Source: a bacterium
GTDB lineage: Bacteria > Bacillota_I > Bacilli_A > RF39 > UBA660
Direction of reading: 5' to 3'
Assembly: GCA_030539175.1 (NCBI GenBank)
Contig: JAUNSN010000002.1
Location: forward strand, 1-40,376
Length of the DNA: 40,376 nucleotides
Part shown: positions 1-40,376 of the stretch, one piece after another
Position numbering within the stretch: position 1 is the stretch's first letter
Layout: the number at the start of each line of letters is the position of its first letter
Notes under the pieces: model-generated
What the model was told of the DNA's origin: nothing
Seen by the model: the letters and a program-made list of their open reading frames with translations, nothing else
Database searches by the model: none
Made by a program: the position numbers and the translations under genes

Positions 1-165
1 AATCATTTTAATAAATCAGGATTTTATTTAAAACACTTAACAATATCTCCAATAAAAGGTGGAGATGGTAACATTGAATATTTAACTTATATTTCAAATA
101 AAATAAATCTTAATTCAAAAATAAATGTACTCGGTATAGTAAAGAAAGCTTTTAAAAAAGTATAG
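1..165 (+). CDS. tlyA: TlyA-type rRNA 2'-O-methyltransferase, 3' end only
   Basis: Reading frame 1 is open from the first base to TAG at 163-165 and gives 54 residues. These contain SPIKGGDGNIEYLTYI, which matches the C-terminal signature of the TlyA/hemolysin family (SPI+G..GN.E). In that family the protein is an S4-domain plus FtsJ-like methyltransferase that modifies rRNA with SAM. Only the last strand and helix of the methyltransferase domain are present; the S4 and SAM-binding parts lie outside the window. The stop codon overlaps the ribosome binding site of the next gene (AGGAGGA, 9 bp gap), so the glycosyltransferase operon is probably transcribed together with this gene. The identification rests on this one motif and the C-terminal position. 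Confidence 0.75.
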   Translation, partial: NHFNKSGFYLKHLTISPIKGGDGNIEYLTYISNKINLNSKINVLGIVKKAFKKV

Positions 166-174
166 GAGGATTTA

Positions 175-1833
175 ATGAAAAAAAATATTGTATTTATGTT
201 GCAAAATGGAATTGGCTTTGGGCATTTTAAATTGGCATTAACAATATCTGAATATTTAAAAGAAAAATGTAATATTTCTTTTATAACACAAGCAAAATCC
301 ACAGAAATTTTTGATAATTATGATTATAAAGTATATAATTTTCCTATGCTTTATACTTTAAAATCAAATAATGAAATATTAATTATTAATAAAATTATCA
401 ACAATTTGCTAGACAATATAAAACCCGATGTTGTTATTGAAGACACTTATCCAGAAGATTTCTATTTAAACCTACCATCCTTAATGAATGTTTCAAAGGT
501 TTTGTTATTAAATAGGTTAAATAGTTCTGAATTTGAAAACTTTTATTATAATGGTATTTTGAATCAATATGATAAATTAATAGTTTTAAAAGACAAAGAG
601 TGCTTTATTAATGATATAACTTCATTAGAAGTAAAAAATTATGTTAATAATTCCCGAAATATTGTTTATTTAAGTGGTGTCTTTAATGAACCATCTAAAT
701 TAATAAAAAATAATATTTCAAAAAAATATAATATTAATAATTATGACAAAAATATTGTAGTAAGCTGTGGTGCTGGTGGTTGGCATATAGGATCTAATGT
801 ATGTGAAGATATTTTCAATAAAACTATTGAAACTACTAATATATTAATATCCAAAGGTATTAATATACAAACTATACTTATTTTGGGGCCTTATAGCAAA
901 TATTTAGAAAAAGATTTAAAATCAAAAATTCGTAATAGTAATATAAAAATAGTTGATTTTGAAACTCATCTTGATGCATTATTTCATGTAGTAGATTTAT
1001 GTGTTTTAAGACCTGGTTACAATTCAACAATGGAGGCAATTTCTGGGAATTCTAATGTATTGTTACTGCCAGGAATTTCTTATATGGAAGATCAAGAAAT
1101 ATGGTGTAATGAATTAAAAGAAAAATATGGTGTTGATTATTTAAAAGTAGAGGAATTAGAAAAATTAACAAATAAAATAGAATGCTTATTGAATAAAAAT
1201 ATAAGAAAGACTAACACTGTTAGAAATAATACTAGGAATGTTGCCGAAGAAATTTATAGAATAACAGAAAGAAAAATTTCTAATGTAACGATAAGATTAG
1301 CAATTAATTATCCATTTAATCAAAAAATTAAATTATCAAATAAACTATTGAATAAAAACATAAATATATTAACAAAGAAAGAGAATATTATTGGTATTAA
1401 TGATATTCCTGTGTTAAATTTAAGTGATATACCTTCTAAAGAATATAGCAATTATGATTCCTTTATAATATATAATGATAAAAATTTCGAATATGAACGA
1501 TTAAACTATTATGATACTAGATATCACATTGGAAGTGATGGGCATGTAATAGTTCAATATGATGAAGTTGTTTATGAAAACTTTGAAGATACTATAAAAC
1601 AGTTAAAGACAATTTTAAATAATCCTCGAAAATTCAATAATAATATAGTAATAAATATAAAGGAAACTAATCAAAAATTAATAAATGAAATGATAACTTT
1701 GTTGATCGATTATTTAGAAGAAAACAATATTAAAATTGAAAGTTTAGATACTTATTTGAATGAGATTGTTAATGCAAAAGCTTCTGATTTTAAATATGGA
1801 TATTATAGACCAGAAATTACTAAATTAAGTTAA
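175..1833 (+). CDS. GT-B glycosyltransferase (MurG/GT28-like) with extra C-terminal domain
   Basis: 552 residues. The N-terminus, QNGIGFGHFKLALTISEYLK, is the glycine-rich start typical of MurG/UDP-sugar GT-B enzymes (GxGHxxRxxxLA type). Around residues 195-215 VVSCGAGGWHIG resembles the start of the second Rossmann domain. Residues about 265-310, with VDLCVLRPGYNSTMEAI then LLLPG and a QE pair, match the nucleotide-sugar binding region of GT28. The expected role is cytoplasmic transfer of a sugar from a nucleotide-sugar donor. Roughly 180 further residues (370-552) follow the GT-B core; I do not recognise this domain. AGGAGG lies 5-10 bases before the ATG. This is the first gene of the run after tlyA. 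The donor and acceptor cannot be deduced. Confidence 0.8.
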   Translation: MKKNIVFMLQNGIGFGHFKLALTISEYLKEKCNISFITQAKSTEIFDNYDYKVYNFPMLYTLKSNNEILIINKIINNLLDNIKPDVVIEDTYPEDFYLNLPSLMNVSKVLLLNRLNSSEFENFYYNGILNQYDKLIVLKDKECFINDITSLEVKNYVNNSRNIVYLSGVFNEPSKLIKNNISKKYNINNYDKNIVVSCGAGGWHIGSNVCEDIFNKTIETTNILISKGINIQTILILGPYSKYLEKDLKSKIRNSNIKIVDFETHLDALFHVVDLCVLRPGYNSTMEAISGNSNVLLLPGISYMEDQEIWCNELKEKYGVDYLKVEELEKLTNKIECLLNKNIRKTNTVRNNTRNVAEEIYRITERKISNVTIRLAINYPFNQKIKLSNKLLNKNINILTKKENIIGINDIPVLNLSDIPSKEYSNYDSFIIYNDKNFEYERLNYYDTRYHIGSDGHVIVQYDEVVYENFEDTIKQLKTILNNPRKFNNNIVINIKETNQKLINEMITLLIDYLEENNIKIESLDTYLNEIVNAKASDFKYGYYRPEITKLS

Positions 1834-1845
1834 AGGAGTGAATTT

Positions 1846-2742
1846 ATGAATAGATTTAAAAGTTATGATTTATCTATTATTTCACTTGAAAACATAGATA
1901 AAATGATAGAGGATTACTTAATTCAAATAAATAATAAGACTCTCAAAAAAGTTGAAATTAATATTGATAATACAAAAATGAATATCAATATAGAACCATA
2001 TTATTTTATATCTGATAAGTGGCGTGAATTTATTGAATTACTTAGTAGTAAGAATGTTAAATTCTGGTTTAGGGATGATGATTGTGGTATTGATAATGAT
2101 TCATTATATCATTTATTGGAATATATGAATAATAAAAAAATAGAAATCTTTCTTGCTGCAATTCCTGAAAATACTGATGAAATACTATCGAATAAAATAC
2201 AAAAGTATAATTCTTTATATGTTGGTCAGCATGGTTATGCTCATAAAAATCATTCCTTAAGTGAACAATCAGAATATCCTCCTAACAGAGATACTGAGAT
2301 TGTAAAAAAAGAATTAATAGATGGTGATTCAAAGTTGAAAACATTGTTTAAAGATAAATATTTAAAAGTATTTATTCCACCATGGTTTGAAATTGATAAA
2401 AAAACAATTCAAATGTTAAAACAATTGAATTATTTAGCTGTATCTAATTTTTGGGATAACCAAAAAAATCCATATGGAATTATAGAAGCTAACTGTCAAG
2501 TTGATTTTGTAAATTGGGAAAATGCATATACTTTTGGTGGTGAAGATTATATTTTAAAACAAATAATATGTGAATTAAAGAAAGAAAAGAAAAATTATCA
2601 TATTGGTTTATTATTACACCATGAAAGAATGGGGAAGGAAACATATATGTTTTTAGATAAATTAATTGATGTAATTCAAGAATACTCTAAATTTGAAAGT
2701 ATCAAAGATGTAATAAAATATGTTGGAGTTGAAAATGATTAG
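1846..2742 (+). CDS. NodB-like polysaccharide deacetylase family protein
   Basis: 298 residues. About 70 residues into the protein WFRDDDCGID resembles NodB motif 1 (the Asp pair that binds metal and acts as base). GQHGYAHKNH provides the HxxxH metal site of motif 2. IPPWFEID matches the RxPW/PPW region of motif 3, and LLLHHERM near the C-terminus matches the LxLH motif with the catalytic His. The family removes acetyl groups from amino sugars by metal-dependent hydrolysis. No signal peptide or membrane segment is visible, so it would act in the cytoplasm on a sugar intermediate rather than on the cell wall. AAGGAG precedes the ATG. The 3' end overlaps the next gene by 8 bases, supporting translational coupling. 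Confidence 0.75.
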   Translation: MNRFKSYDLSIISLENIDKMIEDYLIQINNKTLKKVEINIDNTKMNINIEPYYFISDKWREFIELLSSKNVKFWFRDDDCGIDNDSLYHLLEYMNNKKIEIFLAAIPENTDEILSNKIQKYNSLYVGQHGYAHKNHSLSEQSEYPPNRDTEIVKKELIDGDSKLKTLFKDKYLKVFIPPWFEIDKKTIQMLKQLNYLAVSNFWDNQKNPYGIIEANCQVDFVNWENAYTFGGEDYILKQIICELKKEKKNYHIGLLLHHERMGKETYMFLDKLIDVIQEYSKFESIKDVIKYVGVEND

Positions 2743-3616
2743 TGTAATTGTCCCATTGTTCAATTCAGAAAAGTACATTTATAATTGTGTGAAAAGTGTA
2801 ATTGCTAATACATATAAAAATTTTGAAATAATTATTGTTAATGATGGCAGTAATGATTTTTCGTTAAGTATTTTGAATCAAATAAATGATAAAAGAATAA
2901 AAATATTTAACAATAATGGAAAAGGTCCTGGAAGTGCTCGTAATCTCGGTTTAGCTGTTGCAACAGGAGAATATATATTTTTTTTAGATAGTGATGATAC
3001 ACTTCCTATTAATGCATTAATGGATTTAAAAAGCAATATTGAAGATAATGATATCGTAATTGGTAATTATAAAATATTTTATGATAGTGGAACATGTGAT
3101 AATTTTATTACTCCTAATGATTCAAAATTTAACACGTTCTTTGAATCTGTTACTGTTTGGAATAGATTATATAAAAAACAGTTTATACAGGAAGCAAATG
3201 CTAAATTTGAAAGTATTACTCAAGGAGAAGATAGACTCTTTTTGGCAGATTTGTATTTGTATAATCCCAAAGTAAAAGTAATTAATAATTACGTATATAA
3301 TTGGTTGCGACATGAAAATGATTTATCACCTTCACTTACACATATTAAAGACCATACTATTTTTGATGCACAAGTTAAATGTATGATTGAATTTAAAAAA
3401 AGATTATATGATAAAATAGATTATAAAGATAGGCAACAATTATTAGACCATTTAAGATATTCATGCATATACTTATTAAATATAAAAGATAATTGTGATA
3501 ATTCAAAATGTGATTTTGAAAAATTTAATGATTTTGTTAATTTGTTGGAATTTGGAAACAACCAAAAATTATATAAAGAAATTTTTAAAAGAGAATGGAG
3601 TGAAAATAATGAGTGA
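2735..3616 (+). CDS. GT2 family glycosyltransferase
   Basis: 293 residues from the ATG at 2735. I prefer this to the ATG at 2720 because GGAG at 2724-2727 sits 7 bases upstream of it and MISVIVPLFNSEKYI is the normal GT2 beginning. The GT-A signature is clear: IIVNDGSND (nucleotide binding Asp), GPGSARNLGL, then FFLDSDDTLP as the DxD metal site, and TVWNRLYKKQFI as the later acceptor region. It ends with a helical stretch of about 80 residues. The family transfers a sugar from an NDP-sugar to an acceptor. It overlaps the deacetylase upstream by 8 bases and the radical SAM gene downstream by 8 bases. The specificity is unknown. Confidence 0.85.
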   Translation: MISVIVPLFNSEKYIYNCVKSVIANTYKNFEIIIVNDGSNDFSLSILNQINDKRIKIFNNNGKGPGSARNLGLAVATGEYIFFLDSDDTLPINALMDLKSNIEDNDIVIGNYKIFYDSGTCDNFITPNDSKFNTFFESVTVWNRLYKKQFIQEANAKFESITQGEDRLFLADLYLYNPKVKVINNYVYNWLRHENDLSPSLTHIKDHTIFDAQVKCMIEFKKRLYDKIDYKDRQQLLDHLRYSCIYLLNIKDNCDNSKCDFEKFNDFVNLLEFGNNQKLYKEIFKREWSENNE

Positions 3617-4526
3617 AAAATATGATATAGATAAAAAAATTAAAAAGATGGAAAATGAAATAATTGAATTAAGGAAAGAATGTAACTATTGGTCTAAAGA
3701 GGTGGAAGATTTGGCTACCTTAACAATGCATAAAATGCGTGGACCATTTATTTCTTTTGAATATCATTTAGCAGATCATTGCAATTTAAATTGTAAGGGT
3801 TGCGATCATTTTTCTCCATTAGCAGAGAAAAAATTCACAGATTTTGACAAATTTAGTAATGATATCCATAGAATGTCTGAATTATTTAATGGAAAAGCTA
3901 GATCAATACATATTTTAGGTGGAGAACCATTGTTACATAAAGAAATATGTAAATTTATGAAAGAAACGAGAAAAGCCTTTCCAGATAATAATCTTACCGA
4001 AATTAGAGTTATTTCAAATGGTATTTTAGTTAATGATATGAATGAAGAATTTTGGAAATGTTTGCATGATAATAATATTATTTTATCTGTTACAAAATAT
4101 CCTTTAAAGTTAGATTATGATTTAATGGTAAAAAAAGCTAGAGAATTTGATGCAACCTTTGAATTTTATGATAATACAGATAAAGACCAAGTTTGGTACA
4201 ATATCAAAATTCAAGAAGATGGAAAAAATGAAGCTCGTAAAAGTTTTTATAAATGTTTTGTTGCTAATGATTGTGTAATGCTTAAAGATGGTAAATTATA
4301 TACTTGCACATTAATACCAAACATTGAGCATTTCAATAAATTTTTCAATAAAAATTTAGAAGTATGTAAGGATGACTGTATAGATATTTATGAAGCAAGA
4401 AGTAAAGAAGAAATTTTTGATTTTTTAAGTAAGCCTGTTCCTTTTTGTAGATTTTGTAATCCAGATATAAAAGATTATTCTTTAAGTTGGGAAGCTACAA
4501 AAAAAGACATTAATGAATGGTTGTAA
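3609..4526 (+). CDS. Radical SAM protein with C-terminal cysteines (first of two)
   Basis: 305 residues from ATG 3609, chosen because GGAG at 3597-3600 is well spaced and the longer frame from 3495 would lie inside the preceding gene. A charged helical N-terminus (1-40) is followed by C58, C62 and C65 in a CxxxCxxC motif (ADHCNLNCKGCDHFSP), the [4Fe-4S]/SAM site. ILGGEPLL is the GGEP SAM-binding motif and RVISNG is the later strand. The C-terminal third has eight more Cys, including CRFC, suggesting a SPASM- or twitch-like auxiliary cluster domain. Such enzymes generate a 5'-deoxyadenosyl radical. The genetic context suggests chemistry on a sugar or glycoconjugate, but the reaction is not predictable. 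It is a paralogue of the next gene. Confidence 0.85.
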   Translation: MSEKYDIDKKIKKMENEIIELRKECNYWSKEVEDLATLTMHKMRGPFISFEYHLADHCNLNCKGCDHFSPLAEKKFTDFDKFSNDIHRMSELFNGKARSIHILGGEPLLHKEICKFMKETRKAFPDNNLTEIRVISNGILVNDMNEEFWKCLHDNNIILSVTKYPLKLDYDLMVKKAREFDATFEFYDNTDKDQVWYNIKIQEDGKNEARKSFYKCFVANDCVMLKDGKLYTCTLIPNIEHFNKFFNKNLEVCKDDCIDIYEARSKEEIFDFLSKPVPFCRFCNPDIKDYSLSWEATKKDINEWL

Positions 4527-4545
4527 GCAATAGGAGTGGATTATT

Positions 4546-5640
4546 ATGGAGTATGTATTATTTTCGTGTGGTAACATAAAAAATATATTAGAAAAAAAAG
4601 GTTTGGTTCCAAAAAAGATTATTTCTTTTGAAGCAAATGAATTTGATGGTAAAAATATTATAAGTGTATATAAATATAGAAGTATATATAATGACGAGAA
4701 AATATTAATCCCTTCATTTATTTCTGATGATATAAATGTTAATAATATTTATAAACAATTAGTTGATCTTGGATTTGAAGAAAATAATATATATTTTATT
4801 CCAATAGAGCAAATATTAGGAGATAATGAATTAGATTACTCCAAATTTTATAATTATGGTAAAGTAACTTATTTGGATTATTTAGAAATAAATATAATAG
4901 ATTGTTGTAATATGAACTGTAAAGGTTGTAGTCATTTTGCAAATTTAGCACCTAGGACTCCAAAAAATTTTAATGAATATTATAATGATTTTAAACGACT
5001 TCGTGAATTAATTCCTCATATTTTCAAAATAAGAATAATGGGTGGAGAACCATTTTTAAATAAAGAATTAAAAAAATATATTGAGATGATAAAAAAAATC
5101 TATCCTTATACAGATTTAAGAGTTGTAACAAATGGTTTATTAATTAAGAAAATAGATGATGATATGGTTAGATGTCTTAAAAAAAATAATATTATACTAG
5201 ATATTTCTGTTTATCCTCCAATAAGAAAACATATTGATGAAATTGTATTTGATTTGAGATCAAAAGGAATAAATGCTTTTTTAGAGCATATATCCTCATT
5301 TAAACCAATATTATTGAAAGAAAAACAAAAATATCCATATAAAAAATTAGAAAATTGCAGATGCATTAATTTACAAAGTGGCTATTTATCAGCTTGTCCA
5401 TTGTCATTTACAATAAAATATTTTAATAATAAATATGGAGATTTATATAGTCAAAATTTAAATTTGATTAATATATACGATAATATAACTGGTTATGAAA
5501 TAAAAAAAAGATTGGAACAACCATTTGAACTCTGTGATTATTGTGCTCATTATCGAGATGATTTACCTTTCTTCAAATGGGAACAAAGAAATGATAACTC
5601 CGAACTTTCCGATTGGGTTTATAAGAAAGGAAAAGAATAA
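4546..5640 (+). CDS. Radical SAM protein with extra N-terminal domain (second of two)
   Basis: 364 residues. Residues 1-100 form an alpha/beta domain, beginning EYVLFSCGNI, that the upstream paralogue lacks; I do not recognise it. The radical SAM core follows, with C121, C125 and C128 in CCNMNCKGCSHF and the SAM motif MGGEPFLNKEL. The match to the upstream protein is close in the core (both read CNxNCKGCxHFxxLA). Later Cys include NCRC, SACP and LCDYC, again pointing to an auxiliary cluster or substrate-binding C-terminal region. The C-terminus FFKWEQ is followed by a short tail. GGAG lies ahead of the ATG. The stop codon shares one base with the next start (TAATG), so the two are translationally coupled. 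The substrate is unknown. Confidence 0.85.
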   Translation: MEYVLFSCGNIKNILEKKGLVPKKIISFEANEFDGKNIISVYKYRSIYNDEKILIPSFISDDINVNNIYKQLVDLGFEENNIYFIPIEQILGDNELDYSKFYNYGKVTYLDYLEINIIDCCNMNCKGCSHFANLAPRTPKNFNEYYNDFKRLRELIPHIFKIRIMGGEPFLNKELKKYIEMIKKIYPYTDLRVVTNGLLIKKIDDDMVRCLKKNNIILDISVYPPIRKHIDEIVFDLRSKGINAFLEHISSFKPILLKEKQKYPYKKLENCRCINLQSGYLSACPLSFTIKYFNNKYGDLYSQNLNLINIYDNITGYEIKKRLEQPFELCDYCAHYRDDLPFFKWEQRNDNSELSDWVYKKGKE

Positions 5641-7097
5641 TGGCTTTAAGATTTTGTAAGGGAAAATATTTAATAATAGATAATAAAAATATTGCAAACG
5701 TTAAAAAAGAAGAATATTTTAAAACGAATAATGAAAAATTTATTATAATAACAAAACAAAATAATATATATGCATACATGGATAAATCACAAAATATTTA
5801 TTATGATTTTGTGAATAAAGACAATTGTTTTGATGAAGCTAAGAATTTGTTAAAAATAAATGAATTAGAATATATTCCTGTGATTGATAACAATAAAATA
5901 ATTGGCTTTTGTTATAACGATGAATATTTGGACGATGCTTTAAATAAGATAAAAGATTTAATAGCATTTGCAGATGCTGAAATTTTCAAACAAAAATATA
6001 ATACTGCTATAATATATAACTATAATGAACTAGCTTATTACCTAGAAAAACTCTTTAAGAAATGTAATATGAATTATGAAATTAAAGATGATATTTTTTA
6101 CAACAATAATAGTATATTTAAAACTGATAAAACTATGGAATTATATGTTGAAGGTAATCTTGGGGAATCGTTAAATAACTATGCGTTTTGGAAAGTTTTT
6201 CATGAGTGGTTGTATTATTCTATCAAACCAATTTATGATATTTATAAAGAATTAAATTCTTTTAAATATAGTGATGAGAAATATATTGTAGAATGTCTAA
6301 AAAATAACAAACCATTTATGATGGCTCGAATTGGTAATACAGAGCTATGGATAATAAAACAATACATACAAAAAAAATTGAAAATAATTAATAATTATAA
6401 TGATTTTTGGTTAAATTTCTTTTTTAATACATCTGGTTTTTTTGCAAAGGATAATAATGTAAATGAAGTTGATAATTATGCTAAAGAAAGTATAGAATCA
6501 ATAAAAAATTGTGATTTCAATTTATGTTATGGAAATGATGAATTAGCTGAAGGATTAAATCTTGTTTTATCGACATTGCAAGAAAATAACAAAAATTTTA
6601 ATTGGGATTTACTTTGCAATCCTTTTAATAATAATTGGTTTAGTCATTTGAAAAATAAAAAAGTTCTGATAATAAGCCCTTATTCCAAAAGCATAGAAGA
6701 ACAAAAAAATAAATTATATAAATTATATAATCACGAATATCCTAATATGCAAATTATAACTTATCAATGCTTACAAACTCAATTAAACAATAATATGGGA
6801 TATGATACTTTTTTTGAAGCATTAGAAAAAATGAAAGTTGATATATCAAAAATTGATTTTGATATTGCATTTATCTGTGCAGGAGCATATGGCTTTTTAT
6901 TAGCAAGTTATGTAAAAAATATTGGCAAGAGTTCTATTGAAATATGTAGTTATTTACCAAATTGGTTTGGAGTTAAAATAAAAAGATATTGTACAAATAT
7001 AAGAATAAATAAATTTTGGAATGAGCATTGGATTTTTCCTGTTGAAAAACCATTAGACAATTCTGAAAAAATAGAAGATAATTGTTATTGGGAGTGA
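5640..7097 (+). CDS. Probable GT-D-type glycosyltransferase with N-terminal accessory domain
   Basis: 485 residues. The C-terminal half (about 210-470) resembles GT-D fold glycosyltransferases (DUF1792 type): FMMARIGNTELWII fits the RxGDGE-like donor loop, KKVLIISPYSKS starts a Rossmann-like strand, and FDIAFICAGAYGFLLASYVKNIGKSSIEI fits the GAGxxGxxLAxxLKxxG element near the C-terminus. The usual GDGE acidic pair is only partly kept (GNTE). Residues 1-110 contain LEYIPVIDNNKIIGFCYND, which is CBS-domain-like, and a further alpha/beta segment follows. The family transfers hexoses onto protein-linked or lipid-linked glycans. The start codon overlaps the previous stop by one base. The GT-D assignment is by motif only; the N-terminal part is not confidently recognised. 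Confidence 0.6.
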   Translation: MALRFCKGKYLIIDNKNIANVKKEEYFKTNNEKFIIITKQNNIYAYMDKSQNIYYDFVNKDNCFDEAKNLLKINELEYIPVIDNNKIIGFCYNDEYLDDALNKIKDLIAFADAEIFKQKYNTAIIYNYNELAYYLEKLFKKCNMNYEIKDDIFYNNNSIFKTDKTMELYVEGNLGESLNNYAFWKVFHEWLYYSIKPIYDIYKELNSFKYSDEKYIVECLKNNKPFMMARIGNTELWIIKQYIQKKLKIINNYNDFWLNFFFNTSGFFAKDNNVNEVDNYAKESIESIKNCDFNLCYGNDELAEGLNLVLSTLQENNKNFNWDLLCNPFNNNWFSHLKNKKVLIISPYSKSIEEQKNKLYKLYNHEYPNMQIITYQCLQTQLNNNMGYDTFFEALEKMKVDISKIDFDIAFICAGAYGFLLASYVKNIGKSSIEICSYLPNWFGVKIKRYCTNIRINKFWNEHWIFPVEKPLDNSEKIEDNCYWE

Positions 7098-7101
7098 GTT
7101 T

Positions 7102-8214
7102 ATGAAAATACTAATTTATTTATATTATCCTATGTATGAAGAGCATTTAGCTGGTGGTGTTCAAGTATGGATAAAAGATTTAATTGAATATATTGAACAA
7201 AAAGATAAAACTATAAAATTTCAAATTGTTTGTCCAGATGGTAATGATTATGAATTTGTTAAAAATATTAATGTTGATCATTCTTTGATTGATATGGAAA
7301 GAGATTTCTTAACTCCTAGAGATATTTATAATAATATGAATCTGATAAAACAGTATGAAAAAGAAGCTGATATTATATGGATGATTGATCGTAATTTTCC
7401 TATTGAATCAACAAAACCAAAATTATTATCGTTAAACACATTATGTTATGAAAGAGAACTAATGAGTATATTTCAAAGCAAATGGAACAAAATGGTAGTT
7501 TTAACTCAATTTGTAAAGAATCAAGTGGTTGATTATGTAAATAGTTCAGAATTATTTGAAATACCTTGTTATGTTGATCCTATATTTTTAAATGTTGAAA
7601 TAGATGCAAATATTATGAATAAGTATTTTGATTATAATCCTAAATACAAGTATATTTTATTTCCTCATAGACCAGATCCTGATAAAGGGCATTTTACTGC
7701 AATAGATATTCTTAAAGAACTTATTAAGAAAAATAAAAATTATAGATTACTTATACCTTTGCCACCACAAGCAAAAGAAATAAATGTTGATAGAGAAAAT
7801 TCATTTATTAATGAAGTAAAAAGATATGTAATGCAAAACAATATGAATGAATATGTGATTTTTCATGAATGGATAAATTATAAAGATATTCCAATGTATT
7901 ATAAAATTGGTGAATTTACTTTATTTTTATCAAAACTTCCAGAAACTTTTGGATTAACATTACTTAATTCAGTAAGTGTAGGAACTCCAGTTTTAAGTTA
8001 TGGAACTGGTGCATTAAATGAGGTTGTTCCACCTGGAAATGCTCATTTTAACTTTAAAGATATTTCAACTGCTGTAGATATAATACTAAAAGGAAAAGAA
8101 AATTTTGATATAGACAAAGATAAAGAAAATGTTATAAAAAAATATGATTTAGATATCATTGCTAATAAATACATTGAATTATTTAAAGAATTATATAAAG
8201 GAGAAAAATTATGA
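7102..8214 (+). CDS. GT4 family glycosyltransferase
   Basis: 370 residues. The N-terminus LIYLYYPMYEEHLAGGVQVWIKDL is the usual GT4 start with a Gly-Gly acceptor-binding loop. The second domain begins at FPHRPDPDKGHFTAID, where the HRPDPDKG stretch fits the donor-phosphate region. The EX7E-type motif is seen in LPETFGLTLLNSVSVGTPVL, followed by SYGTGALNEVV. The GT4 family holds retaining GT-B enzymes that use NDP-sugars on lipid-linked, protein-linked or free acceptors. No membrane segment is present. GGGAGTGAG just upstream of the ATG and a 4 bp gap to the previous gene keep it in the operon; its end overlaps the next gene by 4 bases (ATGA). Confidence 0.85.
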   Translation: MKILIYLYYPMYEEHLAGGVQVWIKDLIEYIEQKDKTIKFQIVCPDGNDYEFVKNINVDHSLIDMERDFLTPRDIYNNMNLIKQYEKEADIIWMIDRNFPIESTKPKLLSLNTLCYERELMSIFQSKWNKMVVLTQFVKNQVVDYVNSSELFEIPCYVDPIFLNVEIDANIMNKYFDYNPKYKYILFPHRPDPDKGHFTAIDILKELIKKNKNYRLLIPLPPQAKEINVDRENSFINEVKRYVMQNNMNEYVIFHEWINYKDIPMYYKIGEFTLFLSKLPETFGLTLLNSVSVGTPVLSYGTGALNEVVPPGNAHFNFKDISTAVDIILKGKENFDIDKDKENVIKKYDLDIIANKYIELFKELYKGEKL

Positions 8215-9383
8215 GCAAAGTAAGTATTGTAACAGTAACATTAAATAGGGATTCATTAAAACAAGCATGTGAAAGCGTTGATAATCAAACATTTAAAGAT
8301 TATCATCATTACGTGTTGGGAGATGGAATTTTACCAACTGAATATTCTAGTGAGAAACGTAGCACTTTAGGATTTTCAACTGCTTTAGGAGCAAAGGAAC
8401 CAGGAGCTAATATGCCAAATGGTACGCCTAATCCATTATTGAGATGGGCAATTAAAAATTTAGATTTAGGAGAATATTTATGTTTTTTAGATGATGATAA
8501 TGTTTATAAAAATAATTATTTAGAGGAAATGGTAAAAATTCTTGATACAGATGAAAGTATTGGTTTAGTTTTATGTGGTGCAGAAGATTTACGATATGAA
8601 CAAAATATTGATGGTTTTCCTGAACTAGGTAGATGTGATAATTCAGCTTTTATGGTAAGAAAAGAAATAGCAAAATCAATTGAATTCCCATATGCATCTT
8701 TGGATAAAAATGTAGTACAGGACTGTGAGTATATTAAATTATGTTGTAATAAAACAAAATGGAAAAATTTAAATAAAAAATTACTGGTTTTTGGTTATGG
8801 ATTAAATCAACCTCCAAAAAGAGGGAAAATAATGTATTTAGAATCGTGGAAATTACCACAAGAAGCTTTCAAAAAAGCATGTAATAAAGAATATGAATTA
8901 GCTGAAGAAATGTTTCTTAAGGCAATAGATGACTGTGATACTGATGCTTGGACTATTAGAAAATTATCAGAGCTTTATTTAATAGAAAATAAAAAGGATA
9001 GAGCAATGAAATATTTCGAAATGTGGGAAAAACTATATCTTACTACTAAGGAACACCATTTTGCTGTTGATTATTCATACGCTATATATTTAAAATTAAT
9101 TGGTAAAGATTATAAAGAAAAGTTAGAGAATTCTATTGTTGAAAGAGAAAAGTGGAAAACGAAGGAACCAGATTCTTTAGAACATTATTACTATTTATAT
9201 TTGTCATATGCATTTCTTGGAAATCAAAAAAAATGCGATGAATATGCAGAAATAATTATAGCAAATGGAAAAGATGCTGTTTTGTGGGCATATCAAGACG
9301 TAGCATGGAACTTTTTAGCATTTAAGGATTTGTTTGATGTAGATTATTCAAATATGAGTAAGTTTTTGGAGGTAGTATTGTAG
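8211..9383 (+). CDS. GT2-like glycosyltransferase with C-terminal TPR-like repeats
   Basis: 390 residues. Residues 1-190 are a GT-A domain: VSIVTVTLNRDSLKQACESVDNQ, then LCFLDDDNVY as the DxD metal site, and RCDNSAFMVRKEIA as an acceptor-side segment. From about 220 to the end the protein is helical with TPR-like pairs (ELAEEMFLKAIDDCDTDAW, RAMKYFEMWEKLY, YYLYLSYAFLGNQKKCDEYAE). GT2 enzymes with TPR tails occur in clusters for protein or surface-glycan glycosylation, where the repeats are thought to bind a polypeptide or partner enzyme; applying that here is inference. The stop codon TAG shares its last base with the GTG start of the next gene. Confidence 0.75.
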   Translation: MSKVSIVTVTLNRDSLKQACESVDNQTFKDYHHYVLGDGILPTEYSSEKRSTLGFSTALGAKEPGANMPNGTPNPLLRWAIKNLDLGEYLCFLDDDNVYKNNYLEEMVKILDTDESIGLVLCGAEDLRYEQNIDGFPELGRCDNSAFMVRKEIAKSIEFPYASLDKNVVQDCEYIKLCCNKTKWKNLNKKLLVFGYGLNQPPKRGKIMYLESWKLPQEAFKKACNKEYELAEEMFLKAIDDCDTDAWTIRKLSELYLIENKKDRAMKYFEMWEKLYLTTKEHHFAVDYSYAIYLKLIGKDYKEKLENSIVEREKWKTKEPDSLEHYYYLYLSYAFLGNQKKCDEYAEIIIANGKDAVLWAYQDVAWNFLAFKDLFDVDYSNMSKFLEVVL

Positions 9384-10081
9384 TGAAAACATACTATGTG
9401 AGCCCTCACTATGATGATGCTATTGGTTCTTGTGGAGGAAAAATTTATTTTGATTTTTTATCAAATATAAGTTCAACAATAATTACTGTATTTTCAGAAG
9501 TTGAAGAACCATTTTCTGAATATGCAAAAAAATTGCATGATTATTGGAAAATAGAAAATCCTTATTTAGAGAGAAAAAAAGAAAATGAAAATGCTTGTAT
9601 AATTGTCAAAGCTCACGAGATTAATCTTCCTTATAAAGATGCAATTTATAGATCTTGTAATAATAAGTATTTATATCCAAATGATGGGGATATTTTTAAT
9701 CCTATTAATAGTTTAGATAATGATTTATGTAATCAAATTATAGAAAATATCAAATCTATAATAAAAAAAGATGATATAGTTTATTTTCCTCTGGGAGTTG
9801 GGAATCATGTAGATCATATGATTGTTCACAATGTAGGAGTTATTTTAAAAAAAGAAGGTTATAATATTAAATTTTATAGAGATTTCTCTTATAAATGTGA
9901 TTTAGTATTAAACAATGAATATAAAAAGAACATATTTAAACTTAGTGATGAGTTAATTGAAAAAAAATCTATTGCAATGAGTAAATATGTATCTCAAATA
10001 GAAATGCTCTTTGAAAATAAAGAAAAAATTATTGATTATTATAAAATTAAATTGAAAGGAATTGAAGAATATTATGAATAA
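9383..10081 (+). CDS. PIG-L family deacetylase (LmbE-like)
   Basis: 232 residues starting at GTG 9383, with GGAGGT at 9368-9373 spaced 9 bases ahead. SPHYDDAIGSCGG near the start is the family's PHPDDE-type zinc motif (H9, D11, D12), here with Tyr for Pro and Ala for Glu. FPLGVGNHVDHMIVHNVG gives the second conserved region with the HxxH zinc ligand. PIG-L enzymes remove N-acetyl from GlcNAc-type groups in glycolipids, mycothiol or bacillithiol precursors, or natural-product glycosides. No signal peptide or TM is present, so it would act in the cytoplasm. It is the second, unrelated deacetylase in this operon, after the NodB-like gene at 1846. It overlaps the next gene by 8 bases. Confidence 0.85.
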   Translation: MKTYYVSPHYDDAIGSCGGKIYFDFLSNISSTIITVFSEVEEPFSEYAKKLHDYWKIENPYLERKKENENACIIVKAHEINLPYKDAIYRSCNNKYLYPNDGDIFNPINSLDNDLCNQIIENIKSIIKKDDIVYFPLGVGNHVDHMIVHNVGVILKKEGYNIKFYRDFSYKCDLVLNNEYKKNIFKLSDELIEKKSIAMSKYVSQIEMLFENKEKIIDYYKIKLKGIEEYYE

Positions 10082-10853
10082 TGAATTACCATTAATTACT
10101 GTAATTACAGTTACAAAAAATAGACCAAAATTATTAGAAAGAGCAATAAATACTGTTAAAAATCAAACTTACCCTAATATCAAACATTTTATAGTAATAG
10201 ACGATTGTCCTGAAACTTTAAGAATGTTGGAAAAAAAGTATAAAAATGATAAGAGTATTTTGTGGGAGTATCATAAAAGAGAAAAAACTGATAAAAGTGG
10301 ACCAAATATTCTATCAAAATTGAGAACTTATGCAATACATAAAGTTGGAGAAGGATGGTTTTCATTTTTAGATGATGATAATGAATTTTATTCAAATCAT
10401 TTAGAAGAACTATATTTGTTTGCAATAAAAGAAAAGTGTAGTGCAGTACACTCCAATAGAGAAGTTATGTATAAAGATGGAACTCCATATTTAAAACAAG
10501 AATGGCCATGGGGACGAACTTATGATAAAAAAATTGAAACATATAATAATATGTTAAAAGCTGGTGTAGTAGAAAAAGGAAGTAATATTTGGCATGACAA
10601 ATTTGGATTTACTGTTGATACGAACGTTTGGTTATTAAGAGCAGAATTGTTTTGTGATGTGAAAATACCAAGTGAATATTCAATTGATGATTATGAAGAG
10701 TGCCGTCCAGAAGATGAAAAAATGATGGAACTTTTAATTAAAAATAATGTTAAAGTTCTTTCAAATGATAAAGCAACAGTAAAATATTATTTAGGTGGAT
10801 ATTCTAATGAAAGTGAAGATCCAATTGAAGGAACTGTAAAATGGGAAAAATAG
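10074..10853 (+). CDS. GT2 family glycosyltransferase
   Basis: 259 residues from ATG 10074. A TTG at 10062 is in frame, but its only upstream ribosome site (AAGGA ending at 10060) would be far too close. LPLITVITVTKNRPKLLERAINTVKNQTYPNIKHFIVID is a canonical GT2 start, and WFSFLDDDNEFYSNHLEEL carries the DxD metal site. Residues about 125-200 contain a WPWGRTYD stretch and a Trp-rich acceptor region, and EECRPEDEKMMELL fits the ED motif with the catalytic base. Its DDDNE motif resembles that of the GT2 gene at 8211. It overlaps the genes on both sides by 8 and 13 bases. The donor and acceptor are unknown. Confidence 0.85.
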   Translation: MNNELPLITVITVTKNRPKLLERAINTVKNQTYPNIKHFIVIDDCPETLRMLEKKYKNDKSILWEYHKREKTDKSGPNILSKLRTYAIHKVGEGWFSFLDDDNEFYSNHLEELYLFAIKEKCSAVHSNREVMYKDGTPYLKQEWPWGRTYDKKIETYNNMLKAGVVEKGSNIWHDKFGFTVDTNVWLLRAELFCDVKIPSEYSIDDYEECRPEDEKMMELLIKNNVKVLSNDKATVKYYLGGYSNESEDPIEGTVKWEK

Positions 10854-12382
10854 CACAAGAAAATTTTGTGCCTAAAATTAGAGATTTCATTAATGATTAC
10901 AGTAATATAAAGTTAGATTACGAAAAAAGATTTAATGAGCCTATAAATAGTGATCCATATTTATCAATTAATTCTTTTCCTTTATCTTATTGCAAGTATA
11001 AAGTTAGTATAGTGATTTCTACATGGAACTCTGCAAATACTGTTTTATTCACATTACATTCAATAGAAAACACCTATATTTGTCAAAATTATTGTGATAA
11101 ATTAGAAGTAGTATTAGTTGATGATGGAAGTTCTGATAATACAGAAGAAATTATATTAAAAGAAAAATTTAAATTTAAATTATTATATATAAAACAAGAA
11201 CATATGGGTAGAGCTCAGGGTATTAATTTAGGGTGTAAATATGCTACTGGTGAAATGATTATATTTTGTGATTCTGATATAATATTATTTCCTTTTACTT
11301 TAGATGAAATTATAAAAAGACAGCAAGAATATTTAGATGAAACAATTTTTTTTGGATTTAGAGAAGATATAGAAAATGCTGAAAATATTAAGAATGTAAA
11401 AAAGTTTGTATTTCAAAAAACTCCGAATTTTTGGCTTGATAATAGATTCTCAACAGATTTTTCTGGAAGTTGGGGTACTAATATGATGGCTGAAACTCAT
11501 TTTTTACAAAACTTGCCATGTATTAAAAATTTTTGGGTAAGTAATAATATAATTAGTATGTATGATTGTTGGCAATTATATAGGATGGTATATGGATTTT
11601 TATTTGCTGTAAGTAAGAAAAATTTTAAAGAAGTTGGAGGATTTTCAGAATTTTTAATAGGATGGGGATGTGATGATACGTCTTTTGTATCTTTATGTAT
11701 TGAAAAAGGAATAAAAATTATACCAGTACCATCTGCTACTTGTTGTCATATAAAACATCCAATTAGAATGAAAACTCAATGGGAAGATGGAAAAAAGAAC
11801 GAAAAAAAGATGAATGATTATTTATCAAATAGTTTAAGAATTGATTATTATAATCAAGAACTTTCAAAAAGAATTATTAAAAGAGTAGAAATCAATCCAT
11901 TAAATAAAAAAGAAAAAACTATAAAAAAGTATAATATAATTTTTAAAACTTTATGCGAAGAGGCAAGATATAATTATTATTTGGGGAATTTTGAAAAGTC
12001 AAAATCCTTATATAATTCTATATTAAATACGCTTGATGTTAATGATTTAGAAAATTATTTTGATTGTTTAATTCACACTAATGATTATATTATATTTGAG
12101 AGCATTAATGACGATCGTAAATATTACTGTTTCTTCTATTATTTAGGAAAACTTTATTTTGATAATTTAATAATTGATTATGACTTTGAAATTAAAAGTA
12201 ATCATATTTATTATTTAAATAATATGAAAGTTGAAGAGCATATGAAACGTGCTAATCAATATTATGAAGAAAAACAATGGTATTTAGCATTAATGGATTT
12301 ATTTGCTTCTTATATGTTAACAAAAAACCAAAAAGTTTTATTAAAATGTTTAAATTGTATAAATATGCTAAAAAAAACATAG
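10841..12382 (+). CDS. GT2/GT7C-type glycosyltransferase with C-terminal helical repeats
   Basis: 513 residues. After about 45 residues a GT-A domain begins: YKVSIVISTWNSANTVLFTL, VVLVDDGSSDNTEEI, MGRAQGINLGCKYATGEMIIFCDSDI (DSD metal site). Residues about 250-300, FKEVGGFSEFLIGWGCDDTSF, match the C-terminal galactosyltransferase-like motif (GW/GxDD) of polypeptide GalNAc-transferase-like enzymes. The last 140 residues are helical and TPR-like (EARYNYYLGNFEKSKSLYNSI; ANQYYEEKQWYLALMDLFASY). This is the last gene of the operon, and its stop codon lies inside the 5' arm of a terminator. The helical tail parallels the GT at 8211 and may bind a polypeptide acceptor, which is inference. Confidence 0.8.
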   Translation: MGKIAQENFVPKIRDFINDYSNIKLDYEKRFNEPINSDPYLSINSFPLSYCKYKVSIVISTWNSANTVLFTLHSIENTYICQNYCDKLEVVLVDDGSSDNTEEIILKEKFKFKLLYIKQEHMGRAQGINLGCKYATGEMIIFCDSDIILFPFTLDEIIKRQQEYLDETIFFGFREDIENAENIKNVKKFVFQKTPNFWLDNRFSTDFSGSWGTNMMAETHFLQNLPCIKNFWVSNNIISMYDCWQLYRMVYGFLFAVSKKNFKEVGGFSEFLIGWGCDDTSFVSLCIEKGIKIIPVPSATCCHIKHPIRMKTQWEDGKKNEKKMNDYLSNSLRIDYYNQELSKRIIKRVEINPLNKKEKTIKKYNIIFKTLCEEARYNYYLGNFEKSKSLYNSILNTLDVNDLENYFDCLIHTNDYIIFESINDDRKYYCFFYYLGKLYFDNLIIDYDFEIKSNHIYYLNNMKVEEHMKRANQYYEEKQWYLALMDLFASYMLTKNQKVLLKCLNCINMLKKT

Positions 12383-12408
12383 ATTTCATTTTAGAATCTA
12401 TGTTTTTT
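12372..12408. terminator. Bidirectional rho-independent terminator
   Basis: The arms at 12372-12385 and 12395-12408 are exact complements (AAAAAACATAGATT with AATCTATGTTTTTT) around a 9-base loop. An A-run on the left and a T-run on the right let it work in both directions. It ends the glycan operon and also the convergent regulator gene, whose stop lies at its right edge. Confidence 0.85.
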
Positions 12409-12841
12409 AGTTTGTTTTGCCTAAAATCCAATCTATTGAATATTTGTATTTTTTAGCGATGCTATATACGAAACTTGTCTTAATTAAAACCTTACCAGTT
12501 TCATATGCAGAATAGGTAGAAGATGTTGTGTTCAAATAATCAAAAATATCCTTTTGTGTAAGCTTATTATCCTGTCTTATTTTTCTTAAATTAGTGGAAA
12601 CTACTTTAATATCTATATCTGATATTTTGTATTTACAAGCTTCGTTATCAGTTAATCCAGTAACATAATCCATACTAACATTGAAATAATTACAAAAATC
12701 ATTTAATCTCGTAAGTGGAATAGTGTCTTTTCCTGTTTCCCAACCTGCATAGGTTGATCGTTCAACTTTTAAAATATTTGCTACATCTTCTTGCGTCATT
12801 TCATTTTCTTCTCTTATATATTTAATTCGTTTGAAATTCAT
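12407..12841 (-). CDS. XRE-family regulator with two HTH domains
   Basis: 144 residues on the minus strand. I place the start at 12841 because the anti-SD-like GGGTGAT lies 6 bases upstream of that ATG; an in-frame ATG at 12862 would add seven residues and has no good site. There are two Cro/CI HTH units in tandem. The first is about residues 1-65 (IKYIREENEMTQEDVANILKVERSTYAGWETGKDTIP), the second about 82-144 (LRKIRQDNKLTQKDIFDYLNTTSSTYSAYETGKVLIK). Each has the LTQ..DIA and S.YS..E.GK pattern. Likely a DNA-binding repressor. The divergent promoter at 12896-12924 and the repeats near 13.3 and 13.9 kb are candidate targets. It may be the control gene of the mobile element. Confidence 0.85.
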   Translation of the reverse strand: MNFKRIKYIREENEMTQEDVANILKVERSTYAGWETGKDTIPLTRLNDFCNYFNVSMDYVTGLTDNEACKYKISDIDIKVVSTNLRKIRQDNKLTQKDIFDYLNTTSSTYSAYETGKVLIKTSFVYSIAKKYKYSIDWILGKTN

Positions 12842-12895
12842 ATGTAAATCACCCAAACCCATTTTCTCATCTAAAATTATTTTTCTCTGAAACTG

Positions 12896-12924
12896 TGGGA
12901 AAATACGAGATAATATGATATAAT
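12896..12924 (+). promoter_or_regulatory. Extended -10 promoter
   Basis: TATGATATAAT at 12914-12924 is a perfect TATAAT with an upstream TGn extension. The -35 is weak (about 12896-12901). It lies 22 bases before the small membrane protein ATG and faces away from the XRE gene. The same 11-mer occurs upstream of genes at 29328 and 31299. Confidence 0.6.
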
Positions 12925-12946
12925 AATTTGTAATGGAGGGATAATT

Positions 12947-13249
12947 ATGTATTTATCATTTAAAGATTTATTTATAGTTTTTGTTAAAGCATTATTTTTA
13001 ACAGCAGTAATAACATTATTATTTTTTCTAGGATTTCAATTAATTAGAGTGAATATCAATATTAGTGATTTTCTTTGTAATTGGTTGAACATACCAAAAG
13101 AACTTGCATTAACTGTAATGAGTCCAGGATTTGGTATTGAGATAAACATACTGCTTTTGTTTTTTGAAACAATAATAATTACACTTTGTTTTAATAAATT
13201 AAGTAATACTAAATTATTTTTGTATTTTTATGATATTTTTGGTTATTAG
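12947..13249 (+). CDS. Small membrane protein, unknown
   Basis: 100 residues with GGAGGG 6 bases ahead of the ATG and an extended -10 promoter just upstream. Two hydrophobic segments are visible: about residues 8-35 (FIVFVKALFLTAVITLLFF) and 67-85 (NILLLFFETIIITLCF). They are joined by a roughly 30-residue loop, INISDFLCNWLNIPKELALT. No family is recognised. It is divergent from the double-HTH regulator, so it may be that regulator's target. I cannot tell whether it belongs to the mobile element or the host. Confidence 0.6.
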   Translation: MYLSFKDLFIVFVKALFLTAVITLLFFLGFQLIRVNINISDFLCNWLNIPKELALTVMSPGFGIEINILLLFFETIIITLCFNKLSNTKLFLYFYDIFGY

Positions 13250-13291
13250 TGTTTAATTAAATTATTTATGTGTTAAAATAGTAGATAATCT

Positions 13292-13306
13292 TATTTGAAA
13301 TGTATT
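13292..13306. repeat. 15-bp direct repeat, copy 1
   Basis: TATTTGAAATGTATT is found here and exactly again at 13910-13924. This copy lies in the 5' region of the gene at 13326, 20 bases before its ATG and just after a possible -10 (TGTTAAAAT, 13271-13279). The two copies bracket that gene. Confidence 0.7.
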
Positions 13307-13325
13307 ATGAAAAGAGGATTTAGAA

Positions 13326-13856
13326 ATGTATGAAAAATTTTTGGATATTTGTAGTTCAATAAATGAGTATGAGGAGTTACTTTTAAAAAAATCGTATAAG
13401 GGAAATGAAAACATATTTAAAACATATGAAGATTATCGTGATTTTTTATTAGGTGACAATGAAAAAGAGAAAACAAGCAATATTTCACTTAATGACTTAA
13501 AAGATAGAATTTTAAAGAAAGAAGAAATAGAAAAAGATATTTTTGTTTTTAATATATATATAATTAAAGTAGCAAATATAAATTTAAGTCTTCTTGATAA
13601 GAATTATGAAATTACTGAATCAGATAAATATGTTTATGAGTGTGGTGCAATATTGTCTATAAATCCTGATTCAATAGATAAAAAAAGCAATGACAAAATT
13701 AATGGATTATTTACAAAGCAGTTTAATGATTTAAATGATGGAGATAACTATTACAATTACATAAAAGAATTTCTTAATAATAGTTCTATAGACAAAATCA
13801 TTAACAATATTAAAAAAGATATAAATATTAGTATAAATAATATAAAAAATGATTAA
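13326..13856 (+). CDS. Hypothetical soluble protein
   Basis: 176 residues, acidic and Lys/Asn-rich, with no signal peptide or TM segment. AGAGGA lies about 8 bases ahead of the ATG. The sequence looks mainly helical: an N-terminal half with ICSSINEYEELLLKK and ISLNDLKDRILKKEEIEKD, a central ESDKYVYECGAILSINPDS, and an Asn/Ile-rich C-terminus. I do not recognise a family. A 15-bp direct repeat sits on each side of the gene, so its expression and that of the downstream promoter may share a regulator. The context fits a control region at the left side of the mobile element. Confidence 0.55.
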   Translation: MYEKFLDICSSINEYEELLLKKSYKGNENIFKTYEDYRDFLLGDNEKEKTSNISLNDLKDRILKKEEIEKDIFVFNIYIIKVANINLSLLDKNYEITESDKYVYECGAILSINPDSIDKKSNDKINGLFTKQFNDLNDGDNYYNYIKEFLNNSSIDKIINNIKKDINISINNIKND

Positions 13857-13907
13857 AAAAATACAAAACACAAAAAAGTACAAAAACAGCATAAAAAAGT
13901 ACAAATT
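13855..13907. repeat. Three imperfect A-tract/TAC repeats
   Basis: AAAAAAATACAAA (about 13855-13867), AAAAAAGTACAAA (13872-13884) and AAAAAAGTACAAA (13893-13905) follow each other with offsets of 17 and 21 bases. They start at the stop codon of the 13326 gene and end just before the second copy of the 15-bp repeat and a strong promoter. They could be operator sites or an intrinsically bent upstream element. Confidence 0.6.
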
Positions 13908-13909
13908 CG

Positions 13910-13924
13910 TATTTGAAATGTATT
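13910..13924. repeat. 15-bp direct repeat, copy 2
   Basis: Exact second copy of TATTTGAAATGTATT (first at 13292-13306). Its last two bases are the start of the -35 element of the promoter at 13923-13950, a position expected of an operator. Confidence 0.7.
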
Positions 13925-13950
13925 GTAATAAACTTGTCAAGTGCTATAAT
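13923..13950 (+). promoter_or_regulatory. Promoter with TTGTAA and TATAAT
   Basis: TTGTAA at 13923-13928, a 16-base spacer, and TATAAT at 13945-13950. Transcription would start near 13957 and meet a terminator-like hairpin about 15 bases later, so the product may be a short RNA or an attenuated leader. Confidence 0.6.
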
Positions 13951-13971
13951 ATAGTAAAATGAACAAATTAT

Positions 13972-14001
13972 GAGAAAAGCATGACTTTTCTCTTTTGTTT
14001 T
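13972..14001 (+). terminator. Terminator-like hairpin close to a promoter
   Basis: GAGAAAAG (13972-13979) pairs with CTTTTCTC (13985-13992) around a 5-base loop and is followed by TTTTGTTTT. It lies so close to the start at about 13957 that it would release a transcript of about 45 bases. The stem core GAGAAAA/TTTTCTC recurs in the hairpin at 14292-14337. Confidence 0.6.
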
Positions 14002-14023
14002 GCTCATTTTTTTAAAAAAACTA

Positions 14024-14051
14024 TTGACATATTATTTTTAGATGCTAAAAT
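14024..14051 (+). promoter_or_regulatory. Consensus promoter TTGACA/TAAAAT
   Basis: TTGACA at 14024-14029, a 16-base spacer and TAAAAT at 14046-14051. It lies just after the preceding hairpin and would drive a roughly 135-base leader, then the 43-codon ORF at 14193 and, beyond the next hairpin, the sigma-like gene. The leader (14052-14192) holds no gene I can support. Confidence 0.7.
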
Positions 14052-14192
14052 AATAAACAATTATTTTGAGTTATTGATGGCGGTGCTATTTGTAACTGAT
14101 TTAAAATTTATGAGTAGAAGAGCAGTATCAATTTCTATTTGGATTTATGATGTTGACTTTTTTACTCTTTTTTTTGGAATTGGAGGCTTAAA

Positions 14193-14324
14193 ATGGAAAG
14201 GTACGAGCATTTCAAAATTAAGAAAAAAACACATAAAAAATATTTAAATAATGTTTTTGCTGACTCTAAAAGTAAATTATCATTAGTTTTTAAAAGAGAA
14301 AACCATGGGATTAATGCCCTTTGA
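14193..14324 (+). CDS. Small basic 43-residue ORF ahead of an attenuator-like hairpin
   Basis: ATG 14193 to TGA 14322-14324, with GGAGG at 14182-14186 spaced 6 bases ahead, so translation is plausible. The product begins MERYEHFKIKKKTHKKYL and is Lys/His-rich and basic. No family is recognised. Its last third overlaps the left arm of the terminator hairpin at 14292-14337, so a translating ribosome would open that stem. It could therefore be a leader peptide that couples translation to read-through into the sigma-like gene, or simply a small DNA-binding protein. There is no homology support. Confidence 0.45.
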   Translation: MERYEHFKIKKKTHKKYLNNVFADSKSKLSLVFKRENHGINAL

Positions 14325-14337
14325 TTTTCTCTTTTTT
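14292..14337 (+). terminator. Strong hairpin terminator overlapping a small ORF
   Basis: AAAAGAGAAAA (14292-14302) pairs fully with TTTTCTCTTTT (14325-14335). Inside it a second stem forms between GGG (14307-14309) and CCC (14317-14319). T-rich sequence follows. It lies between the 43-codon ORF, with which it overlaps, and the sigma-like gene. Confidence 0.7.
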
Positions 14338-14361
14338 CTTTAAAATGGAAGGATGGTTACT

Positions 14362-14835
14362 ATGGAATTATTAGACAAAATGGTAGAAGAGGATTATAGA
14401 GATGATTTCACATTAACAAAACAAGAATTAATGGAATATAATTTTGATGAGACTTTTTTAAAGGTTCAAGATAAATTAAGAGATTTAAAAAAGGCAAGAA
14501 ATAGATTTATTAATGGATACCATGTAAGAGTTACATCAAGTTATCAACCTCGTTTAGAGGCATACACTCATCATGTTAGTGATAATGTAGGTAGAGAGGT
14601 TGAATATAGACTTGATTCTGAAAAGGAATACAATGAATTCAATTATCAATTAAATCGCTTGTATGAGACAATGTCTAAACCTGAGATAGCATTTATTAAT
14701 GATTGTTTATTATGTAATAGATCTGAAGCATCTGTAAGGGATAAATTCGGAATAAGTAGAGATGGTTTTGTTATAATAAAACAAAGCAGTGTCGTAAGAT
14801 TTGCAATTGCTTTTAATATAGTAGTTTATAATTAG
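14362..14835 (+). CDS. Sigma-70 region 4/ArpU-like regulator
   Basis: 157 residues from ATG 14362; GGAAGGA at 14347-14353 is spaced 8 bases, whereas the in-frame ATG at 14353 overlaps it. Residues about 40-80 are basic and carry KARNRFINGYHVRVTSSYQPRLEAYTHH. The C-terminal 60 residues (YETMSKPEIAFINDCLLCNRSEASVRDKFGISRDGFVIIKQS) read as a helix-turn-helix like sigma region 4 or the ArpU late-gene regulators of phages. Elements of this type often carry such a protein to switch on transfer genes. It is preceded by an attenuator-like hairpin and followed by a terminator. Which promoters it serves is not visible. Confidence 0.55.
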   Translation: MELLDKMVEEDYRDDFTLTKQELMEYNFDETFLKVQDKLRDLKKARNRFINGYHVRVTSSYQPRLEAYTHHVSDNVGREVEYRLDSEKEYNEFNYQLNRLYETMSKPEIAFINDCLLCNRSEASVRDKFGISRDGFVIIKQSSVVRFAIAFNIVVYN

Positions 14836-14853
14836 ATTTTTTAGTAACCATTG

Positions 14854-14876
14854 AGAGCATATATGCTCTTTTTTTA
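14854..14876 (+). terminator. Rho-independent terminator
   Basis: AGAGC (14854-14858), ATATAT, GCTCT (14865-14869), then a run of T. It ends the sigma-like gene. Confidence 0.75.
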
Positions 14877-14895
14877 ATTAAAGGAGGTGGTTTTA

Positions 14896-14916
14896 TGATT
14901 GTATTTAATAGATAGT
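14896..14916 (+). CDS. Six-codon leader ORF (MIVFNR)
   Basis: AAAGGAGGTGG at 14881-14891 is close to a perfect Shine-Dalgarno and lies a few bases ahead of ATG 14896. The frame then stops after MIVFNR at TAG 14914-14916. A ribosome site this good in front of six codons suggests a regulatory leader, or a gene truncated by an early stop. A TTGACT (14935-14940) downstream could be the -35 of the promoter for the gene at 15038. No other role can be seen. Confidence 0.35.
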
Positions 14917-14978
14917 TTTATATTAAAACTGTATTGACTTTTTTCTTTTTTTGAGTGATTAATATATTAAGAAATATG

Positions 14979-15010
14979 CTTAATATAAGTATATTTAATC
15001 TTAATATAAG
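14979..15010. repeat. Tandem CTTAATATAAG sites, 21 bp apart
   Basis: CTTAATATAAG occurs at 14979-14989 and 15000-15010, exactly 21 bases apart (two helical turns), so proteins bound to both would sit on the same face. They lie 28-59 bases before the ATG of the exported-protein gene at 15038 and after a possible promoter, which fits a tandem operator. Confidence 0.55.
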
Positions 15011-15037
15011 CAATGTTAGAGTAGGAGTTGATATATT

Positions 15038-15661
15038 ATGTTTAAATCTTTAAAACTATCTAAAAAGGCAAAAATAATTGGTGTTATTATTTTAATTCTT
15101 CTTATAACTTTTTCTTCTATATTATATATTATAAAAATAGATACAAATGATGTTGATAATATTAAAGAAAATAAAAATAATGTTATAAATAAGACTAGTG
15201 CAGAAAATAAGGAACAAGATGAAATTCAAACAAACAAAGCAGATACTGTAATAAATTCAAAAAATGATAATGTTACATCATCTGAAAAAAAAGAACAAGA
15301 TAAAACTACTACTAATAATTCAAATTCAATTCCAAAGAATGATATAAGTAGTAGCCAAACAATTACAGAAGAACAAATAGAACAACCTATTATAGAAACT
15401 CCAAAGCAAGAAGAACCAAAGCCTAGTTATATTGGTGTTCCTGATCCAAATCACCCAGATTATTCATTTCATAATGGTGTTATAGAGGAATCTGATAAGA
15501 ATACTTGCTTGAGCAAAGGGGAAAATATATCTTTTATTGATACAGTGGATATAATTAATACATGGTGTGTACCTGTAAGAGATGGTCAAAATATAATTTT
15601 AGGTTATTATTTAGTAATAAAATGTAATTCAGGTAATTGTAATAAATACAAAACTAACTAG
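15038..15661 (+). CDS. Membrane-anchored exported protein with Cys-containing C-terminus
   Basis: 207 residues. A basic N-terminus is followed by one hydrophobic segment (about 12-33, IIGVIILILLITFSSILYII), which has no lipobox Cys and is therefore a signal anchor. A low-complexity linker of about 100 residues rich in Asn, Lys, Glu, Ser and Thr follows. The last 65 residues (VPDPNHPDYSFHNGVIEE to the end) contain four Cys (CLSKG, TWCVP, IKCNSGNC), probably forming two disulfides outside the cell. GAGTAGGAG lies ahead of the ATG and a terminator overlaps the stop. It is upstream of the SpaA-type adhesin and sortase and is likely part of the same surface module. The family is not recognised. 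Confidence 0.55.
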   Translation: MFKSLKLSKKAKIIGVIILILLITFSSILYIIKIDTNDVDNIKENKNNVINKTSAENKEQDEIQTNKADTVINSKNDNVTSSEKKEQDKTTTNNSNSIPKNDISSSQTITEEQIEQPIIETPKQEEPKPSYIGVPDPNHPDYSFHNGVIEESDKNTCLSKGENISFIDTVDIINTWCVPVRDGQNIILGYYLVIKCNSGNCNKYKTN

Positions 15662-15681
15662 TTTAATAGCTAGTTTTTTTT
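15656..15681 (+). terminator. Rho-independent terminator overlapping the stop codon
   Basis: AACTAG (15656-15661) pairs with CTAGTT (15670-15675) around an 8-base loop, followed by a T-run. It includes the stop codon of the gene at 15038. The stem is short, so read-through into the adhesin gene is possible. Confidence 0.6.
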
Positions 15682-15700
15682 ATGTAAAAAAGGAGGAAAT

Positions 15701-18181
15701 ATGAAAAATAAATTATTAAAATATTTATTTGCTGTTGGTACTTTTGTAGTTTCAATAATTGGTATGACACAGGTATCAGCATTGACAAATAATCTTACAC
15801 AAGTAAATAGCCCATATTTTTATAATAGAGATAGTTCATCTATGGGATATGCTTCGTGGTATTGGAAGGAATATAGTTTTGGTAATAGGGTTGCATATTG
15901 TATTGAACCTAGTGTTCCAGAAGGTACAAGTTATAATGTTGGAGATTGGAGTAATACAGGATTAAGTAATGATATAAAAGAAAGAATTTATTTACTTGCT
16001 TATTATGGTTATGAATACCCAGGACATCAAACATTAAAATATAAAGCAGCAACACAAGCTTTAATTTGGGAAACAATTTTAGGTAGTGACTCTCATGTTG
16101 GATTTTCTACTCAAAGATATTCTGCAGGATCAACTTGGGATGTTACATCAGAAAGAAATGATATAAATAATTTAATTGCTAATCATTATAATAAACCAAG
16201 TTTTAATGGACAAACTATATCAGGTAATGTAGGAGAAACAATCACTATTAATGATAACAATGGAGTATTATCTAATTATAATGTTATAGCATCAAATGAT
16301 GCAGATGTTAGTATTAGTGGAAATACTTTAACTATAAGACCAACTAAAGTTGGAAATATTCAATTAAGATTTACAAAAAAACTATATACAACAGAAGAAC
16401 CAGTAATTTTTTATGGTGATGGAATTCAAAATATGATTGTTGGAGGAGCAGTAGATCCAGTTGTATCAGTAATAAATGTTAAATCTATTGGAGGAGTTGT
16501 AGATTTTTCAAAGTTAGATAAAGATAATAAAAATGACATTCCACAAGGAGAGGCTACATTTAAGGGAGCAATATATGGAATATATGATGCAGAAACAGAT
16601 GCTTTTATTAGTAAAGCAGTAATTGACGAAAAAGGAACTGCTCATAGTGAACCATTACCATATTTAGGTAGATTTTATTTATTAGAAGTGAAAGCTAGTG
16701 AAGGTTATCAATTAGATACTACGAAGTATTATTTTGATAGTACATTAGATAATATAAATGCTACATTAAAGGTATATGAAAAAGTAATTAATCGTAATTT
16801 TGATTTCACAAAAGTATATGCTGATGCTAAAACAGGATTTTTAAAAGGAGAGCCTAATGCGACTTTTGAATTTTATAATAATAAAAACGAATTAGTTAAA
16901 ACAATCAAATCTGATAATAGTGGAAGATTTGTAGTAAATATGCCTTATGGAACATATAGAGTTCATCAAGCAACTTCAACTTTAAATTATGAGAAAGTTG
17001 AAGATTTTACAATAGAGGTAAAAGAAATGGGTGATACTATTTATCATGTTATATCAAATGCAGAAATACAAGCAAAACTAAAGTTAGTAAAAGTAGATAA
17101 AGATTCAAACAAAATATTAGTTAGAGATGGTATAAAATTTAAAATAAAAAATTTAGATACTGGAGAATATGTATGTCAAAATATTACTTATCCAGCACCA
17201 AATAAAGTATGCGTTTACGAAACAAAAGATGGTATGTTTGTAACACCACATATGTTAAAATCTGGTAATTACCAAATTGAAGAACAGGAAGATCAAACAA
17301 TAGAAGGCTATATTTGGAATAAAGAACCATTAAAGTTTTCAATAGATGAAAATAGTGAATTTATTGTAGATAAAGACTTTGGAATAATGCTTGAGGTTAA
17401 ATTTCAAAATCAACAGGTAAAAGGAGAAGTTGAAATAAACAAAGTTGGAGAACAAATTGTATTTGAAAACAATTCTTTTAGATATGAAGAAATTAAACTT
17501 GATGGTGTATCTTTTGAATTATATGCAGATGGTGATATTATTTCACAAGATGGAACATTAATATATAAAGATAAGGAACTTATTAAAAGTTTTAAAACAG
17601 TAGATGGTTTCTATAAATTAACTGATTTATATCTAGGCAATTATTGTTTAAAGGAAACCTCAACTGTATTAGGTCATGTATTAGATAGTAAAAATCATTG
17701 CTTTTCAATAAAATATAAGGATCAATACACTGATATTGTTTCATTAACTTTAAATCTTAAAAACTATTTGCCTAAAGGTACACTTGATTTTACAAAGACA
17801 GACTTAATTTCAGGAGAAGGAATACCAAATACTTATATAGAAATATATTCTGATAATGAGGAAACAGGAGAATCAAAACTTATTTTTAGTGGATATACTG
17901 ACAGTCAAGGTAAAATCAAAATTGAAAAATTATTTGTCGGCAAAGGACATATAATTGAGAAAGAAAGTGCTGATGGCTATCAAATCACTGATGAAATAGT
18001 TTATTTTGAAATCAAAGAAGATGGAGAAATCGTTAAGGCAAATATGAAAAATGAAAAAATAGTAGAAGTTCCAAATACTTTGAAGAATGATTATTGTTCT
18101 TATATTGCTGGTTCTTTAATAATAGTAGGAATTGGATTAGTTGGATATGCATTATTTAAAAACAAAAAAAAGAAAAAGTAA
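15701..18181 (+). CDS. Thioester-domain SpaA/Cna-B surface adhesin with sortase motif
   Basis: 826 residues. A signal peptide covers 1-27 (cleavage likely after VSA). Residues 30-165 form a thioester (TQXA-type) domain with C67 in YCIEP and Q119 in TQALIWE, the pair that forms an internal thioester in Gram-positive adhesins. After an Ig-like segment (168-225), five SpaA/Cna-B-like domains start at K271, K371, K464, K581 and K699 in repeated x-F/L/I-x-K patterns, where the Lys normally forms an isopeptide bond. Two Cys pairs (492/504 and 649/667) may form disulfides. The C-terminus has VPNTL (790-794), a TM segment (about 801-819) and a Lys tail, so it is likely anchored or polymerised by sortase. 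AGGAGG is well spaced. The adjacent sortase supports this role. Confidence 0.88.
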   Translation: MKNKLLKYLFAVGTFVVSIIGMTQVSALTNNLTQVNSPYFYNRDSSSMGYASWYWKEYSFGNRVAYCIEPSVPEGTSYNVGDWSNTGLSNDIKERIYLLAYYGYEYPGHQTLKYKAATQALIWETILGSDSHVGFSTQRYSAGSTWDVTSERNDINNLIANHYNKPSFNGQTISGNVGETITINDNNGVLSNYNVIASNDADVSISGNTLTIRPTKVGNIQLRFTKKLYTTEEPVIFYGDGIQNMIVGGAVDPVVSVINVKSIGGVVDFSKLDKDNKNDIPQGEATFKGAIYGIYDAETDAFISKAVIDEKGTAHSEPLPYLGRFYLLEVKASEGYQLDTTKYYFDSTLDNINATLKVYEKVINRNFDFTKVYADAKTGFLKGEPNATFEFYNNKNELVKTIKSDNSGRFVVNMPYGTYRVHQATSTLNYEKVEDFTIEVKEMGDTIYHVISNAEIQAKLKLVKVDKDSNKILVRDGIKFKIKNLDTGEYVCQNITYPAPNKVCVYETKDGMFVTPHMLKSGNYQIEEQEDQTIEGYIWNKEPLKFSIDENSEFIVDKDFGIMLEVKFQNQQVKGEVEINKVGEQIVFENNSFRYEEIKLDGVSFELYADGDIISQDGTLIYKDKELIKSFKTVDGFYKLTDLYLGNYCLKETSTVLGHVLDSKNHCFSIKYKDQYTDIVSLTLNLKNYLPKGTLDFTKTDLISGEGIPNTYIEIYSDNEETGESKLIFSGYTDSQGKIKIEKLFVGKGHIIEKESADGYQITDEIVYFEIKEDGEIVKANMKNEKIVEVPNTLKNDYCSYIAGSLIIVGIGLVGYALFKNKKKKK

Positions 18182-18782
18182 GAGATATTTATTAATAGTT
18201 GGTCTTTTGCTTTTTTTATGTGGTTCAATATATTTTATATATAATTATAAACAAAATAATGATAATAAAAAAATAGAAGATGAAAGTATAAATGAATTTT
18301 TTAAAGAAGAACCTGTAAGTAATATTGAAGAAAAAAATAATCAAAACCAGTCTGAAGTTAAGATAAACAAAACAATTGATTATATGGCAATACTTGAAAT
18401 ACCAATAATTAATTTAAAAAAAGGGTTAGTAGATATTAATTCTTCAAGTAATAATGTAAATAATAACATTTATATTTTAAAAGAATCAACTTTTCCAAAA
18501 GAGAATGAAGATAGTCATATTATTTTGGCAGCTCACTCTGGTAATAGTTCAATTTCTTATTTTAAAAATATTATTAAATTAAATATTAATGATCGTATTA
18601 ATTTATATTATCAAAATAATTTATATAAATATGATGTTATAAAAAAATATGAAATTGAAAAGACAGGTAAGTTGAATATTGATTTAACTAATAATTCTGA
18701 TTTAACTTTGGTTTCATGTATAAGTAATACAAATAAACAAATTGTTATATTAGCAGAATTAAAACAAGTATATAAATATTAG
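18147..18782 (+). CDS. Sortase, possibly lacking the catalytic Arg
   Basis: 211 residues from ATG 18147; a TTG at 18141 in frame would add two residues and has the better ribosome site (AGGA 18127-18130). The gene overlaps the adhesin's 3' end. Basic N-terminus, a TM anchor (about 14-32), a linker, then a sortase domain beginning YMAILEIPIINLKKGLV. The catalytic His is H130 (LAAHSG) and the Cys C191 (LTLVSC). The following strand reads NTNKQIVILAEL, with Q198 where sortases carry their transition-state Arg; I see no other Arg in that strand. Size and topology fit a membrane-bound extracellular transpeptidase acting on the VPNTL motif of the adhesin next door. The sortase class is not certain. 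Confidence 0.85.
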   Translation: MHYLKTKKRKSKRYLLIVGLLLFLCGSIYFIYNYKQNNDNKKIEDESINEFFKEEPVSNIEEKNNQNQSEVKINKTIDYMAILEIPIINLKKGLVDINSSSNNVNNNIYILKESTFPKENEDSHIILAAHSGNSSISYFKNIIKLNINDRINLYYQNNLYKYDVIKKYEIEKTGKLNIDLTNNSDLTLVSCISNTNKQIVILAELKQVYKY

Positions 18783-18792
18783 GAGGTATAGA

Positions 18793-19176
18793 GTGGAAAA
18801 AGTTTCAGTTTATTTAAGTGTCAAAAATAAAAATAGTGATTCTTTGCAAAGTAAAATACAATATATTAAAAATTGGTGTCTATTTAAAAATTATGACTGT
18901 GATTTCTATGTTGATAAAATAGAAAGTAGATTAGATTGTAAAAATAGAAATGATATGGATAGACTAAAAGAAAATATATTAAATAAAAAAGTTAATAAAG
19001 TTATAGTTCCAAATATAGAAAATATAGGAAGAAACAGTATATTTGTTCAAGAATTTTTATGTTTTTTAGATAAGCATGATTGTATCATTGAAAGTATTGA
19101 TGGTTCAAATCTAAATTTTCATAGGAACATAATAAATGAAATATTAAATAATTATAAGGAGGAAAGAGAAAGATGA
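18793..19176 (+). CDS. Degenerate serine-recombinase N-terminal domain protein
   Basis: 127 residues from GTG 18793 with AGGAGG 6 bases ahead. The fold pattern of the resolvase catalytic domain is present: VSVYLSVKNKNSDSLQSKIQYIKNWC fits the YxRVSTxxQ...Q start, NRNDMDRLKENI fits the NRPxxxxLL helix, and VNKVIVPNIENIGRNS fits the strand leading to DRLSRN. The catalytic Ser aligns with K11, the preceding Arg with S9, and DRLSRN has become ENIGRN. The DNA-binding recombinase domain is absent. It cannot be an active recombinase of the usual kind; a regulatory, dimerising or transfer-related role is possible. It overlaps the SSB gene by 4 bases. Confidence 0.65.
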   Translation: MEKVSVYLSVKNKNSDSLQSKIQYIKNWCLFKNYDCDFYVDKIESRLDCKNRNDMDRLKENILNKKVNKVIVPNIENIGRNSIFVQEFLCFLDKHDCIIESIDGSNLNFHRNIINEILNNYKEERER

Positions 19177-19571
19177 AAAATGAAAATGAAGTAAGAAACT
19201 CAACAAATAAATTTGAATTAGAAGGTAATGTAGCAAATATTAGAGATGTTTATGTAAATCAAAATGGAAAGAAAACTTTAAGATTTGATTTAGCACAAAA
19301 CAATAATGGTAATGCACAATTCGTTCCAATTGCATTAAAAGGAGAATTAGTAAATACTTACGAAAATGATATTAAGAAAGGTAATTGGTTATCAGTTAAA
19401 GGTAGAATATCTACTTACCAAAAAGATGTTGAAAGAGATGGAAAAACATATAAAGATAAAGTAATTGAAATACTTGGTTTTGAAATTACAGATAGAACTA
19501 ACAATAAAATTTATTCTTCTGATGGAGAAGTTCATGAAATAACAGTTAAACAAGAAGAAATGGAAAGATAG
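19173..19571 (+). CDS. Single-stranded DNA-binding protein-like (OB fold)
   Basis: 132 residues with AAGGAGGAAAG ahead of the ATG. FELEGNVANIRDVYVNQNGKKTLRFDLAQNNN fits the first SSB strands, FVPIALKGELVNTYENDIKKGNWLSVKGRISTYQKD matches the SSB core (VxxxGxxA+...GxxVxVxGRLxxRxxxD), and KVIEILGFEI is the last strand. The C-terminus (VKQEEMER) lacks the usual DDDIPF tip that recruits replication partners. Conjugative elements of Bacillota often carry such proteins to coat transferred DNA. It lies 2 bases before the next gene in what looks like one transcription unit. Confidence 0.7.
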   Translation: MKNENEVRNSTNKFELEGNVANIRDVYVNQNGKKTLRFDLAQNNNGNAQFVPIALKGELVNTYENDIKKGNWLSVKGRISTYQKDVERDGKTYKDKVIEILGFEITDRTNNKIYSSDGEVHEITVKQEEMER

Positions 19572-19573
19572 TT

Positions 19574-20263
19574 ATGAATAATGATAAAGAAATCAAAAAA
19601 GTAGTTTCTGAATTACAAGAACAATGTAATGATTTTTTATCATATATTGATTCATCTAATGAGTGTGCATATTCTGACAGAATGTTGGAAGATATAATAA
19701 AAAAAGGTAATTATCTATCTGAATTATATGAAATCAATTTTAGTAATAAAAAAATTAATAATAAATACGAATATGAAATTGATTATTATTGTAATGACAA
19801 TGATGATTTATATGTTGGATATTTTGTAACAAATAATGAAACAAGTAATAGAATTCAATGTATAGAATGTTATAATACATCAGATTTAAAATGTAATTAT
19901 AATAATTCTTCTCCAAGAGAAATTGAGATAGAACTTTTAGATATGATAAGTGAGAATAATGGCGAAGAATTTAATTTGCCAAAAATTAGTGGAGCAAGTC
20001 ATATATTAAAGTTTGTATTTGATTCAGTAAATCAAAGTGAGGCAAATATGTGCCATATAACAGATGAAGAATGGGAAGAATTAAAAGATGATGAAATCTT
20101 TATTGATTATGATATAAACATTTTAAAAAATGAAATCAAAGAATATGGATTAAGTGATTATATTACAATAGATTCAGATGGTTATAAAATATGTGGCTAT
20201 GGTGGTTTGCAAACTCGTTTTATAAATGATGAGAAAGGTAATGGTGATGAATTTGAAAGATGA
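19574..20263 (+). CDS. Hypothetical acidic protein
   Basis: 229 residues, strongly acidic, without signal peptide or TM. It contains several Cys, some in short pairs (RIQCIECYN, SDLKCNYN), a central SPREIEIELLDMISENNGEEF, and a C-terminal HITDEEWEELKDDEIFIDYDINILKNEI stretch. No family is recognised. It is linked to the SSB-like gene (2-base gap) and its 3' end overlaps the next gene by 17 bases, so it belongs to that operon. Its place between SSB and the mating-pore genes suggests an accessory function of the element; an acidic protein of this kind could be a DNA mimic or antirestriction factor, but nothing in the sequence proves this. Confidence 0.5.
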   Translation: MNNDKEIKKVVSELQEQCNDFLSYIDSSNECAYSDRMLEDIIKKGNYLSELYEINFSNKKINNKYEYEIDYYCNDNDDLYVGYFVTNNETSNRIQCIECYNTSDLKCNYNNSSPREIEIELLDMISENNGEEFNLPKISGASHILKFVFDSVNQSEANMCHITDEEWEELKDDEIFIDYDINILKNEIKEYGLSDYITIDSDGYKICGYGGLQTRFINDEKGNGDEFER

Positions 20264-20921
20264 AATAAAAAAAGGTCAAGCATTTATTGGATTAGATGAT
20301 AATAAATACTATTTTTTAGGATATGACTATGATGATCAAATTCTATTCACTAATCTTGATTTATGGACTGATAAGGAACAAAAATATATTGAAAAGTCCA
20401 ATATATTTATTAAAGAAATATTAGATGAAAAATCAGATATAATTGATAATTCAACTTGGTATTATCAATCTATGAAGGAATTAGAGAAATCAACCACTTA
20501 TGATAAGATTAAAAGGTGTTTAGATATTATTGCTAATGCTAATACTGATGATTTAGAGTTAAGACCAACAGATATTGGTCCACTTGTTAGAGGACAGGCA
20601 TATAGCAAAGATGTTAATCAATTTTATGAAGTAATTGGTTTTATAGTTGATAATAACATATATGTTGATAATGAATTAAAAGCGAAGCAAAAAGGTTTTT
20701 TTGCAATATATCATTCTAATTGTGATAGTGGAGTTCCATTGATATTTGAGAGAAATTTTACAGATAGAGATAACTCATTTGATGGAAAACATTTTATTGC
20801 AGGTAATAATGATAGAGTTGATATTGAAGATATAATTTTAAATAAAGAATTAGTTGATTCTTCTATGACTAGTTTATTAAATGACAGATTAGAAGAAAAA
20901 GAAAAAAATATGACAAAATAA
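20247..20921 (+). CDS. Hypothetical protein upstream of the mating-pore leader
   Basis: 224 residues from ATG 20247. Several in-frame starts precede it (20226, 20241), but AAAGG at 20234-20238 is spaced 8 bases only from this one, and it fits the overlap with the upstream gene. The N-terminus KKGQAFIGLDDNKYYFLGYDYDDQILFTNLDLW is beta-rich, the middle is helical, and a second beta-rich part reads YEVIGFIVDNNIYVDNELKAKQ. No signal peptide, TM or known motif is seen. Its TAA stop (20919-20921) lies one base before the first stem of the leader RNA, so ribosomes finishing this gene could affect folding of that leader. Confidence 0.5.
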   Translation: MNLKDEIKKGQAFIGLDDNKYYFLGYDYDDQILFTNLDLWTDKEQKYIEKSNIFIKEILDEKSDIIDNSTWYYQSMKELEKSTTYDKIKRCLDIIANANTDDLELRPTDIGPLVRGQAYSKDVNQFYEVIGFIVDNNIYVDNELKAKQKGFFAIYHSNCDSGVPLIFERNFTDRDNSFDGKHFIAGNNDRVDIEDIILNKELVDSSMTSLLNDRLEEKEKNMTK

Positions 20922-20922
20922 T

Positions 20923-21061
20923 AAATTGATGTAAGTTCTTTGAAAATTGAGTTAATAACTACACTTTTCTAGGTGTAATTATATATTTTTAGTTTATATC
21001 AATTTGTGGGACTGTGTAGTTATTAATCAGTTTGATTAGTAAGTACACAGTCTTTTTTTTT
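20923..21061 (+). ncRNA. Switch-like leader RNA with alternative antiterminator/terminator
   Basis: Three pairings can be read directly. P1: AAATTGATGTAA (20923-20934) pairs over 12 bases (one G-U) with TTATATCAATTT (20994-21005). Antiterminator: TTAATAACTACAC (20952-20964) is the exact complement of GTGTAGTTATTAA (21014-21026). Terminator: GACTGTGTA (21010-21018) pairs with TACACAGTC (21044-21052), extended inside by TTA/TAA and TAATC/GATTA, followed by nine T. The last two use the same bases and exclude each other. A small hairpin TACAC/GTGTA (20960-20964/20973-20977) could also hold the antiterminator strand. This fits a riboswitch-like or protein-controlled attenuator in front of the conjugation operon at 21089. 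The ligand is unknown. Confidence 0.7.
21010..21061 (+). terminator. Intrinsic terminator upstream of the mating-pore operon
   Basis: A 9-bp outer stem (21010-21018 with 21044-21052), an inner stem TAATC/GATTA around loop AGTTT, and a T-run at 21053-21061. It lies 28 bases before the pilin-like gene, so unless it is disrupted it would block transcription of the whole operon from upstream. Confidence 0.8.
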
Positions 21062-21088
21062 GCAATAATTTAAAGAAAGGGTGATATA

Positions 21089-21370
21089 ATGAAAAATTAT
21101 TTTAATGTATTAGCAATCTCTCAATTAGAGGGTGGAACATATACAATAGATACAGTTTTGAAAGTAATAAAACAAGTAACTGACTGGGCATTAGCTGTTG
21201 GTATTTCTCTTGCAGGTGTTGCTTTAGTTGTAAGTTTTATAATGTATGCAATAGTAGATGTAGATCAAAAGCCAAGAGTTAAAACTAGAATAGTACAGAC
21301 ACTATTAGGAATATTTGGTATCATTTTAGCAATTTCATTAGTTAATATAATTATTAGATTATTCACATAG
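21089..21370 (+). CDS. VirB2/TrbC-like pilin or small T4SS membrane protein
   Basis: 93 residues. After a short N-terminal part (MKNYFNVLAISQLEGGTYTIDTVLKVIKQ) there are two hydrophobic helices, about 32-57 (TDWALAVGISLAGVALVVSFIMYAIV) and 70-91 (VQTLLGIFGIILAISLVNIII), separated by a basic loop (QKPRVKTR). The size and topology match VirB2/TrbC-like subunits found first in Gram-positive conjugation operons. There is no classical signal peptide cleavage site. AAAGGGTGAT precedes the ATG and the switch-like leader lies directly upstream. The next gene follows immediately. Confidence 0.65.
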   Translation: MKNYFNVLAISQLEGGTYTIDTVLKVIKQVTDWALAVGISLAGVALVVSFIMYAIVDVDQKPRVKTRIVQTLLGIFGIILAISLVNIIIRLFT

Positions 21371-21379
21371 GTGTTTTTT

Positions 21380-22771
21380 ATGATGCTAAAAGTATTTGAT
21401 TTATTAAGAAATATTGGCTGGTATATTGTATCGTTTATATACGATCTAATTGATACATTATTAGATATAATAAAAAAACTAAATGCTTTTGATATTATAA
21501 ATTCTTTATCAGATAATCAAGTGTTTAGAAAGTTTTATACTGGTGCAATGGCAATAGCAGTTACTTTATTTGCATTATTTATTATTTGGAAGTTTGTTAA
21601 TAAATTACTTGATCCAGATGATGAAATAACAATTAAAAATATTGTTATGGAAACAGTAAAATGTGGTTTATTAATAATGCTTTCAACATTTTTATTTGTT
21701 CAAGTATCAAACTTTTCTATTACATTATCTAATTATACTGGAAATATATTTGAAAGTAATACTAAAGGAAATATGAGTAATAGTATGCTAACTATGTTTG
21801 TCAGTTATAAAGATGGATATAAAAATAGTGATAAATTTAGTGAATCAAAAACTGTAAAACAAGTAGTAGAGGATGGCTCTTTTGATAGTGATGAATTATA
21901 TTTAGCAAAATATGTAACAAAAGCAAAAATAATATTTGCAGATGATAAAGATTATAAATATGAAATAAATTGGATAATGGCAATTATATGTGGTGGATTC
22001 TTCTTGTATAGTTTATTCTTTGCTGGAATAATGCTAGGTAGAAGGCAAATAGAATTCTTATTTTTATTTACTATTGCTCCTATAGTATTTGCAACGAGTG
22101 TTTGTAATAAACAAAGACGAGGAGCAGTAATAGAACAATTAGTATCATTAGCATTACAAAGTGCAGTTGTTATGCTTATAGTAAGTTTAAGTGTTTTAGT
22201 AATGCAAGAAATAAATGCAACAACTTTCTTTACTGGCACTTTTCAAAATATTGTAACTAAAACATTATTATATTTAGGTTGTGCAACATTTATCATGACA
22301 GGTAGTCAAGTAATTAATCGTTTCATTGGTTCAAATGTTAGTGCAGCAAGTGGTAGAGAACAGTTAATGTCTTTAATGGGCTATGGAAAAATGGCTGGAA
22401 TTGGAGCAACAGTTGCTACTGGAGCAGCAGTAGGTGGAACTTTACTTGGTGCTGGTGTTGGAATGAAAGCAGGAAAAGCAGTTGCAACAGATGCAATGTC
22501 TAGAGTTGGAATGGCAATGGGAATGTATGGAATGGGTGATTCTGCATCAGGTGGTCAAACAAGTAGAATGCAAGATTTTGCCAAAGCAATGGGAACAAAA
22601 TTGCATACAACAAGCCAAAAATGGCAGAATAGAGAAACTGATCCTAATAAGTTTAGTGCAAGTGATGCCTTTATGAATGCAGGAGCAAATAGTATAAATA
22701 ATACTGTTAGAAAAGTTATGCCGAGAGCAAGTTATAATTCTTCTTATTATAGAAGAAAAAATATGATTTAG
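21380..22771 (+). CDS. VirB6/TrbL-like conjugation membrane protein
   Basis: 463 residues from ATG 21380 (AGGTG at 21369-21373, 6-base spacing); ATG 21383 is also possible. It has an N-terminal amphipathic part, TM helices near 50-70, 95-115, 195-225 and 245-275, and a further one near 290-310. A Gly/Ala-rich segment (MAGIGATVATGAAVGGTLLG) follows, then a polar tail. The 8-RRQIEFLFLFTIAPIVFA-like stretch and LVSLALQSAVVMLIVSLSVLVMQ are typical of TrbL/VirB6 proteins of Bacillota elements. The role is the inner-membrane part of the mating channel. It sits in the pilin-VirB6-PrgI-VirB4 order that is standard for these systems. Confidence 0.75.
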   Translation: MMLKVFDLLRNIGWYIVSFIYDLIDTLLDIIKKLNAFDIINSLSDNQVFRKFYTGAMAIAVTLFALFIIWKFVNKLLDPDDEITIKNIVMETVKCGLLIMLSTFLFVQVSNFSITLSNYTGNIFESNTKGNMSNSMLTMFVSYKDGYKNSDKFSESKTVKQVVEDGSFDSDELYLAKYVTKAKIIFADDKDYKYEINWIMAIICGGFFLYSLFFAGIMLGRRQIEFLFLFTIAPIVFATSVCNKQRRGAVIEQLVSLALQSAVVMLIVSLSVLVMQEINATTFFTGTFQNIVTKTLLYLGCATFIMTGSQVINRFIGSNVSAASGREQLMSLMGYGKMAGIGATVATGAAVGGTLLGAGVGMKAGKAVATDAMSRVGMAMGMYGMGDSASGGQTSRMQDFAKAMGTKLHTTSQKWQNRETDPNKFSASDAFMNAGANSINNTVRKVMPRASYNSSYYRRKNMI

Positions 22772-22782
22772 GAGGTGGTTAA

Positions 22783-23121
22783 ATGTATATAACATTAAAA
22801 ACTATAAAAAGAAATTTAGGATTTAAAGGTATTGAGGTATCTGATATTGTTATCGCCTTACCTTTAATCATTTTATTTATTATCTTGTTTGCATTTACAC
22901 CATTAAAAATATTTTCATTAGTATTACTAATGATTGGAATATTTTGTTTATTGCCTATTAATGTAAGTAAAAAAAATAGAATGTATAAAGTTTTAGTTCT
23001 AATTTTTAAATATATATTTAGAACTAAAATATATGTATATACAAATAAAAATATAGAGAAAGGAGAAGTAATTGATGAAGAAAAAATCAAAAGATTCAAC
23101 AATACAAAAAAAGCAACTTAA
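22783..23121 (+). CDS. PrgI/VirB3-like T4SS membrane protein
   Basis: 112 residues with AGGAGGTGG 5 bases before the ATG. A 20-residue N-terminal part is followed by one long hydrophobic region (about 23-60, split into two helices by a short TPLK break), then a conserved-looking cytoplasmic tail with KKNRMYKVLVLIFKYIFRTKIY. This architecture matches the PrgI family, the VirB3-like partner that directly precedes VirB4 in Gram-positive T4SS operons. The 3' end overlaps the VirB4 gene by 47 bases, as is common for this pair. Confidence 0.75.
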   Translation: MYITLKTIKRNLGFKGIEVSDIVIALPLIILFIILFAFTPLKIFSLVLLMIGIFCLLPINVSKKNRMYKVLVLIFKYIFRTKIYVYTNKNIEKGEVIDEEKIKRFNNTKKAT

Positions 23122-25597
23122 AGAAAGAAATATAATTGAAAAGTTTGTTTCTAAAAAATCAAAGAATAAAAATTGTAATAAGTATATAACAAAATCAATT
23201 ATGAAAAGAAAATTTAAAAATAGTAAAATGTTTACAAATGTTGAAAGTGTTGATGATAAAGGTATAATAAAATTAAGAACTGGAGAATATGCAATTATAT
23301 ATTCAGTTGATGCTATAGATTTGTCTTTATCTTCTAATAATCAAAAAAACAATTTCTTTAATCAATTAAAGTATTTATATCAGTTAAAAGATTTAAATTT
23401 AAGAATATACAAATTAGATGATAAAATTGATTTAAATGCTAATAAAGATTATTATAATTCACTTATTGAAAGATTTAAGAATGATGCAGATAAAGTGAGT
23501 TTTTTGGAAGAAAGAATAATAAAGTTTGATTTATTAGAAGAAAGAAAACTTACTACAACCAGTAGATATTATTTTGTTATAACAAGTAATAATGATAAAG
23601 CACTTATTCATATTGCTGAAGAAGTAGAAATACAATGTTATAATATGACACCTAGATTAAATATAAAAAGAATATTAAATAAATTAGAGATATATCAATT
23701 TTTAGTTAATTTATATTTAAGTAGTGCAAGTATAGAACAATTAATGTGGAGTGATTTAGTAGAACTAGTCAGTCCATTTTTTGTTAGTGAAAATATGAAT
23801 TGTTTGAAAGTAGATAATGATGAAGTACAAATTGTAACTGTGAAAAAAATACCACCATTCATTGATGAATTGTTTTTTGAAGAATTGTTTAATGTTCCAG
23901 AAACTAGATGTTGTATTCATGTGAAAGATACAATTCCAACTGAAGAATTAATAAGAAGGTTGGACAATAATTATGAGTTTTTATTATCTGAAAGAATTAC
24001 AACCAGAAAATTAAGTGATGCAACAGAAATGGAAACTGAAAAAGAAAATTTTCAAGCACTCATGAATCAAATTAAACATGGTGATGAAAAAATCAAAGAA
24101 GTAGATTTAATTATAGTTGTAAATGGTAATAGGGTGGAAAGAGAAAATAAAGTTAAGGAATTAAAACAAATAGCAGATGCTTATCACATAAAACTGGAAG
24201 TTCCTAGATTAAGACAAATGGAGGCATGGCAATCATTTGATATTAAGAGTGAAGGCTTTGATGATTATCATCAATATATGCCTAGTCTTACTTTATCAGC
24301 ATCATTTCCATTAACTATAACTCATTTTAATGATAGAACAGGTTATATGCTAGGAACTGATATTCATACAGCTTTACCTACAATATTTGATATGTTCTAT
24401 AAAGATTCATCTCGTCCATCAAGTAATTTAGCGATTATTGCATCAACTGGAGGAGGAAAGAGTTTTACATTAAAGAAATTGATTATTAATGAAATAAATC
24501 GTGGAAATAAAATATTTATTTTTGATGCAGAAGGTGAATATAAAAAACTAGTTAAAAAAAACAAGGGAGAATATATTGATTTATATTCATCTAGTGGTGG
24601 AATTATTAATCCATTACAAGTAAGGTTTTTACCTAGTGATGATGAAGAAAAAAAAGATGACGCTATTGATAAAATTAATTATGAAGAATGTCCACTTGCA
24701 AAACATTTAGGATCGTTAGAAACATTTTTAAAATGTACTTTTGAAGAAATAACTGAAAGTGAAATAGTAGTTCTTCTTAATATGATTGAAAGTTTATATA
24801 AAAGATTTGGTATATCAAAAAATACTAAAATATCAAATTTAGAAAAATTAGAAAATACTGATTATCCAATTTTCTCTGATTTGATAGAATTCTTGCCTGA
24901 TTATAGAAATATGATTACTAATCAAGAGCAATTAAAAATTGTTGATAAACTTGAAGTTCTTTTAGACAGATTTAAGGTAGGAACTGATGCTATGTTATTC
25001 AATGGCTATACATCAGTAAACCTTGATGCTAATTTAATTGCATTTAATATAAAGGATTTATTGTATTCTAAAAATAAAAGAATAATAACAGCACAGTTAA
25101 TCAATTTACTTACTTATTTAAATAATATAATTGTCAAAAATAAAATATTAAACGAAAAACAATTAAGTAAAATCCCTAATCAATTTACTTCTATTATTGC
25201 TGATGAATTTCATCTATATTTAAAAAATACAGATAGTGAAGTAATGCTTTCATTTGAACAGATAAGTCGCAGGTGCAGAAAATATTTTTGTAATTTTATA
25301 GCGTCAACTCAAAGCATACACGATTTTCTTGGTGATGATGAATCTGTAAGAAGTGCAACTGCAATATTTAATAATTGTCAATATCAATTAGTTGGAATGT
25401 TAAAAGAAAATGATTTACAAACATATCTAAAATTGTTTTATGAGAATCCACTTACTGACACGCAAAAAGAGTTTTTAATGAAAGCAGAGCAAGGACAATT
25501 CTTATTAACTGTGAATAATAAAATAAGAATAAGAGAACAAATTATAGCATCACCTTTAGAAGCTGAATTAATGGGAGAAAGTAAAAATGATAAATAA
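23075..25597 (+). CDS. VirB4-like T4SS ATPase
   Basis: 840 residues from ATG 23075 (AGGAG at 23061-23065). The N-terminal half is the non-catalytic VirB4 domain (a CagE/TrbE-like region). Walker A is ASTGGGKS at 456-463, preceded by NLAII. The HTALPTIFDMFYKDSSRPSS lead-in is also typical. Walker B is SIIADEFHLYL near 704, followed by SRRCRKYFCNFIASTQSIHDFL (the conserved RKY and Gln motif of VirB4). This is the energy source of the mating pore, membrane-associated in the cytoplasm. It overlaps PrgI upstream and the small gene at 25587 downstream. Confidence 0.92.
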   Translation: MKKKSKDSTIQKKQLKERNIIEKFVSKKSKNKNCNKYITKSIMKRKFKNSKMFTNVESVDDKGIIKLRTGEYAIIYSVDAIDLSLSSNNQKNNFFNQLKYLYQLKDLNLRIYKLDDKIDLNANKDYYNSLIERFKNDADKVSFLEERIIKFDLLEERKLTTTSRYYFVITSNNDKALIHIAEEVEIQCYNMTPRLNIKRILNKLEIYQFLVNLYLSSASIEQLMWSDLVELVSPFFVSENMNCLKVDNDEVQIVTVKKIPPFIDELFFEELFNVPETRCCIHVKDTIPTEELIRRLDNNYEFLLSERITTRKLSDATEMETEKENFQALMNQIKHGDEKIKEVDLIIVVNGNRVERENKVKELKQIADAYHIKLEVPRLRQMEAWQSFDIKSEGFDDYHQYMPSLTLSASFPLTITHFNDRTGYMLGTDIHTALPTIFDMFYKDSSRPSSNLAIIASTGGGKSFTLKKLIINEINRGNKIFIFDAEGEYKKLVKKNKGEYIDLYSSSGGIINPLQVRFLPSDDEEKKDDAIDKINYEECPLAKHLGSLETFLKCTFEEITESEIVVLLNMIESLYKRFGISKNTKISNLEKLENTDYPIFSDLIEFLPDYRNMITNQEQLKIVDKLEVLLDRFKVGTDAMLFNGYTSVNLDANLIAFNIKDLLYSKNKRIITAQLINLLTYLNNIIVKNKILNEKQLSKIPNQFTSIIADEFHLYLKNTDSEVMLSFEQISRRCRKYFCNFIASTQSIHDFLGDDESVRSATAIFNNCQYQLVGMLKENDLQTYLKLFYENPLTDTQKEFLMKAEQGQFLLTVNNKIRIREQIIASPLEAELMGESKNDK

Positions 25598-25772
25598 TAT
25601 TTCAACAGAACAATTAAGAGAGGTTTTCAAAAAGATTTATATAGAAGAATTTGAAGATCCCAATGAATCGTTTATGGATTTTTTATTAGATTTAATATCA
25701 CGAAATGATTTAATAAAAGTTTTGAAAAAGGGAAATAGATACTATTATTCTATCTTTAAAAAATACAAATGA
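25587..25772 (+). CDS. Small conserved-context protein after VirB4
   Basis: 61 residues, acidic N-terminal two thirds and basic C-terminus. INNISTEQLREVFKKIYIEEF is helical, MDFLLDLISRNDLIKVLKKGNRYYYSIFKKYK ends the protein. GGGAG lies ahead of the ATG, which overlaps the VirB4 gene by 11 bases, and its stop overlaps the M23 gene by 4. No TM or known motif. Translational coupling on both sides suggests it is real and serves the mating-pore complex, but the function is unknown. Confidence 0.55.
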   Translation: MINNISTEQLREVFKKIYIEEFEDPNESFMDFLLDLISRNDLIKVLKKGNRYYYSIFKKYK

Positions 25773-26686
25773 GTAAGAAAAAAAAGAATATATTTATAAA
25801 GATAATTGGTGGTAGTACAATACTTACTATTGCTTGTGGTATGATAATACTAATATGTGTTTTAATGATTTTTGATTTTTTTGGTGGTAAACTTACTAAA
25901 GATAAAATACAAAATAATACAGAATATGCAGATGAATATTTAAGAGTAGTTAATTTAAATCTTAAAAATGGGTATGTTCCACTACAAAGATTATTATATT
26001 TTAGTTTAGAAGATAATAGTTTAACATTTGATACATTATATACAATGAATCAAGATATAGAGATGAAAACTGCTAAAGGAATAAATTCAGTTTGTATTGA
26101 TGAAAGAGTTAAAAATATGGGTGCTTGTAGCGCTGATACTCTTAAAGAAAATGAAGAATATTTAGTAGTAAGTTCAGGTCATTTTAATTTCCCTCTAGAT
26201 ACTAGTAATTATACAGTTACTAGTTTTTTTAATGAGGAGAGAATAATTTATGGTGAAAATAATATTCATAATGGATGGGATTTAGCAACATCTGCTCAAA
26301 CACCAGTTTACTCAGTATGTAGTGGAACTGTATATAAAGTTAATTATACTCAAAGTGAAAATATTCCTTATGATCAAAGTGGTAATAGTAAGGGCAATAC
26401 AATAACAATAAGATGTGATGAAGATTATAATGATATTTATTATGTTGTTTTTGCTCACCTTTATCCAAATAGTGCGAAAGTAAAAGCAGGAGATAAAGTT
26501 GGTCATTGGACACAGATAGCAAGTGTAGGAACAACAGGAACATCTACTGGTAATCATTTGCACTATCAAGTACAAGATGCAAATTGGCAATTATTAGATG
26601 GAATGCAATTTATAGATTTTAAATCAACTAGAACACCTAGCAATGAATTTAATCAATTTAATGGAGAAGCACCTTTTAAAAGATAG
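25769..26686 (+). CDS. Membrane-anchored M23-type peptidoglycan hydrolase of the T4SS
   Basis: 305 residues. A Lys-rich N-terminus and one TM helix (about 10-36) anchor it with the rest outside. Residues 50-135 form an unrecognised exported region. Residues 155-275 are a lysostaphin-type (LytM/M23) domain with H167 and D171 (HNGWD), H230 (FAHLYPNS) and H263/H265 (GNHLHYQ), the usual zinc ligands and catalytic residues. It would cut cross-bridges in the wall so the mating channel can pass. Many related operons use VirB1-like or NlpC/CHAP enzymes in this place; here only M23 is seen. It overlaps the small gene upstream (ATGA) and closes the pore operon. Confidence 0.88.
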   Translation: MSKKKKNIFIKIIGGSTILTIACGMIILICVLMIFDFFGGKLTKDKIQNNTEYADEYLRVVNLNLKNGYVPLQRLLYFSLEDNSLTFDTLYTMNQDIEMKTAKGINSVCIDERVKNMGACSADTLKENEEYLVVSSGHFNFPLDTSNYTVTSFFNEERIIYGENNIHNGWDLATSAQTPVYSVCSGTVYKVNYTQSENIPYDQSGNSKGNTITIRCDEDYNDIYYVVFAHLYPNSAKVKAGDKVGHWTQIASVGTTGTSTGNHLHYQVQDANWQLLDGMQFIDFKSTRTPSNEFNQFNGEAPFKR

Positions 26687-26693
26687 TTTTAAC

Positions 26694-26944
26694 TAGGTAG
26701 CCATTTTATTCTTTGATTATAGCCATAAAATACATTTATAAAATAAGGTATTAGAACAATTAGGTAGCCATTTTGGTTTGGAAGAACAGTCATTTTTGCA
26801 AGTGCAAAAATAGTAAGACACCATACTTTTTCTTTTAATATAAAGGAATAGTAAGAAAAGTGGTGTCGTTCTCCTTATGCTCATTAAAAATATGCAATAT
26901 TTTTATTAAAAAATAATACCTATAATTAGAAAAATGGCTACCTA
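26694..26944. other. Candidate oriT/operator region upstream of the relaxase operon
   Basis: This gene-free stretch before the processing genes holds TAGGTAGCCATTTT twice in direct orientation (26694-26707, 26761-26774) and once inverted (26931-26944). Between them are a perfect hairpin TTTTTGC/GCAAAAA (26793-26799 with 26804-26810) and an interrupted inverted repeat (GACACCA at 26817-26823 with TGGTGTC at 26861-26867, extended by CTTTT/AAAAG), followed by GTTCTCC. Inverted repeat plus flanking nick-like sequence next to RHH and relaxase genes is how oriT regions of these elements are built. The nick position is not determined. The third repeat lies at the putative transcription start of the RHH gene, so it may also be an operator. 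Confidence 0.6.
26921..26926 (+). promoter_or_regulatory. Possible -10 of the relaxase operon
   Basis: TATAAT lies 43 bases before the RHH gene ATG and just before the inverted TAGGTAGCCATTTT copy. The -35 region is not recognisable, so activity may depend on a bound protein. Confidence 0.4.
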
Positions 26945-26968
26945 TAAATTTAAAAGTAGGAGGAAATT

Positions 26969-27172
26969 ATGATAAAAGGTTTTATAAGAACAACTTTAAG
27001 AATAGATAATAATTTAAAAACTAGAATAGAGTTGTTATCAAAGAAAAATAATATAAGTTTTAATAAAATGATGCTTTATATAATTGAACTAGGCTATGAA
27101 AGATATATAGAAAAGTTTGATAATTATTATAAAGAACAAAATAAAGTAATAAATAGTGAGGTAGATAAATAA
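26969..27172 (+). CDS. Ribbon-helix-helix protein, probable relaxosome accessory or autorepressor
   Basis: 67 residues with GTAGGAGG ahead of the ATG. FIRTTLRIDNNLKTRIELLSKKNNISFNKMMLYIIELGYERYIEKF has the Arc/MetJ pattern: a short strand (TTLRID), then two helices linked by the NISFNK turn. These proteins dimerise and bind short repeats. The three TAGGTAGCCATTTT copies just upstream are the obvious candidates. Such proteins help relaxases nick oriT and often repress their own operon. The stop shares one base with the next start (TAATG). Confidence 0.7.
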   Translation: MIKGFIRTTLRIDNNLKTRIELLSKKNNISFNKMMLYIIELGYERYIEKFDNYYKEQNKVINSEVDK

Positions 27173-27591
27173 TGAATAAAATAAGAGTTTATACTGATTT
27201 AGAAATAAAAAAACTTTTGAAAAATCAAAATGTTGATTATATAAAAAATAAAAGTCAAATCAAGTATAGTGATAAATTTAAACTTTGGGCTGTTAAAGAA
27301 AAATTAAATAATCCAGAAAAAACTGCTAGACAAATATTTGAGGAAGGAGAGTTTGATATGGAAATATTAGATGAAAGAACACCACAAAAAAGATTATCAG
27401 ATTGGGTAAAAAAATATAAGAAATTTGGTGAAACATATTTTTTGGGTAATAGTAAATATAGTTATCAGTCAAAACATAAAGGTATAAGTAATGATCCAGA
27501 TTTAATTTCTTTTATTTTTGATAAACAAGAAGATGGCTCATTTAATTGCTTTTTGGTAAAGAGAAAAAAAGATGAAAAAACTAACTGTTAG
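27172..27591 (+). CDS. HTH protein of the mobilisation operon
   Basis: 139 residues. Residues 30-85, IKYSDKFKLWAVKEKLNNPEKTARQIFEEGEFDMEILDERTPQKRLSDWVKKYKKFG, read like a helix-turn-helix of the transposase/terminase small-subunit type (the FKLxAVxxxLNxxxSxxxIxxxxGF pattern). The C-terminal part (SFIFDKQEDGSFNCFLVKRKKDEKTNC) is unlike a transposase, and no DDE domain or inverted repeats are near. It is therefore more likely an accessory DNA-binding protein of the transfer operon than an IS remnant. It is translationally coupled to the genes on both sides (1-base and 20-base overlaps). Confidence 0.5.
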   Translation: MNKIRVYTDLEIKKLLKNQNVDYIKNKSQIKYSDKFKLWAVKEKLNNPEKTARQIFEEGEFDMEILDERTPQKRLSDWVKKYKKFGETYFLGNSKYSYQSKHKGISNDPDLISFIFDKQEDGSFNCFLVKRKKDEKTNC

Positions 27592-27901
27592 AGTAGATGA
27601 CTACATTTATGATAGATTATTTTTAGTAGCAAAAGATAATAAAACTACCACTAATAAAGTGATAGGTACTATTCTAAAAAAATATATAGATGAACCAAAA
27701 GAAATAAATTATTTAAAGGAACTTGATAATAAGTTGAAAAATATTGATTACAAGTTAGACAATATATCTAAAAAACAATATTTTCATTTTAAAGTTTCTT
27801 CTCAACATTTTGCAAATCATGGATATTTATCAAATGCAGAAGTTAAAGATGATAAATGCTTAAATGAAATTATGAATGTTAGGGATAAATTCAATGAGTA
27901 A
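27572..27901 (+). CDS. MobC-like mobilisation protein with RHH N-terminus
   Basis: 109 residues. The N-terminal 45 residues (KKLTVRVDDYIYDRLFLVAKDNKTTTNKVIGTILKKYI) fit a ribbon-helix-helix domain, followed by a helical connector (EINYLKELDNKLKNIDYKLDNISKKQ) and a C-terminal part FHFKVSSQHFANHGYLSNAEV. RHH plus helix is the usual layout of MobC-like proteins encoded just before a MobA relaxase, where they help melt oriT. It overlaps the previous gene by 20 bases and the relaxase gene by 8. Confidence 0.65.
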   Translation: MKKLTVRVDDYIYDRLFLVAKDNKTTTNKVIGTILKKYIDEPKEINYLKELDNKLKNIDYKLDNISKKQYFHFKVSSQHFANHGYLSNAEVKDDKCLNEIMNVRDKFNE

Positions 27902-29240
27902 AAAAAGTCCTAATGTAATTTTTAAAAGTAAATATTGTCTTGCTTTATCATCAGTTGATAATAAAAATAATTCATATAATTATAAAAATGATCGATTAAA
28001 AGATATAGATGATATGATAGATTATTTTTCTGATGAGAAGAAAAAACTTGTAGGAATGTTTGAATATTATATGGGACATACAAGAAAAGAAGATGTCAAT
28101 TTGGTTTTAGCAGATGGAAGTTATGCAACAAAAGATGATGTAAAAAAATTAAAAAAAGATTATAAAAAATATATTGAAAAGTCTAATTTATGGAAAGGTA
28201 TTTTAAGTTTTAATCCAGAATATTTAGAAAACAATATTTCAATAAAAACACTGGAACAAAAAATAGCAAAAGAAGTAATGCCACAGTTTTTAAAGTATTG
28301 TGGTTTTAAAGATATTAAAAAAATGAGTTATGTGTTTTCCATTCATACAAATAAAAAACACCCTCATATACATTTTGCATTTATAGAAAAAACTCCTAAC
28401 TATTTATATTGTGATAAAAAAGTTAATTATAGAAGAAAAGGTAAAATCACATTAGATGAGCAAAGATACTTAAAAAGGTTAGTTGAGTTAGTAATTGAAA
28501 GAGAAAAATATTATACTCCATTATTAAAAAGGACAAATGAAGATATTGATTATTTAAAAACTTATTTTGATCCTAAAGAAAAAAACTTTGCACTTAAAAA
28601 TATAGATGATATATATACTGAAGAACAAATATTAAAATTAGGAGATTTATTAAAAAAATATAGAAATATTAATAATCAATCTTCAAAAAAGATAAAATAC
28701 AATTCAATTAAAAATAGCGAATTAGGTAAGGAGATAAAATATTTAACCAAAGAAATTAAAAAATCTTTATTTAAGGATGATTCTTCTATATTAAATATAA
28801 GTAGAAAAGATATAAATAAGGATTTATCAAAATTAAACGATTACTTTGATTTATTAAATGAGAAAAATAATATCCAAGATGAAAGATTAAATAATAGTAT
28901 TGTTCAAAAAAAAGAAGAATATATTGATAATTATATTTATAATGCAATAGTTAATCATTCTTTATATAAATATGAAAAAGTTTATATGACAGTTAAAAAT
29001 AGAAATAACTCTAATATCACATTAGATGATTTAATACAGGAAATAGCATGTGAGCATAATGAAAAGATAAATAATTCAACTGAAAGAAGAAAAAGAGTGT
29101 TGGATAACTATTTTAAAGGAACTAATAATAATTTAAAGTTTCCAAATAAGTATAAAATGGAAAAAGCATTGAAAAATATAAATTATGAAATGGAGAAAGC
29201 ATCACAAGAATTCAGTAGGCTTTTTGATTATAATAAGTGA
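27894..29240 (+). CDS. MobA-type relaxase
   Basis: 448 residues from ATG 27894 (AGGGA at 27881-27885, 8-base spacing); an ATG at 27876 is in frame but has no good site. The histidine triad is H151, H156, H158 and H160 in SIHTNKKHPHIHFAF, matching motif III (HxDxxxxHxH) of MOB relaxases, although the usual Asp is Asn here. Candidate nucleophile Tyr residues lie near the N-terminus (KSKYCLAL). The rest is helical, with a long basic C-terminal part. It would nick oriT and stay bound to the 5' end for transfer through the coupling protein at 37128. The exact MOB class is uncertain. Confidence 0.8.
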   Translation: MSKKSPNVIFKSKYCLALSSVDNKNNSYNYKNDRLKDIDDMIDYFSDEKKKLVGMFEYYMGHTRKEDVNLVLADGSYATKDDVKKLKKDYKKYIEKSNLWKGILSFNPEYLENNISIKTLEQKIAKEVMPQFLKYCGFKDIKKMSYVFSIHTNKKHPHIHFAFIEKTPNYLYCDKKVNYRRKGKITLDEQRYLKRLVELVIEREKYYTPLLKRTNEDIDYLKTYFDPKEKNFALKNIDDIYTEEQILKLGDLLKKYRNINNQSSKKIKYNSIKNSELGKEIKYLTKEIKKSLFKDDSSILNISRKDINKDLSKLNDYFDLLNEKNNIQDERLNNSIVQKKEEYIDNYIYNAIVNHSLYKYEKVYMTVKNRNNSNITLDDLIQEIACEHNEKINNSTERRKRVLDNYFKGTNNNLKFPNKYKMEKALKNINYEMEKASQEFSRLFDYNK

Positions 29241-29243
29241 AAA

Positions 29244-29254
29244 TATGATATAAT
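29244..29254 (+). promoter_or_regulatory. TATGATATAAT extended -10
   Basis: The same 11-mer as at 12914-12924 and 31250-31260. It follows the relaxase stop directly and may give a second start for the acyl-CoA synthetase-like gene. No clear -35. Confidence 0.45.
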
Positions 29255-29272
29255 GTTTATGTTGACATAAAA

Positions 29273-29301
29273 TTGACAATTCAAGTCTTTGATGTTAAAA
29301 T
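29273..29301 (+). promoter_or_regulatory. Consensus promoter TTGACA-17-TAAAAT
   Basis: TTGACA at 29273-29278, a 17-base spacer, then TAAAAT at 29296-29301 with TG extension. A second TTGACA lies at 29262-29267. It drives the AMP-binding gene independently of the relaxase operon. Confidence 0.75.
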
Positions 29302-29327
29302 ATGTCGTAATTATTGGAGGTGCAGTT

Positions 29328-31172
29328 ATGCAAAATGATGATATAAAAAATCTTCATATATATGATGCAGCAAAAGACACTAGAAAAAAAGTTCTTGTTG
29401 GTAAACCATCAATTGATAAACCATGGTTGAAATATTATACTCAAGAACAAAAAGATACAGATATGCCTAAAATGAGTACATATCAATATTTATACGATTG
29501 TAATAAAAAGTATTTAGGTAGAACTGCTTTAAATTATTTTGGGAAGAAAATTACTTTTCAAGAATTATTTGAAAATATTGATAAGACAGCAAGAGCATTT
29601 AAGGCTATGGGAGTAAAAGAAAATGATATTGTAACTATTTCATTACCTAATATTCCTGAAGCTGTATATATGTTTTATGCACTTAGCAAAATAGGTGCCA
29701 TAGCGAATATGGTTGATCCTAGAACTAGTGATAAAGGTATAGAAGGATATGTCAGAGAAGTTAATTCTGATTTATTAGTAATAATTGATTCGTATTATAA
29801 TAAAGTAAAGAAATTAAGTGAAAATGGTGTTGTTGATAATATTATCACTGTTTCTCCAGCAGATTCATTACCATTTGGAATAAATTTAGGCTATAAAGCA
29901 AAAGAATTCATTGAATCAATGAAAGATCCAATGAAAAAAAATCATTTTAATGACTCAACAATTAACTGGACTGAATTTATTAAACAGGGAAATAGTTACA
30001 GTGGAAAAGTTGAGGCTGATTATATTCCTAATCGTCCAGTAGTAATTGAACATACTGGTGGAACAACTGGTAAACCTAAAGGGGTTATGCTTTCAAACGA
30101 AAATATAAATGCAGTTGCATTACAAAGTGTTCTTACTGGAATAGATATGAAAAGAGAACATAACTGGTTGGATATTATGCCACCATTTATAGCATATGGT
30201 GTTGGTATGGGATTACATTTACCATTAACAATTGGAATGGAAACAATATTAATTCCACAGTTTGATGCAAAGAAATTCGATGAATTATTATTAAAGCATA
30301 AACCAATTCATATGGTTGGTGTTCCTTCATACTGGGGTACTATTATAAATAGTAAAAAGTTAGCAAAAAAAGATTTATCATATATGATTGCTCCAACTGT
30401 TGGTGGAGATGCTATGGATACAACATTAGAACAAGAATCAAATGAATTCTTAAAAGAACATAATTGTACATCAAAAATTACAAAAGGCTATGGAATGACA
30501 GAGGTAACTGGTGGTGTCGCTGGTACAGGAACTCTTGATGAGAATAATTTAGTTGGAAGTGTGGGAATTCCATTTGTTAAAACAACAATATCAATTTTTG
30601 ATCCAGAAACGAGTGAAGAATTGGGTTATAATCAAAATGGAGAAGTTTGTATCACTGGTCCAAATACTATGCTAGGATATTATAATAATGATGAGGCAAC
30701 TAGTGATATGTTGAAAAAACATAGTGATGGACAAGTTTGGGTTCATTCTGGAGATATAGGATATATGACTGAAGATGGTAATTTGTTTATTGTTGATAGA
30801 TTGAAAAGAATGATTATTCGTTATGATGGATTCAAAGTTTTTCCATCTATGATAGAGAATGTAATATCTTCACATAATGCAGTAGAATCTTGCAAAGTTG
30901 TTGGAATACCTGATGATGAACATAGCCAAGGAAAATTACCAAAGGCTCATGTTGTTCTAAAAGATGAATATAAGTTCAATTCTGAAATAGTACAAAGAGA
31001 ATTAGAAGAATTATGCTCTGAAAAATTACCAGAATATTCACAACCAGTTGCATATAAAATGAGAAATTGTTTACCACTAACTAGTGTAGGCAAGATTGAC
31101 TTCTTATCTTTAGAAGCAGAAGATTTACAAGAACAAGGAAAATCAAGGGTTTTATCTAAAAAACTAATATAA
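29328..31172 (+). CDS. Acyl-CoA synthetase-like AMP-binding enzyme
   Basis: 614 residues from ATG 29328; GGAGGTG at 29316-29322 is ideally spaced, while the upstream in-frame starts overlap the promoter. ANL superfamily motifs appear in order: TGGTTGKPKG (243-252, ATP-phosphate loop), GYGMTE (387-392), SGDIGYM and RLKRMIIRYDGFKVFP (hinge and A8), and LTSVGKIDF near the C-terminus with the A10 Lys. It should activate a carboxylic acid as acyl-AMP and pass it to CoA or a carrier; no carrier gene is near. It has its own promoter and terminator, so it is a self-contained cargo unit between the relaxase and coupling-protein genes. Substrate unknown. Confidence 0.85.
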   Translation: MQNDDIKNLHIYDAAKDTRKKVLVGKPSIDKPWLKYYTQEQKDTDMPKMSTYQYLYDCNKKYLGRTALNYFGKKITFQELFENIDKTARAFKAMGVKENDIVTISLPNIPEAVYMFYALSKIGAIANMVDPRTSDKGIEGYVREVNSDLLVIIDSYYNKVKKLSENGVVDNIITVSPADSLPFGINLGYKAKEFIESMKDPMKKNHFNDSTINWTEFIKQGNSYSGKVEADYIPNRPVVIEHTGGTTGKPKGVMLSNENINAVALQSVLTGIDMKREHNWLDIMPPFIAYGVGMGLHLPLTIGMETILIPQFDAKKFDELLLKHKPIHMVGVPSYWGTIINSKKLAKKDLSYMIAPTVGGDAMDTTLEQESNEFLKEHNCTSKITKGYGMTEVTGGVAGTGTLDENNLVGSVGIPFVKTTISIFDPETSEELGYNQNGEVCITGPNTMLGYYNNDEATSDMLKKHSDGQVWVHSGDIGYMTEDGNLFIVDRLKRMIIRYDGFKVFPSMIENVISSHNAVESCKVVGIPDDEHSQGKLPKAHVVLKDEYKFNSEIVQRELEELCSEKLPEYSQPVAYKMRNCLPLTSVGKIDFLSLEAEDLQEQGKSRVLSKKLI

Positions 31173-31178
31173 AACAAT

Positions 31179-31212
31179 AACTGATTGACAAATAGTTAGT
31201 CAGTTTTTTTTA
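31179..31212 (+). terminator. Rho-independent terminator
   Basis: AACTGA (31179-31184) pairs with TCAGTT (31200-31205), with an inner stem TGAC/GTTA, followed by a T-run. It lies just after the AMP-binding gene. Confidence 0.8.
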
Positions 31213-31249
31213 TATATTTACTGCTAGTCTATTAATTTTTATAAAATAG

Positions 31250-31260
31250 TATGATATAAT
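31250..31260 (+). promoter_or_regulatory. Extended -10 promoter TATGATATAAT
   Basis: Perfect TATAAT at 31255-31260 with TG extension, 38 bases before the histidine kinase ATG. The -35 is weak. The 11-mer is identical to those at 12914 and 29244. Confidence 0.6.
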
Positions 31261-31298
31261 TAGAAAAATAGTGAGATAGTGGTGTTGGAGGTATAACT

Positions 31299-33704
31299 AT
31301 GCAAATAGGAATGTCAGTTATAGGATGTAGTTTAGTTTATTTGATTTTATTAGCTATTGTATATTTTTCAAAAGATAGAATAAAGACAATAGAAACAAAA
31401 CTTTATGATATATTATTAGTTTCAAATATATTAGGTTTAGTATTAGAATTATTATGTTGTTTTACTGTGTCAATGAAAGAAAATATACCTGTAATGAATG
31501 AAATAGTAAATAGATTATATTTAGTATATTTTGTTTTCTTTGTTACAATGTTTACAATTTATGTTTATTTTGCATCTTTTCAAAAGAATAAAGAAAAGGT
31601 ATCAAATTTATTAGAAAAACATAGTGCCTTTAGAATAGTAGTTGGGACATTCTTCGGAATATGTATTTCGTTTGTTTTGTTTTTACCTTTAAAATATCAT
31701 TATTCTACTAATTCTGTATATTCGTATGGTCCAGCGACAGAGTTTTTGTATATATTATGTGGAATTTATATGATAGTTGATTTATATTGTTTGATTAAAA
31801 ATTATAAAGAAATAAAAACAAAGAAAAACATTCCATTATTTGCTCTTTTAATATGTTTTGCAATTGCTTTCGTTATTAGAACGATTAATCCAAGCATTAT
31901 TTTAATAACATCATCATTTGCATTAGTTACTGCAATAATGTATTTTACAATTGAAAATCCAGATGTTAAAATAATTAATCAGTTAGAACTTGCAAAAGAT
32001 TTAGCTGAAAAGGCAAACAATGCAAAAAGTGATTTTTTATCAAGTATGTCTCATGAAATAAGAACTCCACTTAATGCAATTGTAGGATTATCAGAAGATA
32101 TTTCTACATATAAAGAGCAGGTTCCAAAAGAAGTTGTTGAGGACTCTGAAGATATACAGAGTGCATCACAAACACTTTTAGAAATTGTTGGTAATATACT
32201 TGATGTTAACAAAATTGAATCAGGTAAGTTAGATATTGTTTTAAATCCATATAATTTTAGTGAAGAAATAAGTAAAATGGTAAAAATAACAGCAATGAGA
32301 ATTGGTGAAAAACCTATTGATTTTAAATTGAATATTGCAGAAGATATACCATATGAATTAATTGGAGATAAGGTTCATATAAAAGAAATAATAAATAATA
32401 TTTTGACAAATGCTATTAAATATACTGAAAAAGGTAATATAAATTTATCAGTTAAGTGTGTTAATGATGTTGAGAAAGGAATATCTAATCTGATTATTTC
32501 TTGCCAAGATACTGGTAGAGGAATTAAACCTGAATATATAAATAAACTATTTACAAAATTTGAAAGGTTAGATATTGAAAAAAATACTACAACTGAAGGA
32601 ACTGGGTTAGGTCTTGCTATTACTAAATCTCTTGTTGATATGATGGGTGGAAAAATCAATGTAAAATCTCAATTTGGTAGTGGTTCAATCTTTATGATTA
32701 CAATTCCTCAAAAAATAAGTAAAATGACAAAACCAATGACTAATAAAGAACAAGTAAACAATGTTACAAAACTATATTCAAAAAATAATAATTCTAATTT
32801 AAGCAATAATATTTATAATAATAAATCTATTTTAATAGTAGATGATAATAAATTAAATATTAAAGTAGCAAAAAGAGCAATTCAACCATTACAATTTTCT
32901 AAAATTGATGAGTGTTATAATGGTCAGGAATGTTTAGATAAAATAGTTTCAGGAGAAAAATATGATCTTATTTTGATGGATATAATGATGCCAGTAATGA
33001 GTGGTAATTCTGCTATAAAAAAATTAAAAGAAATAGAAGGATTTAATACTCCAGTTCTTGCAGTAACTGCTGATGCTGTAGCAGGAGCAGAAGAAAAATA
33101 TAAATCAGATGGATTTATTGATTATATATCAAAACCATTTTCTCAAGATACTATCAAATCAATGATTGACAAAATATTTTCTATAAATAAAAATGAAGTA
33201 AAAAATGAAGAAGATAGATGGAAAGATGTAACTCCATATATTTATGGAAATGAAAACATTGAACTACCAGAACTTAATACAAAAACAACTACAAATATTG
33301 ATGAAAAAAATGTAGAGACACTAGAAGAAATTGAAATTAGTAATAAAAATAATATAGAATTTTTGAAATCAAATAATATAAATGTAGATCATGGTTTGGA
33401 TTTGCTTGGTGATATTGATATGTATAACGAAACAATAAACCTTTTCTATGATGGAATAAAGGAAAGAATATCTAATTTGCAAAAATATAAAAAAGAAAAT
33501 GATATGAATAATTATGCTATAGAAGTACATGCTTTAAAAAGCGATTGTAAATATTTGGGAATACTAGAATTAGCTGATTTGTCATATCAACATGAGTTAA
33601 AGAGTAAAGAAAATGATTCTAATTTCGTTAATGCTCATTTTAAAGAGTTAATGACTGAAATTGTTAGAGTTGCTACTGTAATAAAAGATTATGTTGGTAA
33701 ATAG
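31299..33704 (+). CDS. Hybrid histidine kinase with receiver and HPt domains
   Basis: 801 residues with TTGGAGGT ahead of the ATG. Residues 1-220 contain about seven TM helices and no large extracellular sensor. HisKA follows with H252 in SSMSHEIRTPLNAI. The ATPase domain has N371 (NNILTNAIKY), DTGRG (404-408) and GTGLGLA (434-440). A linker leads to a receiver with D516/D517 (VDDN), phospho-acceptor D561 (LMDIMMPVMSG) and K612 (ISKP). The C-terminal HPt domain has H744 in VHALKSD. So a full His-Asp-His relay is in one protein, but no output regulator is encoded nearby. It has its own promoter and terminator. The signal is likely detected through the membrane helices. Confidence 0.92.
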   Translation: MQIGMSVIGCSLVYLILLAIVYFSKDRIKTIETKLYDILLVSNILGLVLELLCCFTVSMKENIPVMNEIVNRLYLVYFVFFVTMFTIYVYFASFQKNKEKVSNLLEKHSAFRIVVGTFFGICISFVLFLPLKYHYSTNSVYSYGPATEFLYILCGIYMIVDLYCLIKNYKEIKTKKNIPLFALLICFAIAFVIRTINPSIILITSSFALVTAIMYFTIENPDVKIINQLELAKDLAEKANNAKSDFLSSMSHEIRTPLNAIVGLSEDISTYKEQVPKEVVEDSEDIQSASQTLLEIVGNILDVNKIESGKLDIVLNPYNFSEEISKMVKITAMRIGEKPIDFKLNIAEDIPYELIGDKVHIKEIINNILTNAIKYTEKGNINLSVKCVNDVEKGISNLIISCQDTGRGIKPEYINKLFTKFERLDIEKNTTTEGTGLGLAITKSLVDMMGGKINVKSQFGSGSIFMITIPQKISKMTKPMTNKEQVNNVTKLYSKNNNSNLSNNIYNNKSILIVDDNKLNIKVAKRAIQPLQFSKIDECYNGQECLDKIVSGEKYDLILMDIMMPVMSGNSAIKKLKEIEGFNTPVLAVTADAVAGAEEKYKSDGFIDYISKPFSQDTIKSMIDKIFSINKNEVKNEEDRWKDVTPYIYGNENIELPELNTKTTTNIDEKNVETLEEIEISNKNNIEFLKSNNINVDHGLDLLGDIDMYNETINLFYDGIKERISNLQKYKKENDMNNYAIEVHALKSDCKYLGILELADLSYQHELKSKENDSNFVNAHFKELMTEIVRVATVIKDYVGK

Positions 33705-33711
33705 AAATTAG

Positions 33712-33739
33712 GATAGATTATTTTAAATCTATCTTTTTT
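33712..33739 (+). terminator. Rho-independent terminator
   Basis: GATAGATT (33712-33719) pairs with AATCTATC (33726-33733), followed by six T. It ends the histidine kinase gene. Confidence 0.85.
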
Positions 33740-33743
33740 GTAG

Positions 33744-33757
33744 TATAATATATAATA
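33744..33757 (+). promoter_or_regulatory. Tandem TATAAT boxes
   Basis: TATAAT at 33744-33749 and 33752-33757 directly follow the terminator and precede the exonuclease gene by about 45 bases. No good -35, since that region overlaps the terminator. Confidence 0.4.
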
Positions 33758-33798
33758 TATTTGACGAACAAATAGTAATTGGCAAAGGAGTTTGTAGT

Positions 33799-35625
33799 AT
33801 GGGAATATTTAATCTTTTTAAAAAGAATAACGAACAAGAAAACTTAAGCGTAGAAAAAGAAAAAGAAGTTAAAAAAGGAAATATAGAATTAAAAGAAATT
33901 TTTTTGAATTTAAGTAGTGTAGAAATTTTAAAAAAGAAGTATATTGCATTTGATGTAGAAACAACTGGATTAAATCCAGTTGAAAATAGAATTGTTGAAC
34001 TGGGTGCTGTTTTATTTGAAAATGGAATACCAATAAAAAAATTTAGTTCTTTAGTAAATCCAAATCAATCTATTTCACATGAGGCGATGAGAGTAAATAA
34101 TATTTCAAATGATATGATAAAAAATTCGCCAGACGAAAAAATTGTATTTTCAGAGTTTCTTGAATTCTTAGGCGATTCATTATCTGGTGAAACAATTATT
34201 TGTGCTCATAATGCACGATTTGATCTTGAATTCTTAACTAATACATTAGAAAGATTAGGTTATAATGGAAATATAAGATATATCGATACTTTAGGCTTAT
34301 CTAGAGATTTACTATATGGGTTAGAAAATTACAAGCAATGTACAATAGCTAAATATTTTAATCTAGTTAATGAGGAAGCACACAGGGCTGTAACTGATGC
34401 AGAAACTTGTGGTAAAATATTGTTTAATCTTTTAGATTATAAAACAGAAAAAATACAAGAAAAAGCAGAAAAAAATAATATTTCTCTTGATGATTATGAA
34501 AAAATAATATTTGCATATGTAGAGAAGCTAATTAATGACAATGGATTAAATATTAATTATTTAGGAGCCAGAAAAACCACTAGTGGTTATATTAGTATAT
34601 GTTATTTATATAGTTTTCTAAAATATAAATTTTGTAAAAAAGGAAAATACCTAATTATTGATAATAAATTTGCCAAAAATATTGCATTGCCAACTGAATC
34701 ATGTAATATAAGTGAAGGTGGAAGTGATTTTGTAAGAGTATATTTTAATTCACTTGATGATATAAAACAATTAGAAAGATATATATTAAAAGAATATAAA
34801 AAAGCTTATAGTGCAACTATTGATTATATTCATGGAAATTCTAGAAAAGAGAAAAATGTAATAGAGGAAATTGAAAATTTATATCAAATTCCTATAGAAG
34901 AAGTAGATGCTATTCTTAATGAAGAATTGCAAAATAAAAATTTAAGTAATTATTTAAGTGAAATAATTATTGAAAAGAGTATTTCTCGTGAAGACATAAT
35001 AATTAATCCAATAAATGATAGAGTGCCATTAGATCAAATTAAAAATTTGAACGATTGGAGTAAAGGATATGATGAAGGTAATGAACTTTGGGCTAGAGGA
35101 GATGAATTAAGAAAAAATGGTGAATATTGTGAAGCAATAAAATTATTTAATTTGTCAAGATACAATGGATACAATGCACCAGTTCTATATGAATCTTTTG
35201 CTATGGCATATCATCAATTAAAAGATTATGATAATGAAATTGATATTCTTGAAGAAGGAATAGAAAGATTACATAGAGATAATGTTAATGTTAGAAATCT
35301 TATTACAAGAAGAGACAAAGCTGTACAAACAATTTATAAAAAGATAGAACAAGAAAAACAAATTCAACAAAAAAGAAATGAAAAAGAGGAAAAAAGAAAA
35401 CAAAAAGAGGAAGAAAAATTAAAAACATCATCTAAAGAAACAATAAATGGTAGAGTTGTTATTCAAATGGATGACAATGGAAATATTATAAAAAAATACA
35501 TTTCTATTGCCGAAGCAGTAAGACAAACTGGAGTTAATTCAAAGAGTATAAGAGATGCAGCAACTGGTGTTCAAAAACATGCTGGAGGATATTGCTGGAA
35601 ATATGAAGATGATGAAAAAATATAG
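33799..35625 (+). CDS. DnaQ-like DEDDh exonuclease fused to TPR and NUMOD1-like domains
   Basis: 608 residues with AAAGGAG 8 bases ahead of the ATG. Residues 48-212 are a 3'-5' exonuclease domain: D52 and E54 in FDVETTGL, D142 in HNARFDLEFL, H195 and D200 in EEAHRAVTDAETC, i.e. the full DEDDh set as in DnaQ/PolC epsilon. Residues about 215-420 are unrecognised. Residues about 425-520 look TPR-like (CEAIKLFNLSRYNGYNAPVLYESFAMAYHQLKDYDNEIDILEEGIERL), followed by a charged coiled coil. Residues 547-605 (VVIQMDDNGNIIKKYISIAEAVRQTGVNSKSIRDAATG then YCWKY) match the NUMOD1 DNA-binding module known from homing endonucleases. I infer a DNA-processing role. Confidence 0.82.
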   Translation: MGIFNLFKKNNEQENLSVEKEKEVKKGNIELKEIFLNLSSVEILKKKYIAFDVETTGLNPVENRIVELGAVLFENGIPIKKFSSLVNPNQSISHEAMRVNNISNDMIKNSPDEKIVFSEFLEFLGDSLSGETIICAHNARFDLEFLTNTLERLGYNGNIRYIDTLGLSRDLLYGLENYKQCTIAKYFNLVNEEAHRAVTDAETCGKILFNLLDYKTEKIQEKAEKNNISLDDYEKIIFAYVEKLINDNGLNINYLGARKTTSGYISICYLYSFLKYKFCKKGKYLIIDNKFAKNIALPTESCNISEGGSDFVRVYFNSLDDIKQLERYILKEYKKAYSATIDYIHGNSRKEKNVIEEIENLYQIPIEEVDAILNEELQNKNLSNYLSEIIIEKSISREDIIINPINDRVPLDQIKNLNDWSKGYDEGNELWARGDELRKNGEYCEAIKLFNLSRYNGYNAPVLYESFAMAYHQLKDYDNEIDILEEGIERLHRDNVNVRNLITRRDKAVQTIYKKIEQEKQIQQKRNEKEEKRKQKEEEKLKTSSKETINGRVVIQMDDNGNIIKKYISIAEAVRQTGVNSKSIRDAATGVQKHAGGYCWKYEDDEKI

Positions 35626-35639
35626 CAAATTGACGATTA

Positions 35640-35665
35640 GATCAACTTTTATAGTTGGTCTTTTT
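35640..35665 (+). terminator. Rho-independent terminator
   Basis: GATCAAC (35640-35646) pairs with GTTGGTC (35654-35660; one G-T pair), then TTTTT. It separates the exonuclease fusion from the small-gene operon. Confidence 0.75.
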
Positions 35666-35695
35666 ATATTATAAAAAAAGAAAGGAGATACAATA

Positions 35696-36034
35696 ATGAA
35701 TGTATTAGAAAACTATAAAAAATTATCAAATGAAGATAAAAACAATCTAACATCTTATTGCATATATAGAAGTATATATGATGTGGCTAGTAACAATGAT
35801 GTTATTTTAGATGACAAGGTAGTAGAGAGTATTAAAGAATTATCAATGGAAGTATATTTAGATGATGAAACTTATAATTATTCGGAATCTGAAATTAGTG
35901 ATTTTATTACAAATTGTTATTTGAATAATAATCAATCATTAGATAAAATAGCAGATGCTGATTACTGTGATATATTACAAGCAATGGAAATAGATGATAA
36001 TAGTTTTTATAGAGATGACGATTTTGAAAGATAA
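35696..36034 (+). CDS. Small acidic protein, paralogue of the one at 36163
   Basis: 112 residues with AAAGGAGA ahead of the ATG. It is acidic and helical: VLENYKKLSNEDKNNLTSYCIYRSIYDV, then DKVVESIKELSMEVY and ESEISDFITNCYLNNN, and an end in DDFER. The protein at 36163 has the same length (112) and the same pattern (LxxYxxLSxxDxxxL, YR at the same place, a FIT motif, then an I..A.. helix), so the two are tandem duplicates that have diverged. No family is recognised. They are part of an operon that leads to the coupling protein. Confidence 0.55.
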   Translation: MNVLENYKKLSNEDKNNLTSYCIYRSIYDVASNNDVILDDKVVESIKELSMEVYLDDETYNYSESEISDFITNCYLNNNQSLDKIADADYCDILQAMEIDDNSFYRDDDFER

Positions 36035-36053
36035 GTTTTAATGGAGGTTAATA

Positions 36054-36170
36054 ATGATAATAATATGTATTGCACTAATAATTATGTTAGTGCTTTTTTT
36101 ATGGTCTGCATGTATTATATCAAGCAGATGTTCAAGACTTGAAGAAAGGAATGATGATATTTATGATTGA
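36054..36170 (+). CDS. 38-residue single-TM microprotein
   Basis: GGAGG lies 6-7 bases before ATG 36054; the frame stops at TGA 36168-36170. Residues 2-22 are a clean hydrophobic helix (IIICIALIIMLVLFLWSACII), followed by a short charged tail SSRCSRLEERNDDIYD. Its stop overlaps the start of the second paralogue by 8 bases, which supports translation as part of the operon. The topology (short outside, charged tail inside) fits a small membrane regulator or a subunit of the transfer apparatus. No family is recognised. Confidence 0.5.
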   Translation: MIIICIALIIMLVLFLWSACIISSRCSRLEERNDDIYD

Positions 36171-36501
36171 TAGTTTAAAAAGATATAGGGAGTTATCTAA
36201 ATCTGATAATAGTTATTTAGAAGATTTTATTGTATATAGAGATATGAATACTGTATTGAGAGAAAAAAACACTAAAATTAATGATGAAGATATTGATTCA
36301 TTAAGAGAAGTAATAATTGATTTTTATAATGAAGATAGTAAAAGCAATATACCACTATCTTGGGTAACAAAGTTTATTACAGAAAATTTCGTAGATGGAA
36401 ATATAACATTAGATGATTTGAATAATAGTTCTTATAGTGAAATATATGATGCAATTAATTATGAAGAAATAAGTATGATGAAACATGAAATAGAGAGGTG
36501 A
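36163..36501 (+). CDS. Small acidic protein, paralogue of the one at 35696
   Basis: 112 residues from ATG 36163. Longer in-frame starts exist (36151, 36154), but the alignment with the paralogue starts exactly here (IDSLKRYRELSKSDNSYLEDFIVYRDMNTV against VLENYKKLSNEDKNNLTSYCIYRSIYDV), and the lengths then agree. The ribosome site is AGGA, 12 bases upstream, so translation is probably coupled to the microprotein. Acidic, helical, ending MKHEIER. No function can be assigned. Confidence 0.5.
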   Translation: MIDSLKRYRELSKSDNSYLEDFIVYRDMNTVLREKNTKINDEDIDSLREVIIDFYNEDSKSNIPLSWVTKFITENFVDGNITLDDLNNSSYSEIYDAINYEEISMMKHEIER

Positions 36502-36506
36502 TAAAA

Positions 36507-36764
36507 ATGAATTTTTCAAAATTAAATTTAGAATTTAATAAAATGCAAATTACTATAGATAAATATAATAATCAATGTTTACAAATAAATAATAAGATTA
36601 AATCAAATCAAAAGGATATTATTAAGTATGAAAAACTAATTAAAAACTCTAGTCAAATTGAAAAGATTTTATATAAAAGTTTAAAAGAAATACTTATACA
36701 AGAAAATGGCTTTTTAAAAACTTTAATAGAGGAGGATATATCAAATGAAAAAGGAACTGTTTGA
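36507..36764 (+). CDS. Small coiled-coil protein
   Basis: 85 residues from ATG 36507; GAGAGGTG at 36493-36500 lies 6 bases ahead. An alternative GTG at 36498 is within that site. The sequence (KLNLEFNKMQITIDKYNNQCLQINNKIKSNQKDIIKYEKLIKNSSQIEKILYK) has continuous heptads of Ile/Leu and is almost all helical, so it should form a coiled coil. No signal peptide or TM. The last bases overlap the DUF4313-like gene by 20. The function is unknown. Confidence 0.5.
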   Translation: MNFSKLNLEFNKMQITIDKYNNQCLQINNKIKSNQKDIIKYEKLIKNSSQIEKILYKSLKEILIQENGFLKTLIEEDISNEKGTV

Positions 36765-37125
36765 AATAGATGAAGAAAAATATTATTTATATGTTGGTAC
36801 ATATCAATTAAATGGAAGATTATATTTAGGAATCACTGATGTTAATGATAACATATGTGATGATATAACAATCAATTTACCTGGTGCAAATGATTTAGGA
36901 AAAGATTTTGTTTATCTAAATGGAGATATGTCATCAATGATTTTTAATATGTTAAAAGAAAAGGGTATTTTTGATGATCCATTATATGAAGAAAACTATA
37001 ATTATGGTTTATATAAAGTTGTAAACATTAATAAAGATAAATTGATAGAATATGATAAAGATGGATATGCTTCGTTTATTAATGAATATAAAAGTAATCA
37101 TCTTGATAATGAAATGGATAGATAA
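36745..37125 (+). CDS. DUF4313-like protein of conjugative elements
   Basis: 126 residues with GGAGGA ahead of the ATG. The sequence KYYLYVGTYQLNGRLYLGITDVNDNICDDITINLPGANDLGKDFVYLNGD fits the DUF4313 pattern I know from Bacillota conjugative transposons (YL.V..Y..NGRLYI.L.......D.T.NLP). The C-terminal half is helical and acidic with GLYKVVNINKDKLIEYDKDGYASFINEYKS. The biochemical role of the family is unknown. It overlaps the coiled-coil gene and lies 2 bases before the coupling-protein gene. Confidence 0.6.
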   Translation: MKKELFEIDEEKYYLYVGTYQLNGRLYLGITDVNDNICDDITINLPGANDLGKDFVYLNGDMSSMIFNMLKEKGIFDDPLYEENYNYGLYKVVNINKDKLIEYDKDGYASFINEYKSNHLDNEMDR

Positions 37126-37127
37126 TA

Positions 37128-39098
37128 ATGCCATTAGCATATATAATGATTCTTGTAATTGTTACAATGATTATTATTTTTCTATATTTTATTGAGCCTT
37201 TAATTACAAGACAAAAAATTAAAAATAATAATGAACATGGTTCAGCAAGATGGTCAACAAAACAAGAAATTAATAAAAATTTTAGCAAAGAAGAAATAAG
37301 ACATATTAATAAAAGTGGCTTTCCTGTTTATTATTCAAAAGATAATAAATATGTTTGGTTTGACAAAGATACTCCACATTGGATTTATCTAGGTTCAACA
37401 GGAAGTGGTAAATCAGTAACTGCTGTAATACCTCAATGTAGTTTTATTGCAACTGCAAAAACGAAAAAGAGTGTTTTTATTACTGATCCAAAAGGTGAAA
37501 TATTTTCAACAACAAGTAAAATGTTTCAAGAACAAGGTTATAAAGTTTTAACATTAGATTTTAGAAACCCAAGTTTATCTAATCATTTAAATATCTTGGA
37601 ACCTATTATAAAAGAATATGAATTATTTAATGAAAATGAAAAACTTGCTAGTGAAACAGATAATGAAAATGATAAGATTAATTATAAAAATAAATCAATA
37701 GAACATTTAGCAGAATGTAATCAATTAATTAGTTCATTATCAACAATGATAATGGAAGATAAAACTGCAAAAGAAGCATTTTGGAATAATAGTGCAAGTG
37801 ATTTATTATATGGAATTATATCATTATTTTTAGAGGATTATGCTGATGGGAAAATAAAAAGAGAGCAAATTACATTGTCTTCTATAAAAAAATTTCAAAA
37901 TAGTTCTATGACTGATAAAAACTTAAAGTTATTGCGAAAGTATGTAGAGTTAAAACCTTATGGGTTGAAAAGCAAAGATAAATTGATTCCAATTATTTCT
38001 ACCTCTGAAAATACTTATAAAAGTATTACCAGTATATTTAATGAAAGAATGACATTATTTGATGATATAAATGTAGAAAATATAACATCTAATTCTGATT
38101 TTGCCTTTAATATATTAGGAAAAGAGCCAACTGTTCTTTACTGCTGCATTCCAGATGAATCTAAAATATATTATGCACTAGTATCAATAGTAGTTTCACT
38201 CATATATAAGACATTAGTATTACTTTGTAATGAACAAGAGAATAAGAGATTACCTTATGATCTTGTTTTTTTATTAGATGAATTTGCAAATACTCCACCA
38301 TTATCTGATATAGAAACTATAGTATCAGTAGCAAGAAGTAGAGGTATGTATTTTCAATTCTTTTTACAAAGTTTTGCCCAATTAGATAATTTATATGGAA
38401 AAGAAGTTAGTCAAATAATACAAGATAACTGTGGTTTAGCATATTTAAAAACTAATACTCAAGAAACAGCAGAGGCAATTTCAAAAAGATTAGGTAATAA
38501 AACAATTGAAACAACATCGGTAAATTATTCAATGAGTTTTTTAAATAATAATGGAAGTAAAGGTACAAGTCTTATTGCTAGAAGTTTAATGACTGCAGAT
38601 GAAATAAAGCAACTACATTATAAAACTATTATATTTCCAACAATAGGCTATCCAATTTTTAGAGATACAGTTGTATATCAAAAATTTAGTTGTTATAGCG
38701 ATGGTGCAATAAAAAGAGATATTCGTCCATTAGAGAGATTAGTTAATACATATTATACAGTTGAAAAGTTAAACTTTGATAATAAAAAAGAAGAAGATAC
38801 TACAAAAATAGAAACAGAAGAATCAAAAAATAAATCAAAGCTGATTGAAATTATAAACCAAATAATTAAAATGTTTGGAAAAATAGATTTTAATGTTGAA
38901 TATGTTAAAGACAATAATATGACTATTATGGCAGAACTATTTTTAGCACCACCACTTTCAACTGGAGATCTAGCAGGTTTGGAAGAATTAAGTAATAAAT
39001 TAAATTTTCATTATAATGCTATATCTAGTAAGGAAAAAGTAAAAAGAAAAAATAGAAATTCAAAATTGGAAATATCATTAATAGATGAGGAGGGATAG
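37128..39098 (+). CDS. VirD4/TraG-type IV coupling protein
   Basis: 656 residues. One TM helix at the N-terminus (about 5-24), then NNNEHGSARWSTKQEI (the HGSARW motif at 37-42 typical of VirD4/TraG). Walker A is GSTGSGKS at 89-96, preceded by WIYL. ITDPKGEIFSTTSKMFQEQGYKVLTLDFRNP is the conserved block after it. Walker B is LVFLLDEFANTPPL near 380-390, followed by SVARSRGMYFQFFLQSFAQL (the arginine and Q motifs). It recruits the relaxase-DNA complex to the mating channel at the cytoplasmic membrane. The last 100 residues are charged. It is the key partner of the relaxase at 27894, more than 9 kb upstream. Confidence 0.92.
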   Translation: MPLAYIMILVIVTMIIIFLYFIEPLITRQKIKNNNEHGSARWSTKQEINKNFSKEEIRHINKSGFPVYYSKDNKYVWFDKDTPHWIYLGSTGSGKSVTAVIPQCSFIATAKTKKSVFITDPKGEIFSTTSKMFQEQGYKVLTLDFRNPSLSNHLNILEPIIKEYELFNENEKLASETDNENDKINYKNKSIEHLAECNQLISSLSTMIMEDKTAKEAFWNNSASDLLYGIISLFLEDYADGKIKREQITLSSIKKFQNSSMTDKNLKLLRKYVELKPYGLKSKDKLIPIISTSENTYKSITSIFNERMTLFDDINVENITSNSDFAFNILGKEPTVLYCCIPDESKIYYALVSIVVSLIYKTLVLLCNEQENKRLPYDLVFLLDEFANTPPLSDIETIVSVARSRGMYFQFFLQSFAQLDNLYGKEVSQIIQDNCGLAYLKTNTQETAEAISKRLGNKTIETTSVNYSMSFLNNNGSKGTSLIARSLMTADEIKQLHYKTIIFPTIGYPIFRDTVVYQKFSCYSDGAIKRDIRPLERLVNTYYTVEKLNFDNKKEEDTTKIETEESKNKSKLIEIINQIIKMFGKIDFNVEYVKDNNMTIMAELFLAPPLSTGDLAGLEELSNKLNFHYNAISSKEKVKRKNRNSKLEISLIDEEG

Positions 39099-39099
39099 A

Positions 39100-40376
39100 A
39101 TGAACAATGAATTTAAAAAAGAGTTTTTTGAAACTAGAGATGATTCTTTAAAGGAAATTAAGATAAGTGCATATAATTGGAATAAATTTTTAAATTATTG
39201 GGCAAATATTTTAGATGAATATAGTGTTGATAATGTATTGAATTTGTATTCATATAATCCTTATGGGAAAGTATTTAAGTCATTTGATGATTGGAATAGT
39301 AAAGATATAGAAAGAAGAATCAAACCAAAATCAAAGGGAATACCAATATTAAAAGATGATTATAAAAATTATGTATTTGATATAAGGCAGACATATGGTA
39401 GAGATTATAATGAATGGAAATATAGACATCAAGCAGATATTGAAATATTAAGTTATTATCAAGATAGATATAATATCGAAAATAATAGTGATATTACTCA
39501 AAATGAAAATTATTATAATTTATTTAATCAAATGGCACTAGATAGAATAGAAGATAATTATATTGATATGAATGATAAAGAAGTGAAGTTTATTGGTAAA
39601 ACAATATCTTCACTTTTATTATCTAAATTAAATTTTAATATTTATACTATAACAGATAGTTTTAATTATATAAATGATTTATCCGATGAAGATATTTTAA
39701 AATGTATGCAAATATCAAATAAAGAAACAAAAATAATATATGATGATTTTTGTAAAAATGCTAAAAAATTAATTTCAATTAAAGAAGAAATTTCAAAAAC
39801 AGTATTAGATGAATATAAAAGTAATGATTTTATGCCTAATAGTGATAAAGAGGGCTATCTTCAAGTAATAGAATTAAACACAGGAGTAGATTATGAACTA
39901 TTATCAAGTATTTATAATTATTACATATCAAGATATACATATATAAATAAGAATAAAAGAACTGATGATAAGATTACACTAATTGAGGAAACATCAGAAG
40001 ATAATATTGATGATAATCTTGTTTTAGAAAAAGATAAAGAAGATGTATTTAGTGAAAGAGAACAATTATCACTTTTTGAGTCAAGAGAAGAAACACTTGC
40101 TAATAAGATATGTGATATATTTAATTCTTTTGATACGAAATATCAAAATACTTTTGGTGTATCCAATGTTGAAGTTGCAAGATGGGAACATATTTCTAGT
40201 AAAAAAAGAAATTTAACTATTCTTCTTAATAGTCCTATAGCAAGTGAAATGGGTGAAGATAGTTTTACTTATTTTAATACTGACAAAACTGACGAAAAGA
40301 AATTAAATGATTACATAACTAATAATGCTTTCCTTAATCCACTTATGAAGGATAAAGATTTTTCAATATCGTTTAC
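39100..40376 (+). CDS. N-terminal part of a large protein, cut by the window edge
   Basis: ATG 39100 has GAGGAGGG at 39087-39093 ahead of it; the frame stays open to the last base (425 residues). The first 110 residues, with NWNKFLNYWANILDEYSVDNVLNLYSYNPYGKVFKSFDDWNSKDIERRIKPKSKGIPIL, look like the N-terminal region of the very large helicase/DNA-methylase proteins of Bacillota conjugative elements (a YNP...W....R.+KGxKGIPI pattern, also related to ArdC). The middle is helical and acidic, with a REQLSLFESREE stretch. No catalytic motifs are visible in the part present. The identification is therefore tentative. Confidence 0.5.
   Translation, partial: MNNEFKKEFFETRDDSLKEIKISAYNWNKFLNYWANILDEYSVDNVLNLYSYNPYGKVFKSFDDWNSKDIERRIKPKSKGIPILKDDYKNYVFDIRQTYGRDYNEWKYRHQADIEILSYYQDRYNIENNSDITQNENYYNLFNQMALDRIEDNYIDMNDKEVKFIGKTISSLLLSKLNFNIYTITDSFNYINDLSDEDILKCMQISNKETKIIYDDFCKNAKKLISIKEEISKTVLDEYKSNDFMPNSDKEGYLQVIELNTGVDYELLSSIYNYYISRYTYINKNKRTDDKITLIEETSEDNIDDNLVLEKDKEDVFSEREQLSLFESREETLANKICDIFNSFDTKYQNTFGVSNVEVARWEHISSKKRNLTILLNSPIASEMGEDSFTYFNTDKTDEKKLNDYITNNAFLNPLMKDKDFSISF

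Follow-up and report, generated by a model that had tools for sequence, protein, structure and literature searches.

A putative boxA-keyed transcription attenuator ahead of the mating-pore genes of an integrative/conjugative-type element

A leader RNA carrying boxA was found between the DNA-processing genes and the mating-pore genes in the transfer operon of an integrative/conjugative-type element, and with moderate confidence we regard it as a transcription attenuator keyed to this site. The window, which is the whole stretch of 40,376 nucleotides that was analysed, contains this leader directly 5' of the pilin/VirB6/VirB4 operon (21089..25597, + strand), and the genes upstream of the leader (19173..20921, + strand) are closely spaced or overlapping (Table 1). 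An on/off attenuator had been proposed here in an earlier note made from the sequence, and this layout is supported; the terminator and the antiterminator are retained in every full-leader homologue. The three complementarities described in that note are all present where it had placed them, and the leader was observed to fold at -46.9 kcal/mol compared with -22.8 +/- 3.4 kcal/mol for shuffles (z = -7.1). boxA, the best-conserved part of the leader and, with its NusB-S10 complex, the likely input acting in trans, is absent from the earlier description.

Table 1. Coordinates of the leader elements and neighbouring genes in the window
Feature	Position	Strand	Basis or remark
SSB-like gene	19173-19571	+	Pfam PF00436
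Unknown gene	19574-20263	+	no Pfam family
Unknown gene	20226-20921	+	no Pfam family; stop codon ends at 20921
P1	20923..21005	+	20923-20934 with 20994-21005, one G-U; window-specific OFF-state stem
boxA GTTCTTTGAAAA	20935..20946	+	predicted NusB-S10 binding site in the transcript; exact copy of host 16S boxA
Antiterminator strand	20950..20964	+	pairs with 21014-21028; pairing retained in homologues, beats shuffles
Local hairpin P3	20960..20977	+	20960-20966 with 20971-20977; from fold; in the OFF fold, part of the antiterminator strand is tied up here
Intrinsic terminator	21008..21061	+	arms 21008-21029 and 21033-21054, T-run 21053-21061; -25.4 kcal/mol
Shine-Dalgarno-like AAAGAAAGGG of pilin gene	21072..21081	+	from sequence; conserved in homologues
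Pilin, T4SS-pilin-like	21089-21370	+	PF18895, below its cut-off
VirB6-like	21371-22771	+	position and size only
Small membrane protein	22783-23121	+	
VirB4-like ATPase	23072-25597	+	DUF87/TraG matches
M23 peptidase	25769-26686	+	Pfam
Relaxase	27876-29240	+	Pfam

Other genes were also noticed around the transfer functions. An AMP-binding acyl ligase gene (Pfam) and a hybrid-sensor-kinase-like gene (by sequence) occupy window positions 29289-33704, between the relaxase gene and the coupling-protein gene (37128-39098), and are possibly cargo or a matter of assembly. Adjoining the transfer region, positions 175-12382 hold glycosyltransferase-like, polysaccharide-deacetylase-like and radical-SAM-like genes, assigned by sequence.

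Homologous leaders were collected in two ways. A DNA search located the leader in genomes G367 and G007 at 77-78% identity, and a pilin-based search of genome contigs gave 21 loci, 20 of them with usable leaders; from matching sequence, L038 is taken as the G367 locus and L037 as the G007 locus. Nine leaders are full, with boxA, antiterminator strand and terminator (the window, L036, L037, L038, L039, L041, L042, L048 and L049), and as L041 and L042 are nearly identical, they represent eight distinct full leaders.

Both the identity and the conservation of boxA are established. Its first 11 bases, GTTCTTTGAAA, are invariant in all nine full leaders and form the longest invariant run among them (permutation p < 5e-5). 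Three exact copies of the 12-mer GTTCTTTGAAAA are present in the 1.29 Mb genome (reversed control 0), and as one of them lies upstream of 16S rRNA, the leader boxA matches the organism's own rrn boxA; its context reads GTTCTTTGAAAATTGAGT in the window and GTTCTTTGAAAACTGAGT in the host rrn leader. Furthermore, a TCTTTGAAA core was observed upstream of 16S in 149 of 291 family genomes (reversed control 0), at roughly 50-80 nt from the 16S start motif. From established knowledge of rrn leaders, we take this element to be boxA, the NusB-S10 site. The consensus known from gamma-proteobacteria is GYTCTTTAANA (PMC5725501). A reading of the leader site as a -35 box (TTGAAA) was rejected as there is no -10 hexamer at suitable spacing.

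The third copy of GTTCTTTGAAAA (L033; G000:C34:76-87, minus strand) is located close to the end of a contig, behind a terminator-like hairpin. In genome G390 a matching site (L062; L132 around 4320) precedes an Rfam pemK RNA (RF02913) and a PemK-like gene by about 120 nt; an integrase-like gene lies further along, and boxA may therefore mark a second kind of mobile-element leader. Related genomes contain other exact boxA 11-mers; most of these fall within coding frames, and they were treated as chance.

The terminator and the helix that competes with it are likewise established. The terminator is the strongest terminator-like site within the window, with a helix of 21 pairs followed by T9; the earlier note had recognised 21010-21018/21044-21052 and the T-run, which are present, but the true extent is longer (21008-21029 with 21033-21054). 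Among homologues, 95.8% of the cells in the terminator pairing were found to be paired. The T-run lies about 27 nt from the pilin ATG and sequence inspection reveals no apparent promoter in between, and therefore the pilin operon appears to need read-through.

The antiterminator strand is complementary to the 5' arm of this terminator. Its pairing (20952-20964 with 21014-21026) is an exact reverse complement, as had been claimed, and extends to 20951/21027 with one G-U. We observed 14-15 of the 15 pairs in all eight distinct full leaders, and the complementarity exceeds that of dinucleotide shuffles of the leader (p <= 0.001, Watson-Crick). All changes in the antiterminator strand are A<->G opposite U except for one unpaired end position in the window, and on the terminator side there is one mismatch in L048 while the remaining changes keep the pair through G-U. 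As no pair was changed on both sides and column shuffles score as well, the evidence for this helix is retained pairing, not covariation.

Hairpin P3 forms 5-7 pairs in six homologues and is lost in L048 and L049. Since these two leaders keep the antiterminator without P3, the terminator arm seems to be the partner under selection. The 5' arm of P1 abuts boxA and starts one base after the preceding stop codon. P1 exists with one G-U as the earlier note had described, and its complementarity is above chance in the window (p about 0.003, shuffles), but it was rejected as a family feature because it is conserved in no relative; in its place, boxA itself is paired with the leader middle in four relatives. 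A comparison of homologous leaders for covariation, which the earlier note had proposed as a check, thus finds the terminator and the antiterminator conserved, the latter with no both-side changes, but not P1.

Folding was restricted to nested structures, and a pseudoknot could let both helices coexist. When the 3' terminator arm is left out, all eight leaders favour the antiterminator fold over the alternative, by 6-23 kcal/mol, and blocking boxA adds 0.1-7 kcal/mol to this advantage. In the fold that has no antiterminator, pairing takes up 11-12 of the 12 boxA bases in L036, L037, L038 and L041, compared with 8 of 12 in the window. A direct duplex of boxA with the leader middle is significant only in the same four leaders; in the window, L039, L048 and L049 it is not significant. 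The terminator state is equally or more stable in full-length folds, which indicates that timing decides.

We tentatively propose that the conjugative element has recruited ribosomal boxA from its host to serve as the input to an RNA switch, where NusB-S10 availability, and perhaps with it ribosome synthesis or the growth state, would open the intrinsic terminator and license mating-pore synthesis in hosts that are mostly without Rho. In the attenuator reading itself, which we hold with moderate confidence, RNA polymerase coming from the upstream genes would transcribe boxA at the outset. As long as this site is left unbound, boxA or its flank would pair with the leader middle and P3 would hold part of the antiterminator strand; the 5' arm of the terminator would then remain free and transcription would end before the pilin gene. 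With NusB-S10 (together with NusA/NusG) on boxA, this OFF stem would be weakened, the antiterminator strand would take the 5' terminator arm and the polymerase would read through. A polymerase modified through boxA may also withstand further stops along the long operon. We infer here the binding of NusB-S10 to boxA, the direction of its effect, the read-through and the physiological signal, which is perhaps growth rate or free NusB-S10.

A NusB gene is present in the host (PF01029, E = 5.5e-33). Only one gene of the NusG family was found in the genome, which is 96% complete, and so the host appears to have no NusG paralogue; a LoaP or other specialised NusG system was rejected since the second NusG-family gene is missing. 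Rho was not detected in this 96% complete genome, although rrn boxA is widespread in the family, and full-length Rho was found in three of 20 related hosts. It counts against our reading that Rho is the main target of the rrn boxA complexes characterised so far; as Rho was not found in the host, boxA in this leader would have to affect either folding or intrinsic termination.

As the simplest rival, boxA alone could bring about processive antitermination by loading an rrn-like complex that pushes the polymerase past the terminator, with the alternative pairing being secondary. This would suit a leader in which boxA is conserved above every other part, as well as L047, where boxA occurs with neither terminator nor pairing partner, and there is precedent for processive antitermination in Gram-positive conjugation operons in conAn and canT (PMC8955417, PMC11658703). 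However, the antiterminator strand is kept in eight homologues with almost only pair-compatible changes, and no second terminator of comparable strength was seen in the window's transfer operon. We consider this rival unlikely, though it deserves more weight than those that follow.

A plain insulating terminator between two transcription units, with the other pairings being repeat-derived relics and boxA incidental, is somewhat less probable again. Relatives with the terminator alone do exist, as a terminator-like hairpin without boxA was observed in L040, L043, L044, L056, L045, L050 and L054. The earlier note had named such homologues beforehand as speaking against its switch, and they do so in part, while the full leaders keep the antiterminator. 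Against mere insulation stand the 11-base boxA core, which is invariant while the remaining leader drifts, and the apparent need of the pilin operon for read-through.

L046, L051, L052 and L055 have neither boxA nor terminator. The boxA-keyed switch would thus be dispensable, as some related elements have the terminator alone or neither part. Full leaders occur scattered across a VirB6 tree, in which one clade of terminator-only leaders clusters with full-leader rows and deep support is weak; this is consistent with the full leader being an old feature that was lost in some lineages. An RNA model (R1) run over 386 family genomes gave matches only in the window's genome and in G007. Plasmids gave no match by blastn with the leader or tblastn with VirB6, and no match was found in viral contigs.

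The window's genome holds a second pilin gene of this family (L122; G000:C25:28543-28812), and the 320 bases before it contain no boxA at up to one mismatch. Elsewhere in the bacterial family, a different leader was noticed at the pilin operons L101, L103, L105-L110, L114, L123 and L128, where GCAAAGAA...TTCTTTGC and a T-run surround inner hairpins. Three pairs of its outer stem are changed on both sides, and it has no Rfam match (searched with L101, L106 and L109).

A metabolite or ion riboswitch of unknown class is very improbable. The two alternative folds and the strong structure would agree with it, but a search of Rfam 15 with the leader at gathering and lax thresholds gave chance-level matches only, with no known riboswitch or cis-regulatory RNA over its gathering score, and the earlier note had likewise recognised no known class. 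Outside boxA, antiterminator and terminator, the homologous leaders drift in sequence and have indels, and since L048 and L049 also lack P3, no conserved ligand pocket was seen. Least credible is the translation-sensed switch that the earlier note had suggested, through a short leader peptide starting ATGTTCTTTGAA, because this start, present in six of the eight distinct full leaders and in L047, reads AAG for ATG in the window and L038, has no Shine-Dalgarno-like sequence before it, opens peptides of widely differing length of which none is conserved, and is invariant at every codon position, unlike coding constraint. In L048 (2866-3000) the frame starting ATGTTCTTTGAA is open across the whole leader, which is probably chance as L049 has a stop.

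Our analysis suggests a mobile element that controls the reading of its transfer genes by way of the cell's rRNA transcription machinery. If this is true, mobile elements can couple conjugation to that machinery, and the leader would provide a compact system for testing boxA action in Bacilli without Rho. The best-known cases of boxA/Nus antitermination are those of rRNA operons and lambdoid phages, and in most descriptions its target is Rho. In those parts of the literature that our search covered, no boxA-bearing attenuator before a Gram-positive conjugation operon was found.

Among antitermination systems of conjugation operons, conAn of pLS20, which consists of the ConAn1 protein and conAn2 RNA, resembles the present case in acting at a Gram-positive conjugation operon (PMC8955417). 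However, conAn is located at the operon start, whereas the present element is mid-operon and uses a host site; the start of the pLS20 operon has no forward-strand boxA within one mismatch, and our leader is not evidently a conAn. canT of Tn916 is similarly a cis-acting RNA antitermination element in an ICE, but it is a 452 bp element near one end, and the text of its report mentions neither boxA nor NusB (PMC11658703). Antitermination by LoaP and related NusG paralogues also modifies the host polymerase in Bacillota (PMC12691694), but the present host has a single NusG-family gene.

Among boxA systems, sites in non-rRNA leaders are known from suhB and from predicted gamma-proteobacterial leaders (PMC5725501). 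The suhB leader is alike in placing boxA before a protein-coding gene, but suhB is lowered through translation and Rho, whereas here an intrinsic terminator and an antiterminator adjoin boxA (PMC5725501). There is also a likeness in the components to E. coli rrn antitermination, where boxA is bound by NusB/NusE (PMC5725501, PMC4807359): our leader has the boxA letters of the host's own rrn leader, a NusB gene in the host and a long operon downstream. The two differ in that the E. coli system has Rho as its main target, which was not found in the present host, and in that boxA here lies within a terminator/antiterminator leader of a protein-coding conjugation operon.
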